Shown one piece after another: positions 1 to 64,000 of a stretch of DNA of 64,000 bases. Origin of the DNA: Anaerolineaceae bacterium oral taxon 439 (GTDB lineage Bacteria; Chloroflexota; Anaerolineae; Anaerolineales; Anaerolineaceae); contig CP017039.1 of the NCBI GenBank assembly GCA_001717545.1, positions 372,001 through 436,000 of the forward strand, written 5' to 3'. The notes under the pieces were generated by a model, which was not told the origin of the DNA, did no database searches, and saw only the letters and a program-made list of their open reading frames with translations. Every line of letters starts with the position of its first letter. Position 1 is the first letter of the stretch. The position numbers were made by a program, and so were the translations under genes.

Positions 1-380
1 TCGCCCGGGACGTTCATCAGGACGGCTTTCGATCCGGTCGCCAGGATCAGGCTTTCGGCATGGTAGATTTTTCCTTCCGTCTCGACGACGAACGGACGTC
101 GGGCGAAGTCGATCGATTCAGCGCTCGTGTAATCGATTTTCGCGCCGAATTTTTCCGCCTGATCGGCGAATTTCATGATTAATTCGGTCCCGGAGATTCG
201 TTCTGGAACGCCGGGATAGTTTTCGACGTCCGCCGTCAGCGTGATCTGGCCGCCGAGCGTCGGCCCGGTCAGGACGACCGGCTCCAGCTCGGCCCGCGCG
301 GTATAAATCGCGGCGGAAAGCCCCGCCGCGCCGCTGCCGACGATTAAGACTTTGGTGTCAAGATGTTTTTTTTCGCTCAT
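1..380 (-). CDS. trxB: Thioredoxin reductase, N-terminal part (cut by window edge)
   Basis: Only the first 126 codons lie in the window; the gene continues off the left edge. The product would pass electrons from NADPH through FAD to thioredoxin in the cytoplasm. Translating the minus strand from the ATG at 378-380 gives an FAD-binding dinucleotide fold, VGSGAAGLSAAIYTAR, near residue 14. The TrxB-typical GGQITLTADVENYPG block follows at about residue 44, then an LILATGS motif near residue 114. An AGGAAA-like Shine-Dalgarno lies just upstream. The CxxC redox centre would be past the edge and cannot be checked. A related flavoprotein of the same family (for example ferredoxin-NADP reductase) cannot be fully excluded. 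Confidence 0.9.
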   Translation of the reverse strand, partial: MSEKKHLDTKVLIVGSGAAGLSAAIYTARAELEPVVLTGPTLGGQITLTADVENYPGVPERISGTELIMKFADQAEKFGAKIDYTSAESIDFARRPFVVETEGKIYHAESLILATGSKAVLMNVPG

Positions 381-474
381 GTGCTTTTCCTGTTTCTTTT
401 CTTACAATCGTACTTTTTATATTGTTCGGTTGAAGCTTTTCGTCTTAACGAGGACGATTCTTCCGCCGTTGGAT

Positions 475-648
475 TCATTTTACCGTGACGTATTCCTGGT
501 TCCCGCGGGTCGGTTCATCCGGGATCGTTATCGCGATCCGCCTTTCGTTCAGGCGGGCCCGGACGATCCGTCTGGCGCTTTTCCGTTCTTTATAGCCGAG
601 ATATTCCCGAGTCTCGGTCAGGCTTTTCGGCTCCAGGCACAACACAAC
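475..648 (-). pseudogene. Possible remnant: C-terminal tail of a Fic/AAA-4-type protein
   Basis: Between trxB and the next gene the minus strand holds an open stretch of 57 codons with no convincing start codon or ribosome site, beginning right after a stop at 649-651. Its end, with IAITIPDEPTRGNQEY, resembles the C-terminal winged-helix tail often seen in Fic-domain proteins and divergent AAA ATPases ('TIPDKP...QKY'). The rest of 381-706 shows nothing I can name. The reading rests on a short motif, so this is a tentative relic of a deleted gene. Confidence 0.35.
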
Positions 649-706
649 TTAAGAAGACTGCCCCGTTAAAAGCGTTTCTCCGCGCCTGGGCAGCGGTGGA
701 TATCGT

Positions 707-1354
707 CTATGGCGTTATTCGCCGCGCGTTTTCCTCCAGGTTCCCCGAAAATGCGTCCGCTGTACTTTGATTGTACACGACTTTAACCGCAGCTTCGTCC
801 GAGTCAGGGCCGTTTTCCAGCGCGAACGTTACCAGCAGGAAAGAGGTTTCTTTCGGAAGCGGTTCGAGCGACAGGAGCGCATGGTAAATTTTCGCCAGAT
901 CCGCGTCGGCCTCGCTGTCCGTGATGCGTTCGGTCGTTTTATTGAAGATTTGATCATATTCGATCATGGCGCGCGCCATGATCTTCGCCGTGTCGAGCGT
1001 TTCGATCTCGACCTCGCGGACCGGCGAACCGTCGAATCCGGGTCCGGCGATCGATACGAGACGAAGCGATTCGGCGATTTTCCGCCCGAATTCGTTCGCC
1101 GGGATCCGAAATGGGACTTCCTCGACGATCAGCGCCCGCGCCCGTTCCTCATCGCCGGAATTCAGCGCGGCGATCAGGCTGCGGAGGGCGGCTTCCTGAT
1201 CCGCGGATGTCATCAGCGGCTTTTCGTCCGGCGCGGGCGTCCAGGCGTTGGTCAGCCGGTACGCGATCCAGAACGCGGCGGCGAAAAGAAGCGCGGCGGC
1301 AATCAGGGCGATTTTCTTTAAAGCTTTGCCTTGGAGGTTAACGGGAAGGTTCAT
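707..1354 (-). CDS. Membrane-anchored protein of unknown function
   Basis: 215 residues. A basic N-terminus is followed by one hydrophobic segment (about residues 13-33, IALIAAALLFAAAFWIAYRL), and the rest is soluble, so the protein is probably anchored with its C-terminal domain outside. The soluble part is acidic and helical. I recognise no family. Its ATG overlaps the TGA of the upstream capA-like gene by four bases (ATGA at 1351-1354), so the two are translationally coupled and probably work together at the cell surface. Confidence 0.75.
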   Translation of the reverse strand: MNLPVNLQGKALKKIALIAAALLFAAAFWIAYRLTNAWTPAPDEKPLMTSADQEAALRSLIAALNSGDEERARALIVEEVPFRIPANEFGRKIAESLRLVSIAGPGFDGSPVREVEIETLDTAKIMARAMIEYDQIFNKTTERITDSEADADLAKIYHALLSLEPLPKETSFLLVTFALENGPDSDEAAVKVVYNQSTADAFSGNLEENARRITP

Positions 1355-3003
1355 GGTTTAAACGTCCGATTAAAATAGGAGTAGGAGAAGACGGTTTTCA
1401 GCAGTTTCGCTCGCTCGGCGCCGCTCAGGAACTCGATCTTCATGTCGTCGTTTCGTCGGATCGTTTCGATTCGCACGCCGAGATATTTCCCGTCGTAGAA
1501 ATAATGCCGGTCGAAGAAGGAATCGCGTTCGATAGACGAGGTCTGGTCGAAAAGGAAATTCCCCAGCCCGAAATGCATAAAATGGTCGCCGATAAAGCCG
1601 AACCCCTGCGGGATATGCGCCTGCGAGCCGGAGACGATCGTCGCGCCGGCCTGAGCTAAATGATAAAACGCGGCGAATTGGATCGTTGGCACGGAATAAT
1701 AATCATGCTCAACCTGCTGGAAGGTGACGATTGGGAAATAACCCTCCTGAATCAGCTTTTTCACTTCCGCGATCAGCTCGTCATAGTCGCAGAGCGCAGC
1801 GCCGGGGGTTTCTTCGGTTGCCCATACGCTTTCCGGCCCGACCGAGTTGCAGCCTGAAAAGGCAAATCGGTTGCCGTTATGCTCAACGAGGAGCGGCGCG
1901 CGCGCGTCGGAAAGCGTCAGCCCGCCGCCGTAGGTTTTCATTCCCGCGCGCTGGAATAATCCGTATGCGTCGATAAACGCCTGCGCGCCCCAGTCCAGAT
2001 TATGGTTCCCGGTCAGCTCGACGATATCGACGCCGAGCGCGGTCAGAACCCTGAAATACGCAGGCCGGGCGCAGAATTTCGGATCATGGCGCAGCGGGAT
2101 TCCCGAAGGGCAGCCGCTGAAAAAAGACGCTTCGCTGCTGACATGCGCCAGATCGGACTTCCGGATCGATTCCGCGATTTCGCTGATCGGGAAATCGGTC
2201 CCCTCGGTTTCGAGCTGGGCCGCGAGGCGGCGCGACAGCGCGGTCGTCCCGGTCAGCGTCACGGTTGTCAGGCGCGACGGATCATAATTCGTCGTCAGCT
2301 TCAGCGTTCCCGGACAGCCGCCTTTCCGCAGCTCAGTTACCCGGTAGCGGATTTTCAGCGGATAAGCCTCGGGGTCAAAATCGATCGCGAACGGATCGCT
2401 GACGTCCTCCTCGCTCAGGCGAAGTCCTAAAACCTTCCAGCGCGGATCGAGGTCGTCGAACGGGACGATCGCGACCGTATTCGCCGCGCCCCAGGTCGCT
2501 TTCAGCAGCTCCCCGCCGTCGATCGCGCGGACGGTCTGGCTCGGCGGTCCGCCGAAGAGCGCGGTCAGCGTCTTCCGATAAGCTTTCGGGTAAAAAACGG
2601 ATTGGCAGCCGTTCTCCGGGCAGAGCCCCAGCCAACTCTGGCGGATGCCTTCGAAGTAGATTTCGTCGCTGATCGTTGGAAACGGCGCGGCGGCGGCGAA
2701 GAGCCGCGTTCCCTCGCCGATTTTCCCCGCGCTGTCGGTGGGCGCGATCTCAACGCTGCAGCTGGCCCGGTCGCGCGCGTAAACGCGTTCGCAGCCGTTC
2801 GGGATCTTCTCGACCAGCCCGATCGGGGCGGAACGATCGATCCACACGCTGCATCCGGCTTTGGACGCCGCCGCGGCCCGCGCAGCGCCGCCGAAAAGAA
2901 GCGCACACAGCGATAAGGCGAAAAGAATAGCGAGGCGCGAGGCTGCGCTCCGGAAGGCGGAGAATTTCTTCCTGGAAATGGATATGGGATCATAAAGTTT
3001 CAT
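1351..3003 (-). CDS. CapA-family (PGA_cap) metallophosphatase-like exported protein
   Basis: 550 residues, exported. An N-terminal hydrophobic segment (about residues 22-45) ends in an Ala-rich signal-peptide-like stretch. Residues 50-220 form an extra N-terminal region with several cysteines that I cannot assign. The C-terminal half carries the CapA/YwtB signatures of the calcineurin-like fold: ELTGNHNLDWG and, later, VSGSQAHIPQGF with HFGLGNFLFDQ. Founding members help make or anchor poly-gamma-glutamate capsule, but most homologues lack capBC neighbours, as here, and their substrate is unknown. The gene is the first of a two-gene unit with the downstream membrane protein. A TATAAT with an extended TG lies about 50 bases upstream. 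Confidence 0.85.
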   Translation of the reverse strand: MKLYDPISISRKKFSAFRSAASRLAILFALSLCALLFGGAARAAAASKAGCSVWIDRSAPIGLVEKIPNGCERVYARDRASCSVEIAPTDSAGKIGEGTRLFAAAAPFPTISDEIYFEGIRQSWLGLCPENGCQSVFYPKAYRKTLTALFGGPPSQTVRAIDGGELLKATWGAANTVAIVPFDDLDPRWKVLGLRLSEEDVSDPFAIDFDPEAYPLKIRYRVTELRKGGCPGTLKLTTNYDPSRLTTVTLTGTTALSRRLAAQLETEGTDFPISEIAESIRKSDLAHVSSEASFFSGCPSGIPLRHDPKFCARPAYFRVLTALGVDIVELTGNHNLDWGAQAFIDAYGLFQRAGMKTYGGGLTLSDARAPLLVEHNGNRFAFSGCNSVGPESVWATEETPGAALCDYDELIAEVKKLIQEGYFPIVTFQQVEHDYYSVPTIQFAAFYHLAQAGATIVSGSQAHIPQGFGFIGDHFMHFGLGNFLFDQTSSIERDSFFDRHYFYDGKYLGVRIETIRRNDDMKIEFLSGAERAKLLKTVFSYSYFNRTFKP

Positions 3004-3051
3004 TCGGTTAATCGATCCGGGCCGCGATATTCCGCGGCAACTCCTCCTGAA

Positions 3052-3057
3052 ATTATA
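3052..3057 (-). promoter_or_regulatory. Extended -10 element upstream of the capA-like gene
   Basis: Read on the minus strand the sequence is TGCTATAAT, an extended -10 with a consensus TATAAT. It lies 49 bases before the start codon. No good -35 is visible, which is usual for extended -10 promoters. Confidence 0.5.
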
Positions 3058-3462
3058 GCAGGTCGCGCGGGTCCATAGCCGCGTACGGCCCCGAAAGAAT
3101 CACGCGCGAACGGTACTGCGGGAAAAATCGATCGGCGGCGGACCCCGGCGCGGTTTTGCCCCGCGGATAAACGAATCTTTTCGCCTGTTCACCGACGATA
3201 TTAAGATGTGTATGCTTTACATGGGAATCTGGGCGTTGTAAAAACAACGTAGCGACGGCTTATCCGCCGGCCCATTTACCTCCATTTGTCGGACAAACGC
3301 CGCTGGGTAAGATGAAATCAGTTTAATAGTTGATCTATTGTATAGTCTTAAATTTCAATTAAGCTCCGGCAGAAATTGTGAAGAGCTATTACAATCTAAG
3401 TTGGGTTCGGCTAACGGTCGGATCTCAACAACATATTATTTACTCTAATAGGAGATGAAAAG
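3058..3462. other. Intergenic region between divergent genes; one small perfect hairpin
   Basis: No gene is visible between the capA-like promoter and the alcohol dehydrogenase start. The half nearest the dehydrogenase is AT-rich and should hold its promoter, though no single -35/-10 pair stands out. A short perfect inverted repeat, CGTTGT-AAAA-ACAACG, sits at 3234-3249 and could be a protein-binding site. AATAGGAGATGAAAAG gives the dehydrogenase a good ribosome site. Confidence 0.4.
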
Positions 3463-4515
3463 ATGAAAGCTTTTGCGATGTTGAGTATTGGAAAAGTTGG
3501 ATGGATTGATAAGCCGATGCCAGTCTGCGGACCGTTGGACGCGATTGTGAAACCGATTGCGCTGGCTCCCTGCACCTCCGACGTACATACCGTTTGGGCG
3601 GGCGCGATCGGCGATCGCCATAACCTGACGCTGGGCCATGAGGCCGTCGGCGAAATCGTCGAAGTCGGTTCCCTCGTTAAAGATTTCAAGGTCGGCGATA
3701 AAGTCATCGCCCCGGCGATTACGCCGGATTGGAATTCGCTCGAAGCTCAGGCCGGGTACTCGATGCATTCGGGCGGCATGCTCGCGGGCTGGAAATTCTC
3801 GAATATTAAAGACGGCGTTTTTGCTGAATATTTCCATGTCAATGACGCTGACGGCAACCTGGCGCTGATTCCCGAGGGAATGGATCCTGCCGCCGCGGTG
3901 ATGTTCTGCGATATGGTCCCGACCGGGTTCCATGGCGTCGAGCTTGCCGGCGTTGAATTCGGCGATACGGTCGTTGTTGTCGGGATCGGTCCTGTCGGCC
4001 TGATGTCGGTTGCGGGCGCTGCGCTGCATGGCGCCGGGCGTCTTTTCGCGGTCGGTTCCCGTCCGAAATGTATTGAAGTCGCGAAAGCCTATGGCGCGAC
4101 GGATATTATCAATTATCGCAACGGTGATATCGTTGAGCAGATTCTTAACCTCAACCATGGTCCGGTCGATAAAGTCGTCGTTGCCGGCGGCGATGTCGAT
4201 ACCTTTGATCAGGCGCTTGCGATGCTCAAGCCGGGCGGCGCGATCGGCAACGTCAACTATTTAGGCGAGGGCGACTATATTAAGCTTGGCCGTCTGAACT
4301 GGGGCGTCGGCATGGGACACAAACGCATCAACGGCGGTCTGATGCCCGGCGGGCGGCTGCGCATGCAGAAACTGACGTCGATGATGACGTCCGGACGCAT
4401 GGACACCGGATTAATGGTGACGCATCGCTTCAACGGCCTTGCCAGCGTTGAAACCTGCCTGGATATGATGAAGGATAAAGCGGCTGAATTGATTAAGCCG
4501 GTCGTTATCGCGTAA
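3463..4515 (+). CDS. adh: NADP-dependent secondary alcohol (isopropanol) dehydrogenase
   Basis: 350 residues, colinear with the tetrameric zinc enzymes of Thermoanaerobacter (TBADH) and Clostridium beijerinckii, which interconvert acetone and 2-propanol or other ketone/secondary alcohol pairs. The start MKAFAMLSIGKVGW is nearly identical to theirs. Catalytic zinc ligands fall at the same positions: C37, H59 and D150. The nucleotide fold is GIGPVG (residues 174-179), and G198-S199-R200 with Y218 are the NADP-specificity residues of TBADH. The structural zinc lobe of horse-type ADH is absent, as in this family. The gene is monocistronic: its own ribosome site AGGAGA lies 8 bases upstream and a strong terminator follows. 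It probably disposes of fermentation electrons. Confidence 0.95.
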   Translation: MKAFAMLSIGKVGWIDKPMPVCGPLDAIVKPIALAPCTSDVHTVWAGAIGDRHNLTLGHEAVGEIVEVGSLVKDFKVGDKVIAPAITPDWNSLEAQAGYSMHSGGMLAGWKFSNIKDGVFAEYFHVNDADGNLALIPEGMDPAAAVMFCDMVPTGFHGVELAGVEFGDTVVVVGIGPVGLMSVAGAALHGAGRLFAVGSRPKCIEVAKAYGATDIINYRNGDIVEQILNLNHGPVDKVVVAGGDVDTFDQALAMLKPGGAIGNVNYLGEGDYIKLGRLNWGVGMGHKRINGGLMPGGRLRMQKLTSMMTSGRMDTGLMVTHRFNGLASVETCLDMMKDKAAELIKPVVIA

Positions 4516-4540
4516 TTTTCTTCTCCTTTCTCTGCAGCCT

Positions 4541-4583
4541 GAATCCCTTCGCTTCCTCCTTTCGGCGGAGGGATTCATTTTTC
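4541..4583 (+). terminator. Rho-independent terminator after the alcohol dehydrogenase
   Basis: Inverted repeat GAATCCCTTCGC / GCGGAGGGATTC (one G-T pair) with a 12-base loop, followed by ATTTTT. Confidence 0.85.
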
Positions 4584-4584
4584 C

Positions 4585-4610
4585 GACGCCGGGCATTCGG
4601 GCCCGGCGTC
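4585..4610. repeat. Perfect 10-bp hairpin downstream of the terminator
   Basis: GACGCCGGGC and GCCCGGCGTC around a 6-base loop, directly after the adh terminator and without a T-run. It may be a second transcription barrier before the PII-like gene, or simply stable structure. Confidence 0.5.
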
Positions 4611-4661
4611 GACGCTTGCGTTACAATAATAGATGAATTTCATGAAGCGGAGGACTTGATC

Positions 4662-5009
4662 ATGTACATGGTATTTTTAGTTTTACACGACCGGAAGCAT
4701 ACCGACGCGGTATTGGCGGAATGGACCAGGGTGGGCGTTAACGGGGCGACGCTGATGGATTCGGTCGGCGCGTATCGCCTTCGCAAGCGCATTCCCGGCC
4801 GTTACGCTTATACGACCGCGAGTACGGAAGAAATCAACCAGTCGATCTTCGCGATCGTTCCGGACGAGGCGATGGCGCTCAACGCGTTAGCCGCGACCGA
4901 GGCCGTTATCGGCGACCTGAGCCGCCCGGAGACAGGCGTCTTCTCGTATTGGCCGCTGACCAGCGTCAAGGGCATTTCAAAAGCTCCGCAGGGAGGTAAG
5001 GGGGAATGA
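4662..5009 (+). CDS. PII-like (GlnB-fold) small protein
   Basis: 115 residues from the ATG at 4662, chosen because GGAGGA lies 8 bases upstream; an in-frame TTG at 4656 is too close to that site. The start MYMVFLVLHDRKHTDAVLAEW followed by GVNGATLMDSVG resembles PII-family trimers, where the opening strand and helix lead into the 'G..G.T' turn. The tyrosine T-loop signature of classic GlnB/GlnK is not evident, so nitrogen sensing should not be assumed. The stop overlaps the start of the cation antiporter (ATGA, 5006-5009), a tight coupling that suggests this small protein regulates the transporter, as GlnK does AmtB. That role is inference. Confidence 0.65.
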   Translation: MYMVFLVLHDRKHTDAVLAEWTRVGVNGATLMDSVGAYRLRKRIPGRYAYTTASTEEINQSIFAIVPDEAMALNALAATEAVIGDLSRPETGVFSYWPLTSVKGISKAPQGGKGE

Positions 5010-6037
5010 GCGCGACGATTCTGGACTTCTTCTTAGCGGGGAATCGCTTTTGGGCAACCTTTATCCTGAGCGCAGGATTGATTGTCGCCGCGGCCATGCA
5101 GCTGGCGCGGTCAGGCGACGTTCTGGCGGCGCGGACCGGCATCGGCGGGATGTTTATCGGCGTGCTGCTGCTGGCCGGGGCGACGTCGCTGCCGGAGATG
5201 CTGACCGGGATCAACGCCGTGCTGATCGGTTCGCCGGATATCGCCGCCGGGAACTTCTTCGGTTCCTCGGCGTTTAACATGCTGATTCTCGCTATTCTCG
5301 ATATTCTCAGCCGTGATCGCCGGATTTTACGCGAAGCCGCGTATCGTCACGTTCTTTCCGGCGGACTGGGGATCTTTATCTGCACGATTGTCCTTTTCTT
5401 CATTGGCGCAAATCCGATCATTGAGACGTTCGGATTTAAGGTCGGCTGGATCGGGCTCGATTCGCTGATCATCGTCGCAGTTTATGTCTACTCGATTCGC
5501 CTGATCGATCAGGAGGGAAAGGAACAGGTTTCGGCAGAAATGAGCGCGGAGGAATTAGCCTCGGTCCCGTCGCTTCGGAGCGGGATTCTCAGCTTTGTCG
5601 GCGCGTCGCTCGTTCTGGTTATCGTTTCGCCGCTGATGGTCAACGCGGCGGATAAGATTGCGGTGGTAACGCAGCTGGGCGAGTCGTTTGTCGGTTCGAC
5701 ACTCGTCGCGATGATTACGTCGCTTCCGGAGTTGGTAACGTCGATCGCCGCGCTGTCGATCGGCGCGCCGGAAATGGCGATGGGGAACCTGTTCGGCTCG
5801 AATATGTTTAACATGCTGGCGATTTCGATTACCGACCTGTTCTACGTTCCGGGACGGCTCCTGGGAGCCGTGAGCCCTGCGTTTATCGTGACCGGGATGC
5901 TGGGGGTCATGATGATGGCGCTGGCGGTCATCGGAAACGTCGCAAAGCTGCGCCGCTTTAAATTCATGGAACTGGATTCGATTTTGATGGTGATGCTGTA
6001 CCTCGGCGGGATGTACATTCTGTATCAGATACGATAA
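5006..6037 (+). CDS. Sodium/calcium exchanger family antiporter (CaCA, YrbG-like)
   Basis: 343 residues with about ten hydrophobic segments. The two inverted alpha-repeats that define the CaCA superfamily are plain: GATSLPEMLTGINAVLIG, then GNFFGSSAFNML near residue 85, and ITSLPELVTSIAALSIG, then GNLFGSNMFNML near residue 260. The conserved glutamate of each SLPE motif contributes to cation binding. Expected role: exchange of Na+ (or H+) for Ca2+ across the inner membrane. An acidic loop (about residues 170-185) separates the halves. It is translated from an overlapping start with the PII-like gene, and AGGTAAGGGGG precedes the ATG. No clear terminator follows, only a weak CCGG hairpin with TTTT near 6043-6062. 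Confidence 0.9.
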   Translation: MSATILDFFLAGNRFWATFILSAGLIVAAAMQLARSGDVLAARTGIGGMFIGVLLLAGATSLPEMLTGINAVLIGSPDIAAGNFFGSSAFNMLILAILDILSRDRRILREAAYRHVLSGGLGIFICTIVLFFIGANPIIETFGFKVGWIGLDSLIIVAVYVYSIRLIDQEGKEQVSAEMSAEELASVPSLRSGILSFVGASLVLVIVSPLMVNAADKIAVVTQLGESFVGSTLVAMITSLPELVTSIAALSIGAPEMAMGNLFGSNMFNMLAISITDLFYVPGRLLGAVSPAFIVTGMLGVMMMALAVIGNVAKLRRFKFMELDSILMVMLYLGGMYILYQIR

Positions 6038-6180
6038 GCCGGGAGATTTTTTCCGGTTTTAAGCTTTCAATAAATTGGCGTTATACCGTTTTTAAACCGC
6101 GTTCGATTTTTATCCGGGTATCCTTATCTCTGCCGGGCGGAAACGAAATTGCCTGGAAGAAGAGGAGATAGGAAATACAT

Positions 6181-6468
6181 ATGAACATGAGCGCAACGAA
6201 GATCAGGTTTTTCGCCCTGCTGCTCGGGATCGCGCTGACGGTCATCGTCGGGATTGCCGCGGTCAGCGTTTACGCTTTCGAATGCAGGCTGTCCCTTCTC
6301 AGTGCTGGACCCGGGGAGGCGGCTGCGGAGCTGTCGGCTGAATGCGGAGAGGCTGATCGGGGCGGGGTCGAGAGTGAGGAGGATGCGGGATGTCCGCCGT
6401 TCACGAACGGTTCGGACGCGGCGCCTGAGAGCCGGGCGGGCCGTTCCATGGATTGGACAAGTTTTTAA
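6181..6468 (+). CDS. Small exported or membrane-anchored protein, unknown
   Basis: 95 residues. A strong ribosome site (AGGAGATAGG) lies 8 bases before the ATG. An N-terminal hydrophobic helix (about residues 10-30, FFALLLGIALTVIVGIAAVS) could be a signal peptide or anchor. The rest is Glu/Gly/Ala-rich, with three cysteines and no recognisable fold. It sits 126 bases upstream of the HtrA-like protease and may be its partner or substrate. The tail is low-complexity, so it could also be the front end of a gene broken by a deletion. Confidence 0.5.
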   Translation: MNMSATKIRFFALLLGIALTVIVGIAAVSVYAFECRLSLLSAGPGEAAAELSAECGEADRGGVESEEDAGCPPFTNGSDAAPESRAGRSMDWTSF

Positions 6469-6594
6469 GGCGCGGTTAAGTTGGGTTTAAATGAAAAATT
6501 AACCATTTTCAAATAAAACAGGCGTATTCTTTTTTCGAAGAAATGAATGGGAGCAATCACCGAAGACCAGATACAGTGTAAGGAGAAAGAGATT

Positions 6595-8169
6595 ATGAAA
6601 AAAATTTATGTCGTGTTCAGCCTGATTTTCGCGTTCGTTTTGGCGGCCGGGAGCGTTCCGACGGCGGCCGTGTTCGCCGACAGCACTTCCGCGCGGGAAG
6701 AGATCCTTGAAGCGTCGACCGAGCTGGGGCGGTTATACAATCAGATTAATCCGTCGGTCGTTTATATCGCGGTTAAGTCGACCGCCGACTCGTCCAATGG
6801 CCTGGACATGGAGCAGTTTCAGGAGCTGATCCCGTTCTTCCGGCAGTATTTCAATACGCCGGAACAGGATTATCAGCGCTCCGAGCCGGAGAAAGAACGC
6901 TATACTTACGGATCGGGGACGGGGTTCGTCTGGGACGACGAGGGACATATCGTCACCAATTATCACGTTATTGAAAACGCCGTCGAAGTGACGGTGACCT
7001 ATCATGACGGGATCGTCCGCGACGCGGTCGTTGTCGGCGAGGACCCGGATTCCGATCTGGCGGTACTGGAGGTTGAGGATTATGAAACCGGGCTGACGCC
7101 GGTCAGGATGGGCGATTCGAACGCGATCGAAGTCGGCGAATTCGTCGCCGCGATCGGGAACCCGTTCGGGAATACCGGGACGATTACGACCGGGATTGTC
7201 TCGGCGCTGGGGCGGTCGTTTGATCTTGAAGACGGATCGACGTCCAGCGGCCATTATCAGATCCCGGACATGATTCAGACCGACGCGGCGATCAATCCGG
7301 GAAACTCCGGCGGCGTCCTGATCAATTTGGACGGCGAAGTCATCGGCGTCGTGAATTCGTTCTCGTCGACGACGTACGCTTCGGCGGGGATCGGTTACGC
7401 GATTCCGGCGAATCTGGCGAAGCGGGTCATCCCCAGCCTGATCGCGACGGGATCCTATGAGCATCCCTGGATCGGGTTCAGCGGCATTGCGCTGAATCGG
7501 GAGCTGAGCGAGTCGCTGGGATTTGACCGGGACCAGCGCGGCGCGTTGATCCAGCAGGTGATCAAAGGCAGTCCTGCGGAAAAAGCGGGTATTCACGGCG
7601 GAAGCGAGCCGTTCTCGGAAAATTCGAAGGTTTTCGTCGACGGAGACGTCATTACGAAAATCAACGGTGAACCCGTTTCGGGCATGGACGATATTATTGC
7701 CTATCTGGCGTCGAATACGAGCGTCGGCGAAACGATTACGCTGAAAGCGATTCGCGGCGGCCGGGAAATTTCGTTCGACGTAACGCTGGCGGCGCGGCCG
7801 ACGGCCGCCGAACGCAGCGGCGAAACGGCACGGAACGGCGCGGAGATCAATCGGGCCGTGGCGGGAAAACCCTGGCTTGGGACGTCGGTCCGCAATCTCG
7901 ATATCCGGACGCGGGACGAGCTCGGCCTTAACGACGAAGTTCGCGGCGTTCTTGTGACGTCGGTCAGCGACGACAGTCCGGCTTCCGACGCCGATATCCG
8001 GGCCAACGACGTGATCCTGGCGTTTGACGGCGTCGAGGTGAAGACGGTTGAAGAATTGAAGACGCTCCTGGAGGATTACCTTCCAGGCGACCGGGTGTCG
8101 CTGACGATTCAGCGCGATGACGAAGAAATCGAGCTGCGCCTGACGCTGGGGAACCAACCGGGGCTGTAG
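6595..8169 (+). CDS. HtrA/DegP-type trypsin-like serine protease with two PDZ domains
   Basis: 524 residues. The start at 6595 is preferred over an upstream in-frame ATG (6547) because AAGGAGA precedes it and a normal signal peptide follows (KKIYVVFSLIFAFVLAAGS, cleavage near residue 29). The protease domain has the full triad: H124 (NYHVIEN), D154 (DSDLAVLEV) and S238 (NPGNSGGVL). Two PDZ domains follow, at about residues 300-400 and 425-515, the usual layout of DegP/DegQ envelope quality-control proteases. Residues 60-100 carry an acidic, Gln-rich insertion resembling the LA loop. Probably membrane-associated on the outer face of the cell. A strong terminator follows immediately. Confidence 0.95.
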   Translation: MKKIYVVFSLIFAFVLAAGSVPTAAVFADSTSAREEILEASTELGRLYNQINPSVVYIAVKSTADSSNGLDMEQFQELIPFFRQYFNTPEQDYQRSEPEKERYTYGSGTGFVWDDEGHIVTNYHVIENAVEVTVTYHDGIVRDAVVVGEDPDSDLAVLEVEDYETGLTPVRMGDSNAIEVGEFVAAIGNPFGNTGTITTGIVSALGRSFDLEDGSTSSGHYQIPDMIQTDAAINPGNSGGVLINLDGEVIGVVNSFSSTTYASAGIGYAIPANLAKRVIPSLIATGSYEHPWIGFSGIALNRELSESLGFDRDQRGALIQQVIKGSPAEKAGIHGGSEPFSENSKVFVDGDVITKINGEPVSGMDDIIAYLASNTSVGETITLKAIRGGREISFDVTLAARPTAAERSGETARNGAEINRAVAGKPWLGTSVRNLDIRTRDELGLNDEVRGVLVTSVSDDSPASDADIRANDVILAFDGVEVKTVEELKTLLEDYLPGDRVSLTIQRDDEEIELRLTLGNQPGL

Positions 8170-8200
8170 AAAAGCGGGGCGCGCGGTAAGCCTGAGCGGC

Positions 8201-8237
8201 AAAAAAGGATTCGGGGATTTATCCGAATCCTTTTTTT
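8201..8237. terminator. Bidirectional terminator between convergent genes
   Basis: AAAAAAGGATTCGG and CCGAATCCTTTTTT form a 14-bp stem with an 8-base loop. The A- and T-runs on the two sides let it serve both the protease gene (plus) and the phosphodiesterase gene (minus). Confidence 0.9.
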
Positions 8238-8264
8238 ATCGCTTCCGTCCAGTTTCAATCCGTC

Positions 8265-9440
8265 CTACGCTAAAATCAGCGGCACGAGCATTTCCTCCGC
8301 GGTCAGCCCGGCATGATGGCCGATAAATTCCGCCGCGGGCTTGCCGCCTTCCGGTACGTACAGGAGGTCCCATTCGCCGACGCCAAGGGCGAGGAAATCG
8401 CCCAGAAAGCCTTTCGCGCGCGGATGGATTTCCGTATCGCCGAAAAGACCGTTCGCGATCGCTTCGTCGGTATCGATTAACCGGTATTGATCGTTGGGGA
8501 CGAGCGCTTCGAAGCGGGCTGCGAAAAGGTCTTTTTTCCCCGGTTTGATATAAAACGCTTTGCAGCGCGGATCGCCGCCCGGATAAGAACGCATCAGCTC
8601 CGTCAGGCCCGGTTCCCGATTGATATGGAAATGCCGGCGCATGTCCGTCAGACCGTGGTCGGCGCTGATAAAGGTCGTCGCGTCGGCGAGATTCGGGAGC
8701 GTCCGTTCGAAAAGATCGTTCGTCTCCTGAAGGAACGAGCGGACCTCCGGCGCGGTCATTCCGTACGGATGGATCAGCGCGTCGGGGCTTTTCCAGTAGG
8801 CGATGATGAAATGGTTCCCGGGCTCAGCGCATTTTGCCTCAACCGCCCCGACCAGCTCGGACATGGCGCCACAGAGCTGGTAGCGGTCCCCCGCCAGTTC
8901 AAGGATCCGCGGCCGCGCGCTCTGCGTCAGGAAGAGGTCGATCGAAACGCTCTTTTCCGTTGCGGCGTCGATCTTGTCGAAAACGCGCGGCGTTTCCATG
9001 AAGCTGAGAACGTTGTGCGTCTGATAGTTGAGCTTCTCGCCGGTAAAGGTATCGCGGAATGGGAACATGTCGATACACATATCCCAGTCAGAAAAGTATA
9101 GCGTCCAGCCCAGCCAGGCATGTGAAATGGGTTGAACGCCGGAGAAGAACGACGTCATGACGGCTGTCGTCGTGCAGGGAAAAACCGCGGTCAGGTCCTG
9201 ACGCTTCCGGCGAAGGAGCCAGCTTTCCGCCGGCAGGTTCTTTTCCAGGACGCGGGAGCCCATTCCGTCCATGATAAACCAGACGGTATTCCGCGACCGG
9301 CGGCGGTCGAGCTCGGCGTCGAGCGCCGCGATCGGTTTTGTCGGGATCCTTGCGCCGTAGTATTTAACGATCGACGACAGGATGCCCAGGTTGCAGTTTC
9401 TGTAATCGGGTAAGACGATCGGATTTTCAGGATTCATCAT
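8265..9440 (-). CDS. Type I phosphodiesterase / nucleotide pyrophosphatase family protein
   Basis: 391 residues of the alkaline-phosphatase superfamily. Metal and nucleophile positions of the NPP family are visible: FIMDGMGS near residue 55, the threonine nucleophile in FPCTTTAVMTS near residue 88, the Asp/His site SPDALIHPYG, SADHGLTD, and a late IGHHAGLT histidine. No signal peptide is seen, so it is probably cytoplasmic. Members hydrolyse phosphodiester or pyrophosphate bonds of nucleotides, phospholipids or phosphonates; the substrate cannot be read from sequence. AAAGGAAAA precedes two adjacent ATGs (9435-9440), and either could be used. It appears to be a single-gene unit. Confidence 0.85.
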   Translation of the reverse strand: MMNPENPIVLPDYRNCNLGILSSIVKYYGARIPTKPIAALDAELDRRRSRNTVWFIMDGMGSRVLEKNLPAESWLLRRKRQDLTAVFPCTTTAVMTSFFSGVQPISHAWLGWTLYFSDWDMCIDMFPFRDTFTGEKLNYQTHNVLSFMETPRVFDKIDAATEKSVSIDLFLTQSARPRILELAGDRYQLCGAMSELVGAVEAKCAEPGNHFIIAYWKSPDALIHPYGMTAPEVRSFLQETNDLFERTLPNLADATTFISADHGLTDMRRHFHINREPGLTELMRSYPGGDPRCKAFYIKPGKKDLFAARFEALVPNDQYRLIDTDEAIANGLFGDTEIHPRAKGFLGDFLALGVGEWDLLYVPEGGKPAAEFIGHHAGLTAEEMLVPLILA

Positions 9441-9475
9441 TTTTCCTTTCAGAACTCAAGTAAAAAGCCTTGCCG

Positions 9476-9666
9476 TCAGCCCGTGATCAGGTTGGCTGCC
9501 TGCTTCGCGAGCAGCGCGAGGACGACGACGATAAACAGGACGCGGAATAAAGTCCGATCCTTTCAGAGTCGCTGATTTTACCCCAAAAAACGCCCTGGTT
9601 AAAGATAGCCATCGTTAACCCCAGCGCGACGTAAACGGTTACGGCGATTCCGAAAAGATCAGTCAT
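9476..9666 (-). pseudogene. Small two-helix membrane protein broken by a one-base frameshift
   Basis: From the ATG at 9664-9666 the minus strand reads MTDLFGIAVTVYVALGLTMA..., one hydrophobic helix, as far as SDSE. The frame then runs into serine/arginine-rich nonsense. Moving to the next frame at the GAAAGG tract restores a sensible ending, KDRTLFRVLFIVVVLALL... up to NLITG and a stop at 9476-9478, a second helix. The two frames join if one A is added, giving a 63-residue protein. It is either a true single-base deletion, a sequencing error, or a -1 slip site; the A tract is only three bases. No strong ribosome site is seen. Confidence 0.55.
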
Positions 9667-9835
9667 CATCGCCGTCCGAATGAAAAGTCGTTGGCAGCTC
9701 TGGATCCGGCCGCGAATCCGCTGGAAATTATAAGGTTGCGGCGCGGCGGGGCGGTCCGATTCGCGTTCAGATGTATGACCGGCGGGCGCGAATTCGCTTT
9801 TCGCGCTTTTTTTCCTCACAACCGCAGTAAAACGG

Positions 9836-9863
9836 TTAAGATCGGTTGTCGTTCGGTTAGAAT
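9836..9863 (+). promoter_or_regulatory. Promoter suggesting a leaderless transcript for the GtrA-like gene
   Basis: TTAAGA (9836-9841), 16 bases, TAGAAT (9858-9863), then only six bases to the ATG at 9870. There is no Shine-Dalgarno. Transcription would start at or next to the ATG itself. Confidence 0.5.
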
Positions 9864-9869
9864 TTGGGC

Positions 9870-10838
9870 ATGGGGAAAAAAAATTCGCTGATCCGATTCC
9901 GGGACCCTGACGGCGGGCTGGATTCCCTGTTCGCCTCGCTCTTTCCGTCGGAAGGCGGCGCTGGATTCGAAACGATCCGAACGATCGATCGCGATCCCGA
10001 AGGAGAGGCGGGAAAGTTGACGGATCGGGAAACGGCGCGTTTGGGCGAAGCGCTGCGCGAAAATGAGATGCGCCCGGTCTGGATCGTGCTGGATCATCCG
10101 GACCTGAAACCGTCGGACGTTGCCGCGATTTCCGCGGATATTGAAGAGGATCCGGAGCGGATCGCCGCGTTGGCGCTGCGCGTTCCGGTTCCTGAAGGCG
10201 AGTCCGTCGTGCATCGCGCGCTGCGGGGGCTGGTTGAGAAATCGACGCTGCCAAGGGTCATGGTCTGGTACCTGCCCGCGGGCGCGCTGGGCTGTCTCCG
10301 CGAGGACCAGATGTTCGCGTCCGTTTTCCCGCTGCGCTGGCTGATCGGCTGCCGCTGCGCCGGGAAGAAGGCATGCCTGCGGGTTCGGCGGAAGAATTGG
10401 AACCGAACGTACAGATCTCAGAAATTCAGTTTTCCCGCGCTCCTCTGGTATTACTTCCACCGGTTAGTGCGTTATTCGACCGCGTCGCTGTTCTCGGTCC
10501 TGTTGGATTATGTGGTCTTCATGACGGTTTTATTTTTCGGCGCGCCGTCGCTGGCGGCGCTGATCGTAGGGCGCGCCTTTTCAATGGCGGTGAATTTTAC
10601 GCTGCTCCGGAAGTTCGTCTACCGCGACCGCCCGGAGCTCGCGCGCGCCTGGCTCCGCTATCTTGGGTTGACGCTTTTTTCTTCCGCGGCTGCGTTTTTC
10701 GCGATCGAAACGCTCCGGCGCGTGGTTCCGCTGCCGGTCGTAATCGTCAAGGCGCTCGTTGAAACGACGCTCTTCTTTTTTAATTACACGATGTCGCGCG
10801 AATGGGTTTTCCGGAAGAAATCGGAAGCTGACGGCTGA
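9870..10838 (+). CDS. GtrA-family membrane protein with an unassigned N-terminal domain
   Basis: 322 residues. The last 130 are a GtrA domain: four hydrophobic helices starting at RLVRYSTASLFSVLLDYVVF, and ending in the family's FNYTMSREWVFR. GtrA proteins are thought to flip or help transfer polyprenyl-linked sugars for cell-surface glycans. Residues 1-190 are soluble and not recognised. They might be a degenerate GT2-like glycosyltransferase, since GT2-GtrA fusions are common, but no DxD motif is evident. The absence of a ribosome site and the close -10 element suggest leaderless expression. The following flavin oxidoreductase may act in the same surface-glycan pathway. Confidence 0.8.
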   Translation: MGKKNSLIRFRDPDGGLDSLFASLFPSEGGAGFETIRTIDRDPEGEAGKLTDRETARLGEALRENEMRPVWIVLDHPDLKPSDVAAISADIEEDPERIAALALRVPVPEGESVVHRALRGLVEKSTLPRVMVWYLPAGALGCLREDQMFASVFPLRWLIGCRCAGKKACLRVRRKNWNRTYRSQKFSFPALLWYYFHRLVRYSTASLFSVLLDYVVFMTVLFFGAPSLAALIVGRAFSMAVNFTLLRKFVYRDRPELARAWLRYLGLTLFSSAAAFFAIETLRRVVPLPVVIVKALVETTLFFFNYTMSREWVFRKKSEADG

Positions 10839-11059
10839 TTTCAGGCGGAGCATAATCAACTTAAATATCGCTTTAAAATCAGGCAATATAAAAAGATACA
10901 CTCCCCCTAATATGAATCAAATGCAATTTCTGTGCTAAAATTTTGGAAAATCATGACGCGCTTCCGTTGCGGCGAAACGCGGACGCCGGAATTCCGTCCG
11001 TCGGTTTCACTGGCGGGCGGATGAGCAGGCGCAAGACGAAGGATAGAAGGGACGAGGGC

Positions 11060-12367
11060 ATGAGGACAGCGATTATCGGCGCGGGATTTACCGGGCTGAC
11101 CACCGCGTTGGCGTTAGCGGATCGGGGTCATGACGTCGTTATTTTCGAACGCGGCGCGATCGCCGGCGGCCTGGCGGCGGGGTTTAAAGCTCCCGGCTGG
11201 GAAGATTCGGTCGAGATGTTCTATCATCACTGGTTCGCGGGCGACGAGGCGATGAAGCGGCTCGTCCGCCGTCTCCAATTCGAGGATCAGGTCCGCTTTT
11301 CCAAGCCGAAATCGGTGATGTTCCATGCGGGAAAGTTTTATCCGTTCGACTCGATTCCCGCCGCGCTGGCGTATCCGGGTCTGGGATATGGGCTGAATAA
11401 GATTCGCTTCGGCTTTATCGGACTTTATTTACGGTTGACGAAGAACTGGCGCGCGCTTGAAAAAGTCACGGCGCAGGATTGGATGAACCGATGGGCGGGG
11501 AATTTCGTTTATCGGACGATGTGGGAGCCGATGATGATCGGGAAGTTCGGCGAACGCTATGCCGCGCGCGTGAATATGGCGTGGCTTTGGGCGCGGATAT
11601 CGGCGCGGACGACCGCGCTGGGAACGTTTAGCGGCGGATTTCAGGCGCTGATCGATCGGCTGGTCGAAGAGCTGCGTTCGATGGGCGTAACGATCCGATT
11701 TAAAACCGACGTGAAAACGGTATCGCGCGCGGCGGACGGGAGCTTTTTGCTCGATGTTTTGACGGACGGCGAAGAGGCCTTGGAAACGCTGACGGCGGAC
11801 CGCGTGCTGGCGACCTGTTCTCCGGCTGCGTTCGGGGAACTCGTTCCCGCGCTCCCGCCTGATTTCAGGGCTTCGCTGGAAGGGCTCGAAAGTATCGGCG
11901 CCGTCGTTCTGGTCCTGGCGCTGCGGCGGCCGCTTTCGAAGGAGGGCTATTACTGGTACAACCTGCCGAAGAGCGAAGGCTATCCCTGTCTGGCGTTGGT
12001 TGAGCATACGAATTTTGTCCCGCGGGAACGCTTCGGCGGTCAGACAATTGTCTACGCCGGCGATTACCTGGAACCGGGTCATCCGAATTTCGCGCTGTCG
12101 AAGGAGGCTTTACTCGAAAAGATGATCCCGGGCCTGAAGAAAATCAACCCTGATTTTACCGGGGATTGGGTGATCGACTGCTGGAAGTTCTCGACCAGAT
12201 ATGCGCAGCCGATTCCATTCGTGAACCATTCGCAGCGGGTCCCTTCGATCGAAACGCCGATCCCGGGCCTGTATTTCGCATCGATGAGTCATGTGTATCC
12301 GTACGATCGCGGCACGAATTATGCGATTGAATTGGGGGAAAAAGCGGCGCGGAAAATCATGGGTTAA
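11060..12367 (+). CDS. FAD-dependent oxidoreductase (amine-oxidase / UGM-like family)
   Basis: 435 residues from the ATG at 11060, which has GGACGAGGG just upstream and begins directly at the Rossmann fold, AIIGAGFTGLTTALALADRG, followed by VVIFERGAIAGGLA. The protein ends with the second FAD-contacting motif, PYDRGTNYAIELGEKAA. Such flavoproteins (protoporphyrinogen-oxidase-like, UDP-galactopyranose-mutase-like) often sit in surface-polysaccharide loci, and the GtrA neighbour fits, but the substrate is unknown. An extended -10, TGCTAAAAT, ends at 10941, and no strong terminator separates it from the gene before. An upstream in-frame ATG at 11021 would add 13 basic residues without a fold. 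Confidence 0.8.
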   Translation: MRTAIIGAGFTGLTTALALADRGHDVVIFERGAIAGGLAAGFKAPGWEDSVEMFYHHWFAGDEAMKRLVRRLQFEDQVRFSKPKSVMFHAGKFYPFDSIPAALAYPGLGYGLNKIRFGFIGLYLRLTKNWRALEKVTAQDWMNRWAGNFVYRTMWEPMMIGKFGERYAARVNMAWLWARISARTTALGTFSGGFQALIDRLVEELRSMGVTIRFKTDVKTVSRAADGSFLLDVLTDGEEALETLTADRVLATCSPAAFGELVPALPPDFRASLEGLESIGAVVLVLALRRPLSKEGYYWYNLPKSEGYPCLALVEHTNFVPRERFGGQTIVYAGDYLEPGHPNFALSKEALLEKMIPGLKKINPDFTGDWVIDCWKFSTRYAQPIPFVNHSQRVPSIETPIPGLYFASMSHVYPYDRGTNYAIELGEKAARKIMG

Positions 12368-12826
12368 CCTGTTACAGCAAATTCGGAATTCCCGTTATTT
12401 TTAAGCTTGTGAAAGATTTCACCTGTTCTTTTCCTGATTCATCGAACTTTAAATCTAACCGGTATGCGAAATTTTCGCCGCGGGTTAAGGTCCCGGGGTC
12501 GGTTCTTCGGGACGAGCTCCCGCCTGCGTTCAGACATTTAATCAACAGAAAACGCGAAATCTTAACCGATTCGCCGTTCTTTTTAAGATTTCCGCACCTT
12601 AAAGAACTTCCTTTTTTTAGGCGCTTAAAAACGCTTCCCCGATTTTTTCCCATGTTAGAATAGGGCAAGTTTGATCAATACGGAGGTGCGTCCTCCGATA
12701 ATACGCCCGAAACGTGCGATTAACGATATGCGGATAGGGACTCTGGTCCGGGTTTATTCCTATTAAAGCTGATAGGGTGTATTTGCTATGGGAACGGTTA
12801 CGATAGCGGGTAAAAAAGGATGCGAG
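12368..12826. promoter_or_regulatory. dnaA upstream region: promoter and several palindromes, no clear DnaA boxes
   Basis: This AT-rich stretch has no gene. It holds GTGAAA-GA-TTTCAC (12409-12422), a 9-bp inverted repeat AAATCTTAA / TTAAGATTT (12557-12565 and 12583-12591), a TAGAAT -10 candidate (12656-12661), and a hairpin CGGAGG-TGCGT-CCTCCG (12681-12697) inside the likely dnaA leader. I found no good TTATNCACA DnaA box on either strand, so I do not call an origin here. The palindromes are candidate regulator sites. Confidence 0.45.
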
Positions 12827-14212
12827 ATGAACGGGATGATGAACACGATGACAGCTGAAGAAATCTGGGACGCGACGCTTGCGCAGGTGAAAGCCACGGT
12901 CGATAAGCAGACGTTTTCCACATGGTTTAGCAAAACCTCGTTCGCTTCGACGGAAGAACGCGCCTTTATTGTCCACGTTGAGAACGCGTTTATCCGCGAC
13001 ATGCTCGAAAAAAGGCTGACCGGGATGGTCGAGCGGCTTCTTCAGGCGCAGACCGGCGATCCGGCCAGCACGGTTGAATTCAGGATCGCCTCGTCCCAGC
13101 CAGACGAAGCGGAAACGGCTGTTCGCCGCGAGACGGCCGATTTCGGAGCGAAAACGACGGGGCCCGAACGCGGTCCGGTTTCCGCTTCCCGTTATACGTT
13201 CGCGAATTTTATTACCGGCGGGTCGAATGAATTCGCCTGTTCCGCCTGCAAGGCGGTCGCGCGTGGAAATAACGCATCGTTTAATCCGCTTTTTATTTAC
13301 AGCGGCGTCGGCCTCGGCAAGACGCATCTGCTCCGCGCGATCGGCAACGAGATCGAGGCGACGACGGATAAAAAGGTTTTATACGTGACATCGGAAGAGT
13401 TCACCAACGATTTTATTTCGTCTCTTCAGAATCATGAAGCGGTCGCGTTCCGGGAAAAATACCGGACGGCGGATGTCCTGCTGATCGACGATATTCAATT
13501 CATTATTGGGAAGGAAAGCACGCAGGAAGCGTTTTTCCATACGTTCAACGCGCTCTATCTTCAGGATAAGCAAATCGTTATTACGTCGGATCGTCCGGCT
13601 CGTGAGATGATTACGTTGACGGAGCGGATGCGCTCCCGTTTCGAATCTGGGCTGGCGGTCGATATTCAGGCGCCGCCTCTCGAGCTTCGGATCGCAATCC
13701 TGAAATCCAAAGCGGAGAAAACCGGGCGGAACGTTCCGATGGAGGTCCTGAATCTCATCGCGCAGCGGGTCCAGACGAATATCCGCGAGCTGGAAGGGGC
13801 GTTGACCCGGGTTCTCGCGCTGTCGGACCTCTGCGGGATTGCGCTCGACCGCGATATCGTGAACGCGGCGCTCGGCGAAATGGAGCTGAGTTCGGACGTC
13901 CGGCCGGTCGACGAGATCCTCGGCGTCGTCGGTTCGGTTTTCGGGGCGGAGCCGGAGGCGATTTTATCGCGGAACCGCTCGAAAACGGTCGCGCTTGCGC
14001 GTCAGGTGGTGATGTATATTCTGCGAACCGAAGAAAACTACTCCTATCCACAGATCGGCGAGTTCCTCGGCGGCCGGGACCATTCGACGATTATCCATGG
14101 GATTGAAAAGGTAACCGGGCTGCTGAATCGCGATCTCCGCTTTCAGAAGCAGTATGAGCGCGTCTTCACCCGCCTTTTTGGGACGGATGCGAAGGCTGCC
14201 GCGTTGAACTGA
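12827..14212 (+). CDS. dnaA: Chromosomal replication initiator DnaA
   Basis: 461 residues from the ATG at 12827, chosen because AAGGA lies 6 bases upstream and EIWDATL follows within a few residues; an in-frame ATG at 12788 would add 13 residues. Domain I (to about residue 85) contacts helicase, and a short variable domain II follows. Domain III is the AAA+ ATPase with Walker A GVGLGKTHLLRA, Walker B DVLLIDDIQF and the SDRPAREM sensor region. Domain IV ends with the DnaA-box-binding signature GGRDHSTIIHG. The usual partners dnaN and recF do not follow. A hairpin, an insertion sequence and the SRP RNA gene come next. Confidence 0.97.
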   Translation: MNGMMNTMTAEEIWDATLAQVKATVDKQTFSTWFSKTSFASTEERAFIVHVENAFIRDMLEKRLTGMVERLLQAQTGDPASTVEFRIASSQPDEAETAVRRETADFGAKTTGPERGPVSASRYTFANFITGGSNEFACSACKAVARGNNASFNPLFIYSGVGLGKTHLLRAIGNEIEATTDKKVLYVTSEEFTNDFISSLQNHEAVAFREKYRTADVLLIDDIQFIIGKESTQEAFFHTFNALYLQDKQIVITSDRPAREMITLTERMRSRFESGLAVDIQAPPLELRIAILKSKAEKTGRNVPMEVLNLIAQRVQTNIRELEGALTRVLALSDLCGIALDRDIVNAALGEMELSSDVRPVDEILGVVGSVFGAEPEAILSRNRSKTVALARQVVMYILRTEENYSYPQIGEFLGGRDHSTIIHGIEKVTGLLNRDLRFQKQYERVFTRLFGTDAKAAALN

Positions 14213-14237
14213 ATATAATAGCGTCATGTCGGCGTTC

Positions 14238-14279
14238 CTTTGCTGTTAATATTTATATAAGAAATTAGCAGCAAAGTTT
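14238..14279 (+). terminator. Probable terminator after dnaA
   Basis: CTTTGCTGTTAAT and ATTAGCAGCAAAG pair over 12-13 positions (one mismatch or G-T) around an AT-rich loop, then TTTG. The T-run is short, so efficiency is uncertain. The remaining bases to 14417 hold no recognisable gene. Confidence 0.5.
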
Positions 14280-14417
14280 GAGTTTGGCTATGAGCCGCTT
14301 TTCGTTTTTGAATCGTATCTGAGGAAAATCGTTGCTGATGCCGCGAACGCCGCGCACAGGCTGCGATCAGGGGACGGATGCCTTTTTTTATTGTCGACCG
14401 GGCGCGGCAGGATGGTG

Positions 14418-14443
14418 AACAATGCGCGTAGTTCGCGATCCCC
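14418..14443 (+). repeat. 26-bp direct repeat, left copy, flanking the insertion sequence
   Basis: An exact 26-base match to 15506-15531, starting AACAATGCGCG and ending GCGATCCCC. It abuts the left inverted repeat of the element. Confidence 0.85.
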
Positions 14444-15505
14444 TGTTGGTTTGTCAATGATGCGTTACAAGTTTGAAAGATGAATCTTAAGGAACTGAGA
14501 AGGGGAAAGCCAGGCGAGAGGACGCATCGGGAAATTGTTGTACCAATGGTTATGAACCTTCAGTTGTTTCTTAAAATCGTTTAGCGAATAGAAGGGATGA
14601 GTTGCGTAAAAGTACTCATTATCTTTACGGTGTGAACGTTCGACCTTACCGTTATGACGAGGGGTATAGGGACGAATGAGTTTGTGGACGATGCCACGCT
14701 GTTTGAGCAGCTGCTCAAACAGCGTGGGGCGATCGCGATTCGAGGTAAATCGGTTTGTGAATTCGGTACCGTTATCGGTTTGAACGCATTCAACCTTGAA
14801 TTTGAAGGCTTTAAGCATATTCTCCAGGAAGACAGCAGAGGAAAAGGTACTCAGCTCATCGAAGCCTTCAACGTAACGAAAGCGAGAATATTCATCGATA
14901 GCAGTATATTGGTAGTATTTCTTACTTCCGAATGAATTAGAAGCAATACAAGCGGCAGGAACGTGCTTGACATCAATTTGAACGCGTTGTCCCGGATATT
15001 GCATCGCTTCGTATGTCTTAGGAATATATTTTGGATTTTTGACCTTGATCGCCATTTTTCCACTTTTACAGAGGATGCGGTACAAACCTGTAATGGTGCG
15101 GGTATATCCTCGCTGGCGCAGTTTTACCCAGAATACGACTAATCCGGCATGAGGATTCCGTTTTCGCATGTTATGAATCAGCTTGAGCTCTTCTTCTGTA
15201 TGCTGATTCGGATGACTTTTAGGTTTATGAGAGAAATCCCGCAAAGAATCCTGTGTCCCGTCATACCGTTTCATCCATCTGTATACAGTTGGGCGGCTGA
15301 CCTTGTATTTTCTTGCTGTTTCACTAACTCCATGCTTTTCACAATACTTTACCATGGACTCCCTGAATCTAAGAATTTGTGTTATCGTCTTCATAGCGAA
15401 TGGGTATCTCCTTTTCTTTGGTTTTCGCAGACTCAACTATAAACGAGATTTCTTCATTCGCTTTTCTTTTTCTCTAATTTGTAACGGATCAATGGTAATC
15501 CTACA
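14444..15505 (-). mobile_element. Complete IS481-type insertion sequence (1,062 bp)
   Basis: The two ends are imperfect inverted repeats of about 36 bases. The left starts TGTTGGTTTGTCAATGATGC, the right (reverse strand) TGTAGGATTACCATTGATCC, and both continue CGTTACAA. One transposase gene fills the element on the minus strand. Exact 26-bp direct repeats lie immediately outside both ends, longer than the target duplications I know for IS481 relatives (about 4-15 bp). Degenerate ends of the same element occur at 44031-44203 and 45545-45615, so the family has been active in this chromosome more than once. Confidence 0.9.
14465..15394 (-). CDS. IS481-family DDE transposase
   Basis: 309 residues from the ATG at 15392-15394; an in-frame TTG 14 codons earlier is possible but has no ribosome site. 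The N-terminal helix-turn-helix (about residues 5-45, SETARKYKVSRPTVYRWMKR) binds the element ends. The integrase-like core shows the DDE residues in IDVKHVP, QTDNGTEF and HNGKVERSHRKDNEYF, and the tail ends NHWYNNFPMRPLAWLSPSQF. The reading frame is intact, so the enzyme may still be active. Confidence 0.93.
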   Translation of the reverse strand: MKTITQILRFRESMVKYCEKHGVSETARKYKVSRPTVYRWMKRYDGTQDSLRDFSHKPKSHPNQHTEEELKLIHNMRKRNPHAGLVVFWVKLRQRGYTRTITGLYRILCKSGKMAIKVKNPKYIPKTYEAMQYPGQRVQIDVKHVPAACIASNSFGSKKYYQYTAIDEYSRFRYVEGFDELSTFSSAVFLENMLKAFKFKVECVQTDNGTEFTNRFTSNRDRPTLFEQLLKQRGIVHKLIRPYTPRHNGKVERSHRKDNEYFYATHPFYSLNDFKKQLKVHNHWYNNFPMRPLAWLSPSQFLKIHLSNL

Positions 15506-15531
15506 AACAATGCGCGTAGTTCGCGATCCCC
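15506..15531 (+). repeat. 26-bp direct repeat, right copy
   Basis: Exact partner of 14418-14443. It ends four bases before the TTGACG -35 element of the SRP RNA gene. Confidence 0.85.
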
Positions 15532-15535
15532 ACAT

Positions 15536-15565
15536 TTGACGAGCGGCGCACCCTTATGATATGAT
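15536..15565 (+). promoter_or_regulatory. Promoter of the SRP RNA gene
   Basis: TTGACG (15536-15541), 18 bases, TATGAT (15560-15565). A second overlapping TATGAT at 15555 would give a 13-base spacer and is less likely. The insertion sequence stops just upstream, leaving the promoter whole. Confidence 0.65.
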
Positions 15566-15572
15566 TAATCTG

Positions 15573-15684
15573 CGTTCGGGCGGGACCGACGCGGCGGATA
15601 CCAGCGAACCTCGTCAGGTCCGAGAGGAAGCAGCGATAAGGTGGACCATTCGGGCGCCGTCGGGAATCCTGTCCGACGTTTTTT
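15573..15684 (+). ncRNA. ffs: Signal recognition particle RNA, small bacterial type (4.5S)
   Basis: The conserved Ffh-binding core is unmistakable: GTCAGGTCCGAGAGGAAGC, with a GAGA (GNRA) tetraloop closed by CC/GG, then CAGCGATAAGGTGG on the 3' side. The outer stem pairs CGGGCGGGACCGACG (from about 15578) with CGTCGGGAATCCTGTCCG (to about 15676). TTTTTT then forms the terminator. About 110 nt, no Alu domain. With Ffh and FtsY it targets membrane proteins co-translationally. Confidence 0.93.
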
Positions 15685-15706
15685 CTTTAAATCAGTGGAG
15701 TTTCGC

Positions 15707-16639
15707 ATGACTAAAAGACAACCGCAAAATCAGACCCCGGCCTTTTGCAACTATGATAATTCGACCTATCAGGAGGATTTCTGGGGCGGCGGCAAGCGGG
15801 CATACGAAGACGCGGCGGAAGCGATGGCGCTCGCGCGGCTTCTCCCCAAAAGCGGAAAGCTCATGCTCGAGATCGGCGCTGGCGCCGGCCGGAATACGCT
15901 CCGCTACGAAGGCTACGAGCGGATCGTCGTCCTGGATTACGCGCTGACGCAGGTTCAGCAGGCGCGGCAGCGTTTAGGCGCTTCTCCTCGTTTTATCTAC
16001 GTCGCTGCCGACGTCTACCGGCTCCCCTTTGTCAACGAGCTTTTCGATGGCGCGACCATGATCCGCGTCGTACATCATCTCAGTCAGCTCGATCCCGCCT
16101 TCGCCGAAATTCAGCGCGTCATGCAAACGCATTCGACCCTGATCCTCGAATACGCCAATAAACGCAACCTGAAAGCCATTCTGCGTTGGCTGACCGGGAA
16201 ACAGAAATGGAACCCGTTTTCCCGCGAGATGGTCGAGTTCGCGACGCTCAATTTTGATAACCATCCGGGAACGGTCGAAGCTGTGCTCAGGAAGAACGCA
16301 TTCGCCGTCGAAAAAGCGTTATCTGTATCGAGCCTTCGCGTCAGCGGGCTGAAATCCAATCCCGCGAATTTGAATTGGATGATGAAGCTTGAATCGATCC
16401 TGCAATACCTTGGCGCAGGAGTTAAGCTCAGTCCATCCGTTTTTCTGCGCTGCAGGTCGATCGAAACGAAAACCAAATCGCGTTTTGATCAGTTTTTTAT
16501 CTGCCCGAACTGCCGAAGTTATTCTCTGACGCACCTGCTGAATAAGGAGGTTTGCCAAAGCTGCGGCTACGAATATCCGATCGTCGACGGCGTATATGAT
16601 TTTCGCGTCATCCCCGCCGATCAGAATCGCGCCGCCTGA
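15707..16639 (+). CDS. SAM-dependent methyltransferase with C-terminal zinc-ribbon domain
   Basis: 310 residues from the ATG at 15707 (GTGGAG 6 bases upstream). The class I methyltransferase motifs are present: motif I LMLEIGAGAGRNTL (about residue 62), the acidic end of strand 2 VVLDYALTQ, and DGATMIRVVHHL (motif IV region). The C-terminus carries a CPNC...CQSCGYEYPIVDGVYDF module, a four-cysteine zinc ribbon of the Trm112/YbaR type often seen with methyltransferases. The substrate is unknown. It lies 22 bases after the SRP RNA terminator and may depend on read-through or its own promoter. Confidence 0.85.
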   Translation: MTKRQPQNQTPAFCNYDNSTYQEDFWGGGKRAYEDAAEAMALARLLPKSGKLMLEIGAGAGRNTLRYEGYERIVVLDYALTQVQQARQRLGASPRFIYVAADVYRLPFVNELFDGATMIRVVHHLSQLDPAFAEIQRVMQTHSTLILEYANKRNLKAILRWLTGKQKWNPFSREMVEFATLNFDNHPGTVEAVLRKNAFAVEKALSVSSLRVSGLKSNPANLNWMMKLESILQYLGAGVKLSPSVFLRCRSIETKTKSRFDQFFICPNCRSYSLTHLLNKEVCQSCGYEYPIVDGVYDFRVIPADQNRAA

Positions 16640-16720
16640 TTCTTCGGCGCGGTTTAACGTTATGATTAAGAAAATCGTTTGAGGTAAAAAGAATTAAACG
16701 TCATTCAGGAGGAATTCAAA

Positions 16721-17413
16721 ATGAAAAAAGGTTTCGTTCTTCTCGTCTTTATCGCGGCGCTCTCGATCGTTCTGATTGCGCCTGCGTCCGCGCAGATCGA
16801 GTTTATTGAACCAACTGCCTCGGCCGCTGACGAGACGGCTCGCGATGTCTCGCCTGAATTCGCCGGGATCGTCGCCGATTTAGCCGCGAGCGGAAAAATT
16901 CCCGGTACGAACGGCGAATATTACTATTTGGATAATTTCTCTGACGAATGGGCGCAGCTGCAATGGTATCAATGGATTCGCCGCTCGGGGATCACGATGA
17001 CGAATTTTGTCCTGCGTTCGAAGATTCAGTATGAATCCGCGTCGGATACGCCGAATTGGGGGGACTCTGGCTGCGGATGGTACTTCCGTGGAAAAGACAC
17101 CAACAATCACCTGACCGCCTATTACGCAATGGATGGGAACGTTCGCGTCATTGGGTACAAGGAGGGCAGGCTTCTTTCATATGGTCAGAAATCCGTCGGA
17201 GCGAGCGCCGTTCGCGGCGATATTGATTTCGTCCTTTACGCGAATGGGAAAAATGTTGGCGTCCTGATCAACGGCGCGCCGGCGCTCGAACGGGACGACG
17301 TCGTGGTCGATGATATTGAATCCGCGCTTTTTTCGGTGACGTTCTCCGGAACGAATAAAGACTTTGGGATCCGTTGCAAATATTCCGAAGTCGAGTTTCT
17401 GGTTCTTCCGTAG
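16721..17413 (+). CDS. Secreted protein, possible concanavalin-like (DUF1080/LamG-type) domain
   Basis: 230 residues. A signal peptide (KKGFVLLVFIAALSIVLIAP, cleavage near APASAQ, residue 26) is followed by a single soluble domain rich in aromatic and beta-forming residues, with motifs such as NFVLRSKIQY, GCGWYFRGKDTNNH and FVLYANGKNVGVLING. That pattern recalls DUF1080/LamG-like jelly-roll domains that bind or cleave glycans. The assignment is by feel, since no catalytic residues can be named. AGGAGG lies 9 bases before the ATG. It is probably monocistronic, upstream of the TetR gene. Confidence 0.6.
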   Translation: MKKGFVLLVFIAALSIVLIAPASAQIEFIEPTASAADETARDVSPEFAGIVADLAASGKIPGTNGEYYYLDNFSDEWAQLQWYQWIRRSGITMTNFVLRSKIQYESASDTPNWGDSGCGWYFRGKDTNNHLTAYYAMDGNVRVIGYKEGRLLSYGQKSVGASAVRGDIDFVLYANGKNVGVLINGAPALERDDVVVDDIESALFSVTFSGTNKDFGIRCKYSEVEFLVLP

Positions 17414-17557
17414 ATCCGGACGCTGCGCGCGTAGAGAATATCGGGAAACGGCATGTTGGATGGGCATGTCGTTTCTTCGTTTTTGCGATCGGCAGGCGCT
17501 TCTCAGCCGGGAAATGGACCAGGAATGATCAGGATTATAATAGGATTGTCTTAAAGC

Positions 17558-17571
17558 TGAATATAGATTCT
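17558..17571. promoter_or_regulatory. TetR operator 1 (upstream of the TetR gene)
   Basis: TGAAT-ATAG-ATTCT, matching at 13 of 14 positions the symmetric form TGAAT-N4-ATTCA found twice before the ABC genes. It lies 24 bases before the TetR start, where it could mediate autoregulation. Confidence 0.7.
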
Positions 17572-17594
17572 ATTTCAAAGGGAAGGAGATGCGC

Positions 17595-18164
17595 ATGCCG
17601 CAGGTTCTGAAGGAAGAAATCTACGAGCGGATTTTTCAGGCCGGTATCGATGTCTTTTATGAAAAGGACTACCGAAGCGCGAAGATGCAGGATATCGCGG
17701 ATAAAGCTCAAATTCCTGTCGGGCTGATTTACACGTACTTCAAAAACAAAGAACAGCTCTTTACGGAAATTGTTTCATCTGTCTCGATTGACTTTGAGCG
17801 GATTGTCCGCGAAGAGGAAGCGGAAACCGGACTGCCTTCCGCGAAATATAAAAGGATTGCCGAGGGATATTTATTCGAACTCTTGAAGCAGCATAAAATT
17901 TTCGTGATTCTTATGGATAAAAGTCATGGGACGCGTTACGAAAACGCAAAGGAGGACCTGATCGCGTCGTTGGGCGCGCATATCCAGCGGGAACTCTCCA
18001 GAACCGCTCCGGCCGTTTATCATCCGACTTTGATTCATATTTTGGCGAGCAACTTTGCGGAAAGCCTCCTGGAAGTCGCGCGGCATTACGAAAGTCAGGC
18101 GCTCGCGAAAGAGCTTCTCGGGCTCGTTGCGAAATGCTACTATGAAGGGGTTAATTCGTTGTAA
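17595..18164 (+). CDS. TetR/AcrR-family regulator
   Basis: 189 residues from the ATG at 17595; GGAAGGAG sits 6 bases before it but directly against an earlier in-frame ATG (17589), which is therefore unlikely. The N-terminal helix-turn-helix is typical: KMQDIADKAQIPVGLIYTYF with FKNKEQLFTEIV. The C-terminal half is a variable helical ligand/dimer domain with two cysteines or fewer. Matching palindromes before this gene and before the next operon indicate that it represses both. The ligand is unknown, perhaps the substrate carried by the ABC/ECF-like transporter that follows. Confidence 0.9.
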   Translation: MPQVLKEEIYERIFQAGIDVFYEKDYRSAKMQDIADKAQIPVGLIYTYFKNKEQLFTEIVSSVSIDFERIVREEEAETGLPSAKYKRIAEGYLFELLKQHKIFVILMDKSHGTRYENAKEDLIASLGAHIQRELSRTAPAVYHPTLIHILASNFAESLLEVARHYESQALAKELLGLVAKCYYEGVNSL

Positions 18165-18192
18165 TCGCCGATTTTTTCGTTTTGCTTAATAC

Positions 18193-18206
18193 TGAATTTT
18201 AATTCA
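18193..18206. promoter_or_regulatory. TetR operator 2
   Basis: TGAAT-TTTA-ATTCA, a perfect 5-bp-armed palindrome with a 4-base spacer, 63 bases (six helical turns) upstream of operator 3. Confidence 0.75.
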
Positions 18207-18255
18207 ACATTCATTGGCGGGAAATTAACCGGGTAAACTATTCGCAGGCTAATAT

Positions 18256-18269
18256 TGAATTTAGATTCA
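18256..18269. promoter_or_regulatory. TetR operator 3
   Basis: TGAAT-TTAG-ATTCA, extended by AT on both sides to 7-bp arms. It overlaps the probable transcription start of the ABC operon, with TAATAT just upstream as a -10 candidate, and ends 24 bases before the start codon. Confidence 0.8.
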
Positions 18270-18293
18270 ATTTATACGCCCAGGAGGATTTAC

Positions 18294-20030
18294 ATGAAAA
18301 ATCGAATGGACCTGATCGCCGAAGTCAGGTCAAAAAATACGATGACAAATCTGCTCATCTGCTTAAAAGTTCTGTTCGATCTCGTTCCGCAGCTGCTCGT
18401 TGTTCATATGATTAGCTCTGTCTTTACGGGCGGAACCGCTCCGAGTCGGGTCGCGATCGACGCCGGCCTGATACTGGCCTGTTTTATCCTGAAAGCGGCC
18501 TGCGGCGGTGCGGCTGTCTGGAAGGCGCATGAAGCCGCGTATAACGCGCTGACCGATCTCCGTCTTCAAATCATCGCGCACCTGAAAAAGCTTCCGCTGG
18601 GTTTCTTTCAGGAACGCAAAGTCGGCGACCTGACCAATATCGTTCAACATGACGTCGAGCAGGTCGAAATCTATCTCGCGCATGGGCTTCCTGAAATCAT
18701 GGCGGCGAAGATCCTTCCTTCCGCTATCTTTGGGATCATGCTGATTCTTGATTGGCGGCTCGCGGGGCTCATGATTATCGGACTTCCGTTCATGTGGCTG
18801 ACGAAGACAGTTTCCGCGCCGCTCTGGAAAAAGAATTTCAAAATCTTCGCGGACAGTACGAAAGAAATGCAGGAAAATCTGATGGAATACATTGCCGCGA
18901 TCACCGTTATCAAAGCGTTCTCCAAAGAAGAGCGGAAAACGGAAAAGACGCTTCGCTCAGCCAAAGACTATGTCTATTGGGTAAAAAAATCCATGGCGGG
19001 TATCAGCGTTCCGATGGGATTCATTGACCTGTTCATGGAATCGGGCGTTGTTCTGGTTATGATCTTCGGGATCCGCTTTTTAGCTTCCGGCGAAATATCG
19101 ACCGAAAGATTCATCCTGTCCGCGATTTCAGGCGTGGCTTTCACTTCGTCGATCGCGAAAACCGCAACCTATCAGCATTATGAAATTGTCTTCAATCAGG
19201 CGATGTCTGGGATTGGGTCAATCCTGAACGTCCCCGCGCCCGAAAAAAACGACGCGGCCACCCCTGTTTCAAGCGGTGATATCCGGTTGTCAGAGCTGAG
19301 CTTCGCCTACGCCGGCCGGAGGGAAGCAATCGCCGGGGTTAATATCGTTTTCAAGCAAGGGAGCAAAAACGCGCTCGTCGGCGCTTCCGGCTCCGGAAAA
19401 AGCACGCTCGCGAACCTGATGATGAGGTTCTGGCGGCCGGACGAGGGCGTTATCGCTATCGCTGGAAGGAATATTCAGGAACTTTCCGAGCGTCAGGTCA
19501 ACTCGCTTTTTTCAATCGTTCAGCAAGACGTTTTTCTGTTTAACCTGAGCATGGAAGAGAATATTCGAATTGGGAAACCGTCCGCGACACGCGAGGAAAT
19601 TATCGACGCGGCGAAAAAAGCGCGGATTCACGATTTCATTCTGTCACTCCCGAACGGTTATGAAACGCTCGCCGGAGAAGCCGGGGTCAGGTTCTCCGGC
19701 GGCGAGAAACAGCGCATCTCGATTGCGCGCATGATCCTTAAAGACGCGCCGATCCTGATCCTTGACGAAGCGACCGCGGCCGTGGACGCTGAAAACGAGG
19801 TGCATATCCAGGCTGCGATCGAAACGCTCAGCCGTGACAAGACGCTTATTGTCATTGCGCATCGCATGAATACGATCCAAACCGCGGATCAGATCGTCGT
19901 CATGGACCGGGGAACCGTGATTCGGAGCGGAACGCACGAATCGCTTCTGGGATGCTGCGAGTTGTATCGGGCGATGATCCAGGCGCAGCGCAAAGTCGAC
20001 CGTTGGACGATTCAGGAGGGAGCCGCATGA
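18294..20030 (+). CDS. ABC half-transporter, membrane and ATPase domains fused (subunit 1)
   Basis: 578 residues. AGGAGG lies 7 bases before the ATG at 18294, ruling out an upstream in-frame start inside the operator. Six helices of an exporter-type (type IV) membrane domain occupy residues 15-310. The ATPase domain has Walker A GASGSGKSTLAN, Q-loop VQQDVFLFN, signature RFSGGEKQRIS, Walker B PILILDEAT and H-loop IAHRM. The next gene is a paralogue with a four-base overlap, so they form a heterodimer. The fold usually exports, but YbtPQ/IrtAB-type relatives import siderophores. The S-component gene next door makes uptake possible. Direction of transport is not decidable here. Confidence 0.9.
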   Translation: MKNRMDLIAEVRSKNTMTNLLICLKVLFDLVPQLLVVHMISSVFTGGTAPSRVAIDAGLILACFILKAACGGAAVWKAHEAAYNALTDLRLQIIAHLKKLPLGFFQERKVGDLTNIVQHDVEQVEIYLAHGLPEIMAAKILPSAIFGIMLILDWRLAGLMIIGLPFMWLTKTVSAPLWKKNFKIFADSTKEMQENLMEYIAAITVIKAFSKEERKTEKTLRSAKDYVYWVKKSMAGISVPMGFIDLFMESGVVLVMIFGIRFLASGEISTERFILSAISGVAFTSSIAKTATYQHYEIVFNQAMSGIGSILNVPAPEKNDAATPVSSGDIRLSELSFAYAGRREAIAGVNIVFKQGSKNALVGASGSGKSTLANLMMRFWRPDEGVIAIAGRNIQELSERQVNSLFSIVQQDVFLFNLSMEENIRIGKPSATREEIIDAAKKARIHDFILSLPNGYETLAGEAGVRFSGGEKQRISIARMILKDAPILILDEATAAVDAENEVHIQAAIETLSRDKTLIVIAHRMNTIQTADQIVVMDRGTVIRSGTHESLLGCCELYRAMIQAQRKVDRWTIQEGAA

Positions 20031-21751
20031 TCCGGGAAATCTGGGATACGCTTACAAAAGAAGGAAAGCGTTCGCTTCTTCGCAGCGTTGCCGGCTTCGT
20101 ACTTTACGCGCTGTTCGGGGCGGCGATGATACTGCTCATGCTGAACGGGCTGATGGCGGTTTTCGTCGAGGGCGTCGTTCCGCGCGCTTATCCCTGGCTG
20201 CTTTGTTGCTGCCTGCTCCTTAAAGGGAGCGCGAACATGCTCGCCGATCGGCAAAAGCATTTCGCCGGGTTCGATCTCGTCTATGAAATTCGGGCGAAAA
20301 TAATCCGACGGCTGAAAACTTTTTCGCTCGGCTTTTACACGAACGAGCGTCTCGGCGAAATCAGCACCATGATTCATAAAGATGTCGACAACATGGAAAT
20401 GGTTGTGGGCCACATGTGGACGCGGATGGCTGCCGATTTTATCGTTTCGCTTGTTTTGCTGATCTTCCTGCTTTTCGTCAGCGCGAAAATGACGCTGATC
20501 CTGATCGCGCCGCTTCCCGCCGCGCTGATATACCTGGCGAGCGGATTAGGAAAAGCGTCCCGCCTCGAAGCGGAATCCGGGGACAGTCTGGCCGACATGG
20601 TCAGTCTCTTCGTCGAATACGTCAAGGGGATTCCGCTCCTGAAAGCGTTCTCGGAAAGCCGGAAATTCGATCAAAAGCTTTCGTCCGCGGCGGCGGATTT
20701 CGGCGAACGCAGTAAATTCAGCGCAAAGTATAAGGCCTCGGTCCTTTCGCGGTATGCCCTCTGGATCGATCTGACCTGGGCGGCCGTCGTAGTCAGCGGA
20801 ATCGGATTCATGATTCGCGGGACGCTCTCTGCTACGGGCTGCCTGATCTTCGTGATTCTTGGACGGGAATTCTTTAAGCCGTTTATCGCGATGGAAGCGC
20901 ATTGGATGAACTGGCTGAAAGTTACGGATAGCTTCCGCCGAATCCGGAAAATCACGGCTGCGCCGTCGATCGTCGAGCCAGCGCGGACTTCGGTTCCGGA
21001 AACGTTTTCGATCACGTTTGAAAACGTCGGTTTCGCATACGAGGCGGGAGGCTTTAAGCTGGACGGTATCTCGTTTCAGGTCCCGAACCGAACGCTGACG
21101 GCCCTCGTCGGCGAATCCGGTTCGGGGAAGACGACGGTAACGAACCTGCTGCTTCGCTTCTGGGACGTGGACTGCGGGAAAATCCGGATCGGGAATGTCG
21201 ATGTCCGCGACATGCGATACGATGATCTGCTGGGGTGCGTCAGTATCGTGATGCAGGATGTTCGCCTGTTCGCCGATACGATCGAGGGCAATATTCGAAT
21301 TGGAAAAGCCGGCGCGACGCGGACGGAAATTATCGAAGCGGCGAAAAAAGCGCGGATCCACGATTTCATCCTCACGCTTCCAGAGGGTTATCAGACAGTT
21401 GTCGGGGAAAACGGCGTCGGCCTGTCCGGCGGCCAGAAACAGCGGATCTCGATTGCGCGCGCCTTCCTGAAAGATACGCCGATCCTGCTTCTGGACGAGA
21501 TGACCAGCAACGTTGATCCTGTCAACGAGGCGCTGATCCAGGAGGCTGTCTCCGAGCTCGCAAGGGATCGGACTGTCCTTGTCATAGCGCATCATCTCAG
21601 TACGATTCGTTCGGCGGACCAGATTCTCGTTTTCAAAAAAGGAACGATCGTTCAGGCGGGAAAGCACGAAGACCTCCTCTCCGATCCCGAAGGAACCTAC
21701 CGGAAGCTCTGGCTCAACGGGATTGGGGCGCTTACATCGGAAGGAGGATGA
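20027..21751 (+). CDS. ABC half-transporter, membrane and ATPase domains fused (subunit 2)
   Basis: 574 residues. Its ATG overlaps the stop of subunit 1 (ATGA, 20027-20030), and AGGAGGG precedes it. The membrane domain spans residues 15-310. The ATPase domain has Walker A GESGSGKTTVTN, Q-loop VMQDVRLFA, signature GLSGGQKQRIS, Walker B PILLLDEMTSN and H-loop IAHHL. In the usual LDEAT/LDEPT position subunit 2 has LDEMT, but the catalytic glutamate is kept in both subunits, so both ATP sites look competent. It shares with subunit 1 the stretch EAAKKARIHDFIL or close to it, a recent-duplication signature. Confidence 0.9.
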   Translation: MIREIWDTLTKEGKRSLLRSVAGFVLYALFGAAMILLMLNGLMAVFVEGVVPRAYPWLLCCCLLLKGSANMLADRQKHFAGFDLVYEIRAKIIRRLKTFSLGFYTNERLGEISTMIHKDVDNMEMVVGHMWTRMAADFIVSLVLLIFLLFVSAKMTLILIAPLPAALIYLASGLGKASRLEAESGDSLADMVSLFVEYVKGIPLLKAFSESRKFDQKLSSAAADFGERSKFSAKYKASVLSRYALWIDLTWAAVVVSGIGFMIRGTLSATGCLIFVILGREFFKPFIAMEAHWMNWLKVTDSFRRIRKITAAPSIVEPARTSVPETFSITFENVGFAYEAGGFKLDGISFQVPNRTLTALVGESGSGKTTVTNLLLRFWDVDCGKIRIGNVDVRDMRYDDLLGCVSIVMQDVRLFADTIEGNIRIGKAGATRTEIIEAAKKARIHDFILTLPEGYQTVVGENGVGLSGGQKQRISIARAFLKDTPILLLDEMTSNVDPVNEALIQEAVSELARDRTVLVIAHHLSTIRSADQILVFKKGTIVQAGKHEDLLSDPEGTYRKLWLNGIGALTSEGG

Positions 21752-21891
21752 CGGGGGAAATCACGGCTGATCTGAAGCCCAGGGCATGCATGTATGACCT
21801 TTGGGCAGCGTTGGCGCTTGCTCGTGTATCGTCCGATTGCCGTAAGCGCTTTCTTTCAAAACCAACAGAATAAATCAGGAGAAATATAGAA

Positions 21892-22494
21892 ATGAAAACA
21901 GAATATCAAAACAATATGAATACCCGCGACCTGATTGCCATCGGTGTTTTTGCCGCGATTTCGCTGGCGATCTTTTTCGTTGTCGGCGGAATCGCGGCGT
22001 TTACCGTGGTCGGGACGGTCGCTAATATCCCGATTGTCTGCTTTTTTACGTCGATCGCGTACATGCTATTAGTTTCCAGAGTTCGAAAACCGGGAACGTT
22101 CCTGATCATGGGCCTGCTGAACGTTCTTCCCGGCCTGATGGCGGCCAACGCAGTTGGCGTCGCGTTATCCGTGTTCGGCTGGGGAATCGCCGACCTGATT
22201 GCGTCGTTCGGAAAATATACCGGACGGAAGCTCGTGGCAATCGCCTATGTCGTCGGCTGCACACTGCAATCCGCGCTTTATACGCTCCCAATGTACGCGT
22301 CCGGCGGAGCGTACCTGATCGAGCGGCAGGGAATTCTTCGGTTGAGCGACATAGTGTTAGAAACGTACCTGCGTTGTTTTACCTGGCCGCTTTACGGCAG
22401 TATGATTGCGCTGACCGCGCTGACGAGCTTTGCCGGCGCGATGATCTCGATTCGGATCCTGCGGAAACATTTTGAAAAAGCGGGGCTGGTCTGA
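21892..22494 (+). CDS. MptD/Trep_Strep-family putative ECF transporter S component
   Basis: 200 residues, about six hydrophobic helices. The opening NTRDLIAIGVFAAISLAIFF and the GLLNVLPGLMAANAVGVAL region fit the Trep_Strep (MptD-like) integral membrane family annotated as substrate-binding S subunits of energy-coupling-factor transporters. AGGAGA lies 9 bases upstream. In other genomes these genes commonly accompany EcfT and EcfA; here neither is present, only the two exporter-type ABC subunits, 140 bases upstream. Either T/A units are shared from elsewhere or the S component works directly with the ABC pair. The substrate is unknown. Confidence 0.75.
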   Translation: MKTEYQNNMNTRDLIAIGVFAAISLAIFFVVGGIAAFTVVGTVANIPIVCFFTSIAYMLLVSRVRKPGTFLIMGLLNVLPGLMAANAVGVALSVFGWGIADLIASFGKYTGRKLVAIAYVVGCTLQSALYTLPMYASGGAYLIERQGILRLSDIVLETYLRCFTWPLYGSMIALTALTSFAGAMISIRILRKHFEKAGLV

Positions 22495-22518
22495 CGCGCC
22501 GGGTGGAATCGAAAACGC

Positions 22519-22562
22519 GGGGGACGCCCCATTTTTCAGCGACGTCCCCCATGCCGTTTTTC
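22519..22562 (+). terminator. Terminator after the ABC/S-component operon
   Basis: GGGGGACG / CGTCCCCC stem with a 16-base loop, then ATGCCGTTTTT. Similar GGGG(A/C)GTCC hairpins recur at 32625-32658 and 33539-33566. Confidence 0.65.
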
Positions 22563-22656
22563 ACGCCCGCCGATCTGACCCAGGCCCGGCGGCCCTTGGA
22601 AAATCGCGGGCAGGTCCCGGGCGAGCAGCGGGTTTACACTGCCGGCTCCTGTCGGT

Positions 22657-24258
22657 TCAGCGCAGGCTTTCGATCGCCGCGCGCTCGATTTTCAGCCCGG
22701 CCTGATACGCCGCCATGAATCGCGCGAATGCTTCAACGTCGGCGGGATCCGGTTCTTGCGTCGTCGCCGCCATCGTGGCAAAGACCTCCTGATTCAGGAA
22801 CTGATCCAGCGCGACGCCGGATCCGGCCCGGCGGAGATACCCCGCCAGGAGCGCCATTCCCCACGCGCCGCCCTCGCCCGCCGTTTCCATGACGGAGACG
22901 GGCGCTTCTAAAGCGGCGGCGGCATAGCGCTGACCGACTTCTTTCGTCTTGAAGAATCCGCCATGTCCGTAGAGACGGTCGATTTTAACGTTTTCCTTCC
23001 GAAGCGTCTCCATGCCAATTTTCAGCGTTCCCAACGCTGAGAAAATCAGGGAGCGCATGAAGTTCGGCAGCGTGAAACGGCTATCCGGAGCGCGGACGAC
23101 GAGCGGACGTCCCTCGTCGAACCCGGTGATCGGCTCGCCGGACAGGTAGTTATACGTCAGAATCCGACCGCAGTCCGGATCTCCGGACAGCGCCGCGCTG
23201 TAAAGCGTCGTAAAGAGCCGGCCCGGATCGATTTCCAGCTCCAGCGCCGTCGTAAACTCGCCGAAAATCCGGCTCCAGGCGTCGATGTCAGACGTGCAGT
23301 TGTTGCAGTGGACCATTGCTACGGGCGAACCCGCGGGGGTCGTCACGATATCGATCTCCGGATAGACGCGCGAAAGCTCCCGTTCTAATACGACCATGGC
23401 GAAAATCGACGTTCCTGCTGAAATGTTCCCGGTGCGCTCGGCGACGCTGTTCGTAGCGGTCATCCCGGTTCCCGCGTCTCCCTCCGGCGGGCAGAACGGG
23501 ATCCCGGCTCGAAGCTTTCCGCTCGGATCGATCAGCCGCGCTCCCGCTTCGGTCAGGAATCCGGCGTTTTCGCCGGCGCGGAGAACCTTCGGGAGGATTT
23601 CGCCGAGTTTCCAGGCATAGCTCTTCCCGGCGATCAGCGCGTCGAACGACGCGATATCATCTTCGTCGTAGTCTCTCGACGCGCCGCGGATCGGGAACAT
23701 TCCTGAAGCGTCGCCGACGCCGAGAACTTTCTCCCCGGTCAGGAGCCAGTGAACGTACCCTGAAAGCGTCGTCAGGAACGCGATATCCGAAACGTGCGGT
23801 TCCTGATTCAGGATCGCCTGGTAGAGATGCGCGACGCTCCAGCGCAGCGGAATATTAAAATTGAAGCGCTTCGTCAGGATCTCCGCGGCCGCTTCCGTCG
23901 TCGTATTGCGCCAGGTCCGGAACGGCGCCAGGAGCCGCCCGTCCCGGTCGAACGCGAGATATCCATGCATCATCGCGGAAATGCCGATCGAGCCAACCGT
24001 CGTCAGCTCAACGCCATACTTCGTCATGACCTCAGCGCAGAGCGCCCGATAGCAGGACTGAAGCCCTGCGGCGACATCCGTCATCGCGTACGTCCAAACC
24101 CCATCAACGTAAGCGTTCTCCCAGCCGAAACTGCCGGAGGCTAACGGCTGGTAATCCGAACCGATCAAAACTGCCTTGATCCGCGTCGAGCCGAACTCAA
24201 TCCCAAGCGCGGTCGATCCGCGCTCGATTTCGTTTTTTACCTTCGAAATGTCTATCAT
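22657..24258 (-). CDS. araB: L-ribulokinase-type FGGY carbohydrate kinase
   Basis: 533 residues, the length of the lactobacillar type of AraB, whose N-terminus ([20 protein letters not shown]) it strongly recalls. The fold's phosphate-binding and ATP motifs are visible: [12 protein letters not shown] at the start, [12 protein letters not shown] in the middle and [15 protein letters not shown] in the C-terminal lobe. It phosphorylates L-ribulose to L-ribulose-5-phosphate. The assignment as AraB rather than xylulokinase rests on that resemblance and on being the last gene of araA-araD-araB, 12 bases after araD. GAGGAAGAGG precedes the ATG. Confidence 0.88.
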
Positions 24259-24270
24259 AGTCCTCTTCCT

Positions 24271-24963
24271 CTAATTCTGTCCGTAATACGCGTTCGCGCC
24301 GTGCTTTCGAAAGTAATGTTTATCGAGAATATGCTGCGGCGTGCGCGGGCAATCTTCCCTCAATAATACCGTTGAAAGCGCGATTTCGGCGACAGTTTCA
24401 AGAACGACTGCATGATAAACCGATTCCGCCGCTGTCTTTCCCCAGGCGAACGGGCCGTGATTCCTGACAAGGATTCCGGGATTCGAAAGCGGGTCGCCGA
24501 CGCCGATCGTCTCGGCGATAACTTTTCCTGTATTCAGTTCATAGGCGGATTCGACCTCTTCAGCCGTCAGTTCGCGCGTACAGGGAATATCGCCGTAAAA
24601 GTAATCGGCGTGCGTCGTCCCAAGGGCGGGGATCGGGAGTCCGGCTTGCGCGAAAGCGGTCGCGGTCTTCGAATGCGTATGCGTGATCCCGCCGATTGTC
24701 GGGAACCTTCGATAGAGCTCCAGGTGTGTCGGAGTATCGGAGGAAGGCTTGAGTCTGCCCTCGACGCGTTCGCCGCTTAAGAGATCGACGACGGCCATGT
24801 CCTCCGCTTTCATTTCCGCGTAGGAAACGCCGCTCGGTTTAATCACGATCAGATTTCGCTCCCGATCGATTCCGCTGACGTTGCCCCAGGTATAAATAAC
24901 GACGCCGCGCGCCTGAAGCTCAAGATTCGCTTCCAACACGTCCTGCTTAAGTCGTTCCAGCAT
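24271..24963 (-). CDS. araD: L-ribulose-5-phosphate 4-epimerase
   Basis: 230 residues of the class II aldolase/epimerase fold. It converts L-ribulose-5-phosphate into D-xylulose-5-phosphate for the pentose phosphate pathway. Visible motifs include [21 protein letters not shown], the zinc histidines in [35 protein letters not shown] and the C-terminal [15 protein letters not shown], all standard for AraD. It lies 23 bases downstream of araA. Confidence 0.96.
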
Positions 24964-24986
24964 ATCTACCGCCTTATTTCCTTAAT

Positions 24987-26459
24987 CTATCGCAGCTTCC
25001 AGGCAAGATCCATTAAAAACAACTGATTTTTCAAGCCTTCGACCGTCGTATCTTTATCAATATGAACGAATTCGATCCCCATCAGCTCCGCCCAATCTCG
25101 CATCATCTCCGCCGTCGCGTCATACGATAAAACCGAATGATGCGCGCCGCCGGATAAAATCCAGCAGTGCGTCCCGTCGATCAGGTTCGGTTCAGGCCGC
25201 CACATGACGCGGGCTACCGGTAGATTCGGCATATCCATGCCCGGATCGACCGCTTCAACGTCATGAACGATCAGGCGGAAGCGCCCGCCCATATCGACGA
25301 GCGTTACCAGAATTGCCTTCCCGACGCGTCCCTCGAAAACCAGTCTCGCGGGCGGGTTCCGGTCGCCAATCCCGAGCGGATGGACCTCGATACGGGGTTT
25401 GCCGGCGGCGATCGTGGGGCAGACCTCGAGCATATGCGCGCCTAAGCATCGTTCTTTTCCCGGTTCGAGATCATAGGTATAGTCTTCGATGAAGGAGGAG
25501 CCCCCTTTCCCGTCGGTCATCTGCTTGATAATATGCGTCATCGCGGACGTTTTCCAGTCTCCCTCCGCGCCGAAACCGTACCCCTGCGCCATGAGGTGCT
25601 GCGTCGCTAACCCGGGCAGCTGGTCTATCCCGTAAAGGTCCTGAAACGTATCCGTGTAAGCGCCAGCGCCTTCACGATCCAGAATGCGCTTGATCGCGAT
25701 TTCCTCGCGCGCCTGGTAGCGGACTGCTTCAAGATCCTCCGTGGCAATTTCGTAAATCTGGGCGTACGTGCGCATGAGATTGTCGACGTCCCCGTCGTTC
25801 ACGTTCGCGATCTCTTCCGCGAGCGCGCCGACGGGCCAGGTATTCACCTGCCAGCCAAACTTCAGCTGTGCTTCGATCTTATCGCCTTCGGTGACGGCGA
25901 CCTCGCGCATATTATCGCCAAAACGGACAACTTTAAGGGCCTTGCTGACGCAAAAGCCGATCGCGGAACGCATCCAGCTGGCGATTTTCGCCTGGACCGG
26001 CGCGTCCTGCCAATAACCTGCCACGACCTTGCGGGCGGATCGCATCCGCGCGTCGATAAAACCATGCTCGCGGTCGCCGTGCGCTGACTGGTGCAAATTC
26101 ATGAAGTCCATATCGATTTCCAGGTTCGGGATCCTGCGTTCGAACTGCGTATGCAGGTGCAGATATGGTTTCTGGAGCAGGGACAGCCCGTTAATCCACA
26201 TTTTTGAGGGGCTGAAGGTATGCATCCAGACGATAACCCCGGCGCAATCGTCGCGGTAATTGGCTTCTTTCACGATCCGCGTAATTTCTTCCGCGGTTTT
26301 AACTGTGTCTTTATAAACGATTTTGCAATTCGCCGGGATCGATTCGGAAGACTCGAGCTTTTTCGTAATGACGCGGGCGTTCTCCGCAACCTGCCGTAGC
26401 GTTTCCGCGCCGTATAAAAATTGCGACCCGACGACAAACCAAAATTCATAATTATTCAT
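24987..26459 (-). CDS. araA: L-arabinose isomerase
   Basis: 490 residues from the ATG at 26457-26459; GGAGA lies 8 bases upstream, making an earlier in-frame start (26486) unlikely. It interconverts L-arabinose and L-ribulose with Mn2+. Recognisable blocks are EFWFVVGSQFLYG at the start, VIVWMHTFSPSKMWINGL, NLHQSAHGDREHGFI, the metal-site regions GAEGDWKTSAM, SSFIEDYTYDL and LGAHMLEVCP, and CWILSGGAHHSV near the end. First gene of araA-araD-araB, divergent from a LacI-type regulator. Confidence 0.97.
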   Translation of the reverse strand: MNNYEFWFVVGSQFLYGAETLRQVAENARVITKKLESSESIPANCKIVYKDTVKTAEEITRIVKEANYRDDCAGVIVWMHTFSPSKMWINGLSLLQKPYLHLHTQFERRIPNLEIDMDFMNLHQSAHGDREHGFIDARMRSARKVVAGYWQDAPVQAKIASWMRSAIGFCVSKALKVVRFGDNMREVAVTEGDKIEAQLKFGWQVNTWPVGALAEEIANVNDGDVDNLMRTYAQIYEIATEDLEAVRYQAREEIAIKRILDREGAGAYTDTFQDLYGIDQLPGLATQHLMAQGYGFGAEGDWKTSAMTHIIKQMTDGKGGSSFIEDYTYDLEPGKERCLGAHMLEVCPTIAAGKPRIEVHPLGIGDRNPPARLVFEGRVGKAILVTLVDMGGRFRLIVHDVEAVDPGMDMPNLPVARVMWRPEPNLIDGTHCWILSGGAHHSVLSYDATAEMMRDWAELMGIEFVHIDKDTTVEGLKNQLFLMDLAWKLR

Positions 26460-26494
26460 GATTATTTCTCCGATTATTTCCTTCATAAATCATT

Positions 26495-26519
26495 ACTTGA
26501 CCGACAAATCAAGTATAAT
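26495..26519. promoter_or_regulatory. araA / regulator divergent promoter with an inverted repeat
   Basis: ACTTGA-N8-TCAAGT (26495-26514) is a symmetric candidate operator. It touches a TATAAT (26514-26519) that can serve the plus-strand regulator, leaving only a 6 to 15-base leader before its two candidate ATGs. Confidence 0.5.
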
Positions 26520-26531
26520 ACTTCCAAGAGA

Positions 26532-27578
26532 ATGACAGCCATGCAACAACGCTCAAAACCTAAAATAACGATTCGCGATATTGCCAAAGGCTGCGACGTT
26601 TCAGTTCAGACCGTATCCCGCGTTATCAACAATCGGCCGGACGTTTCTCCCGCGACGCGTCAGAAAATCGAGAGCTTCATCTCAAAATCGGGGTACCGGC
26701 CGAACGCCGTCGCCCGCTCCCTCGTTTCCCGCCGGAGCCAGACGCTCGGGGTCATCATCGGCGGCCTTCGCTATATCAGCGTCGGTTACACACTGAACGG
26801 CATTAATGAAGCCTGCAAAAAAGCCGGATATTCGCTGATGATAACCGAGTTCCTCGAAACGGAATCCTCGGATATTTCCCCGCTGATTCTGACAATGGTC
26901 GAGAACCAGGTCGAAGGGATTATCTACGCGGCGCCCGACCTGAACGACAACGTCGCTTTCTTTCAGGCGCACCTGCCCGTCGCCTGTCCGCCGATTATCT
27001 TTATCAAAAGTCAGCCGAACGAAAAATTCACAACCATCAGTATCGACAATTATGGCGGCGGCTGCAAGGCCGTTGAACATTTGATCGAAGTCGGCTGCCG
27101 GCATATCGGGCATATTTCCGGTCCGCTTTCCTGGCTCGAAGCCCGGGAACGAAAGCAGGGGTGGAAAGATACGCTGCGGAAGCATGGACTCAAGCTGCAT
27201 GACGCCAGCTGCTTCGAGGGCGACTGGACGGGCGAGAGCGGGATCGAGCTTTTCCCGCGCCTTCTTCAGCGTTACCCGAATCTTGACGGCCTTTTCGTCA
27301 GCAATGACGAGATGGCGATGGGCGTGATCCGGTACGCGCATTCGAACGGAGTCCGGATCCCTGAAGACGTCGCTATCGCGGGCTTCGATAATCAGAAGGA
27401 AGGCGCGTTCCTGACTCCGTCGCTTACAACCGTGTCGCATCCGCTGCGCGAGATGGGGAAGTTAGCGACCAATACGATTATTTCCATCATCGAAAACGAG
27501 GATGAACTTTACCAACCGATTCAAATCACGTTGGAAACGAATTTGATCGTTCGGGAAAGTTCGTCCCGACCGCGGTAG
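26532..27578 (+). CDS. LacI-family regulator, probable controller of arabinose genes
   Basis: 348 residues from ATG 26532 (or 345 from ATG 26541). The LacI helix-turn-helix TIRDIAKGCDVSVQTVSRVI and hinge region KSGYRPNAVARSLVS are followed by a periplasmic-binding-protein-like sugar domain (LGVIIGGLRYISVGY ... GLFVSNDEMAMGVIRYA ... PSLTTVSHPLREMG). It lies between the divergent araADB operon and the convergent ABC importer, so arabinose or a close relative is the likely inducer. Firmicute AraR has a GntR-type DNA-binding domain; here the reader is a plain LacI type. The promoter sits so close that the mRNA leader must be very short. Confidence 0.9.
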   Translation: MTAMQQRSKPKITIRDIAKGCDVSVQTVSRVINNRPDVSPATRQKIESFISKSGYRPNAVARSLVSRRSQTLGVIIGGLRYISVGYTLNGINEACKKAGYSLMITEFLETESSDISPLILTMVENQVEGIIYAAPDLNDNVAFFQAHLPVACPPIIFIKSQPNEKFTTISIDNYGGGCKAVEHLIEVGCRHIGHISGPLSWLEARERKQGWKDTLRKHGLKLHDASCFEGDWTGESGIELFPRLLQRYPNLDGLFVSNDEMAMGVIRYAHSNGVRIPEDVAIAGFDNQKEGAFLTPSLTTVSHPLREMGKLATNTIISIIENEDELYQPIQITLETNLIVRESSSRPR

Positions 27579-27624
27579 CGATTCGTTATTTTTATTCGGT
27601 TTTCAAGGTGCTTTGAGCGTTCAA

Positions 27625-27638
27625 GCCTGAAAACAGGC
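27625..27638. terminator. Small hairpin between convergent regulator and permease genes
   Basis: GCCTG-AAAA-CAGGC, with no clear T-run on either side. Weak candidate for ending either transcript; nothing stronger lies in the 74-base gap. Confidence 0.35.
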
Positions 27639-27652
27639 GGATCAGTTTCTCC

Positions 27653-28627
27653 TTACTTGATAACCCGAATCGCCTTTCGATCGATCGTCAGCGCGACGAC
27701 CGCTAAGAAAATGACGCCTTTGATAAGCTGCTGAATTGCCGTGTCGTAGCGCATCATAACCAACCCGTTATTCAGAATTGCGTAAATCAGGGAGCCGACG
27801 ATAATATTTGAAAAGCGGACTTTCGCTCCGCCGGAGATCGGCATCCCGCCTAAAACGAGCGAGATCAGAATTTGCGTTTCGAGCTGGTTACCGGCCGTCG
27901 CCGTGATCGAGCCGACGCGGATAACGTTCAGGAATGCGGCGATCCCTGTAATTGCGCCTGCGGACATGAAAACCATGAACTTCGTCAGGTCAGTCCGGAT
28001 TCCAGCGAACCGGGCCGCTTTTTCGCCCGCGCCGATCGCTTTCAGGTTGATTCCGACTTTTGTAAAGGTAAAGATGAAAAAAAGGATGAGGAGAACGACG
28101 ATAACCGTCGCAATTTTCAGTCCATCCAGATTCAGATCCGTTATCTCGCGCGAAGCCGCGACCGGGGCGTTCGTCGTAAAATAGGCGCAGAAGCCGCGAA
28201 ACAGGAACATCGAACACATCGTGACGATAAACGACGGGATCTTAAACCGGACATGGAACAAACCGTTGAACGCGCCGATCGCCGCGCCGGTCGCGACGCC
28301 GGCGATAACCGCAAGGGGGATCGAGTAGAACGATAGATAACTGATAACAATGGAGACGATCCCGAGAAGCGATCCCTGAGAAAAATCTAAACCGCCGACG
28401 GTCATGATCAGGAAGACGCCGGACGAGGCGATCATGGGGACATAGACCTGGCTCAGGATTAATTTCGCCGCCGCCGGCTTCAGGATCCGACCGTTCGTAA
28501 AGATCGCGAAAAAGATAAAAATAACGATCAACCCAATGAGTGGGAAGAGCTCCCGAACCAGCGCCGCCCGATTCGCGCTGCGCCGTTGAGCGTTTTCGCT
28601 CGCTTTTGAAATGGAATTCTCTGCCAT
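27653..28627 (-). CDS. Sugar ABC transporter permease (RbsC/AraH-type), second subunit
   Basis: 324 residues from the ATG at 28625-28627, with AGGGG 5 bases upstream; the frame is open further but starts inside the ATPase gene. A basic N-terminus is followed by eight to ten helices and the family signatures GGLDFSQGSLLGIVSIV, the EAA-like loop GINLKAIGAGEKAARFAGI, and LVLGGMPISGGAKVRFSN. It forms a heterodimeric channel with the 30149-31117 permease. Last gene of the binding protein-permease-ATPase-permease operon that borders the arabinose genes. Confidence 0.9.
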   Translation of the reverse strand: MAENSISKASENAQRRSANRAALVRELFPLIGLIVIFIFFAIFTNGRILKPAAAKLILSQVYVPMIASSGVFLIMTVGGLDFSQGSLLGIVSIVISYLSFYSIPLAVIAGVATGAAIGAFNGLFHVRFKIPSFIVTMCSMFLFRGFCAYFTTNAPVAASREITDLNLDGLKIATVIVVLLILFFIFTFTKVGINLKAIGAGEKAARFAGIRTDLTKFMVFMSAGAITGIAAFLNVIRVGSITATAGNQLETQILISLVLGGMPISGGAKVRFSNIIVGSLIYAILNNGLVMMRYDTAIQQLIKGVIFLAVVALTIDRKAIRVIK

Positions 28628-28635
28628 ATCTGCCC

Positions 28636-30135
28636 CTACACCATTTTCGCGATCAGGTCTTCTTCGTTCAGCTCCGGTCTCCGGAGAAACTCGCCGCTGA
28701 GCGAACCGTTCCTCATAATTAAAATCCGATCGCACATTCCAATCAGCTCCAGAATTTCCTCGGAAATCATGATGATCGATTTTCCCTGATTCCGAAGTTC
28801 CGTCATTAAGCTGTAAATATCCGCTTTGACCTTGACGTCGATTCCGCGCGTCGGGCTGTCTAAGATCATGATATCGGAACCTTTTCCCAGCCAGCGCGCA
28901 AGAACGACTTTCTGCTTATTGCCGCCGGAGAGTTCCGAGACGGATTGCGCAATGCCGGTCATTTTGACGCTGATCCGGCTTGCGTTATCATCGGCGAATT
29001 TATCGAGGTTCTTTTTGAAAATCAAGCCGTTTAACGATAAATCTTCGATGGACGGGAGGCAGATATTGTCGCGAATGCTCGTGTTGCTGACGAGCGATTC
29101 GCTGTCGCGGTCCTTGGACGCGTAGGCGACGCTGCGCGAAATCGCGGTCGGGATTGAATTAATTTCCGTCCCGTCCGCGAGCGTTACCTTTCCGGTCCGG
29201 CCGTAGGAGCCCGCGAAAAGCGCTTTCCCGAGCTCATGCATCCCGCATTCGCTTAAACCGCCGAACCCGATGATTTCGCCTTGATGCAGGTCGAACGATA
29301 CGTTCGAAAACGCTTTGGGAACGCTCAGGTTCCGAACGCGTAGAACGACGTCGGACGGTTTCGCCTCGTCATAATCGGTCCGATAATAATGCGTTCCCAG
29401 CTCGCGTCCGACCATGAGACGGCGAAGGTCGTCCTCCGTAACGTTTTTCGTCTCGACCGTATCGATATACGCTCCATCGCGGAGCACCGAGATTCGATCT
29501 GTATGCGCGATGACTTCGGCGAGGTCATGCGAAATAAAGATCACGGTCCGCCCGTCCGCGCGGATTTTATCCATCAGGTCGTATAGTTCGAGACGCCCTT
29601 CCTGGCTCAGCGCGGTTGTCGTCTCGTCGACGACGACGAGCTTCGGGTTGAAATAGGTCGCCTTGACCATTTCGATCAGTTTTCGATCCTCAAAGTTATA
29701 GTGATCGATGACGACTTCCGCCTTGATCCGGTCATACCCATATTCCCTGAGGAGCCGCTGTGCCTCATGGTTCATCCATGTGGTATTCTTGACGCCGAAT
29801 TTTACGAACTGATCTTCCTTTCCAAGAAAGATATTCTCCGCGACGGTCAAACTGTCAACCGTCCCGGTTTCCTGGACGATAATCGAAACGCCTTTGCGGT
29901 TGGCTTCGATCTGGTTCCCGGCGCGGTATTCCGCGCCGTCTAAAATAAATCGTCCGGAGTCGATCGTGTAAATTCCGGTCAGCATCGCGGAGAACGTCGA
30001 TTTTCCGGATCCATTTTCGCCGATGAGCCCATGAATCTCGCCCTTCCGGATCGAGAATGAAACGTCTCGTACCGCTCTCGTAATTCCGAAGGATTTACAT
30101 AAATTTTCAGAAGTCAGAAGAATAGAATCGGTCAT
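28636..30135 (-). CDS. Sugar ABC transporter ATP-binding protein (RbsA/AraG-type, two ATPase domains)
   Basis: 499 residues with tandem ATPase domains. Domain 1: Walker A GENGSGKST, Walker B LVVVDETTT (Thr where most members have Pro), H-loop ISHDL. Domain 2 has a degenerate Walker A (GLSECGMHE), as usual in this family, but keeps the signature ELSGGNKQKVVLARWL and Walker B ILDSPTRGIDV, where Ser replaces the catalytic Glu. Domain 1 lacks an obvious LSGGQ. GGGAGG precedes the ATG, and the gene lies 13 bases after the permease gene. It powers import of a sugar, arabinose by context. Confidence 0.92.
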   Translation of the reverse strand: MTDSILLTSENLCKSFGITRAVRDVSFSIRKGEIHGLIGENGSGKSTFSAMLTGIYTIDSGRFILDGAEYRAGNQIEANRKGVSIIVQETGTVDSLTVAENIFLGKEDQFVKFGVKNTTWMNHEAQRLLREYGYDRIKAEVVIDHYNFEDRKLIEMVKATYFNPKLVVVDETTTALSQEGRLELYDLMDKIRADGRTVIFISHDLAEVIAHTDRISVLRDGAYIDTVETKNVTEDDLRRLMVGRELGTHYYRTDYDEAKPSDVVLRVRNLSVPKAFSNVSFDLHQGEIIGFGGLSECGMHELGKALFAGSYGRTGKVTLADGTEINSIPTAISRSVAYASKDRDSESLVSNTSIRDNICLPSIEDLSLNGLIFKKNLDKFADDNASRISVKMTGIAQSVSELSGGNKQKVVLARWLGKGSDIMILDSPTRGIDVKVKADIYSLMTELRNQGKSIIMISEEILELIGMCDRILIMRNGSLSGEFLRRPELNEEDLIAKMV

Positions 30136-30148
30136 GTCTGCCTCCCGC

Positions 30149-31117
30149 TTACTTGACGACCGCGCCCTTTTCGGGACGGGCGGTCAGGGTCACGATGATC
30201 AGGAGCGCGGCGCCGGTTACAACGTTCTGGATCGTCGTCGGCGCTCCGATCGCGATAAATCCATTGAAGATGATCGAGATGATAAACTCGCCGATGATAA
30301 TCGCCAATACCGGAATGCCATATTTTCGGAAAGCGAGCCCGAGGAACGTCCCCATTAGCGGCGTGAAGTTCCGTCCCATGGATTCCATTCCGGTAATCGC
30401 CGTCATCGACCAGCCGTAGCTGACCGTCAGAACCGCCATGATTCCGACGAAGAAATGGGTCAGGACAAAACCGATCAGCTTGTATTTATCGACGTTGATG
30501 CCCATATTTTTAGTGATGTACTCGTTGCTTCCGATCGCGCAGCAATAAGTTCCGATTTTCGTGTTGCGCAGGATAAAATTCATCAGGAGAAACGCGAAAA
30601 TGGCGAGGATAAGGCTCGCCGGCGCTTTCCCGAACGCACGGAGCGCCGTATCGAGCGTCTGCTTTTTTCCGCCTGCGACGAAGTACGCTGTACTCTCGAA
30701 AATCAGCATCAGGCCGACCGTGACGATCATGGAAGGGATCCGCAGCTTGATATAGAGAAAACCGTTCAGGAACCCGATCAGCGTTCCGCAGGCAATACAG
30801 CCAACCAATAACCCCGGATAGCCGAAACAGGTCGAGGCGATAACGCCGACGATCGAGGACAGAATGACGTTCGCTCCGATACTGAAATCGAACATTCCCA
30901 TGACGACGATAAAAAACAACCCGCAGCCGCCGACGGAGTAAATGATGCTGGACAGGAAGTAATTCACCAGCGCCGACGTGCTGCCAAAATTTTCAGGGGT
31001 GATAATCTTGAATACGCCCCAGAAAAAGACCGCAAGGAACAACAAGATCATAACGCCGTACGCTGGCCCGACCGTTAATCTCTTTCGTAAGGTTTCGAAC
31101 CTTTGGCTTAGACTCAT
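30149..31117 (-). CDS. Sugar ABC transporter permease (RbsC/AraH-type), first subunit
   Basis: 322 residues with about nine helices. Family signatures: GMFDFSIGANVILSSIVGVI, LRIPSMIVTVGLMLIFES, the loop KIGTYCCAIGSNEYITKNMG, and LMGTFLGLAFRKYGIPVL. Compared with the 27653-28627 paralogue the 'SxGGMxxxGG' loop is altered, suggesting a specialised heterodimer. GGGAG precedes the ATG. The gene is separated from the upstream binding-protein gene by 125 bases holding a stable hairpin. Confidence 0.9.
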   Translation of the reverse strand: MSLSQRFETLRKRLTVGPAYGVMILLFLAVFFWGVFKIITPENFGSTSALVNYFLSSIIYSVGGCGLFFIVVMGMFDFSIGANVILSSIVGVIASTCFGYPGLLVGCIACGTLIGFLNGFLYIKLRIPSMIVTVGLMLIFESTAYFVAGGKKQTLDTALRAFGKAPASLILAIFAFLLMNFILRNTKIGTYCCAIGSNEYITKNMGINVDKYKLIGFVLTHFFVGIMAVLTVSYGWSMTAITGMESMGRNFTPLMGTFLGLAFRKYGIPVLAIIIGEFIISIIFNGFIAIGAPTTIQNVVTGAALLIIVTLTARPEKGAVVK

Positions 31118-31170
31118 AAGGGACTCCCTGATCGCTTTTCGCGGATCGCGAATTCAGACGGATCATGTAC

Positions 31171-31214
31171 GACCGCAAGACTGAGCTACAGGACTTCTTT
31201 TCAGCCTTGCGGTC
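31171..31214 (-). promoter_or_regulatory. Intercistronic hairpin after the binding-protein gene
   Basis: GACCGCAAG / CTTGCGGTC, 9-bp perfect stem with a 26-base loop. No T-run follows on the minus strand, so it more likely protects the binding-protein mRNA 3' end or attenuates than terminates fully. Comparable hairpins follow the binding-protein genes at 47866 and 54414. Confidence 0.5.
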
Positions 31215-31242
31215 CTTCGTTTATAAAATCAGCTTGAAATTA

Positions 31243-32367
31243 TTAATTGCTGTGGCGGGAGACGACATCCTCAACCGATAAGGATTCGCAGGCTTCATTC
31301 AGCTCTTCATAGCTGTAATCCGCCATCGCCCGGATTTCATCCGCGTTATACGGAAGCGCGTCGCCGGTAAAATATTCGGCGTATTTGGCGTAGTCCTCTG
31401 TCGAGGCCACGTACATGTACGGGAAGACCATATCATGGAAGCTATCTTCCGGCGTTTCATATTTTCCCTTAATCGTATTATAGATCATCATGAACGCGAA
31501 GAACGGATCGGCGTAGTGACCGCCGGATTCGACCGACATTGCGCCTTTCGCCAGCTGTTCGTCGAGATCGGGGAGGAAATCCGTCGAGGCGACCTGAATC
31601 TTACCGGTTAAGCCGAGCCCGTCGATCGCCGCTAATCCGCCGATCAGCGTATCGCCCCCGCCGCCTGCAGCGATTAAGGCGTCGATGTCCGGGTTGGCGT
31701 TGATAATCGCTTCGGCGGTTGCGCGGCCGGTATCGGAGGTCGTCCCGCCGTACTGCGGTTCAAGAAGTTCGACCGGATCGTCCGGGTGCGCGGCGTTCCA
31801 GGCTTCGACGCCCGCCTGATACCCTTCCCAACGGCCGAGGAACGTCGCGTCGCCCGCTTCCCAGCCCATCAGGCCGATCTTGCGCGCGCCCTTCTCGGCG
31901 AGAATCGTAACCAGGCGCATCCCATTGTCAACTTCCGATTCATGAACCGTGCCGACGTAATATTTCGACTTTTTGGCTAATTCATATTCGTTCGGGTTCG
32001 CTTCCGGGTTAATCGCGCGGAAGAACTGCGCGAGGTAGACCCCGTATTCGTCCGCCGTGTTAATCGCCGCGTTCATCTCAGCGGTGGCGGAGTTGCAGAG
32101 AATAATCCCATCCATGCCAGCCAGCGCCAGCTGCTCAACGGAATCGGTGACTTTTTCGGAGATATGGCCCTGATCGACGTAAGTTACGTTCACGTCGCCC
32201 AGCGCTTCGGCGGCCGCGTCGATCATGCGCTTGACTTCGCTGCCGAGGGTATCGGTCGAGCTCCAAATCGAGACGCCGATGTTGATTTCAGCCTGCGCGG
32301 AGACCGCGAACGTCGCGGCGGTCAACGCAAAAACGAGAACGACCAAACTCAAAACAATCTTCTTCAT
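31243..32367 (-). CDS. Sugar ABC transporter substrate-binding protein
   Basis: 374 residues, exported: signal peptide KKIVLSLVVLVFALTAATFA with cleavage near SAQA (residue 25) and no lipobox. The mature part is a type I periplasmic-binding (ribose/LacI-like) fold with GVSIWSSTDTLGSEVKRM, AGMDGIILCNSATAEMN, the hinge region and an AEAIINANPDIDALIAAGG segment. AAGGA precedes the ATG. First gene of its operon. Its location between arabinose genes suggests L-arabinose or an arabinoside as ligand, but no binding residues can be assigned. Confidence 0.9.
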   Translation of the reverse strand: MKKIVLSLVVLVFALTAATFAVSAQAEINIGVSIWSSTDTLGSEVKRMIDAAAEALGDVNVTYVDQGHISEKVTDSVEQLALAGMDGIILCNSATAEMNAAINTADEYGVYLAQFFRAINPEANPNEYELAKKSKYYVGTVHESEVDNGMRLVTILAEKGARKIGLMGWEAGDATFLGRWEGYQAGVEAWNAAHPDDPVELLEPQYGGTTSDTGRATAEAIINANPDIDALIAAGGGGDTLIGGLAAIDGLGLTGKIQVASTDFLPDLDEQLAKGAMSVESGGHYADPFFAFMMIYNTIKGKYETPEDSFHDMVFPYMYVASTEDYAKYAEYFTGDALPYNADEIRAMADYSYEELNEACESLSVEDVVSRHSN

Positions 32368-32403
32368 GGTAATCCTTTCTTGATAATCCTTTGTTACTCA
32401 TCA

Positions 32404-32524
32404 GCGGAAATTCCGCAAAAACACCTGAATTTTTTTCGATAACGTTCACGGGATCGTTATCATTAGTGTATCATGGGCGTGAACCGACGTAAATATGATT
32501 TAAGTCATATTCTGTTAAGCTTAA
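32404..32524 (-). promoter_or_regulatory. Regulatory region of the sugar importer: several palindromes
   Basis: In the 300 bases before the binding-protein gene I see GATAACG-N10-CGTTATC (32438-32461), AATATGA-N6-TCATATT (32492-32511), TTAAGCTTAA (32515-32524) and GCGGAA-A-TTCCGC (32404-32416). The first two have the size of LacI-type or dimeric activator sites; their relation to the arabinose regulator is untested. The remaining bases to 32620 hold no gene. Confidence 0.5.
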
Positions 32525-32624
32525 GTTCATTGAAATTGAGTTGGAACATATATCCATGCTCTATGATTCGTGGGAAAGCTGGGAATATATTGACAGGTGG
32601 ATGATGAGGGGATTAAAAAAAAGA

Positions 32625-32665
32625 GGGGGACGTCGCTGAGAATAGTGTGACGTCCCCCTTTTTTT
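32625..32665. terminator. Strong bidirectional terminator
   Basis: GGGGGACGTC / GACGTCCCCC, 10-bp perfect stem with a 14-base loop, flanked by an A-run on the left and TTTTTTT on the right. It ends the AbiE remnant transcript on the minus strand. Confidence 0.85.
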
Positions 32666-32818
32666 CAGCGGATCAGCTCCGCCAGCATGCGAATCGCGCC
32701 GATCGTCATTTCCCAAGTCACCTTATCGGCATAGGTATATTTCTTACGGTACTTCCCCCAAAGGTCAATCATTACAGGACTTCCGTACGAGCGCTTTCAA
32801 CTGCGTCGACGTTTTCAT
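32665..32818 (-). pseudogene. AbiEii toxin gene reduced to its two ends
   Basis: The ATG at 32816-32818 overlaps the antitoxin stop (ATGA), exactly as in abiEi-abiEii pairs, and reads MKTSTQLKALVRK, the typical AbiEii start, before a stop at 32765. A second open piece, 32665-32772, reads DLWGKYRKKYTYADKVTWEM and ends GAIRMLAELIR, which resembles the C-terminal tail of AbiEii nucleotidyltransferases. All of the catalytic domain is missing, so an internal deletion of roughly 200 codons is inferred. No functional toxin can be made. Confidence 0.65.
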
Positions 32819-33408
32819 AAAAGCACCTCCAAATAGCTTCTTAAGCGCCTGTCGACGTTGAACGTCTCCGCCATCTGCATGAGCGTATTCAGATCCTTAT
32901 CCTTGCGTCCGGCATAACGTTTTATAGCGTCGGTCATGACCGCAATATCCATCCGGTTCTGACTTCGCAGGATATCGCAGATCGTGCGCTCCAAGCCATA
33001 AGCTTTGACCGTATGTCCGAAAAGTGTGATAAGTCCTGTGGCTCCCAGATCGTGCAATTCCCGTTTGATCGTGAACACCGTGAAACCATCGCGACGCAGA
33101 TTTCTGGCGTTGTATCCGGTAGGAACGGTCACTGTGTAGTGGATTGGATCACGGTCGGTCAGGTCATGTAGAAACAGCGCTGTTTCATGTGAGTAGATCA
33201 TTTTCGGCCGCCTTAACTGCGCGGCGTACATCTTGTCTGCGAATTCGTCAGGGAGAACGTAAACGCCATAGGCTGCCCGGTTAAGATTGCCGGACTTCAC
33301 CAGCAGACGCAGACGTTCGTTGGAGACGCCGGCAGCGTTCGCTTGCGCGGAGGTGACCATACCGCCATACTGCATCAGAACAGATTGGAGTTTAACGGGT
33401 ATTGTCAT
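32815..33408 (-). CDS. AbiEi-family antitoxin / transcriptional regulator (orphan)
   Basis: 197 residues. An N-terminal winged helix-turn-helix (YGGMVTSAQANAAGVSNERL, then LNRAAYGVYVLPDEF) is joined to the AbiEi C-terminal domain (MIYSHETALFLHDLTDR, YGLERTICDILRSQ). In type IV toxin-antitoxin systems AbiEi represses its own promoter and counters AbiEii, a nucleotidyltransferase active in phage abortive infection. Here the toxin is a remnant, so the protein is an orphan, perhaps kept as a regulator. Its promoter is covered by a large inverted repeat, as expected for autoregulation. Ribosome site weak. Confidence 0.85.
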   Translation of the reverse strand: MTIPVKLQSVLMQYGGMVTSAQANAAGVSNERLRLLVKSGNLNRAAYGVYVLPDEFADKMYAAQLRRPKMIYSHETALFLHDLTDRDPIHYTVTVPTGYNARNLRRDGFTVFTIKRELHDLGATGLITLFGHTVKAYGLERTICDILRSQNRMDIAVMTDAIKRYAGRKDKDLNTLMQMAETFNVDRRLRSYLEVLL

Positions 33409-33420
33409 GTCTTAAGCTTT

Positions 33421-33472
33421 CTGTTGACAGTCATGCTCTTTTTGTAACCGAAATGAGCATGTTTGTCAACAG
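33421..33472 (-). promoter_or_regulatory. AbiEi promoter covered by an 18-bp inverted repeat
   Basis: Arms at 33421-33438 and 33455-33472 match at 16 of 18 positions (CTGTTGACAGTCATGCTC against its partner), around a 16-base spacer. On the minus strand the upstream arm contains TTGACA, followed after 17 bases by TACAAA inside the spacer, so a repressor bound to both arms would block the promoter. Confidence 0.75.
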
Positions 33473-33538
33473 GCGATCCTCTCGACTCGGATCCTCAGGA
33501 AACATTTAAAAAAAGCCGGCCTAGCCTGACGCGCATGC

Positions 33539-33566
33539 GGGGCGTCCCCATGACGGCGGACGCCCC
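33539..33566. repeat. GC-rich hairpin after the ADP-ribosylglycohydrolase gene
   Basis: GGGGCGTCC / GGACGCCCC with a 10-base loop. It lacks a T-run. It resembles the GGGG(A/C)GTCC hairpins at 22519 and 32625 and lies at the same distance from a shared 22-bp gene end as the 32625 hairpin. Confidence 0.5.
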
Positions 33567-33580
33567 TGCGCAATTCATCC

Positions 33581-34567
33581 TCAGCGGATCAGCTCCGCCA
33601 GCCGCTCGCCGATCTCGATCAGATCAATACCCTTCGTGAACTGGAGGCAGGTCCCGGACGGATAGCGCGTTTTTTCGACCCAGTCCGCCGGAATCGCGCT
33701 GACCCCATACTTCGCTCCTAAAATCGCGCCGCAGACCGCGCCGATCGTATCGGCGTCGCGTCCGAAATTCGCCGCCAGCGTTACGCCTTTCCGGAAATCC
33801 GCGCCCGCCAGCCGCAAGCAGGCGAATGCCGACGGGATCGCTTCTGCCGTTGTCGCCCATTTCGTGGTCCGCAGACGGTCATGCAGCTTCATCCAGGCTG
33901 CAGCAACGTCATAATTCGCCGCTTCGACGATTTCGAAGGCTGCCGTCAGGTTCGCATACAGCCATGAATCCTCCGGAACACAGTCCATCGCGGTAGCCAG
34001 GATTTCATCGATCGTCCCGTCGACCATCGCGACCGAAACCGCCGCCGCTACTGCCTGCGCGCCCCAGATCCCATCCATCGAATGGCTGATCGAGGCGTCA
34101 ATCTCTGCCATCCGGGCGGCGGCTTTTGGATCCCCGGCAGCGGCGATGCCGATCGGCGCAATCCGCATCGCCGCTCCATCGCTCAGGTGATACGTATTGA
34201 ACATGCCCGATTGCGGCGGGCGCAGTCCGCGCCGCAGGTTATTCGCCGCTTCAACCTCGCTGTCGCCGCCGCGTTTAAATTCGTCCTGAACCGCGACGTT
34301 TTCAAGCCAGGCGGCTGTAACCGCTTCCTGCGTGAGTTCCCCGCCGCAGCGGATCATCGTCTGCGCCGTGAGGAGCGCAAATTCGGTGTCGTCCGTGCTC
34401 CAGACCGCGCCTCCCGAGAAATCGGTGATGAATCCGTAGTTCGCCCGATTCTCCTGCGTCCGCGCGGCGTCGCCGAGCGAATCGCCGATCGCCAATCCAC
34501 AGATTGCTCCGACTGCCTTCTCGCGGCGGAACGCACTGTTTTTCGCTAAATCTTCCCGTGTAATCAT
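33581..34567 (-). CDS. ADP-ribosylglycohydrolase-family enzyme (short form)
   Basis: 328 residues, all-helical ADPRH/DraG fold. The binuclear magnesium site is well preserved: GAICGLAIGDSLGDAAR at the start, WSTDDTEFALL (the STDD motif) near residue 56, and FGRDADTIGAVCGAILGA (the GRDADT motif) near residue 267. Classical members cleave ADP-ribose from proteins or small molecules; many bacterial relatives sit in sugar or nucleoside loci and have unknown substrates. It overlaps the larger paralogue upstream by four bases. By context the two act in catabolism rather than in protein modification. Cytoplasmic: no signal peptide. Confidence 0.88.
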   Translation of the reverse strand: MITREDLAKNSAFRREKAVGAICGLAIGDSLGDAARTQENRANYGFITDFSGGAVWSTDDTEFALLTAQTMIRCGGELTQEAVTAAWLENVAVQDEFKRGGDSEVEAANNLRRGLRPPQSGMFNTYHLSDGAAMRIAPIGIAAAGDPKAAARMAEIDASISHSMDGIWGAQAVAAAVSVAMVDGTIDEILATAMDCVPEDSWLYANLTAAFEIVEAANYDVAAAWMKLHDRLRTTKWATTAEAIPSAFACLRLAGADFRKGVTLAANFGRDADTIGAVCGAILGAKYGVSAIPADWVEKTRYPSGTCLQFTKGIDLIEIGERLAELIR

Positions 34568-36669
34568 GCGTTTTCTAATTCCTTTACCCGAAAATTTCCA
34601 AACGAGCTCCTTCCCCCTTCGCAGCTCGCCAATCCGACCATGCCATATTGAAGCGTATCGTCGGTAACCGATAATTCATCCCGTCCATCGACCGAGAGCG
34701 TCAAACGCTCGGCTTCGGCTCGAAATCCAAGTTTTATCTCGCGATCGAACGTCCAGTCACAGGCCTTCTCGGCCAGCTCAATCCAGCGACCCGCTGTCTT
34801 TCGATAAATCGCCAGCCCGCCTTTTTTCAGCCCGGCGTAATAGCCGCGCTGCGCGCCCTGGACCCGGAGGGAAATCAGGTGGCTGTACCCGTAGCAGGGA
34901 ATAACCGAAGCTTCGAGCTGAACGTTCCGGGTAAAATAATTTCCGGTCATCGCCTCGCCGCCGTTCAGGCTGAACGTTTCGAGCCGCCCGTCGACGAGGT
35001 TCCAGGCGCCGTGATCGTGGGAAAACGGGATGATTGAGTCGAACTCTTTCACGCACTGCGAAAAGTCGATCCGGTAGTTCGCGGGACCGAAGATCTCAAA
35101 GTCATCGAGATAGACGCTTCGGAAATCGCGATTTTTCCGGGATGAATTCGACTCGATCCAAAACCCGATCTCGTCGGCTACCGCTCCGCCCAGATCCGGA
35201 ATCTGGAAAATGACGTGGCGCCAGCCTGGTTTTTCGAGCGAAAATCCGCTGATTAAGACGTCGCGCCCGGTCGCCGTGTTTCGGACGTACGGACTGATCA
35301 GGAGGTCTTCGCCGCCGTGTTTCTCGGCCATGAGCCAAAACGAGACCGTTTGGCCCGGATACGCCGTCGGAGAAAAGACGGGACTGTAGCGGGTGTCGTT
35401 AAAGTCGTCTCGTCGATAAAAAGGCTTATAGAAGACTTTCCCTGACTGTCCGCGCTGAAGGCGGTCGACGAGTATTTCGAGCGATCCGCTGCCCGAATGT
35501 GAGAAACGGGTCGACTGTCGAAGGCTGAAAGCGTTCGGGTCCGAGAGGCGGAAATTATGCGTCGACCCAGGCAGTTCAAAATCGAAATGAATCAAACCGG
35601 ATTTGTTCAGATCGATTGGGACCGGCGTTTCCTCATCCTCGCGGAGGAACTGGCTGATCTGATACAGTTCTTTCGCGAACGACGGAATATCCAGAATATT
35701 CAGATAGCCGGAGATCCCCGAAAGGACGATTGCGTCGTTAATTGGGTCGCGGTAATGGGTTGGGATACCGGCGAGGCCGTCGGCAACGCCCATGATTGTA
35801 CCGACATTTCCAGCGTTGCAATCGGTGTCCCAGCCCGCCATCGTCGCAATTTCAACCGCGCGCGCAAAGTTTCGTCCGTAAACTAACGCCATGGCGCAGA
35901 CGCCGGCGTTCGGAATAATATGGCAGACGCCGGGGAACTTATCGTATCCCCAGGTCTGCTGTAAGTACGCTATGCAGGACCGCCAGTCGTCCGGCTCTTC
36001 GTTTCGAAAGCGGACGACATCCCGGACGACGCGCGCGTAATCGCTCTCTTCCGGGATCAGGCTGAGGCCAATCTCGATTATCCGATCCACGTCGGACGTC
36101 TCAAACGCGGCGGCAATGCAGCCGGCGATAAACGCCGCCCCGTATAAGCCGTTGCGGTCATGCGAAACGGAAGCGGCTGTCGTCGCATAAGCCGCCGCTT
36201 TTTCCGGCCGGCCGGGGAAAATCAGCCCCCAGGTATCGATAAAGATCTGGCCGCCAATCTGTTCCGCGATCGTCATCCCGTTGACCTTCGCCGAGCCGGA
36301 TTCCGGCGCGCTCATTCCATTTTTCAGGTTCAGGTATGCGGTATGCTCCGTGCTGACTCCGTATCCGCCCCACCAGAACATGCCAACGCCTTCGCGGGCA
36401 TAATTCAGCCATGCTTCCGCAACATCGTTCGCGGTCATTCTCCCGTTCCCGGCGCGATCCTTCAGCGCCCGCAGGAAGTAAACGGGGCCGTTCGCGTCGT
36501 CATCCGCCGCGAAGTTCTTGAACGATTTTACATAATCGGTAATTTCTCCGTAATAATGCCGAATTCGCTCATAGGTCCAGACCGTCGGTTCTACCGGCGC
36601 GCCCAGGCGAATCCCGATATTCATTCCAAGAAATCCAGCGTAAATTTTTTCTAAAATTGATTGTGTCAT
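34564..36669 (-). CDS. ADP-ribosylglycohydrolase-family enzyme with C-terminal jelly-roll-like region
   Basis: 701 residues, about twice the usual length. The N-terminal 340 are an ADPRH domain (KIYAGFLGMNIGIRLGAP; DDDANGPVYFLRAL in the place of STDD; GWDTDCNAGNVGTIMG in the place of GRDADT). The replaced acidic motifs (DDDAN, WDTDCN) mark the divergent branch often annotated as ADPRH in sugar clusters. Residues 360-700 look all-beta with carbohydrate-binding or LamG-like repeats (SHSGSGSLEILV, GWRHVIFQIPDLGG, YYAGLKKGGLAIYRKTAGRW). No signal peptide, so an intracellular glycan- or glycoside-active enzyme is suggested. It is the first gene after the importer terminator and is coupled to the short ADPRH. 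Confidence 0.8.
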   Translation of the reverse strand: MTQSILEKIYAGFLGMNIGIRLGAPVEPTVWTYERIRHYYGEITDYVKSFKNFAADDDANGPVYFLRALKDRAGNGRMTANDVAEAWLNYAREGVGMFWWGGYGVSTEHTAYLNLKNGMSAPESGSAKVNGMTIAEQIGGQIFIDTWGLIFPGRPEKAAAYATTAASVSHDRNGLYGAAFIAGCIAAAFETSDVDRIIEIGLSLIPEESDYARVVRDVVRFRNEEPDDWRSCIAYLQQTWGYDKFPGVCHIIPNAGVCAMALVYGRNFARAVEIATMAGWDTDCNAGNVGTIMGVADGLAGIPTHYRDPINDAIVLSGISGYLNILDIPSFAKELYQISQFLREDEETPVPIDLNKSGLIHFDFELPGSTHNFRLSDPNAFSLRQSTRFSHSGSGSLEILVDRLQRGQSGKVFYKPFYRRDDFNDTRYSPVFSPTAYPGQTVSFWLMAEKHGGEDLLISPYVRNTATGRDVLISGFSLEKPGWRHVIFQIPDLGGAVADEIGFWIESNSSRKNRDFRSVYLDDFEIFGPANYRIDFSQCVKEFDSIIPFSHDHGAWNLVDGRLETFSLNGGEAMTGNYFTRNVQLEASVIPCYGYSHLISLRVQGAQRGYYAGLKKGGLAIYRKTAGRWIELAEKACDWTFDREIKLGFRAEAERLTLSVDGRDELSVTDDTLQYGMVGLASCEGGRSSFGNFRVKELENA

Positions 36670-36701
36670 AAATGCGTACCGCGTGGTTCCTCCTCCGGTT
36701 T

Positions 36702-36741
36702 AAAAAAATCCCGGACGCGCTGAAAAAAAGCGGCGTCCGGG
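36702..36741 (-). terminator. Rho-independent terminator of the importer operon
   Basis: On the minus strand CCCGGACGCCGCT pairs with AGCGCGTCCGGG (one bulge), then ATTTTTTT. It separates the binding-protein gene from the downstream ADPRH genes; partial read-through would lower their expression relative to the importer. Confidence 0.85.
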
Positions 36742-36755
36742 TCAAATTAGAATCT

Positions 36756-38189
36756 TTAGTTCAAAACACTGTTCAGATATTCGGTAATCTGCGTTCCTCC
36801 GGCTTCGTTCCATTTCGCAACGAATTCGTCGAAGTCTTCGATCGGGCGGACCCCGCGGATAATATCGGTCGAATACTCAGTGTACAGCATATCCATCGCA
36901 TCTTTGAGCGGAAGCAGGTCCTCAGGCAGAATCACGTTGACGTCGGCGGCGAAATACTGATCGGCCTTGGCGAGCGAATCCAGCGCCGGTGCGGTCAGGA
37001 CTTCACCATCAACCTTGCTCAGGTCAAGTCCATTCATCGTTGGCCAGAAGCGCGCCCACCATTCCGGAAATTTATCGGTCAAAACATATCGATCGCCGTC
37101 CATCGTATAATGAACGTCCTTGAGTCCGAGTTTATCAAAAATACGTCCCTCCGGGCTGGCCATGAAGTCGAGAACCGCCCAGGCCGCATCTTTGACTTCT
37201 GAATAGGCGTTGATCGCAAAGCCGCGCGGTTCTTTGGAAACGTCGAGTGACTTGTACGCCTGTGAGATACCCTTCGCTGGCGGAAGCGCGATCAGTTCGG
37301 TCGCGTCGCCGTTCGTCTGGATCATTTTGTTATTGTAGACGTTGACGACGTCGCCCGCTGTCCCGGCGACCATACAGGATTTCCCTTCGTAAAACGCCTG
37401 CTCCATCGTGTCCCACTGTTTCGTGACGTATTCGTTATCAAGAAGCCCTTCGGCGTACAGCTTCGCGTAAAATTCAAGCTTATTCTTCTCGGCTTCGGTC
37501 GCGGCGGCGTAGACCCAGTTTTCACCGTCTTTGACGATCGTCGCCGTGACGCCGAACGCATGGTTGAATATATTATCCAGCCTGATAATCCCGCCGTCGG
37601 TCGTAATCGCGTAGTCGCAAAGGCCCTTCTCTTTCATTTCCTTGAACATCGCGTAATAATTTTCCGTCGTTGGATCTTCGGCGACTTTCTTCGCGCTGTC
37701 CAGCTGCTCATAGTGGTCCTTGCGGATAACCGGGATCTGGACCCGGCCGGGGGCGAGCCAGAGCAGGTACGGATACGATTTAATTGCCGCGCGGTTATGG
37801 TCGCCCATCAGCGCCTGAACATTTTCTGAGCCGGCGATAAAATCGGTTAGATCTTCGAGGAGGCCTTCCTGCGAAATCGGGAGATCGCCGCCCTGAAAAT
37901 AGATAATATCGGGGTTGATTTGCTCCGTGCGGAACGCGATCGGTACAACGTCCGCATATTTCCCAGCTGGAGCTTCGAGGACTTCAATATCAACATAATT
38001 CCCCATCTTCGCCATCGCGGCTTCAACCTGATCGATCAGCTGAATCACGGACTCTTCGGTCGGGACGACGTCTTTGCATAAATACGTCACCTTAACCGGG
38101 CTTTCCGGACTTCCGATTCCCTGCGCCGCGGCAGAACCAACTACGCAAAGGACCGCCAATACAACGAACAACCACATACTTTTCTTCAT
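36756..38189 (-). CDS. Extracellular solute-binding protein (family 1, LplA-like)
   Basis: 477 residues with signal peptide KKSMWLFVVLAVLCVVGSAAA (cleavage near AAAQG, residue 23) and no lipobox after the cysteine-containing h-region. The mature protein is a family 1 carbohydrate-binding fold: TYLCKDVVPTEESV, DIIYFQGGDLPISQEGLLEDL, GKSCMVAGTAGDVVNV and a late FPEWWARFWPTMNGLDL. With LplB/LplC-type permeases it forms an oligosaccharide- or glycoside-type importer. The operon encodes no ATPase; such importers normally share an MsmX-like ATPase from elsewhere. AAGGAG precedes the ATG. Confidence 0.88.
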   Translation of the reverse strand: MKKSMWLFVVLAVLCVVGSAAAQGIGSPESPVKVTYLCKDVVPTEESVIQLIDQVEAAMAKMGNYVDIEVLEAPAGKYADVVPIAFRTEQINPDIIYFQGGDLPISQEGLLEDLTDFIAGSENVQALMGDHNRAAIKSYPYLLWLAPGRVQIPVIRKDHYEQLDSAKKVAEDPTTENYYAMFKEMKEKGLCDYAITTDGGIIRLDNIFNHAFGVTATIVKDGENWVYAAATEAEKNKLEFYAKLYAEGLLDNEYVTKQWDTMEQAFYEGKSCMVAGTAGDVVNVYNNKMIQTNGDATELIALPPAKGISQAYKSLDVSKEPRGFAINAYSEVKDAAWAVLDFMASPEGRIFDKLGLKDVHYTMDGDRYVLTDKFPEWWARFWPTMNGLDLSKVDGEVLTAPALDSLAKADQYFAADVNVILPEDLLPLKDAMDMLYTEYSTDIIRGVRPIEDFDEFVAKWNEAGGTQITEYLNSVLN

Positions 38190-38226
38190 TGTCTTACTCC
38201 TTTATAAACAGATAAAAATAAACTTA

Positions 38227-39108
38227 TTATTCTTTGACTCCGCCTGCCATGACGTCTTTCGCGTAATAGCGCAGGACAATCGGGTACAGCAGGAGGATCG
38301 GAATAATCGAGACGACGATCGTTGCGCAGCGCAGCGCGTTGTAGTCTATCCGCGCTAATTCGTTGTAGTTGTACAGATTCTGCTGTCCAACGATCGAGGT
38401 CGTATCGCCAAGAATAACGAACTGGCGGAGGATAACCTGAAGCGTCGTGTCCTTCGTTTTCGTCAGGTAGATACCAGCTCGAAAATATTCGTTCCAGCGG
38501 ATCACCGCGTAGAACATCGTGATTGTCGCGATTCCGGACTTCGCCAGCGGAAATACGACCCGGAAGAGCGTTGTCCAATGCCCCGCCCCGTCGATCTCCG
38601 CCGCTTCGTAAATTTCCGACGGAATCGCCTGATAATAGCGCATCAGGATAATCAGGTAGTAGACGTTTACCGCCATGACCAGAATAACGGACCATCGGCT
38701 TCCCATCAGCCCGATATCCTTAATGACGAGGTATTCGGGGACCATTCCGGGATCGAAGAGCATCATGAAAATCAGGAAGACCATCAGCGGCTTTTTCAGC
38801 GTTAATCCGCGTCGGGTCAGGACGTATGCCGCCGAGCAGGTCAGCAGGATATTGATCGCCAACCCGACGATGGTAATAAAAATTGAATTCATCAGCGCCC
38901 CCATCAGCGCCGGATGATTGAAGACGATTCGATAGTTAATCAGGTCGAAGCTGCGCGGGAGGATCGCCAACCCGCCCATGCGAGCCGATTCTTCCGGGGA
39001 GGAAAATGATTTTGCGATGATGTTTAGGATCGGAACGATCATCGTCAGCGTGACCAGGAAGAGAATCGCGATCAGGAAAAGCTGTGAAAGGGAGAGTTTT
39101 CGCTTCAT
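38227..39108 (-). CDS. Carbohydrate ABC transporter permease (LplC/YtcP-type)
   Basis: 293 residues, six helices. The EAA loop that contacts the ATPase is clear: IPSEIYEAAEIDGAGHWTTL, followed by FRVVFPLAKSGIATITMF. The tail QQNLYNYNELARIDYNALRC and ending YYAKDVMAGGVKE are characteristic of the YtcP/LplC group. It lies 2 bases after the partner permease and 37 bases before the binding-protein gene, with AAGGAG in the end of the upstream gene. Confidence 0.92.
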   Translation of the reverse strand: MKRKLSLSQLFLIAILFLVTLTMIVPILNIIAKSFSSPEESARMGGLAILPRSFDLINYRIVFNHPALMGALMNSIFITIVGLAINILLTCSAAYVLTRRGLTLKKPLMVFLIFMMLFDPGMVPEYLVIKDIGLMGSRWSVILVMAVNVYYLIILMRYYQAIPSEIYEAAEIDGAGHWTTLFRVVFPLAKSGIATITMFYAVIRWNEYFRAGIYLTKTKDTTLQVILRQFVILGDTTSIVGQQNLYNYNELARIDYNALRCATIVVSIIPILLLYPIVLRYYAKDVMAGGVKE

Positions 39109-39110
39109 TA

Positions 39111-40034
39111 TTACCAGACTCCTTCTCCGGTAAAGCGCTTGGAAAGGAAATGGGTAACCAGGACGAGGACGGTCCCGGTTATGCCTTTGAGGAGGCCGAC
39201 AGCGCTTGCCAGCGAATACTGGCCGTTTTCGATTCCGATCCGATAAATATACGTATCTAAAATATCGATCGTGCTCAGGATCGCGTTATTCGAAAAATTC
39301 AGGACCTGATCGAAGCCGGCGTTCAGGAAAAAGCCGAGATTCATGATAAACACGGTCAGCATCGGTGCGACGAGCGCCGGCAGGATTATCCTGCCGATGA
39401 CCTGAAGCCGGGTCGCGCCGTCGATTTCAGCCGCTTCGAACAGGTGAGCCGGAATGCTTAGAATCGCAGTAAAGTAGAAAATTGAGTCCCAGCCGATGCT
39501 GCGCCACGCTTCGGAGAACATCAGAATCCAGCGGATCGATCCCCGGTCGGTCATGAAGTCGACGCGCGGCAGGTTGAAAATCCCGAGAATCTGGTTGACG
39601 CTGCCGTCGAGCGAAAGCGCGAGGATCCAGATTCCGGCGATCACAACCCAGGATAAAAAGTGCGGCAGGTAGGTAACGATCTGGACGTATTTTCGGAAGC
39701 CGGACGAGCGGAGTTCGTTTAATAAAATTGCAAACAGGACAGTAAACGGGAAAAGCAGAACGTACTTCATGAAGCTGATGATCAGCGTATTCTGGAGGAT
39801 GCTCATGAAGCCGGGCGTGCTGAAAATCAGGTTGATATATTTCATGCCGACAAATTTCCACGCGCTGCGGGAACTGTAGCTGTAAAACGCCAGGCGCATA
39901 TTCCAAATCGGCCAAAGCCGGAACAATATAAAAAAGATCAGCGTCGGGAGGATCATCAGGTACAGGATCCGCTCGTCGTAGATTCGACGAAAGAAGCCGC
40001 GTTCGTTCAATCTTCGAGGCAGGTTATCTTTCAT
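39111..40034 (-). CDS. Carbohydrate ABC transporter permease (LplB/YteP-type)
   Basis: 307 residues, six helices, with the EAA loop IPAHLFEAAEIDGATRLQVI. The N-terminus has the YteP-like ILYLMILPTLIFFILFRLWP and the ending FLSKRFTGEGVW. Pairs with the next gene to form the channel. AAGGGGA precedes the ATG. It follows the DUF4387 gene by 18 bases, tying transport to the AtuA-like enzyme pair. Confidence 0.92.
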   Translation of the reverse strand: MKDNLPRRLNERGFFRRIYDERILYLMILPTLIFFILFRLWPIWNMRLAFYSYSSRSAWKFVGMKYINLIFSTPGFMSILQNTLIISFMKYVLLFPFTVLFAILLNELRSSGFRKYVQIVTYLPHFLSWVVIAGIWILALSLDGSVNQILGIFNLPRVDFMTDRGSIRWILMFSEAWRSIGWDSIFYFTAILSIPAHLFEAAEIDGATRLQVIGRIILPALVAPMLTVFIMNLGFFLNAGFDQVLNFSNNAILSTIDILDTYIYRIGIENGQYSLASAVGLLKGITGTVLVLVTHFLSKRFTGEGVW

Positions 40035-40052
40035 GCCAGTTCCCCTTTCTTT

Positions 40053-40367
40053 TCATGGAATTTCGATATTCAGAAGCGGGGCGTGCTGCTGCGCGCCGTA
40101 GACGTCGCGCTCGCCGACCGCTCCGGACGACGGCCCCGTCCGGTCGTAGGTAATCTTGATTCCCAGCATGGGCTCGAAGAAAACGAGTTCGGCGATATCT
40201 TCGACCCGGATCCGGTAAAGCGACGCGATCCGTTCTCGCGTCAGAGCGCCGCTCCGGACGACGCGGCGATAATCTTCGGCGTTCTCGAAAAGGACGTCCA
40301 GCGTGATCTGAAACGGGCCGCTGTTCTTGCTTCGGAGAACTTTCGCGATATCGTACAGCTTTGTCAT
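40053..40367 (-). CDS. DUF4387-family protein
   Basis: 104 residues. The opening KLYDIAKVLRSKNSGPFQIT and the ending region GERDVYGAQQHAPLL match my memory of DUF4387, a small family almost always encoded beside DUF1446 (AtuA-like) genes and probably its partner subunit. Function unknown. Its ATG overlaps the stop of the DUF1446 gene by four bases (40364-40367), so equal expression is likely. Cytoplasmic. Confidence 0.85.
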   Translation of the reverse strand: MTKLYDIAKVLRSKNSGPFQITLDVLFENAEDYRRVVRSGALTRERIASLYRIRVEDIAELVFFEPMLGIKITYDRTGPSSGAVGERDVYGAQQHAPLLNIEIP

Positions 40368-41755
40368 TTTGTCCCGCCGATCTCCCGGTAAACGATCGGG
40401 AAAGGCGCTTTTGGATCGTCAATTTCCATCAGGTGGTACACTGAAAATTCGTAGACAGCGCCGAATTCGACGTCGCTTGGCGCGAAGGGAAAAGCGAGGT
40501 TGCCGGCGGTTGACTTGCGTCCGGAATAGCCGTAGTGTAAAAAAGTTGAACGCACTGAAGCGCAGACGGTTGAAGCGATTTCCTGCGTTTCGGCGACGAC
40601 TTCGAAGAGAACGCCGAGCTCATGCGCCGGGGTATCGGCCGGTTCCGCCTCGCCCATGACCGCGTTTTTCCCGTAATTATAAAAATTGACCTGATAAGCT
40701 TCCGGATTGAGATCAGCATATTGAGCGCGGATACTTTCGCGGACAAGCGTTTCGACTTTCTCAATTTCTCCAACCAGAAGCGGGTCGCGGACACCGGCGA
40801 TCGTGAACGTCCGATATGCTATCCGACGTGCGCCTTCGAGCTTAATCCGATACGGAGAAACGGGATGGAGACGGCTGCCGCTGACGCGGATAACGCCGGG
40901 ACGGACTTCGCTGAATTCGCAGCGTTCCAAATCAAGCAGTTCGCCGGGGCCGGGGAGGAGGTATGGGTGGGCTTTTTCGTAAAACGTATGCGCTGCGACG
41001 GAGGTTTTCGTACAGCGGAGCTCGGGATTCAGCGAATGTACCTCGAAACAATCCTGTTTTATCTCGCCGAGAATGCAATCTTTTGCTGTTCCCGGATCGG
41101 CGCAAAGCGCTCCGCATTCGAGAATTTTTCCCATATGATACGCCAGCCCCGGATCGAAGCCGGCTCGAATCGCGGCGGCGGCGAACGGCGCCGGATCGTA
41201 CGCACGGCCGCAGATCACGATATCCGCTCCATTTTCAAGCGCTTCCAGAATCGGTTCGTGACCCATCTGCGCAACGATGCCGGTTGTTTCAGCGATAGCC
41301 TCTTTTGTCAGGATCGGGACGGTCCGGCTCATCGGTGTAATTTTTCCTTCCGCAAGCTTTTCTCTAACGAGCTTCTTGGGGATATCCGCGGAGATCACGG
41401 CGATTTTGACGCGGAGATGTGATTCGCTATTGTTAAGGTCTTCAAGAATTTCATCGAGAATCGAGAGCGTCCAATCGACATGCGCTTTCGCGCCGCTCCC
41501 TCCCGCCGAACCGACGATAACTGGTATTTTGTGGGCGAATCCCGCATGAATCAAGCGTGATAAGTCTTTTTTATATGCGCGGCGGCTGACGATCGCGACG
41601 TTCGCGCCTAACTTATGCGGCCCAGCGTCGGTCGATCCGGCGTCGACGATAATTGCGTCCGGATTTTCAGAGAGGCCCCTGTCGAATGATGCGTCCGGGA
41701 AACCGTACCCTAATATCCCGCAGGGCGATAAGATCCTGAACGACTCAGCTTTCAT
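40364..41755 (-). CDS. AtuA-like (DUF1446) acyclic terpene utilisation family protein
   Basis: 463 residues. The N-terminal half is a Rossmann-like DUF1446 domain: GILGYGFPDASFDRGL, PDAIIVDAGSTDAGPHKLG, VIVGSAGGSGAKAHVDW, then DIVICGRAYDPAPFAAAA and YHMGKILECGALCADPG. Pseudomonas AtuA acts in acyclic terpene breakdown, but most relatives sit in other catabolic operons with DUF4387 and their reaction is unknown; a hydratase or lyase role has been guessed. The ATG lies inside the end of the FadR-type regulator gene (11-base overlap). Here the gene travels with a sugar-type importer, so a carbohydrate-derived acid is a reasonable substrate guess. Confidence 0.88.
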   Translation of the reverse strand: MKAESFRILSPCGILGYGFPDASFDRGLSENPDAIIVDAGSTDAGPHKLGANVAIVSRRAYKKDLSRLIHAGFAHKIPVIVGSAGGSGAKAHVDWTLSILDEILEDLNNSESHLRVKIAVISADIPKKLVREKLAEGKITPMSRTVPILTKEAIAETTGIVAQMGHEPILEALENGADIVICGRAYDPAPFAAAAIRAGFDPGLAYHMGKILECGALCADPGTAKDCILGEIKQDCFEVHSLNPELRCTKTSVAAHTFYEKAHPYLLPGPGELLDLERCEFSEVRPGVIRVSGSRLHPVSPYRIKLEGARRIAYRTFTIAGVRDPLLVGEIEKVETLVRESIRAQYADLNPEAYQVNFYNYGKNAVMGEAEPADTPAHELGVLFEVVAETQEIASTVCASVRSTFLHYGYSGRKSTAGNLAFPFAPSDVEFGAVYEFSVYHLMEIDDPKAPFPIVYREIGGTK

Positions 41756-42467
41756 CCGCGCCGCCTTTTTTCATCCTCCGGGCCGTCGACGCTTTCAGCC
41801 GGCGCATGTGATTCTGGACCGCTTCGCCGGTCCCGCGCCGGTCGCGACGGCGGATCGCGGTCGCGATCGCCAAATGTTCCTGCATGATCTCGATTCGGCG
41901 GACCTGGTTCGTATGTCCCATTTCAGCGATTTCGCTGATCAGGTCGTAATACGTATCGATAAAATTCATGAAGAAGTTATTCTTCGTCAGCTCCGCCATC
42001 CGATAATGAAAATAATGATCGATTGTGCGCTGTGTCCGGTCGTCCTCAGCCAGATCCTCCGCCGCGGCGACCAGCCCGGCGATTTCTTCGTCAGTTGCGC
42101 GCTCAATAACGAGTTCCGCGATTTTCAGCTCCATCGCTTCGCGGAACTCGATCAGGTCAAAATAGGTTGCGTCGCGGAGAATTTCGCCAATCGGGAGAGT
42201 GACCGTTTTGGATGGAAGCGTTTCTTCGATAAAGGTGCCTTCCTTCGGGCGTCGACGGATATAGCCCTGCGCCTGAAGAATCGTCAGCGCTTCGCGAATG
42301 ACCCCGCGGCTGATTTCGAGCTGATCCGCAAGTTCGGTTTCGCTCGGAAGGCGGCTCCCTGGGGCTAATTCGCCGGAGTGAATTTTTTCCAGCAGCTGCT
42401 CAGCGACTTTATCGGAAAGCCGGTCGCTGCGAATCGGCCTGAACTTCAGTCGTGTCTCCGTCGTCAT
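41745..42467 (-). CDS. GntR-family regulator, FadR/FCD subgroup
   Basis: 240 residues. The winged helix-turn-helix is standard: KVAEQLLEKIHSGELAPGSR, LPSETELADQLEISRGVIRE, ALTILQAQGYIRRRPKEGTF. The C-terminal FCD helical domain has the metal-binding histidine pattern (IDHYFHYRMAEL, MQEHLAIATAI, NHMRRL). FCD regulators commonly sense organic acids or sugar acids. It is the first gene of the AtuA-DUF4387-importer operon, with a palindrome at 42496-42513 in its promoter, so it probably represses the operon until its metabolite appears. Confidence 0.92.
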   Translation of the reverse strand: MTTETRLKFRPIRSDRLSDKVAEQLLEKIHSGELAPGSRLPSETELADQLEISRGVIREALTILQAQGYIRRRPKEGTFIEETLPSKTVTLPIGEILRDATYFDLIEFREAMELKIAELVIERATDEEIAGLVAAAEDLAEDDRTQRTIDHYFHYRMAELTKNNFFMNFIDTYYDLISEIAEMGHTNQVRRIEIMQEHLAIATAIRRRDRRGTGEAVQNHMRRLKASTARRMKKGGADES

Positions 42468-42495
42468 TCCAAATCGTCCAATCCTTTATTTGTCC

Positions 42496-42513
42496 TACAA
42501 TAAGACTATTGTA
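42496..42513 (-). promoter_or_regulatory. Palindromic operator before the FadR-type gene
   Basis: TACAATA-AGAC-TATTGTA, 7-bp perfect arms. It lies 29 bases upstream of the regulator start and includes -10-like hexamers, so binding would block the operon. The rest of 42514-42654 has no visible gene. Confidence 0.65.
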
Positions 42514-42654
42514 CCTGAGAACCACGATGCCTGGGGGCATGGTTGTCATGAGTCTTGTCATAGAATTTGGGTGACGATTGACGTTGACTGCAAATCCGCT
42601 GGCTGGCGAAACGGCGCAGGCGAGGATTATTATCGCGGATGCATTCCTTTCGTT

Positions 42655-43221
42655 TTACGCTCTGTCAAGCTTGAACAGCTTTGCGGTAATATTTGCAATT
42701 GCTATCGATAAAGCAATGCCGATAATCAGAACCACAGGGAGGGTCCATGCCGGGCTGTACGACATCAAGGTATCCGCATAACCCGCGGGCATATCTTCAA
42801 CAGCAACTTCATAAGTATAAGCACGATGGAACCATATCTGGCTATAATATCCGAAAGTAGAAAAAGTCATTATCACGGTTCCCGCAAGATTTCCCGTCCA
42901 GTTATACTTGAATGCACAGCGAAAAAGTTCTGCAGCGAGCGCAATGATAATCACAGGAATAAGATGCCAGCGCGTCGCATCCTGGATAATGAAAAGCATG
43001 ATCACTAGTCCTGCCGATAAGAACGCCGCAGCTCCCGGCGCTTTTACTCTGTCAAAGGCTTTAAGAACGATACCGGTAAGCAGTATTCCCGCTGTAGCCT
43101 GGTATAAAACGAAAAAAACCGGATGTATCATTCCCGTCACGCACACAAGCGCTGTGCCGATACCATACAATATCGTGTAGAGAAGCATCCACAATACATT
43201 CTTTAAGTTCCACTTGTTCAT
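42655..43221 (-). CDS. Integral membrane protein, possibly MptD-like ECF S component
   Basis: 188 residues, six hydrophobic helices, short loops, and no ATPase motifs. The start KNVLWMLLYTILYGIGTALV and the central FVLYQATAGILLTGIVLKAF suggest a relative of the Trep_Strep/MptD family, like the protein at 21892-22494, but similarity by eye is weak. The base composition is lower in GC than its neighbours. It follows a TetR gene by 87 bases and probably shares its regulated promoter. Other small transporter-like membrane families remain possible. Confidence 0.5.
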   Translation of the reverse strand: MNKWNLKNVLWMLLYTILYGIGTALVCVTGMIHPVFFVLYQATAGILLTGIVLKAFDRVKAPGAAAFLSAGLVIMLFIIQDATRWHLIPVIIIALAAELFRCAFKYNWTGNLAGTVIMTFSTFGYYSQIWFHRAYTYEVAVEDMPAGYADTLMSYSPAWTLPVVLIIGIALSIAIANITAKLFKLDRA

Positions 43222-43308
43222 GGTATTTTCCTCTTTCCGCCAGATGAGTCTGACTTATGATGATTTTTTATAGCGGCAGCGCCGCTATCGTTTAAAACTG
43301 ATCTGCAA

Positions 43309-43926
43309 TCAATAGCCAAAAAACGCCTTCCAGCTGGGGGTAAAAAATTTATCGAGCGTTTCGGCATAATGAAATGCCTCGTCTCTTGTGAAATTGTGCC
43401 GTACCGCCTGAAAAATCGCGTCTACATAGGTCGTTGTTAACAGATGAAATTCTTTCATGCTGAAATCGTTCAACTTTATCCCCATGGACATAAGCTGCTC
43501 CATGAGGTTCAGCGTACTTTCTTCCCCCATCTTTGCCATGTTATGCAGAAAATTCTCATACCGGGTCCCTTCAGCTTTGCAGACAATCAGGCTGAAAGCG
43601 TCGAAATGTTCATAGATATACTTCATGACTCGCGTAATCTCGTCAGAATGCTCCCAGATATGGGAGGGATCCGTCGTATTCAAGGTCCGGTGCGTTTCAT
43701 CAGCGGCTTTACGGTACAGTTCGACAAAACCGTCATACACAGGCTCTACCAGGGCAGCAAACATGCTCTCCTTGCTGGGGAAATGCTTGTACAGGCCGGA
43801 CACGCTCATCCCGGAATCCGATGCGATCCGCCGCATAGAAGCATCTTTAAAGCCATAAATCATAAATTCCTTCTTTGCGGCTGTAATTATCTTTTCATGA
43901 TTCTCAATTTTATCTTTTGGCATCAA
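43309..43926 (-). CDS. TetR/AcrR-family regulator
   Basis: 205 residues. DNA-binding part: KIITAAKKEFMIYGFKDASM, then RRIASDSGMSVSGLYKHF and PSKESMFAALVEP. The C-terminal domain is an alpha-helical ligand pocket of the group carrying SLIVCKAEGTRYENFLHNMA, similar to the first TetR's KSHGTRYENAKEDL. The two regulators of this window are thus related, and each controls a membrane-protein gene of possibly the same family. The gene is lower in GC than the flanks and lies beside IS remnants, so it was probably acquired. A large palindrome covers its promoter. Confidence 0.9.
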   Translation of the reverse strand: MMPKDKIENHEKIITAAKKEFMIYGFKDASMRRIASDSGMSVSGLYKHFPSKESMFAALVEPVYDGFVELYRKAADETHRTLNTTDPSHIWEHSDEITRVMKYIYEHFDAFSLIVCKAEGTRYENFLHNMAKMGEESTLNLMEQLMSMGIKLNDFSMKEFHLLTTTYVDAIFQAVRHNFTRDEAFHYAETLDKFFTPSWKAFFGY

Positions 43927-43941
43927 TCGCTCCTTACAGCC

Positions 43942-44000
43942 GAAAGCGAACAGTGTACGCTAACGATTAATAGAATACACTGTTCGCTTTCATTTGTCAA
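43942..44000 (-). promoter_or_regulatory. TetR promoter with 16-bp perfect inverted repeat
   Basis: Arms GAAAGCGAACAGTGTA (43942-43957) and TACACTGTTCGCTTTC (43976-43991) with an 18-base spacer. On the minus strand TTGACA (43995-44000) and TATTCT (43972-43977) are 17 bases apart, so one arm lies between the hexamers and the other lies downstream of the start site: two regulator-binding faces on one promoter. Confidence 0.85.
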
Positions 44001-44030
44001 GGCCATACAGGAATCCGGACCAGCAGGATT

Positions 44031-44203
44031 TACAGGATTCCCATGGATGCGTTACAGGGCGCAGGAAAAAACAGCGGATGGAGAAATCTCGTTTATCGTT
44101 GAGTCTGCGAAACCCAGAGAAAAAGAGATATCCATTCGCGACGAAGACAATAACGCAGAAAATCGGGTTTCGGAAAGCAATGCTAAAGTATTGTGAAACA
44201 TAA
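44031..44203 (+). mobile_element. Truncated left end of an IS481-type element
   Basis: Starts ACAGGATTCCCATGGATGCG and continues GTTACAG, matching the transposase-start end of the complete element at 14444-15505. It then reads SLRNPEKKRYPFATKTITQK and FRKAMLKYCE, the N-terminus of the same transposase, before a stop at 44203. Everything after about codon 35 is lost. It points inward (plus strand) toward the LacI gene. Confidence 0.8.
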
Positions 44204-44204
44204 T

Positions 44205-44336
44205 TTAAAACGGCTCGTGAATCGTTCGTTCGAGATCAGAAGCGAGAATATTTCCCAATTCAGGGGAACGTCGGGCGATATCGCGGACTTCTTTGTCCCT
44301 GCCAATCCGCCTGCCGGGGTATCGTGCCAGCGATCG
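44205..44336 (-). pseudogene. Possible coding remnant of unknown origin
   Basis: A 43-codon open tail on the minus strand (ARYPGRRIGRDKEVRDIARR, ending LERTIHEPF) looks more like protein than noise, with charge patterning. It has no start and abuts the IS remnant. It could be the end of a gene lost when the element inserted. I do not recognise it. Confidence 0.25.
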
Positions 44337-44361
44337 AAGCGCTGACCTTTTTTGGACGACG

Positions 44362-45354
44362 CTAACGCGTCGTGCCGCGCCCGACGAATTCTACCGGCAG
44401 GATTGTTTTCTGATTTGTCGGGTCCCCGGCGATCATCCGGATCATGGACTCCCCCGCGATTCGCCCCATCTGTGGGATGTCCTGACGGATGGTCGACAGC
44501 GACGGAACGGTCAGCTCGCCTAATTCAATCCCGTCGAAGCCGATAATCTGGACGTCGTCCGGGACGCGCACGCCGATATCGTTAAAGCCTTTGATCGCGC
44601 CGATCGCGAGCAGGTCGGTTCCGCAGAATACAGCGTCGAACGGTCCTTCTGCCCAGACCTGACGGACGGTTTCACGCGCTGCGGCCGCGGAAATCGGGAG
44701 CAGGATTTCATGGTAATCGCTGCCTGGAATGCCGTTTTGAAAGAGCGTCTCAGAAAAACCGATCCGCCGGCGCCGCATGGCGCGCATGTTGCGATGATCC
44801 CCCATGAAAAGGAAGCGCCGCGCGCCGCGCCGGAGGAACGCTTCGGCGGCGATTTCTCCGCCTTTGCGGTTGTCGCTCTCGATCATGACGCAGCCCGTTT
44901 GGCCGGGATCATGGCTTAACCGGTCGATCAGGACGATCGGGATATTCGCAGTAAGAAGGTCGTCTTCCGGCGGGTTCCCGGCGGAGACGATAATAATTCC
45001 GCGGACCTGATTCCCCATCAGCGATTCGATATAGCGGTTCTCGATTTCCTGATTCTCAGTCGAGTTGCAGAGGAAAAGGCTGTATCCCTGCTGACGAATC
45101 GTTTTTTCGATCGTACTCGCGAGCGACGCGAAAAATTCGTTCGCAACGTCGGGAACGATCAGCCCGATATAATTCGATTCCCGGCTGCGCAGGGAATGCG
45201 CGATGCGGTTCTGCCGGTAGCCGAGTTCTTCCATCGCAGCGTTGACTTTTTCCCGCGTTGCGCCGCTGACGTACCTTGAGTTATTCAATACGCGCGAGAC
45301 TGTGGATATTGAGACGTCGGCTTTTTTCGCTACTTCATGAATTGTTGTTGCCAT
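44362..45354 (-). CDS. LacI-family regulator
   Basis: 330 residues from the ATG at 45352-45354; an upstream in-frame start (45405) would add a hydrophobic tail unlike the family. DNA-binding domain TTIHEVAKKADVSISTVSRV with the hinge helix NRIAHSLRSRES, then a sugar-binding core (YIGLIVPDVANEFFASLAS; VMIESDNRKGGEIAAEAFLR; GFDGIELGELTVPSLSTIRQ). It lies divergent from the SDR/importer operon at 45907 and is its probable repressor. Two degenerate IS481 ends lie at 44031 and 45545-45615, one on each side. Confidence 0.9.
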   Translation of the reverse strand: MATTIHEVAKKADVSISTVSRVLNNSRYVSGATREKVNAAMEELGYRQNRIAHSLRSRESNYIGLIVPDVANEFFASLASTIEKTIRQQGYSLFLCNSTENQEIENRYIESLMGNQVRGIIIVSAGNPPEDDLLTANIPIVLIDRLSHDPGQTGCVMIESDNRKGGEIAAEAFLRRGARRFLFMGDHRNMRAMRRRRIGFSETLFQNGIPGSDYHEILLPISAAAARETVRQVWAEGPFDAVFCGTDLLAIGAIKGFNDIGVRVPDDVQIIGFDGIELGELTVPSLSTIRQDIPQMGRIAGESMIRMIAGDPTNQKTILPVEFVGRGTTR

Positions 45355-45544
45355 ATTGATATTCTGAGCGTGCTCCGATTTGATGAATATGATAAAGTTT
45401 ACCATATAAATGGCTCTAATCTGAAAAGGAGCGGCGTATTTTCCAGCCGTTTCGCGGGAATCCGATTCCAGATCAGTCCGGCCAAAATCGTTTTCCGAAA
45501 CGAGCCTTGAGCCTGGATTAAAACATCAGCGGAAGCCGAAAATC

Positions 45545-45615
45545 TCTCAACTAAAACGAGATTTCTCCATTCGCCTTTTTTTTGTGACCTGTAACGCATC
45601 AATGGTAACCCTACA
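45545..45615 (-). mobile_element. Degenerate right end of an IS481-type element
   Basis: CTCAACTAAAACGAGATTTC and the following bases to CCTACA reproduce the noncoding end of the intact element (15433-15505), including the inverted repeat TGTAGGGTTACCATTGATGC on the minus strand. No transposase codons remain. It points inward toward the LacI gene, opposite to the 44031 end. Confidence 0.75.
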
Positions 45616-45906
45616 GGTAAACTCGCCAATACATACCCTTGACATTCAAATTCTATGCAAGTATATTTGTACTTAACAAGATGTACCAAAGCGATAGCTT
45701 GTCGGATTAATCGTATATTCAATCGCTGAATTATGTCGTTTTAGATTAATTTCAAAGCAGAGCGGCTGATAATACGTAAGGTTATCTTTTTTGTCGGCTT
45801 TATTTATTTGACTTTAATTTAAATAAAACAAATCAATATGTTGGCTTTCAAAAGCCGTTTTTGTATTGAAAAATTGTTATTCATTTTGACAAGGAGGTCA
45901 ATTCAA
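45616..45906 (+). promoter_or_regulatory. AT-rich promoter region of the SDR/importer operon
   Basis: No gene is seen. TTGACT lies in an AT-rich run near 45810-45815. A small hairpin, GGCTT-TCAA-AAGCC followed by GTTTTT (45843-45861), could act as an attenuator in the leader. AAGGAGG lies 9 bases before the SDR start. No obvious LacI palindrome is visible. Confidence 0.4.
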
Positions 45907-46671
45907 ATGAAACATGATATCTTCTCCCTGAAGAACAAAGTATGTATTGTCACCGGCGGATATCAAGGGATCGGTGAAATTGTCGCGGGGTATATCGCCG
46001 ACGCAGGAGCCGACATTGCGATTTTCGATATGAATGACGCTCGCGAAGTCGCGGATCGGATATCTAATGAATATGGAGTCAAGGCGAAAGCGTACGTCTG
46101 CAACGTGACAGATCCTGAAATGGTAAAGAATTGCATAGATCAGGCCGCCAGGGATTTCGGGACGCTCGATCTTCTATTCAACAACGCCGGAATCTGTTTA
46201 CATAAGCCCGCGCTTGAATGCGATCCGCAAGATTGGCTCAAAGTTATCGACGTCAACTTAAACGGCGTCTTCTACGTTGCACAAGCTTTCGCAAGATTCC
46301 TCGTCGCTCATAACAAAACCGGCAATATCGTCAATACGGCGTCCATGTCCGCAACGATCGTCAATATCCCGCAAGGGCAAGCGTCCTATAACGCCAGTAA
46401 AGCCGCGGTAAAACATCTGACAAGTTCATTGGCAGTCGAATGGGTCGATAAAGGGATCCGCGTTAACAGCATCAGCCCCGGTTACATCCGAACCGCAATC
46501 ACCGGGAATTCGAACCCGGATTGGCAGAAACTTTGGATTGAATCAATTCCGTCTAAGCGCATGGGAACGCCGGAAGAATTAGCCGGAGCGGTCATCTATC
46601 TTCTCTCCGACGCGTCGACCTATACGTCCGGCGCCGACCTGATTATCGACGGCTGTTTCACCAACGTCTAA
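45907..46671 (+). CDS. Short-chain dehydrogenase/reductase, probable polyol or sugar dehydrogenase
   Basis: 254 residues. Classical SDR features: the cofactor loop CIVTGGYQGIGEIVAGYIA, NNAG in LLFNNAGIC, catalytic Ser in NTASMSA, and YNASKAAVKHL with the Tyr-Lys pair, then RVNSISPGYIRTAI. The acidic residue after strand 2 (AIFDMNDA) favours NAD(H). Start set by AAGGAGG. It is first in an operon with a sugar-type binding protein, ATPase and permease, and a zinc dehydrogenase is encoded convergently beyond. Oxidation of an imported sugar alcohol is therefore likely, but the exact polyol is unknown. Confidence 0.88.
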   Translation: MKHDIFSLKNKVCIVTGGYQGIGEIVAGYIADAGADIAIFDMNDAREVADRISNEYGVKAKAYVCNVTDPEMVKNCIDQAARDFGTLDLLFNNAGICLHKPALECDPQDWLKVIDVNLNGVFYVAQAFARFLVAHNKTGNIVNTASMSATIVNIPQGQASYNASKAAVKHLTSSLAVEWVDKGIRVNSISPGYIRTAITGNSNPDWQKLWIESIPSKRMGTPEELAGAVIYLLSDASTYTSGADLIIDGCFTNV

Positions 46672-46771
46672 ATCTAAAAGGGAAGATTCATATCCGGAAT
46701 AGCCGTTTTTTCAGTTTGAGACAACAGGAATTCGCCTGTGCGTCGTTATGAAAATAGACAAAGGACATACT

Positions 46772-47812
46772 ATGAAAAAATACTTAATTCTGTTTTTATC
46801 AGTTTTAGTCATTATTGGTGTCTTTACGGGCTGCGCAACTTCCGAACCGGCCAAAGATACCAAGACAGACGCCGCTGAACCGGCAATGGAAAACGACGGC
46901 GCAGGAAAAGGCGAAATGAGCGATAAGAAATTTAAAGTCGGGATTACGATCCAATCGCTCGAAAACAGTTTTTGGGCCGGCGTTTTCGGCGAAGTTGAAA
47001 AGCTGATCAAGGAGAAAGGTTGGGATTATACGATTCTGTCCTGCGAAGATAATTCCGCGAAACAGATTTCGCAAATCGAGAATTTCATTACTAACGAAGT
47101 CGATCTCATCATGGTTCATCCGTCCGATCCTCAAGCGTTGGAAGATTACCTGAAATCGGCTCGGGACGCGGGTATTAAAGTCATGTGCTGGGATGACCGG
47201 ATGCAAAATACGGACCTGAACTGGGTTCTCGACAATACGAAACTCGGCTACGCGATCGGCGAAGTTGCGGCCAACTTCATCAACGAACACTACAGCGCGG
47301 AGAAGAAGGCGCAGGTTGCCGTCATGAACTATCCGCAGACGCCGATTCTTCTCGAGCGGGAAAACGGAATTCTTGACGCGTTAAAGACAATCGCGGACGG
47401 CAAATACGATATCGTCGCGCAGCAGCCGGCGCTTGACGCACAGACGGCTCTCTCGCACATGGAAACGATTTTCCAGGCCAACCCGGACGTTAAAGTCGTT
47501 TGCTCCATCGGGGCCGGCGGCGACATCGGCGCGAACGAAGCGTTCATGTCGGCAACAGGCGGAAACATTCCCGACGATATGGGAGTTTTCTCGGCTGACG
47601 CAACGCTCCAACAGCTGGAAGCGATTAAAAAGGGGCAAGCCTCACGCGCTTCCATCGGATTCGAAGGCTCGAGCAAACGGACTGCGGCCGCGGTCGTGGA
47701 CTTATATGAAAAACTGCTGACCGGATACAAATTTGAGGATCAGAATCTTGTGCGTCCGCTGCTGGTAATCGACGCAACCAATGTAGATACCTATCTGGCT
47801 GACTATCAATAG
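46772..47812 (+). CDS. Sugar ABC transporter substrate-binding lipoprotein
   Basis: 346 residues from the ATG at 46772 (AAAGGA 7 bases upstream). The signal peptide ends in a lipobox, VFTGC, so Cys21 would be lipidated and anchor the protein outside the membrane. A short Ala/Glu linker precedes a ribose-type binding fold: KVGITIQSLENSFWAGVFGE, EVDLIMVHPSDPQALEDYLK, GIKVMCWDDRMQNTDL, SIGAGGDIGANEAF, MGVFSADATLQQLEAIK. The binding residues fit sugars or polyols in general. A stable hairpin between this gene and the ATPase gene may let it be made in excess. Confidence 0.92.
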   Translation: MKKYLILFLSVLVIIGVFTGCATSEPAKDTKTDAAEPAMENDGAGKGEMSDKKFKVGITIQSLENSFWAGVFGEVEKLIKEKGWDYTILSCEDNSAKQISQIENFITNEVDLIMVHPSDPQALEDYLKSARDAGIKVMCWDDRMQNTDLNWVLDNTKLGYAIGEVAANFINEHYSAEKKAQVAVMNYPQTPILLERENGILDALKTIADGKYDIVAQQPALDAQTALSHMETIFQANPDVKVVCSIGAGGDIGANEAFMSATGGNIPDDMGVFSADATLQQLEAIKKGQASRASIGFEGSSKRTAAAVVDLYEKLLTGYKFEDQNLVRPLLVIDATNVDTYLADYQ

Positions 47813-47865
47813 AATCGCGTATCCGAACCTTTCCGGAAGGATCGTAAAAAGCAGTTTCTGACAAA

Positions 47866-47898
47866 AATGCGGGATGGTTCATCGTGTAATCCCGCATT
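47866..47898 (+). promoter_or_regulatory. Intercistronic hairpin after the binding-protein gene
   Basis: AATGCGGGAT / ATCCCGCATT, a 10-bp perfect stem with a 13-base loop, followed by ATTTATTG. A weak terminator or mRNA stabiliser. Confidence 0.65.
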
Positions 47899-47922
47899 AT
47901 TTATTGAAAGCAGGCGGTTGTA

Positions 47923-49431
47923 ATGATGAATGAAGAATACGTTTTACAATTACAACATATCCGCAAAGAATATCCGGGCGTCATAGCGTTAAAAGACGTT
48001 TCAATCGAAGTAAAGCCGGGAGAAATTTTAGGATTAATCGGTGAGAACGGCGCCGGTAAATCGACCTTGATCAAATGCTGTTCAGGCGCGGTTATTCCGA
48101 CTTCCGGAAAAATCCTTGTGAACGGGAAGGAATTTACCAGCATGACGCCGCAGTTAGCGGCGGAAAACGGGATCGCAATTATTTACCAGGAATTCAACAA
48201 TGTCAAAGGACTGTCCGCAGCTGAAAACCTTTTTCTCGGAAATCCGATTCGGAACGGGATCGTCGTTGACCAAAAAGCAATGGAGAAAAAAGCGAAAGAA
48301 GTCTTTGCGCAGCTGAACATCAATATCAATCCCAAAACGCTCGTCGGGGATCTTACCGTCGGATATCAGCAGATGGTAGAAATTGCCAAAGCAATTAAGC
48401 AGGACGCCAAAGTTTTAATCATGGACGAGCCTTCGGCCCCGTTAACGAGCGCTGAGGTGGAAAGCATGTTTAAAATCTGCCGCCTCCTGCAATCGAAAGG
48501 CGTATCGATTATCTACATCTCGCACCGGCTCGAGGAAATTTTCGAACTGACGGGTCGGATCGTCGTTCTTCGCGACGGGAATTATATTACGACGCTTGAG
48601 ACAGCCAAATCCAACGTGAACGAATTGATTCGTCACATGGTCGGGCGTGACCTGACAGAGTCGTTTCCGCCGCGCAAAGATTGTATCGAAAAAGATCAGG
48701 TCATCCTGGAACTCCGGAACCTTAACGGAAACGGCGATCAAAATATCAGCCTGAAACTTCGTAAAGGGGAAATCCTCGGACTGGGCGGATTGGTAGGAGC
48801 CGGACGAACGGAGTTAGCGCAAATGATTTTCGGCTGCGCCGCGGTCGAATCGGGAAAAATCTTTTTTCATGGTAAAGAAATCCTGCCCAAAACGCCGCGG
48901 GAGGCGATCGATTTGGGGATCGCGCTCGTACCGGAAGATCGGAAACGGCATGGCGCACTATTGGAAATGTGCGTGAAAAATAATATCAACATGCCGATTT
49001 ATCCGCGGATTTCAAAATTTTCGGTAATCGATTCAAAGACGGAAAAGAAAACCGCGGAAAAGTATAAAGATGACTTGCGAATCAAAACGCCGACGTTGGA
49101 CCAGCAGGTCAAAAACCTCAGCGGAGGAAATCAACAGAAAGTCATCTTAGGAAAATGGCTGGCCGCGAACTCCGAATTGATTATTTTCGACGAACCGACG
49201 CGCGGGATCGACGTCGGCGCGAAATTCGAAATATACAAGTTAATGAATGATCTTGTCGAGAGCGGGAAAACGATCCTTCTGATTTCTTCCGAGCTGGAAG
49301 AACTGATGGGAATGTCCGACCGGATCGTCGTCCTTTCGCAGGGAAAAATAACCGGAGAACTCCAAAAAGAAGAATTTGACCAAGACGCGATTATGAAACT
49401 GGCGTTTTCGGTGAAGGAGGAAGTCGAATGA
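47923..49431 (+). CDS. Sugar ABC transporter ATP-binding protein (RbsA-type)
   Basis: 502 residues, two ATPase domains. Domain 1: Walker A GENGAGKSTLIK, Walker B VLIMDEPSAPLT, H-loop ISHRLEEIF. Domain 2: degenerate Walker A (GLVGAGRTELAQ), signature NLSGGNQQKVILGKWL, Walker B LIIFDEPTRGIDVG. Domain 2 keeps the RxG..VPEDRK motif, as RbsA proteins do. It shares its last four bases with the permease start. Cytoplasmic, membrane-associated. Confidence 0.95.
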   Translation: MMNEEYVLQLQHIRKEYPGVIALKDVSIEVKPGEILGLIGENGAGKSTLIKCCSGAVIPTSGKILVNGKEFTSMTPQLAAENGIAIIYQEFNNVKGLSAAENLFLGNPIRNGIVVDQKAMEKKAKEVFAQLNININPKTLVGDLTVGYQQMVEIAKAIKQDAKVLIMDEPSAPLTSAEVESMFKICRLLQSKGVSIIYISHRLEEIFELTGRIVVLRDGNYITTLETAKSNVNELIRHMVGRDLTESFPPRKDCIEKDQVILELRNLNGNGDQNISLKLRKGEILGLGGLVGAGRTELAQMIFGCAAVESGKIFFHGKEILPKTPREAIDLGIALVPEDRKRHGALLEMCVKNNINMPIYPRISKFSVIDSKTEKKTAEKYKDDLRIKTPTLDQQVKNLSGGNQQKVILGKWLAANSELIIFDEPTRGIDVGAKFEIYKLMNDLVESGKTILLISSELEELMGMSDRIVVLSQGKITGELQKEEFDQDAIMKLAFSVKEEVE

Positions 49432-50375
49432 AATCAACTGTAATGAATACGATCAAAAGTAAAGCGATCTGGTTTGTCTTAGCTTTCCTTTTTATCGGCT
49501 TTACGATCGCGAATCCGAGATTCATCTCAACAAAAAACTTGTTCACAATCGCGCGCCAAGTATCTATGTACGGGATCGCTGCCGTCGGGATGACTTTCGT
49601 TATTCTAATTGCGGGAATCGACCTCTCGGCCGGATCCGTAATTACGCTGGTCAACATTGTTTGCGCTTATTTAATGGTTAAAGCCGGGTTTGGCATGGCG
49701 ACCGCGGTTATTTTGTCCGTCCTGATGGCGACGCTGATCGGCGTTTTAAACGGTTTTTTCGTCTCGACGATTGGAATCCCGGCAATTATCGCGACCTTCG
49801 CGTCGCAAATTATCTTCGAGGGCGCGGCTTATCTGATCAGCGGCGGTATTCCGATTTACGGTTTCGACGAACGGTTCAAGGTCATCGGACAAGGTTTTAT
49901 CGGTCCGGTCCCGGTGCCGGTTATCATCATGATCATTTGCTTTGGGATTGGTTCCTTTATCTTAAATAAGTCATATTTCGGCCGGAATTTTTACGCGGTC
50001 GGCGGAAACGAGGAAGCGGCCAAATTATCCGGGATCCAGGTCGGAAGAATTAAATATATGATTTATTCGCTGTCTGGATTTTTCGCCGGATTGGCCGGAA
50101 TCGTTATGCTGTCCAGAACGAATTCCGCTCAGCCGACGGCGGGAAGCGGTTATGAATTCGACGTGATTACCTGCGTCGTTCTTGGCGGCGTTTCGGTCGC
50201 GGGCGGTCATGGCTTCATGTCGAACGTCGTCGCCGGAGTCATGATTATCGGATGCCTTACGAACGGTATGATCCTGATGAATGTGAGCAGCTATACGCAA
50301 ATGATCATTAAAGGTCTCGTTCTGCTTTTCGCGGTCGGATTTGACTGTCTCCAAAAAAGAAAAACACACTACTAA
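49428..50375 (+). CDS. Sugar ABC transporter permease (RbsC-type)
   Basis: 315 residues, about nine helices, with the family hallmarks AGIDLSAGSVITLVNIV, STIGIPAIIATFASQIIFEG, the loop YFGRNFYAVGGNEEAAKLSG, and VLGGVSVAGGHGFMSNVVAG. Only one permease is encoded, so a homodimer is likely. The ATG overlaps the ATPase stop (49428-49431). The operon ends with a strong terminator. Confidence 0.94.
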   Translation: MKSTVMNTIKSKAIWFVLAFLFIGFTIANPRFISTKNLFTIARQVSMYGIAAVGMTFVILIAGIDLSAGSVITLVNIVCAYLMVKAGFGMATAVILSVLMATLIGVLNGFFVSTIGIPAIIATFASQIIFEGAAYLISGGIPIYGFDERFKVIGQGFIGPVPVPVIIMIICFGIGSFILNKSYFGRNFYAVGGNEEAAKLSGIQVGRIKYMIYSLSGFFAGLAGIVMLSRTNSAQPTAGSGYEFDVITCVVLGGVSVAGGHGFMSNVVAGVMIIGCLTNGMILMNVSSYTQMIIKGLVLLFAVGFDCLQKRKTHY

Positions 50376-50395
50376 CAGGAATCCTTCAGAACGAT

Positions 50396-50432
50396 TCGCC
50401 CGTTCCAATTAAAGACAGATTGGAACGGGCGA
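50396..50432. terminator. Terminator after the polyol importer operon
   Basis: TCGCCCGTTCCAAT / ATTGGAACGGGCGA, 14-bp perfect stem with a 9-base loop. The T-run is weak (TAAAAGG), but the stem is very stable. A second smaller hairpin, GGCGC...GCGCC with TTTT on the minus strand (50538-50566), ends the convergent dehydrogenase gene. Confidence 0.75.
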
Positions 50433-50574
50433 TAAAAGGTTCGGAATCGCGGACGGCAGATTTCTCAACGCAAATTAGACTCGCAAAAACAATCAATTTA
50501 CGGATATGCTTGAAGAGCTCAGCGATCGAAGCCTGGGAAAAGGCGCCCGCTATTCGAAAGCGCCCTGCTCTCGG

Positions 50575-51600
50575 CTATACGCCCGGGGTCACAATAATTT
50601 TTCCCCGTTTTCGATAGGAAGAATCCGTAAAAATTTTTACGCTTTCGGATAACGGGATCCGATCCGTAATAACCTGATCCATATTAATCGCGTCAGCTTG
50701 CAACAAACGAATCACCCGGCTGGCGACAAACGGATTAATAAACGACGCGGTTAACGTCAGCTCTTTTTTAAACAAATCGTCGAACGGGAATATATCCATG
50801 CGTTCTCCTTGCGGCGCTAAACCAAAAAGCATAATCGTCGCCTGTCGGGAAGCCAGCCGCAGCGCCAATTCCATTGTGACCTTTTTCCCCACGCACTCGA
50901 TGACGCTCGATACCGGTTCCGGATGGTCTTTCCGATAATTGGCTAACGACGCTTCGTCCGTCCCGTACGCCGCGGCGGCGCCTGACGAAACGGCTTTTTC
51001 CCGTTTAGCGGCATCCAGTTCAAAAACGACGACCTTTGCCGCGCCGGCTTTCAACGCCAGCATCAGCATCATTTGTCCTATTGAACCCGCTCCGATCACT
51101 AAAACAACGGATCCCGGCTGAATACCGGAACGGTCTATCCCATGCAAACAACACGAAACAGGCTCCATCATCGCTGCGACCTCAAACGGCAGAGAATCGG
51201 GAACCTTATATACCGCACGCGCGTTCACAAGCGATTTTTCAGCGAAACCGCCCGGTTTCGTCGTTCCGTATCCAGTCATCCGCTCGCAGAAATGAACGCT
51301 GCCTTCGCGGCAGGGTTCGCAAACGCCGCAATAAAGATTGGGATCGATACTGACATGATCGCCGATTGAAACATGACGGACATTCTCGCCGGCAGCGGAA
51401 ACGATCCCGGCGTATTCATGCCCCATAATCAGCGGGTATTCGTTCGCGAACGCGCCGCCCTGCCCTTCGAACAGATGAATATCCGTTCCGCAGACACCGC
51501 AAGCCTTCACGTCGACGACAACTTCGTCCGGACCGGGAACCGGATTCGGCAGATCCCGAATTTCCAATTTTCGTGGTCCCGTTAAAACTAAAGCTTTCAT
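50575..51600 (-). CDS. Zinc-dependent medium-chain dehydrogenase (sorbitol/threonine-DH-like)
   Basis: 341 residues from the ATG at 51598-51600 with GAGGTG 4 bases upstream. Catalytic zinc region: ACGVCGTDIHLFEG with Cys38-type and GHEYAGIV histidine/glutamate. Structural zinc lobe: CGVCEPCREGSVHFC, all four cysteines. Cofactor fold: VLVIGAGSIGQMML, with an acidic residue after strand 2 (VVVFELDAAKRE) favouring NAD(H). Probably oxidises a polyol carbon, acting with the SDR of the convergent operon. Confidence 0.9.
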   Translation of the reverse strand: MKALVLTGPRKLEIRDLPNPVPGPDEVVVDVKACGVCGTDIHLFEGQGGAFANEYPLIMGHEYAGIVSAAGENVRHVSIGDHVSIDPNLYCGVCEPCREGSVHFCERMTGYGTTKPGGFAEKSLVNARAVYKVPDSLPFEVAAMMEPVSCCLHGIDRSGIQPGSVVLVIGAGSIGQMMLMLALKAGAAKVVVFELDAAKREKAVSSGAAAAYGTDEASLANYRKDHPEPVSSVIECVGKKVTMELALRLASRQATIMLFGLAPQGERMDIFPFDDLFKKELTLTASFINPFVASRVIRLLQADAINMDQVITDRIPLSESVKIFTDSSYRKRGKIIVTPGV

Positions 51601-51647
51601 AAAACACCTCAATTCATTTCACGATTAGATAAGAACGCATTTCTCTA

Positions 51648-52405
51648 TTAGCGCTTCCGCCAGACTTCGAATTTTTCCGCCGCGCGAACTAATTCCTCCC
51701 GAAAGTCCGGATAACTGATCGAAATTAACGCTTCGGCGCGTCCCCATGGACTCAGTCCTTTCAACTTCGCTTTCCCATATTCCGTAACGACATAGTGAAC
51801 TGCCGTTCGCGTATCGGTCACAATCGATCCCAGCCGCAATATCGGCACGATTTGGGAATGAATCCGCCCGGATTTATCGCAATCAGTCGAAGAGAGGCAA
51901 ATAAAACTCTTCCCGTTTCACGAATGACTCGCGCCGATTACAAAATCGAGCTGACCACCCGGGCCGCTGATCTGGCGTCCGGCCATCGATTCAGCGTTAA
52001 CCTGACCGAATAAATCGATCTTGATCGCGTTATTGATCGAGATAAACTGATCGTTTTGAGCGATAACGTACGGATCGTTGGCATAATCGACCGGCGCAAT
52101 CATCAGCTCCGGGTTATTATTGATAAACGAATAGGGTTCATCCGAACCGGCGGCAAACATATAAACCTGCTTTCCTGGGTCGGTCGTTTTTCTTCTTCCG
52201 TTGATCTTTCCCGCTAATGTTAATTCTATCAAACTATCGACATACATTTTTCGAATGGACCCCTAAATCGGTCAAACCGGAATCAGCAGGCATCAGCCGA
52301 CTGCGTTCGGCATGTTGCCGATGCCCCGTCCGAAATTTCAGTCCTGATTTCCGCCGCAATTTCCCGATCAATCTCCATCGGTTCTTTCTTCCCCAGCGTC
52401 GAAAG
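51648..52405 (-). pseudogene. Decayed acetyl-CoA hydrolase / CoA-transferase gene
   Basis: The minus strand reads as the C-terminal two-thirds of an acetyl-CoA hydrolase-type CoA-transferase: MYVDSLIELTLAGKINGRRK, SINNAIKIDLFGQVNAES and GRQISGPGGQLDFVIGA (52247 to 51918), then an in-frame TGA at 51918. The same frame continues [12 protein letters not shown] to 51849, and further to [20 protein letters not shown] and the stop at 51648. Upstream, pieces KEPMEIDREIAAEIRTEISD, IGNMPNAVG and DSGLTDLGVHSKN occur in three different frames, so at least two frameshifts exist. The N-terminal domain is gone, cut near 52405 by a transposase remnant. The active-site glutamate region (FAAGSDEPYSF) survives, but no enzyme can be made. 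Confidence 0.85.
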
Positions 52406-52410
52406 CGCCC

Positions 52411-52840
52411 TAACCTTTTATACGGCAAAACAGGAGAGAATCGAAGCGGAAGTGTTATATGGCGGATCAAACGGCGTGTTCATTCGTTTGCAAAAGGACA
52501 CGGCGGGGAAAAGCAAGCGGAAATATGGACAGCGATCGCGTATACGGGCAAAGTCTGGTTATCCGGAAACAGAAAGCGGTTAGAAGATAAGCTGACGCTT
52601 GCCGCAATCGATGTTTCAACCTTGGAATGGCAGGAAATGGTTCGCAATCACCTGTATGTGCGCTATGATATGGGCGCGGTCAAACTGATGACGGTCGGCG
52701 GAGACGGGGGATCATGGGTCGGTTCATCGTTTGACTTTGGGGCGTCAGAAGGATCGAAAGGGTCTTAGCTCCCGTTCCATATCAGGAAGTATGTTCGGAG
52801 CGCCTTTAGCGTTGAATTAGCTGTATGACGTCCTGTTTCA
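52411..52840 (+). pseudogene. ISLre2-family (UPF0236) transposase remnant
   Basis: Two frames together recall the ISLre2 transposase. First KQERIEAEVLYGGSNGVFIR and LQKDTAGKSK; then, after a frameshift near 52500, EIWTAIAYTGKVWLSGNRKR, YDMGAVKLMTVGGDGGSWVG, and past a stop LPFHIRKYVRSAF. Both ends are missing, and stops and shifts are frequent. It interrupts the CoA-transferase gene. Confidence 0.7.
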
Positions 52841-53304
52841 GGAAGGGTTTGACGCTGTTTCCGACCAAGTCTTGCCGTTGACATCAAAAGGAAAAGCGTC
52901 CGCCCCATTTTATCACTTCTTTAAGAATATAATCAACCCGAAGAAACTTCCTTAAAATTCCATGGAAATTTGAAACAGGCATGTGGCGCGCTGGTAAGAT
53001 CTGACAGAGCCGTCATAAATCGGTACCCGCCGTTCTGTCAGCGCAAAAGCGGCAGGCGGTCGGGCTGGCTGCGGAGGACACTGCTGAATTGCCTGAATTG
53101 ATATGACGAACGTCATGTTCTTTCCGCTGTGAAGCGCCAGCGGGCGGCCGCGCAGGGTAGAAATCGTGTGGAATTGAGCCAAAAAAGGGAGCTTTCTATA
53201 AGGAATTTCGGCCTTAGCGCGGAGGCCTGAAAAAGCTTGACAATCCAAAAATCTGTCCTTATCATTACAACCGTAACGTGAGCGGTTTTTTGTTATCCAT
53301 AATA
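52841..53304. other. Non-coding or decayed stretch
   Basis: No convincing gene. A perfect palindrome, ATGACG-AA-CGTCAT, lies at 53103-53116. A minus-strand open frame (52952-53353) has no family features or ribosome site. The stretch probably includes further debris of the transposase insertion. Confidence 0.4.
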
Positions 53305-53318
53305 TGAAAACGTTTTCA
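53305..53318. promoter_or_regulatory. LacI-type operator before the rare-sugar operon
   Basis: TGAAAACGTTTTCA, a perfect 14-bp palindrome with the central CG typical of LacI/CcpA-family sites, 100 bases before the binding-protein start. No LacI gene lies next to it, so a regulator encoded elsewhere (or at 26532 or 44362) must read it. Confidence 0.8.
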
Positions 53319-53417
53319 TCCATCGTTATGCAGGAGGTGCTTTTTCGAACCATACTATACGTTTGTGTTTATTAACTTGTAAAAGTGGACAGGCTAAAAA
53401 ATAAAAGAGGAGAAATT

Positions 53418-54401
53418 ATGAAGAAAGTTCGTTTTGTTTTGGTTTTTGTCGTTCTGGCGATGGCGCTGGCCGCGATCGTTCCCGCGTTTGCCGCTGATCC
53501 GTATGAGATTATTTTTGTTCCGAAGCTGATCGGGATTCCCTGGTTTACGACGATGGAAAAAGGGTTCGTTGACTATGGCGAGAAGGACGGTACGCTGAAC
53601 GTTACGACGATGGGCGCGACGGACGCGGACCCGGCGGCGCAGGCGCGTATGCTTGAGGACGCGATCGCGAAATCGCCGGACGCGATAGTCGTCGTCCCGA
53701 ACGATACCGCGACGCTCGAACCGCTCCTCCGGAAGGGGAAAGAGGCGGGGATCCTGATGATTACGCAGGAAGCGCCGACGGTTAAAAACGCCGATCTTGA
53801 TATTGAATTCCTGCTTCTGGATCAGGAGGGCAAGGACGTTATCGAGCTGCTGGCTAAAAATATGGGGACCGAGGGCGGTTACGCGATTATGGTCGGCGGC
53901 CTGACGGTCGAGGGTCATAACAACCGCGCCGACGCGATGGTCAAATATCAGGAAGAGAAATATCCGGATATGTATCAGGTGACGACCCGCGTCGAAGGCG
54001 GCGAGAACGTTCAGGTCGCTCATGATAAGCTGCTTGAATTGAGCACGGCGTATCCGGACATGAAAGGCCTGATCACGATCGGAAGTTTGGGCGGGATCGG
54101 CGCGAGCCAGGCGGTTCGCGAGAAGAATCTGATTGGAAAATTCTATGTGATCGGCTGCACGACGCCGTCGGAAGCCAAGGCGTATCTCGAGGATAAATCG
54201 ATGGCCGCGAACTATATCGGCAATCCGTATCGCATCGGTCTCGATTCGGCTTATATCGTCGAACAGATTCTCCAGGGTAAGAAGCTTGAAGAGCTGACGG
54301 AGCTCCCGGAATACGGAGAACCGATGATTGAAGACGGGATCATTACGTTCCATGCGGATTCCGAGGTTACGGTCGAGAACGCGGATTCGTTCGGGTTCTG
54401 A
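53418..54401 (+). CDS. Sugar ABC transporter substrate-binding protein (RhaS/LsrB-like)
   Basis: 327 residues from the ATG at 53418 (AGGAG upstream). Signal peptide KKVRFVLVFVVLAMALAAIV, cleavage near AFAAD (residue 25), no lipobox. The mature fold, FVPKLIGIPWFTTMEKGFVD, DAIAKSPDAIVVVPNDTATL, YAIMVGGLTVEGHNNRADAM and GLITIGSLGGIGASQAV, is that of rhamnose/AI-2-type binding proteins. With the epimerase at the end of the operon, D-allulose (psicose) or a related ketohexose is the likely ligand. A terminator-like hairpin follows, so this protein should be made in excess over the membrane parts. Confidence 0.93.
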   Translation: MKKVRFVLVFVVLAMALAAIVPAFAADPYEIIFVPKLIGIPWFTTMEKGFVDYGEKDGTLNVTTMGATDADPAAQARMLEDAIAKSPDAIVVVPNDTATLEPLLRKGKEAGILMITQEAPTVKNADLDIEFLLLDQEGKDVIELLAKNMGTEGGYAIMVGGLTVEGHNNRADAMVKYQEEKYPDMYQVTTRVEGGENVQVAHDKLLELSTAYPDMKGLITIGSLGGIGASQAVREKNLIGKFYVIGCTTPSEAKAYLEDKSMAANYIGNPYRIGLDSAYIVEQILQGKKLEELTELPEYGEPMIEDGIITFHADSEVTVENADSFGF

Positions 54402-54413
54402 CTTGATGCGGAA

Positions 54414-54453
54414 AGAGATGGATCCTTCCGAGAGGGGATCCGTCTCTTTTTTT
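54414..54453 (+). terminator. Partial terminator between binding-protein and ATPase genes
   Basis: AGAGATGGATCC / GGATCCGTCTCT (one G-T pair), 10-base loop region, then TTTTTTT. It has the form of a full terminator but lies inside the operon, so read-through must set the level of the downstream genes. Confidence 0.8.
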
Positions 54454-54479
54454 CGTCTCTGGTACGGGGGAGGGAAACC

Positions 54480-55970
54480 GTGGCAAATTACATCACAATG
54501 AAGAATATCTGCAAAAATTATATCGGCGTCCAGGCTTTGAAGAATGTGGATTTCTCCCTCGAAAAAGGCGAGATTCATTGTCTTGTCGGCGGCAACGGTT
54601 CCGGAAAATCAACGCTGATTAAGGTCCTGTCCGGCGTGAATCGGCCGGAACCGGGCGGCGAGATTGTCATCGACGGAAAGTCGTTCGCGTCGTTGAGCGT
54701 TCAGGAGTCGATTCAGCAGGGGATCCGCGTTATTTATCAGGATCTCGCTTTATTTCCGAATTTATCGATTCAGGAGAATATCGCTTTTCAGCTTTACGGC
54801 GAAACGAAATCGCCGATTGTCGATTGGCGCGCGGTCGAAAAACGGGCGAAAGCCGCGATGGAGATTATCGGGCTGAAAATGGATCCGGATCGGCTCGTCG
54901 GGTCGCTTTCCATCGCGGAACAGCAGCTCGTCGAAATTACGCGGGCGCTGGTCGGGGAGTTGAAGCTGCTGATCCTGGACGAGCCGACGGCGTCGTTGAC
55001 GCGGAAGGAGGTTAACGCGCTGTTTGCGGCGATTCGCCGGCTTCAGGCTCGCGGCGTGACGACGATGTTCGTGAGTCATAAGATGAACGAGATTTTTGAA
55101 ATCGCCGAACGCGTGACCGTGATCCGCGACGGCGAGATCATCGGCGCGTATCCCCCGTCTGAACTCGACGACGACAAGCTTGTGTACCTGATGACCGGGA
55201 AGACGTTCAAGACGGAGGCGCCGGACCCGGTCGACCCGAACGCCGCCCTGATTCTGGAGACGAAGAACCTGACGAAGGCGAACGACTTCGAAGACGTTTC
55301 GATCCAGCTCCGTAAAGGCGAAATCCTCGGGATCACCGGCCTTCTCGGCTCGGGGCGGACCGAGCTCGCGCTTTCGATTTTCGGAATGAATCCGCCGGAC
55401 TCCGGCGAAATCTGGATCGACGGTAAAAAGACAGAGATCCGAACGAACGTTCAGGCGCAGAAGCTTCATATCGCGTATGTCCCCGAGGATCGTCTTTCTC
55501 AGGGCGTTATTCTCGATCAGCCGATTCTTGAGAATCTGACGGTTACGGTTTTCGAACAGTTCCTCGATCGATTCGGGCTGATGAACCTGACGAAGCGGCG
55601 GTCCGAGTCGGAAAAAATGGTCAGGGATTTATTGATGAAGATATCTTCGCTGGATGCGCCGATGCGAACGTTATCCGGCGGGAACCAGCAGAAAGGCGTT
55701 CTGGCGAAATGGCTGGCGACGCGGCCGCGGCTCCTGATCCTGGACGAGCCGACGGTCGGGATCGACGTTTACGCGAAGAACAGTATTTATGAGCTGATCA
55801 AGCGTCTGGCGAAGGAGGGCATGGGAATTATCCTGATTTCTGATGAGATCCTCGAAGTCTTATCGAACTGCCATCGCGTTCTGGTCATGGAAAACGGTAA
55901 GATCGTGCATGAGCTGACGCCGGACGAGAACTCGGCTTCGGAACTGCTTGAAAAATTCAACCTGGCGTAG
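54480..55970 (+). CDS. Sugar ABC transporter ATP-binding protein (RbsA/AlsA-type)
   Basis: 496 residues with a GTG start at 54480, supported by GGGAGGG 6 bases upstream. Domain 1: Walker A GGNGSGKSTLIK, Q-loop IYQDLALFPNLS, Walker B LLILDEPTASLT, H-loop VSHKMNEIF. Domain 2: degenerate Walker A (GLLGSGRTELAL), signature TLSGGNQQKGVLAKWL, Walker B LILDEPTVGIDVY. Typical two-domain importer ATPase; both catalytic glutamates are present. Confidence 0.94.
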   Translation: MANYITMKNICKNYIGVQALKNVDFSLEKGEIHCLVGGNGSGKSTLIKVLSGVNRPEPGGEIVIDGKSFASLSVQESIQQGIRVIYQDLALFPNLSIQENIAFQLYGETKSPIVDWRAVEKRAKAAMEIIGLKMDPDRLVGSLSIAEQQLVEITRALVGELKLLILDEPTASLTRKEVNALFAAIRRLQARGVTTMFVSHKMNEIFEIAERVTVIRDGEIIGAYPPSELDDDKLVYLMTGKTFKTEAPDPVDPNAALILETKNLTKANDFEDVSIQLRKGEILGITGLLGSGRTELALSIFGMNPPDSGEIWIDGKKTEIRTNVQAQKLHIAYVPEDRLSQGVILDQPILENLTVTVFEQFLDRFGLMNLTKRRSESEKMVRDLLMKISSLDAPMRTLSGGNQQKGVLAKWLATRPRLLILDEPTVGIDVYAKNSIYELIKRLAKEGMGIILISDEILEVLSNCHRVLVMENGKIVHELTPDENSASELLEKFNLA

Positions 55971-55986
55971 GCGGAGGAAGGGGCTC

Positions 55987-56976
55987 ATGTCAAAAGCAAA
56001 ATCATTCCTTACCAGCAGCAACGCGTTCCTGGTATACCTCCTGGTCGTGATGATCGCCGTCGTGACCGCGATCAATCCGAATTTCCTGAGCGCTGAAAAT
56101 TTTCTGACGATCCTGCGGAGCTCGGCGTATTCAGGGATTTTCGCGATCGGCTTCCTGTTTGTCCTGATTTGCGGCGGGCTGGACGTTTCGTTCGCGGCGG
56201 TTGCGACCGTCGGGCAGTATATTGCGGGGACGGTCATGATCCGGGCCCCGGAGGCGCCCTGGATTTTCGTCGTGATCATTCCGCCGCTGACCGGCGTCAT
56301 CCTGGCGAGCCTGAACGCGTATATGATTCAGAAGCTGAACGCGCCGCCGTTGATTATTACGATCGCGGTTCAGAATATCCTGTTCGGCATCCTGCAATTT
56401 ATTACCGACGGACGCTGGCTTTCGAATTTCCCGAAATGGTTCAACGAGTTCCCATTGAAGCTGGTTATCTCGGCGGAGAACCGCAACGGCGTCCTGTATG
56501 GACTGTCGGTTCTGACCGTGATCTGGTTCGCGGTCGCGATTCTCGGCGATTTTATTTTGAAGAAGACGGTCCATGGACGGCGGCTTTACGCGATGGGCGG
56601 GAATATTGAAGCGGCGCGGCGCGCCGGGATCGATATCCTGAAGTATCAGGTCTTCGCGTACGGGTTCCTGGGCTTCTGTTCCGGGCTGGCGGGTCTGGTT
56701 CATACGATGGTGACGCAGACGGTCGCTCCGAATACGCTGATCGGGAACGAATTTTATACGATCGCGGCGGTCGTCCTCGGCGGGGCGAGTATCTTCGGCG
56801 GATCCGGATCGGTTTTCGGGACGGTCATGGGGGTCGTTATTATGGCGGTCCTGTCGAACGCGCTGACGATCATGCGCGTTCCAGCCTACTGGCACCAGGT
56901 TTTCACCGGCGCGATTCTGATCGCCAGCATGGCGGTTACGGCCGCGCACGCGCGGCGGGCGTTAAAGAAAGGATAA
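55987..56976 (+). CDS. Sugar ABC transporter permease (RbsC/AlsC-type), first subunit
   Basis: 329 residues from the ATG at 55987 (GGAGGAAGGGG upstream). Eight to ten helices with CGGLDVSFAAVATVGQYIAG, LNAPPLIITIAVQNILFG, the loop VHGRRLYAMGGNIEAARRAG and VLGGASIFGGSGSVFGTVMG. It lies 16 bases after the ATPase gene and 6 bases before the partner permease. Confidence 0.93.
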   Translation: MSKAKSFLTSSNAFLVYLLVVMIAVVTAINPNFLSAENFLTILRSSAYSGIFAIGFLFVLICGGLDVSFAAVATVGQYIAGTVMIRAPEAPWIFVVIIPPLTGVILASLNAYMIQKLNAPPLIITIAVQNILFGILQFITDGRWLSNFPKWFNEFPLKLVISAENRNGVLYGLSVLTVIWFAVAILGDFILKKTVHGRRLYAMGGNIEAARRAGIDILKYQVFAYGFLGFCSGLAGLVHTMVTQTVAPNTLIGNEFYTIAAVVLGGASIFGGSGSVFGTVMGVVIMAVLSNALTIMRVPAYWHQVFTGAILIASMAVTAAHARRALKKG

Positions 56977-56982
56977 GCTGAC

Positions 56983-57972
56983 ATGATAGATAAATTGCGC
57001 GACTGGAGTCAGAAAAATCCCGATATCGCCTCGCTCCCGTTTATTCTTCTTGCGGTAATTTTGCTGATGACGCTGGCGACGTCCGGTAAGTTCCTTTCTA
57101 AAGGAAATCTGAACGCGTTCGCGTCGCAGATTCCCGAGCTGGGGCTATTGTCGCTTGCGACGATGGTCGTCATGATTACCAACGGGATTAACCTGTCGAT
57201 TATCAGCAGCGCGAATCTCGTCGGCGTGACGATGGCGTTGATGATGACGAACTGGGCGAGCGACGGGATGGGATCGGGAATGATCGTCCTGATCGTTCTC
57301 GTTACGTTGGCGGTCGGGTTGCTCCTGTCTGTATTTTTGGGCTGGATCAATGGCGCGCTGATCGCGTACGTCGGGCTGCCGCCGATGCTGGCGACGCTGG
57401 GGACGATGCTCCTCTACGAAGGGGTTACGCTGACGATCACGAAGGGCTTCGTGATTTCCGGAATGCCCGATATTTTCGTTGAGTATAACTACGCTAAGGT
57501 CTTCGGAGTCCCGCTGCCGCTGCTGACGATGATCCTGGCGCTGGCCGTGGTCGCGGTGATCCTGATCCGGCGCCCGTTCGGGCGGACGCTGTACATGATC
57601 GGGTCGAGCGAAACGGTGACGCAGTTCTCGGCGATCGATACGCGGAAAGCGATCGTCAAGGCGTATATCCTGTCGGGGATTCTCTGCGGGATCGCCGGGA
57701 TGATCATGCTGGCGCGGTTCAATTCCGCGAACGCGCGCTCCGGCTCGTCGTTGCTGCTGCTGACGATCCTGATTTCTGTTCTCGGCGGGACCGACCCGAA
57801 CGGGGGTTTCGGCCGCGTGATCGGATTGACGCTGGCGTTGTTTATCCTGCAGCTGCTGACGAGCGGGCTGAACCTGCTTGGCGTTACGCAGTTCATCACG
57901 CTGGCGCTGTGGGGCGTGCTGCTGATTGCCGTGATCGCCTATCGGCGTTACAGCGAAAGCCGGCGTCATTGA
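56983..57972 (+). CDS. Sugar ABC transporter permease (RbsC/AlsC-type), second subunit
   Basis: 329 residues. Signatures: TNGINLSIISSANLVGVTMA, VGLPPMLATLGTMLLYEGVT, the loop PFGRTLYMIGSSETVTQFSA and LGGTDPNGGFGRVIG. Forms a heterodimer with the preceding permease. The coding sequence is somewhat richer in GC than the importer at 45.9-50.4 kb, consistent with a long-resident operon. Confidence 0.93.
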   Translation: MIDKLRDWSQKNPDIASLPFILLAVILLMTLATSGKFLSKGNLNAFASQIPELGLLSLATMVVMITNGINLSIISSANLVGVTMALMMTNWASDGMGSGMIVLIVLVTLAVGLLLSVFLGWINGALIAYVGLPPMLATLGTMLLYEGVTLTITKGFVISGMPDIFVEYNYAKVFGVPLPLLTMILALAVVAVILIRRPFGRTLYMIGSSETVTQFSAIDTRKAIVKAYILSGILCGIAGMIMLARFNSANARSGSSLLLLTILISVLGGTDPNGGFGRVIGLTLALFILQLLTSGLNLLGVTQFITLALWGVLLIAVIAYRRYSESRRH

Positions 57973-58066
57973 GCGGCGGGTCGGGCCCGGCGCGGCGGTT
58001 TCACGTTGAAGACCGGGCGTTTTTAAAAGGATGGCGGATTTATAAAAGACTTTACGGAGATAAAAG

Positions 58067-58939
58067 ATGAAATTCGGTATTTATTTTGCGTTTTGGGAAA
58101 AGGAATGGAAAGTATCGTACGAGAAATATATTAAGAAGGTAGCGGGCTTGGGGTTCGATATTCTGGAGATCAGCTGCGCCCCGCTTCCGGGTCTCTCGGA
58201 CGAGGAGCTGTACCGGCTCCGCGACATAGCGAAGGACCATGGTATTATCCTGACGGCGGGGTATGGCCCGACCGCGGACCAGAACCTTTCGTCTCCCGAT
58301 CCGGCGATTGTCAAAAATGCGAAAGCGTATTTTACCGATCTGCTGAAACGGTTGGAAAAGATGGAAATCCGGTCGATCGGCGGCGGACTGAACAGCTACT
58401 GGCCGGTTGATTACTCGAAGCCGATCGATAAAAAGCGCGACTGGGAAATCGGGGTCCGGAACGTTCGCGATATCGGGAAGGTCGCGGCGGACTGCGGCGT
58501 CGATTATTGTCTGGAATGCTTGAATCGGTTCGAGGGGTACCTGCTGAATACGGCGGCGGAGGGGGTCGCTTTCTGTGAAGAGGTCGGCCTTCCGAACGTG
58601 AAGCTGCTGCTGGATACGTTCCACATGAATATCGAAGAGGATTCGTTTTATGACGCGATCGTCACGGCGGGCGCAAGGCTGCGCCGGCTGCATACGGGCG
58701 AGACGAACCGCAAGGTTCCGGGCAAGGGACGGATGCCCTGGCGCGAAATCGGGGACGCTCTGGCGAAGATTGGATTCGACGGCGACGTGGTGATGGAGCC
58801 GTTCGTGAAGCAGGGGGGGACGATCGGGAGCGAAATTAAAGTCTGGCGCGATTTGTCGGATAACGCCGACGAGGCGAAGATGGACGCGGACGCGAAAAAC
58901 GCATTGCTGTTCTCTCGGTACGTGATTGGGAAAATGTAA
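58067..58939 (+). CDS. D-psicose (allulose) / D-tagatose 3-epimerase
   Basis: 290 residues, TIM-barrel, highly similar in layout to the Clostridium cellulolyticum D-psicose 3-epimerase (MKFGIYFAFWEKEW, NLSSPDPAIVKNAKA, LLKRL, SYWPVDY). The four metal ligands fall at exactly the positions of that enzyme: E150, D183, H209 and E244 (Mn2+/Co2+). It inverts C3 of ketohexoses, interconverting D-allulose and D-fructose. Coming last after a matching importer, it would feed imported allulose into fructose metabolism. GGAGATAAAAG precedes the ATG. Confidence 0.95.
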   Translation: MKFGIYFAFWEKEWKVSYEKYIKKVAGLGFDILEISCAPLPGLSDEELYRLRDIAKDHGIILTAGYGPTADQNLSSPDPAIVKNAKAYFTDLLKRLEKMEIRSIGGGLNSYWPVDYSKPIDKKRDWEIGVRNVRDIGKVAADCGVDYCLECLNRFEGYLLNTAAEGVAFCEEVGLPNVKLLLDTFHMNIEEDSFYDAIVTAGARLRRLHTGETNRKVPGKGRMPWREIGDALAKIGFDGDVVMEPFVKQGGTIGSEIKVWRDLSDNADEAKMDADAKNALLFSRYVIGKM

Positions 58940-58963
58940 GCGACGGGAACGGCCGCGGGATTG

Positions 58964-58999
58964 AAAAAAGCCTCGTGAATTTTTTTTCACGAGGCTTTC
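58964..58999. terminator. Bidirectional terminator of the rare-sugar operon and cold-shock gene
   Basis: AAAGCCTCGTGAA / TTCACGAGGCTTT with a T-rich loop, A-run before and TCATAATT after. It lies between convergent genes. Confidence 0.85.
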
Positions 59000-59067
59000 A
59001 TAATTAATCTACCTAAGTACAGATTTGGAAGCTTCCGCTCCAAGTCCTCTTTGGGTATTGACGCGGC

Positions 59068-59277
59068 TCAGAGGACGGTGACGTTGCTGGCCTGAAGGCC
59101 CTTCGGACCGTTTTCGACGACGAATTCAACTTCGCTGCCTTCCTTCAACGTGCGAAAACCGGTTCCCTGAATCGCGGTGTAATGGACGAAAATATCGTCG
59201 CCTTCGGGCTGGGAAAGGAAACCGTAACCTTTTGATTCATTGAACCACTTGACTGTACCTTTTACTTTTTCACTCAT
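59068..59277 (-). CDS. Cold-shock protein (CspA family)
   Basis: 69 residues, one OB-fold. Both RNA-binding motifs are intact: KWFNESKGYGFLS (RNP1) and DIFVHYTAI (RNP2). It melts mRNA structure and acts as an RNA chaperone. The gene is single and has a long leader (about 147 nt) with hairpins, typical of post-transcriptionally controlled csp genes. A weak GGAG (TTAGGAGATTT) lies before the ATG. Confidence 0.97.
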   Translation of the reverse strand: MSEKVKGTVKWFNESKGYGFLSQPEGDDIFVHYTAIQGTGFRTLKEGSEVEFVVENGPKGLQASNVTVL

Positions 59278-59424
59278 TTCAGAAAATCTCCTAAAAACCC
59301 CTGTCGGGGGCTACTGAATATTGAGATGCTGCCATCTCACTGAATCAAGAAGATAGCCATAAAAAAACCGCCTTCAAGAAAATTTCCGAAAACGGTCCTC
59401 GTTCCTGCAATCTTCTTACGAACA
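59278..59424 (-). promoter_or_regulatory. Structured leader of the cold-shock gene
   Basis: Three hairpins in the transcript. ACCG...CGGT followed by TTTTTTT (59361-59396); GAGAT-GGCAGC-ATCTC (59323-59338); and CCCC-GACA-GGGG followed by TTTTT (59293-59310), right before the ribosome site. Two of the three look like terminators, suggesting attenuation or temperature-dependent refolding. Confidence 0.6.
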
Positions 59425-59430
59425 GTTAAT

Positions 59431-59458
59431 ACTATATCACAATTTCCGGTTTTGACAA
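59431..59458 (-). promoter_or_regulatory. Promoter of the cold-shock gene
   Basis: On the minus strand TTGTCA (59453-59458), 16 bases, TATAGT (59431-59436). The start site would be near 59424. The 59459-59624 region upstream holds no gene; a TATGAT near 59550 may serve the plus-strand gene at 59625. Confidence 0.7.
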
Positions 59459-59624
59459 GTTTTTCGGGGAAAACTGGATGGAATTCCACGGCGGGCCGAT
59501 TGGGTAAATTCACAGTGAATTAACAGAAAAATTCCGAAAAAGTTTGATATGATTAAGGTTACCTTCCCGGAATTCCCGGGGAAAATTCCAAATTTAACGA
59601 ATTCAGAGCAAAAGGAGCGGAAGG

Positions 59625-60731
59625 ATGACGGACGGGAGTATCAAAACGATCGGGCGGTACGAAATCGAGCGGGAGATCGGGCGCGGCGGCATGGCGGTGG
59701 CGGGACGGCCGGCGAAGCCGTCGGGAACGACAACGACAGGAGAGATCCGGACGGAGCTCAGGAGCGGACCGGGAACGGACAGCTCGATCCGCTTCGGCAG
59801 GACGGATCTTCAGAAGGTCCGCGCCGGCGTCGCGGGAGCGGAGCCGGCCGGGGGAGAGCGGTCAGCGGGTAAAGCTCCGGACGCCGCGGCGGCCGGAGCG
59901 TCGGCCATTCCGCCGGAGCGAAAGAAACGATGGGGGTACGCGATTTTCGCGGCGCTGGCGATCTTCGCCGCGGCGATCGGGATCCGGATGGCGGCGACGC
60001 AGCGCGCGGGGACGGCGGTCGGGACGGCGGAGGCAGCGAAGACGATTGAAGCCGGGCTGGGCGAGCCGCAGACCGTTTTGGCGGGGCTCAGGGCGGCGTC
60101 GACGGAAACGGCCGAAGCCCGGAACCCGTACGTGAACCTGAAAACAGGAGACCGGATCACGTTCGGATCATACGAGCAGGATAATAAGCTCTCGAACGGA
60201 CCGGAGCCGATCGAGTGGCGGGTGCTGGAGGTGAGTGACGGGAGCGCGCTGGCAGTCAGCGAATACGCGCTGGACGCGAGAGCGTACAACGAGGATTACG
60301 AATCGGTAACGTGGGCGGAATGTACGCTGCGGGAATGGCTGAACGGAGAATTTTACGATACGGCGTTTAATGAAGAAGAGAAGGGACGGATCGCGCTGAC
60401 GGAGGTGGAGAACGCGGATAATCCGGAATATGGGACGGAGGGCGGGGAGGATACGGAGGACCGGATATTCCTGCTGAGCTTAGGAGAAGCGGAGAGATAT
60501 TTTGAAGACGACGAGGACCGGCGGGCCTTTCCGACGGAGTACGCGATCGCGAGAAACGTTTGGGTTAGGGAAAAGACGGGAACGGTGTGGTGGTGGCTTC
60601 GTTCGCCGGGCTACAATGGTTTTGGCGCTGCGGGGGTCGCTTCCGGCGGCTCGCTCGACTTCCGCGGTTTCAATGTCGGCTACTACGGGTACGCAGTCCG
60701 TCCCGCTCTCCGGCTTAAAATGACGCCGTAA
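59625..60731 (+). CDS. Vestigial PknB-type kinase fused to a membrane-anchored DUF6273-like domain
   Basis: 368 residues (AAGGAG before the ATG). The start, IKTIGRYEIEREIGRGGMAV, is the glycine-rich loop of a bacterial Ser/Thr kinase, but the remaining ~250 catalytic residues are missing: the text jumps to a Gly/Ala/Pro-rich linker (residues 25-102). A transmembrane helix follows (WGYAIFAALAIFAAAIGIRM, about 104-122), then an extracytoplasmic DUF6273-like domain: FGSYEQDN, PIEWRVLEV, REWLNGEFYDTAFNEEEKGR, TEDRIFLLSLGEAERYF, WWWLRSPG and AVRPALRLKM. It cannot phosphorylate. It may be a decoy receptor or simply a decayed kinase gene still in frame. Confidence 0.8.
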   Translation: MTDGSIKTIGRYEIEREIGRGGMAVAGRPAKPSGTTTTGEIRTELRSGPGTDSSIRFGRTDLQKVRAGVAGAEPAGGERSAGKAPDAAAAGASAIPPERKKRWGYAIFAALAIFAAAIGIRMAATQRAGTAVGTAEAAKTIEAGLGEPQTVLAGLRAASTETAEARNPYVNLKTGDRITFGSYEQDNKLSNGPEPIEWRVLEVSDGSALAVSEYALDARAYNEDYESVTWAECTLREWLNGEFYDTAFNEEEKGRIALTEVENADNPEYGTEGGEDTEDRIFLLSLGEAERYFEDDEDRRAFPTEYAIARNVWVREKTGTVWWWLRSPGYNGFGAAGVASGGSLDFRGFNVGYYGYAVRPALRLKMTP

Positions 60732-61036
60732 TAGATCCGGGGCGCGGGAGAACGCCTCGCTTTGCGTCTGATAATAGAAAATTAGATCTATTTACTTTGC
60801 GGGCGCATCTGCCCTCCGGCCTCTTCACATCCGTCCCGCGAAGGCGGGACAGGCCCGACCGGAAGGGAGGGGCCGGGGAGGAAATCCCGCTTGCGGGACG
60901 AAAATTTTTTGCAGGTTGAAACGCGGGCAGATTTTTCCCGGGATGTCTGCGACAAAGCGGAATAGCCTGCGAATCCCCCCATAAAAAAAACCGCCGTTCT
61001 CTCGAGGGAGGACGGCGGTTCGTTTTACCTCTTTCC
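60732..61036. other. Intergenic region with GC-rich hairpins
   Basis: No gene. GTCCCGC-GAAG-GCGGGAC (60833-60851) and TCCCGC-TT-GCGGGA (60884-60897) are perfect hairpins sharing the CCCGC/GCGGG arm; the second is followed by GAAAATTTTTT and could terminate the kinase-remnant gene. The 3' end holds the terminator of the minus-strand Ig-like gene. Confidence 0.5.
60983..61020 (-). terminator. Terminator of the long Ig-like protein gene
   Basis: On the minus strand AACCGCCGT pairs with ACGGCGGTT around a 14-base loop, and TTTTTTTT follows. Strong rho-independent form. Confidence 0.88.
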
Positions 61037-62608
61037 CTACCGCAGCGGAAAATACACCTCGCAGAACGGCGCGCCGTTATTTTCCAGCCGGAATTTTGAC
61101 CAGATCGGTTCCGTTGAAGCGGGGTCTTTGACGTTTACCGTAAACGAGACGCGCGTTTCTTCGCCCGGCGCGGTCGGCTGCAGCGCGATATCGGCGGCTA
61201 CCGACTCGACGTTGGGACTGTTTTCCAGATTCACGATCGCGTACGCAGCCGGGTTCCAGGCGCTCGTCCCCGTGTTCGTCAGGTACCAGTTGACTTCGTA
61301 GACATCCGGGGCGATGAGGTTGATTTCGGAATGCTGATCGCCGCAGGCGTTCTCACCCGGGGCCCCGACTATGACCGTTTTCGCGTCCGTCTCTTCCATC
61401 AGCAGCGGCGCTTCGATCGCTTCGCCAGCGCCTGCCTCGAGCACGGAAGAGACAAGCCCCGAAGTGGCGAGCGGCCCGGGCTCGTCTTCGATCAGGACCG
61501 TCGCGTCAGATTTCGACGCCGTTCCGCCCTGAACGACGATATCGACCCAGAACGCGCTGTTCGCGTAAGAGCCGTACCCGAACGTGTAGCCGAGGCTGTC
61601 CTGAACCATGTAATAGCCGCGGTAGCGGCCCGGGATCGACGGCGCCTGAAGATCGATACTGATTTCGACGCGTTCTCCCGGATAGACCGTTCGCGGGAGA
61701 TTGACCATGCGTTTTCCGCCCATCGCGTCCCCACCGGTGAAAATCAGCGTATATCCCTGGTCCCAGATACAGGTCCCGCCGTTCTTAAACGACCAGGTTT
61801 TCCGGAAAATTTCGTTCGGCGCTAATTTCGTCCCGTCCGGAATGGTCAGGTCGTTGATCGAGCGGATCTTATTGTTGCAGTACGGATTCCGCGTGTTTCC
61901 CTGCGGAACAGTCAGGCCTGTCCCGTAGGGCTGTTTCTGCGCGGACCCGTACCCGTAAGAATACGCCGGCTGCACCGGCTGGCAGGCCGTCTGGCAGATG
62001 GGGAGGCAGTTCGGCTGAACGGCGACCGGATTGCAGCAGCCGGAACAGGACGTATACGCCGTCGCCGTTATAATACTTGCCCAGACCGGAACCTGCCCGC
62101 TGCAGCCGACGCCGAAGAGCTGACCGTTCGCCGAGCGCAGCATCCAATTCGATTTGAACGCGCCCGCGCTCATTGGGGCGACCATGCTCACGGAGATATC
62201 AACGTACTTTCCGGGTGCGACGGCATGCGGAAGGCGGACCGCCTGAACCGAACCCAGCGCGGTTCCGGAAACGTAAACGAGCGCGAAATCCGTCGTCCAG
62301 GTACAGCTTCCCGCGTTACGGATTCGCCAGGTTTTCGTGAACGCTTTCCCCGGGCTGATAAACGATCCGTCGGGAATCGTGACGTCACGGACGAATTCCG
62401 CGCGGATACATGCGTTGAACGCGCACCCGGGCCCGTATCCGGTCCCATACCAGGAGCCCCAGGTTACCGGCGGCTTTTTCCCCAGCTCGCCGAACGGGAC
62501 GAACCAATCCGATTGACGGCCCGGCGCGGCTTCGGCTGCCGCGCTGATCGTCAGCGTCAGAATCAGCGTTAAGACTGCTGTTATCCAAAAACGACGCATG
62601 CGTTTCAT
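61037..62608 (-). CDS. Secreted protein with NBR1-type Ig-like domains (long form)
   Basis: 523 residues from the ATG at 62606-62608 with AGGAGG 6 bases upstream; a TTG two codons earlier is not needed. Signal peptide MRRFWITAVLTLILTLTISA, cleavage near AEAAP. Two clear NBR1-like Ig domains: about residues 70-185 (DVTIPDGSFISPGKAFTKTW ... CTWTTDFALVYVSG ... VQAVRLPHAVAPGKYVDISV) and 250-365 (DLTIPDGTKLAPNEIFRKTW ... CIWDQGYTLIFTGGDAMGGK). A degenerate third one sits near the C-terminus (NWYLTNTGTSAWN). A cysteine-rich linker (CSGCCNP...CQTAC) joins the first two, suggesting disulphides or metal. Such proteins are typical of Anaerolineae surfaces and are presumed adhesive or structural; the function is unproven. 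Confidence 0.88.
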   Translation of the reverse strand: MKRMRRFWITAVLTLILTLTISAAAEAAPGRQSDWFVPFGELGKKPPVTWGSWYGTGYGPGCAFNACIRAEFVRDVTIPDGSFISPGKAFTKTWRIRNAGSCTWTTDFALVYVSGTALGSVQAVRLPHAVAPGKYVDISVSMVAPMSAGAFKSNWMLRSANGQLFGVGCSGQVPVWASIITATAYTSCSGCCNPVAVQPNCLPICQTACQPVQPAYSYGYGSAQKQPYGTGLTVPQGNTRNPYCNNKIRSINDLTIPDGTKLAPNEIFRKTWSFKNGGTCIWDQGYTLIFTGGDAMGGKRMVNLPRTVYPGERVEISIDLQAPSIPGRYRGYYMVQDSLGYTFGYGSYANSAFWVDIVVQGGTASKSDATVLIEDEPGPLATSGLVSSVLEAGAGEAIEAPLLMEETDAKTVIVGAPGENACGDQHSEINLIAPDVYEVNWYLTNTGTSAWNPAAYAIVNLENSPNVESVAADIALQPTAPGEETRVSFTVNVKDPASTEPIWSKFRLENNGAPFCEVYFPLR

Positions 62609-62756
62609 TCTCAACCTCCTGATTTCGTCGGGCCCATGAGCCGTCCGAATCTTTTCGCTCTATCACATTCGGTATCGTGCAAGAAATGCGCCGGATTGGC
62701 GCGCCGGGTGGATCCCATTCAGCGGCGCATGGGCCGGTGCGAACGGAAAGAACGTT

Positions 62757-63068
62757 GAAGAGGCTGTCTCAAAACGAAGTTTGTTATAATAAAATTCACC
62801 TTCTTGATCGTCAGTATATCGAATGACCCCCGTTCGGCCAAAGGTCTCTCGCTGCGCGCTAGGCCAGGAGGGGACCTCAATGCACTTGACTTTGGGTATT
62901 TTTTTGTGGAAACCGGGGTTTTCCCCGGTTTCCACGCCAATTGCCCCTGTTTTCATCTCTGTTTTCTGCGCCATTCGCAAAAGCGGCGGCTATTCTCCAA
63001 TCAGAAGAACACTTGGACAATATTCACACTGAAAATTTAGAGATTCCGACTTTTGGGACACTCTCTTC
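62757..63068. mobile_element. MITE-like element, 312 bp
   Basis: The ends are imperfect inverted repeats: GAAGAGGCTGTCTCAAAA on the left, and on the reverse strand GAAGAGAGTGTCCCAAAA on the right (15 of 18 match), a pattern like the GAGGCTGTCCCAAAA ends of IS1182/IS5-type elements. There is no transposase. Inside is a perfect 13-bp hairpin with a TTTT loop (62906-62935). No target duplication is evident. The element lies between two Ig-like genes on the same strand; 62609-62756 is otherwise empty. Confidence 0.55.
62906..62935. repeat. Perfect 13-bp hairpin inside the MITE-like element
   Basis: GTGGAAACCGGGG-TTTT-CCCCGGTTTCCAC. A run of seven T precedes it on the plus strand, so on the minus strand the hairpin is followed by A rather than T and it is not a minus-strand terminator. 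Confidence 0.75.
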
Positions 63069-63127
63069 CTCATAAAATTCGATTTGCGGCACGCTCGTTT
63101 CATACGTTTCTTCCAACGAAGACGGTT

Positions 63128-63862
63128 TTACCACCAGGGCGTGAAGTCCTGCCAGCCGTTTCCCCAGTTCCAATATGGATCCGACCAGTTCCAGTATGGG
63201 CCGTAATACCAGCCGCAGTATGGATCATACGGGTACCAGCCGCAGGAATAATCCGGGTACAACGGCTGCGAGACGGCGTAGGTCCGGATATCGGCGTAAA
63301 ACGCGACGGCGCAGTTCGATCCGACGCCGAAGGTCTGGCCGTTTTCCGCCTGAAGCTTGAAATTCGCGCGGTATGAACCCGAGGCCGACGGCGCGGTCAG
63401 TGTGACGGTGATATCGACCGTCTGGCCGGGCGCGACTGCGTGCGGAAGCGCGAACCAGCTTGGCGCGCCCATCTGCGTCCCGCCGGAAAAGATCACCTTA
63501 TAATTCGTCGTCCAGACGGTCGTCCCATTGTTGCGAAGGCGCCAGGTTTTCGTAAACGAAGTGCCCGGCGCGACGTAGGATCCGTCCGGAATCGTCAGGT
63601 CGGCGACGAACGACGCGCAGTTCGCCGAATAGCAGTAGGACGGTACGGTGCAGTTCTGCCACCCGTAGCAGTTGGGCTGGCAGCTCGCCGGCGCCTGAAC
63701 CGTTCCGGGGTACATCGGCGAAGTATTAACGAAAGGGTTCCCGGTATTGCTCGGGAGATTGTTCCAGGGATTGTTCCAGTAGTTCTGCGCGGAGACGATC
63801 CCCGCCGTCATGAGACTGACAGATACCAGGAGCATCAATAAAACGAAAAAACGCTTAGTCAT
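63128..63862 (-). CDS. Secreted protein with one NBR1-type Ig-like domain and aromatic tail
   Basis: 244 residues from the ATG at 63860-63862 (AGGAGAG about 10 bases upstream). Signal peptide TKRFFVLLMLLVSVSLMTAG, cleavage near VSAQN. A cysteine-containing stretch (CQPNCYGWQNC ... CYSANC) precedes one NBR1-like Ig domain (about residues 88-195: DLTIPDGSYVAPGTSFTKTW ... VWTTNYKVIFSGG ... WFALPHAVAPGQTVDITV). The last 35 residues are extraordinarily aromatic (YDPYCGWYYGPYWNWSDPYW, then NWGNGWQDFTPWW), perhaps a carbohydrate- or surface-binding tail. Paralogue of the long form; separated from it by the MITE-like element. The bases to 64000 hold no gene. Confidence 0.87.
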   Translation of the reverse strand: MTKRFFVLLMLLVSVSLMTAGIVSAQNYWNNPWNNLPSNTGNPFVNTSPMYPGTVQAPASCQPNCYGWQNCTVPSYCYSANCASFVADLTIPDGSYVAPGTSFTKTWRLRNNGTTVWTTNYKVIFSGGTQMGAPSWFALPHAVAPGQTVDITVTLTAPSASGSYRANFKLQAENGQTFGVGSNCAVAFYADIRTYAVSQPLYPDYSCGWYPYDPYCGWYYGPYWNWSDPYWNWGNGWQDFTPWW

Positions 63863-64000
63863 AAGAATTTCTCTCCTTTCTGATAGATTTCCGCCCGATG
63901 ACCGGTTCGGATCATGGATTAACTCGTGCAAGTTTTATACTCAGATCCCGTTCCCCGCGTTCGCCGGATGACAGAAAGTTCTATTCAAAATACGAAATCC

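Follow-up and report, generated by a model that had tools for sequence, protein, structure and literature searches.

Introduction

Proteins of the ADPRH family (PF03747) have a canonical two-metal motif made up of T-D-D-T and D-x-D-T. In Escherichia coli yegTUV-type loci, a protein of this family is encoded together with a transporter and a PfkB kinase. Citramalate lyase (CmlAB) is represented by PDB entries 9erq and 9evf, the identity of whose A and B subunits is taken here from the PDB molecule names and the aligned sequence. Owing to these named entries, the "unknown reaction" that the first-pass annotation ascribed to the DUF1446/DUF4387 (AtuA/DUF4387) pair is outdated; in the part of PMC4682846 that deals with it, the DUF1446 gene downstream of mal is likewise given as coding for a protein of unknown function. 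Here we describe an operon in which such a pair is combined with an importer and two ADPRH genes. It occupies positions 33581-42467 of the window, a term used here for the whole stretch of 64,000 nucleotides that was analysed.

Organization of the operon

All eight genes of the operon are present on the minus strand, and the coordinates together with the Pfam matches bear out the uninterrupted run with overlaps and small gaps that had been described previously. The features are, from upstream to downstream:

42496..42513, no strand: inverted repeat TACAATA-N4-TATTGTA, probable operator of the FCD regulator (core-pattern count against shuffles)
41745..42467, minus: GntR/FCD (FadR-type) regulator (Pfam GntR 76.9, FCD 73.0 bits)
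40364..41755, minus: AtuA-family protein, putative large (CmlA) subunit of a citramalate-lyase-like enzyme (PF07287, 89.3 bits, cut-off 22.8)
40053..40367, minus: DUF4387 protein, putative small (CmlB-like) subunit (PF14330, 124.5 bits, cut-off 27)
39111..40034, minus: ABC permease PermB (BPD_transp_1, 36.4 bits)
38227..39108, minus: ABC permease PermC (BPD_transp_1, 40.5 bits)
36756..38189, minus: solute-binding protein, SBP (SBP_bac_1)
36702..36741 (about), minus: hairpin and subsequent U run in the gap between importer and ADPRH genes, perhaps a partial terminator (folding energy against shuffles)
34564..36669, minus: large ADPRH (PF03747, 178.9 bits, cut-off 26.2)
33581..34567, minus: small ADPRH (PF03747, 180.9 bits, cut-off 26.2)

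The regulator and AtuA genes overlap by 11 bp, and the AtuA/DUF4387 and large/small ADPRH pairs by 4 bp each; the remaining gaps amount to 18 bp (DUF4387-PermB), 2 bp (PermB-PermC), 37 bp (PermC-SBP) and 86 bp (SBP-large ADPRH).

Both GntR and FCD domains were found in the regulator, as expected of the FadR type. Regulators 33-49% identical to it lie directly ahead of AtuA in loci L013 and L015 and in many loci from the order of the Cohnella match (hereafter order-mates), while L135 has a LacI-type protein in its place and L098 one that is fused to a ribokinase; among LacI models the latter fusion scored best with RbsR, below the cut-off. Twenty-eight bases separate the inverted repeat from the start codon of the regulator. 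Its core, ACAATA-N4-TATTGT (42497-42512), occurs once in the window and in none of 100 shuffles, so that the palindromic promoter noted in the first-pass annotation stands. Conservation of this operator across relatives was nevertheless rejected, since at zero mismatches the palindrome was found in 2 of 175 loci, both of them copies of the window's own.

The hairpin in the gap between SBP and large ADPRH folds at -22 kcal/mol, compared with -10.5 +/- 2.4 in shuffles (z -4.8), and does not figure in the list of a simple terminator scan; as judged from the sequence, it is possibly a terminator "tuning" ADPRH expression. The G+C content of the operon is 0.551, as against 0.539 in the remainder of the window. 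Palindrome, hairpin and G+C content are uninformative as to the substrate or the gain of the operon. An adjoining ribose operon was considered and rejected: the flanking genes at 22657-32367, as read from their sequences and with a family search covering 31246-32367, resemble an L-arabinose locus.

The AtuA/DUF4387 pair

The best PDB matches of the window AtuA and DUF4387 proteins are 9erq_A (E 9.3e-145, 52% identity) and 9erq_B (E 2.5e-27), respectively, and the two genes adjoin, as expected of a CmlAB-type enzyme. The same genome carries a second AtuA/DUF4387 pair (L010), which follows genes for MutL, MutE and methylaspartate ammonia-lyase, a pathway that yields citramalate; unlike beside this second copy, no methylaspartate genes were detected in the window operon with Pfam. 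In an AtuA tree computed without L182-L204, the operon clade is separated from the methylaspartate-linked group with support 100/99; 9erq falls on the side of the latter, and the window AtuA does not group with it or with the methylaspartate-linked copies. Since the window copy thus belongs to a sister clade, its acid may not be citramalate.

The window AtuA differs from the citramalate-lyase group at 18 group-specific positions, while 126 of the 157 columns invariant in 9erq and the methylaspartate-linked rows are also kept in the operon clade. The latter has Cys12, Gly13, Lys48, Ile55 and Val56 where the citramalate-linked sequences have Thr, Ala, Tyr, Phe and Thr. At position 47 the operon clade has His, whereas the nine methylaspartate-linked rows have Tyr; because 9erq itself has His47, only Lys48 separates the groups at positions 47-48. 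Lys48 also occurs in four AtuA rows adjoining tricarboxylate-transporter genes, where citramalate-linked rows have Tyr. On a tentative reading, this residue would recognise an additional carboxylate, making the acid citrate-like rather than citramalate. Alternatively, it may simply be inherited, as it is also found in other rows of the wider AtuA clade.

Importer and ADPRH enzymes

The two BPD_transp_1 permeases and the SBP_bac_1 protein, in an operon where Pfam detected no ABC ATPase gene, form what we take to be an LplABC-type carbohydrate importer. PermB is 70% identical to its counterpart in L013, 50-56% in order-mates and 30% in L016; for PermC the value in L013 is 73%. The top-ranked folds for the SBP model (pLDDT 88) are chondroitin-disaccharide- and alginate-binding proteins, with query TM 0.58-0.69.

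The large ADPRH comprises an N-terminal ADP-ribosylhydrolase fold, a middle beta-rich part and a C-terminal CBM66-like module; CBM66 binds fructofuranose ends. In the model (pLDDT 90.7), residues 2-343 match ARH3 with Z 29 and residues 534-700 match CBM66 with Z 24. No signal peptide was seen by eye. In place of the canonical two-metal motif, the protein has D56-D57-D58 and W280-D-T-D-C-N285, invariant in 37 sequences. Foldseek matches to a phage fibre and a galactocerebrosidase had rmsd 15-21 over long spans and were not used for function; nor was the Z of 23 that a second aligner gave for galactocerebrosidase over ~175 residues.

The small ADPRH retains the canonical motif, as STDDT and DADT can be read in its translation. 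Its scores fall far under the NCBIfam equivalog cut-offs (DraG 65 versus 337, Tri1 54 versus 490 bits), for which reason an ADP-ribosyl-protein hydrolase function is not favoured; the large ADPRH has no NCBIfam match. Two more large ADPRHs elsewhere in the genome adjoin genes for a nucleoside hydrolase, a phosphorylase and a deoxyribosyltransferase, and nucleoside-hydrolase-like genes are also present in L138 and L149.

Distribution of the gene set

The eight-gene operon is real and conserved across phyla. The order to which the Cohnella match belongs, sampled with 246 genomes, gave 37 AtuA matches. All of them were inspected, and 31 are accompanied by the full set of DUF4387, two permeases, SBP and small and large ADPRH, leaving six without; L126 and L182, whose genes are split over frames, are counted as linked by tblastn. 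The set recurs in Psychrobacillus and Clostridia as well, and most of its occurrences include a PfkB/ribokinase-like kinase. In one set of loci, 5 of 27 carry the cluster (L013, L014, L015, L016 and L036), L013 being cut by a contig end, L036 rearranged, and L016 included with permeases 30% identical and an SBP matched by Pfam only. Which of the two ADPRH genes comes first varies among loci, and the small ADPRHs of order-mates resemble the L014 protein more than that of the window.

The co-occurrence of the three families, proposed as a check in the first-pass annotation, is borne out in this order, but the families are not always together. Within the window's class, AtuA is present in 1 of 396 genomes, the window's own, so that horizontal acquisition of the operon is probable; the large ADPRH is present in 124. 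A second AtuA search gave 26 matches, of which two are ADPRH-linked (L013 and L036) and 24 are not, six of the latter adjoining methylaspartate genes. Over both searches, no ADPRH gene was found in the stretches fetched around the 30 other AtuA matches, although for L130, L187, L188, L192 and L201 this absence is weak because the stretches are short (3-8.4 kb). The AtuA of L128 lies inside the operon clade with no ADPRH nearby; it is accompanied by genes for an M20 peptidase and an RraA-like protein, and for an importer that from reading the sequences is of the peptide type. Independent assortment is thus rejected for the operon clade and holds for the large ADPRH as a whole.

Citrate lyase and sugar kinase genes in related loci

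Citrate-lyase genes occupy the place of AtuA/DUF4387 in a Spirochaetia operon and in seven ADPRH loci of the window's class. The former (L135) has the order LacI-ADPRHs-PermB-PermC-SBP-ADPRHl plus CitD-CitE-CitF, with no AtuA, and LacI aside its proteins are 39-50% identical to those of the window. In the window's class, CitF exceeds the cut-off in 16 of 396 genomes, seven of which also have the large ADPRH. CitE-CitF adjoins ADPRH genes in all seven (the large type in four, the small in three) and in none of the other nine, an absence that is weak for L163, L165, L167 and L169 because of their short stretches (3-8.4 kb). The five of these seven ADPRH-linked CitF proteins that were scored reach 464-487, below the citrate-lyase cut-off of 501; that of L135 reaches 505. 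The CitF tree, in which L135 forms a very long branch, was built without the incomplete CitF sequence of G051. Among 20 large-ADPRH loci, drawn from the best 25 matches outside the window's own genome (124 genomes had a match), four have CitE/CitF in the stretch. The large ADPRH requires neither lyase: of the 124 same-class genomes that encode it, one has AtuA and seven have CitF, leaving 116 with neither at the thresholds used. The window genome gave no match to CitF or to the HpcH/CitE family.

By tblastn, 27 of the 29 order-mates L098-L126 have a PfkB-family kinase gene after that for the large ADPRH. Seven kinases other than these were scored with a ribokinase model: those of L014, L153 and L155 exceeded the cut-off, as did the fusion with LacI encoded upstream in L098, and those of L036, L136 and L011 fell under it. 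Pfam detected no kinase gene in the window operon; two ribokinases over the cut-off are encoded elsewhere in the genome.

Proposed pathway and alternatives

We propose, with a probability of about 0.5, that the operon imports and degrades a single conjugate, in which a citrate- or citramalate-like hydroxy acid is bound as a furanoside, most likely as a ribofuranoside. The SBP and the two permeases would import the conjugate, whose glycosidic bond would be hydrolysed in the cytoplasm by the two ADPRHs, the CBM66-like module of the large one perhaps holding the furanose. A ribokinase, whose gene most relatives have in the cluster and the window genome has elsewhere, would then phosphorylate ribose, while the AtuA/DUF4387 enzyme, as a relative of CmlAB, would split the liberated acid into acetate and a 2-oxo acid. 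It is probably this acid to which the FCD regulator responds. Gene content, conservation, predicted folds and the occurrence of other types of lyase and regulator in related loci are observed, whereas the compound, each of the reactions and the regulation are inferred. This retains from the scheme of the first-pass annotation the import of a glycoside-like compound, its cleavage by ADPRHs and the processing of the released acid, now as a lyase step, with support from the kinases, lyases and regulators of relatives. The annotation is borne out in part: the wholly unknown reaction of the pair has been given up, and the families do not always occur together.

The acid might instead derive from the sugar: the ADPRHs would free apiose or another furanose, enzymes encoded outside the operon would oxidise it to a branched 3-hydroxy acid, and AtuA/DUF4387 would cleave that acid. 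The lyase chemistry, as we infer it, requires only a 3-hydroxy acid, and the AtuA clade is indeed apart from citramalate lyase; yet no dehydrogenase or lactonase is encoded in the operon (the neighbours in relatives being partly identified), and some of the kinases are ribokinases by score, which makes this route unlikely. We regard as similarly improbable an oligosaccharide carrying an ester-linked citrate- or citramalate-like acid, from which furanosides would be trimmed by the ADPRHs and the acid released, in some variants, by an esterase. Esterase-family genes do occur in L016, L098 and L100, with genes like the L016 esterase in L126, L150, L171 and L173, and the top-ranked SBP folds bind acidic oligosaccharides, but the window operon has no esterase, and the L016 type, to which the search was directed rather than to the L100 type, lies near only 2 of 29 order-mates.

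Two further readings have very little in their favour. In one, the imported compound is an N-riboside resembling a nucleoside; opening of its base would give an acid, and AtuA/DUF4387 would then deal with a ring-cleavage product. This reading would agree with the nucleoside-related genes beside the two other large ADPRHs of the genome and in L138 and L149; it sits badly with the citrate-lyase genes of related loci and with an operon devoid of a ring-opening enzyme. In the other, the ADPRHs act on ADP-ribose or on ADP-ribosylated proteins and stand beside an acid-degrading unit incidentally. This is suggested by PF03747 membership and the ARH3/DraG fold, and is hardly compatible with their presence in the same cluster as importer and lyase for 31 of the 37 AtuA matches inspected in a single order, with the kinase in 27 of 29 order-mates, with the low DraG and Tri1 scores or with the changed metal motif of the large ADPRH.

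Beyond the conjugate pathway preferred here, we venture, as a tentative idea only, that a horizontally exchanged pathway degrades a chemically undescribed natural O-riboside of a citrate-like hydroxy acid, the acid-cleaving step having been solved twice (CmlAB-like and CitDEF-like), each time with an ADPRH-linked branch. We know of no natural ribosyl-citrate or ribosyl-citramalate, and literature searches for these compounds returned nothing relevant; searches on DUF4387 likewise found nothing, and no description of such an operon was found among the papers listed, the term AtuA being confounded by a Portuguese word. The conjugate reading offers a testable role for ADPRH-fold enzymes beyond protein ADP-ribosylation and for one AtuA/DUF4387 branch. 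It predicts an undescribed sugar-acid conjugate as food for relatives of Cohnella, Psychrobacillus, Clostridia, a Spirochaetia organism and relatives of the window organism, and the occurrence of two types of lyase leaves a small number of directly assayable candidates for the acid.

Comparison with known systems

The closest described enzyme is CmlAB (9erq/9evf), likewise composed of AtuA and DUF4387 subunits and 52% identical in the large one; the window pair differs in its separate clade, its changed residues and the lack of adjoining methylaspartate genes. Citrate lyase CitDEF, found instead of AtuA/DUF4387 in related ADPRH loci, consists of proteins unrelated to that pair, includes an acyl carrier subunit and is absent from the window genome. 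The first domain of the large ADPRH has its fold in common with ARH3, DraG and MJ1187 (Z 27-29), to which it is 14-20% identical; its DDD and DTDCN motifs, its added CBM66-like module and its catabolic-looking operon are its own. The yegTUV loci resemble the present ones in uniting a transporter, an ADPRH-family protein and a PfkB kinase in one locus, and differ in having another type of transporter and no lyase.

The operon and its setting

All eight genes of the operon (window 33581-42467, minus strand) are clean reading frames, and a family search upheld the assignments made in the first-pass annotation: a GntR/FCD regulator, AtuA, DUF4387, two ABC permeases (PermB and PermC), a solute-binding protein (SBP) and two ADP-ribosylglycohydrolase (PF03747) proteins of 701 and 328 aa, hereafter the large and small ADPRH. 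The palindrome described upstream of the regulator gene is present, and the gap between the SBP and large ADPRH genes contains a strong hairpin and a U run. Carboxylate sensing is frequent among FCD regulators. The source genome is a single contig of 2,945,494 bases. An AbiEi-type antitoxin-like gene (PF13338) lies directly downstream of the operon at window 32815-33408, and the adjoining region (window 22657-32367), by reading, probably serves L-arabinose utilisation and includes an importer of its own.

Conservation and origin

The original observation was correct, and the eight-gene unit is real and conserved; a literature search found no description of such an operon. A scan of named genomes yielded 27 AtuA loci. 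The cluster is present in five of them, from Clostridia or Clostridiales MAGs, Psychrobacillus and Cohnella. In the closest relative (L013), identity is 65-73% for AtuA, the two permeases, the SBP and the large ADPRH, of which only the beginning precedes the contig end; it is 59% for DUF4387 and 49% for the regulator. Another contig of the same genome carries, in this order, a large ADPRH, a small ADPRH (72%) and a PfkB kinase. The order to which the Cohnella carrier belongs has AtuA in 36 of 246 genomes (37 matches, E up to 1e-60). Inspection of the surroundings of all 37 revealed the full set of AtuA, DUF4387, both permeases, SBP and small and large ADPRH around 31, while no ADPRH lies near the remaining six, whose AtuA identity is 33-49%. 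The class of the cluster carrier L036 has AtuA in 23 of 341 genomes, with two of 26 matches ADPRH-linked and 24 unlinked. DUF4387 stands beside AtuA in 63/63 matches from these two groups. Cluster copies in L182 and L126 have genes split across frames and are perhaps decayed or poorly sequenced.

In a 67-row AtuA tree, a branch with support 100/99 separates the 35 operon rows from the methylaspartate group. A single further row, L128, falls within the operon clade without ADPRH; its AtuA/DUF4387 genes have as neighbours an M20 peptidase gene, one for an RraA-like protein and, by reading, genes of a peptide-type ABC importer, and the same acid is possibly supplied as an amide. Among 396 genomes of the window's own class, the large ADPRH is present in 124 (E up to 1e-30) and AtuA in the window's genome only. 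This otherwise complete absence of AtuA and the identity to L013 suggest that the operon was acquired horizontally; G+C content gave no sign of this.

The sugar side

The predicted structure of the large ADPRH is of high confidence (pLDDT 90.7) and comprises an ADP-ribosylhydrolase domain (ARH3 match, Z 29) and a CBM66-like C-terminal module (Z 24, rmsd 1.7). Its metal motif is altered, yet invariant across 37 sequences. For the predicted SBP structure, the best-ranked solved folds are acidic-oligosaccharide binders, with neutral-sugar binders close behind.

The window operon has no kinase gene, and two ribokinases above the model cut-off are encoded elsewhere in its genome. In 27 of 29 order-mates of the Cohnella genome (L098-L126), tblastn places a PfkB-family kinase gene after the large ADPRH gene; L112 has none, and the L115 stretch ends before its place. 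Such kinases also occur in L014, L036 and L136. Seven kinases were scored with the NCBIfam ribokinase model: four, from L014, L153, L155 and the upstream position in L098, exceeded the cut-off, and three, from L036, L136 and L011, fell under it. The L098 upstream kinase, located upstream of AtuA, is fused in one reading frame to a LacI regulator whose closest model is RbsR. Judged by length and tblastn, the LacI-ribokinase fusion recurs in L101, L109 and L116; it is split in L126. A separate stretch of the window's genome (L011, G000:C1:2893000-2912900) contains two large ADPRHs in tandem (46% mutual identity) with SBP and permease-like genes, a nucleoside hydrolase, a phosphorylase, a deoxyribosyltransferase, a PfkB kinase and a SIS protein, and is likely a nucleoside or riboside locus.

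The acid side

AtuA and DUF4387 of the operon have one PDB relative each, 9erq/9evf, deposited under the name citramalate lyase (subunits A and B). A second AtuA/DUF4387 pair in the same genome (L010, G000:C1:1226000-1245900; AtuA 53% identical to that of the operon) follows genes for MutL, MutE and methylaspartate ammonia-lyase, which are preceded by an ORF that is MutS-like by reading and position. The methylaspartate pathway leads from glutamate to mesaconate and citramalate (PMC4682846). The family search returned no HpcH/CitE-family match in the window's genome. The gene arrangement of L010 is also found in L017, L023, L029, L030 and L131-L133, in L039, where a contig end interrupts it, and in L187-L189, two of which are incomplete stretches. 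About 7 kb from the L010 pair, in the opposite direction, is a gene for a different type of ADPRH (533 aa).

At AtuA positions 12, 13, 47, 48, 55 and 56, 34 of 35 operon rows carry C,G,H,K,I,V (the remaining one is gapped there); the nine methylaspartate-linked rows have T,A,Y,Y,F,T, and 9erq has T,A,H,Y,F,T. Since His47 is common to both, position 48 (Lys versus Tyr), not 47, divides the operon clade from 9erq. Lys48 is also present in all four AtuA rows adjoining tricarboxylate-transporter genes (TctC in L027 and TctA in L129 by Pfam; L038 and L130 by reading), so that the substrate may carry an additional charge, as citrate does. Common ancestry explains Lys48 as well, and the residue recurs in L128, L031, L028 and L033, from other or unassigned settings, with Arg in L032. 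In L027 and L038, AtuA/DUF4387 accompany tricarboxylate-transporter, aconitase-family and isocitrate-dehydrogenase-family genes (mostly by Pfam, the rest by reading); these pairs may be citrate-cleaving relatives.

Citrate-lyase genes in related loci

In a Spirochaetia contig (L135), a locus lacking AtuA comprises LacI, small ADPRH (42%), PermB (50%), PermC (42%), SBP (39%) and large ADPRH (43%), followed by CitD, CitE and CitF. Among the 396 genomes of the window's class, 16 have a CitF over the cut-off, and CitE and CitF occur in four of 20 same-class large-ADPRH loci fetched. The large ADPRH is present in seven of the 16 CitF genomes, each time with CitF beside ADPRH genes; none of the other nine, several on short contigs, has ADPRH genes beside CitF. 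ADPRH-linked CitF is separate from other CitF in a 16-row tree. Citrate-lyase model scores were 464-487 for five ADPRH-linked CitF of the window's class, 505 for that of L135 and 522 for the sole unlinked CitF tested. Two unrelated lyases of putative citrate/citramalate type, AtuA/DUF4387 and CitE/CitF, are thus found in loci with ADPRH and importer genes, and each forms a branch of its own there. At the thresholds used, 116 of the 124 large-ADPRH genomes of the class have neither AtuA nor CitF, which counts against an obligate role.

The mechanism that we propose would unite a ribofuranoside and a citrate-like acid in one conjugate, each of these three elements being suggested by gene content that is repeated in relatives.
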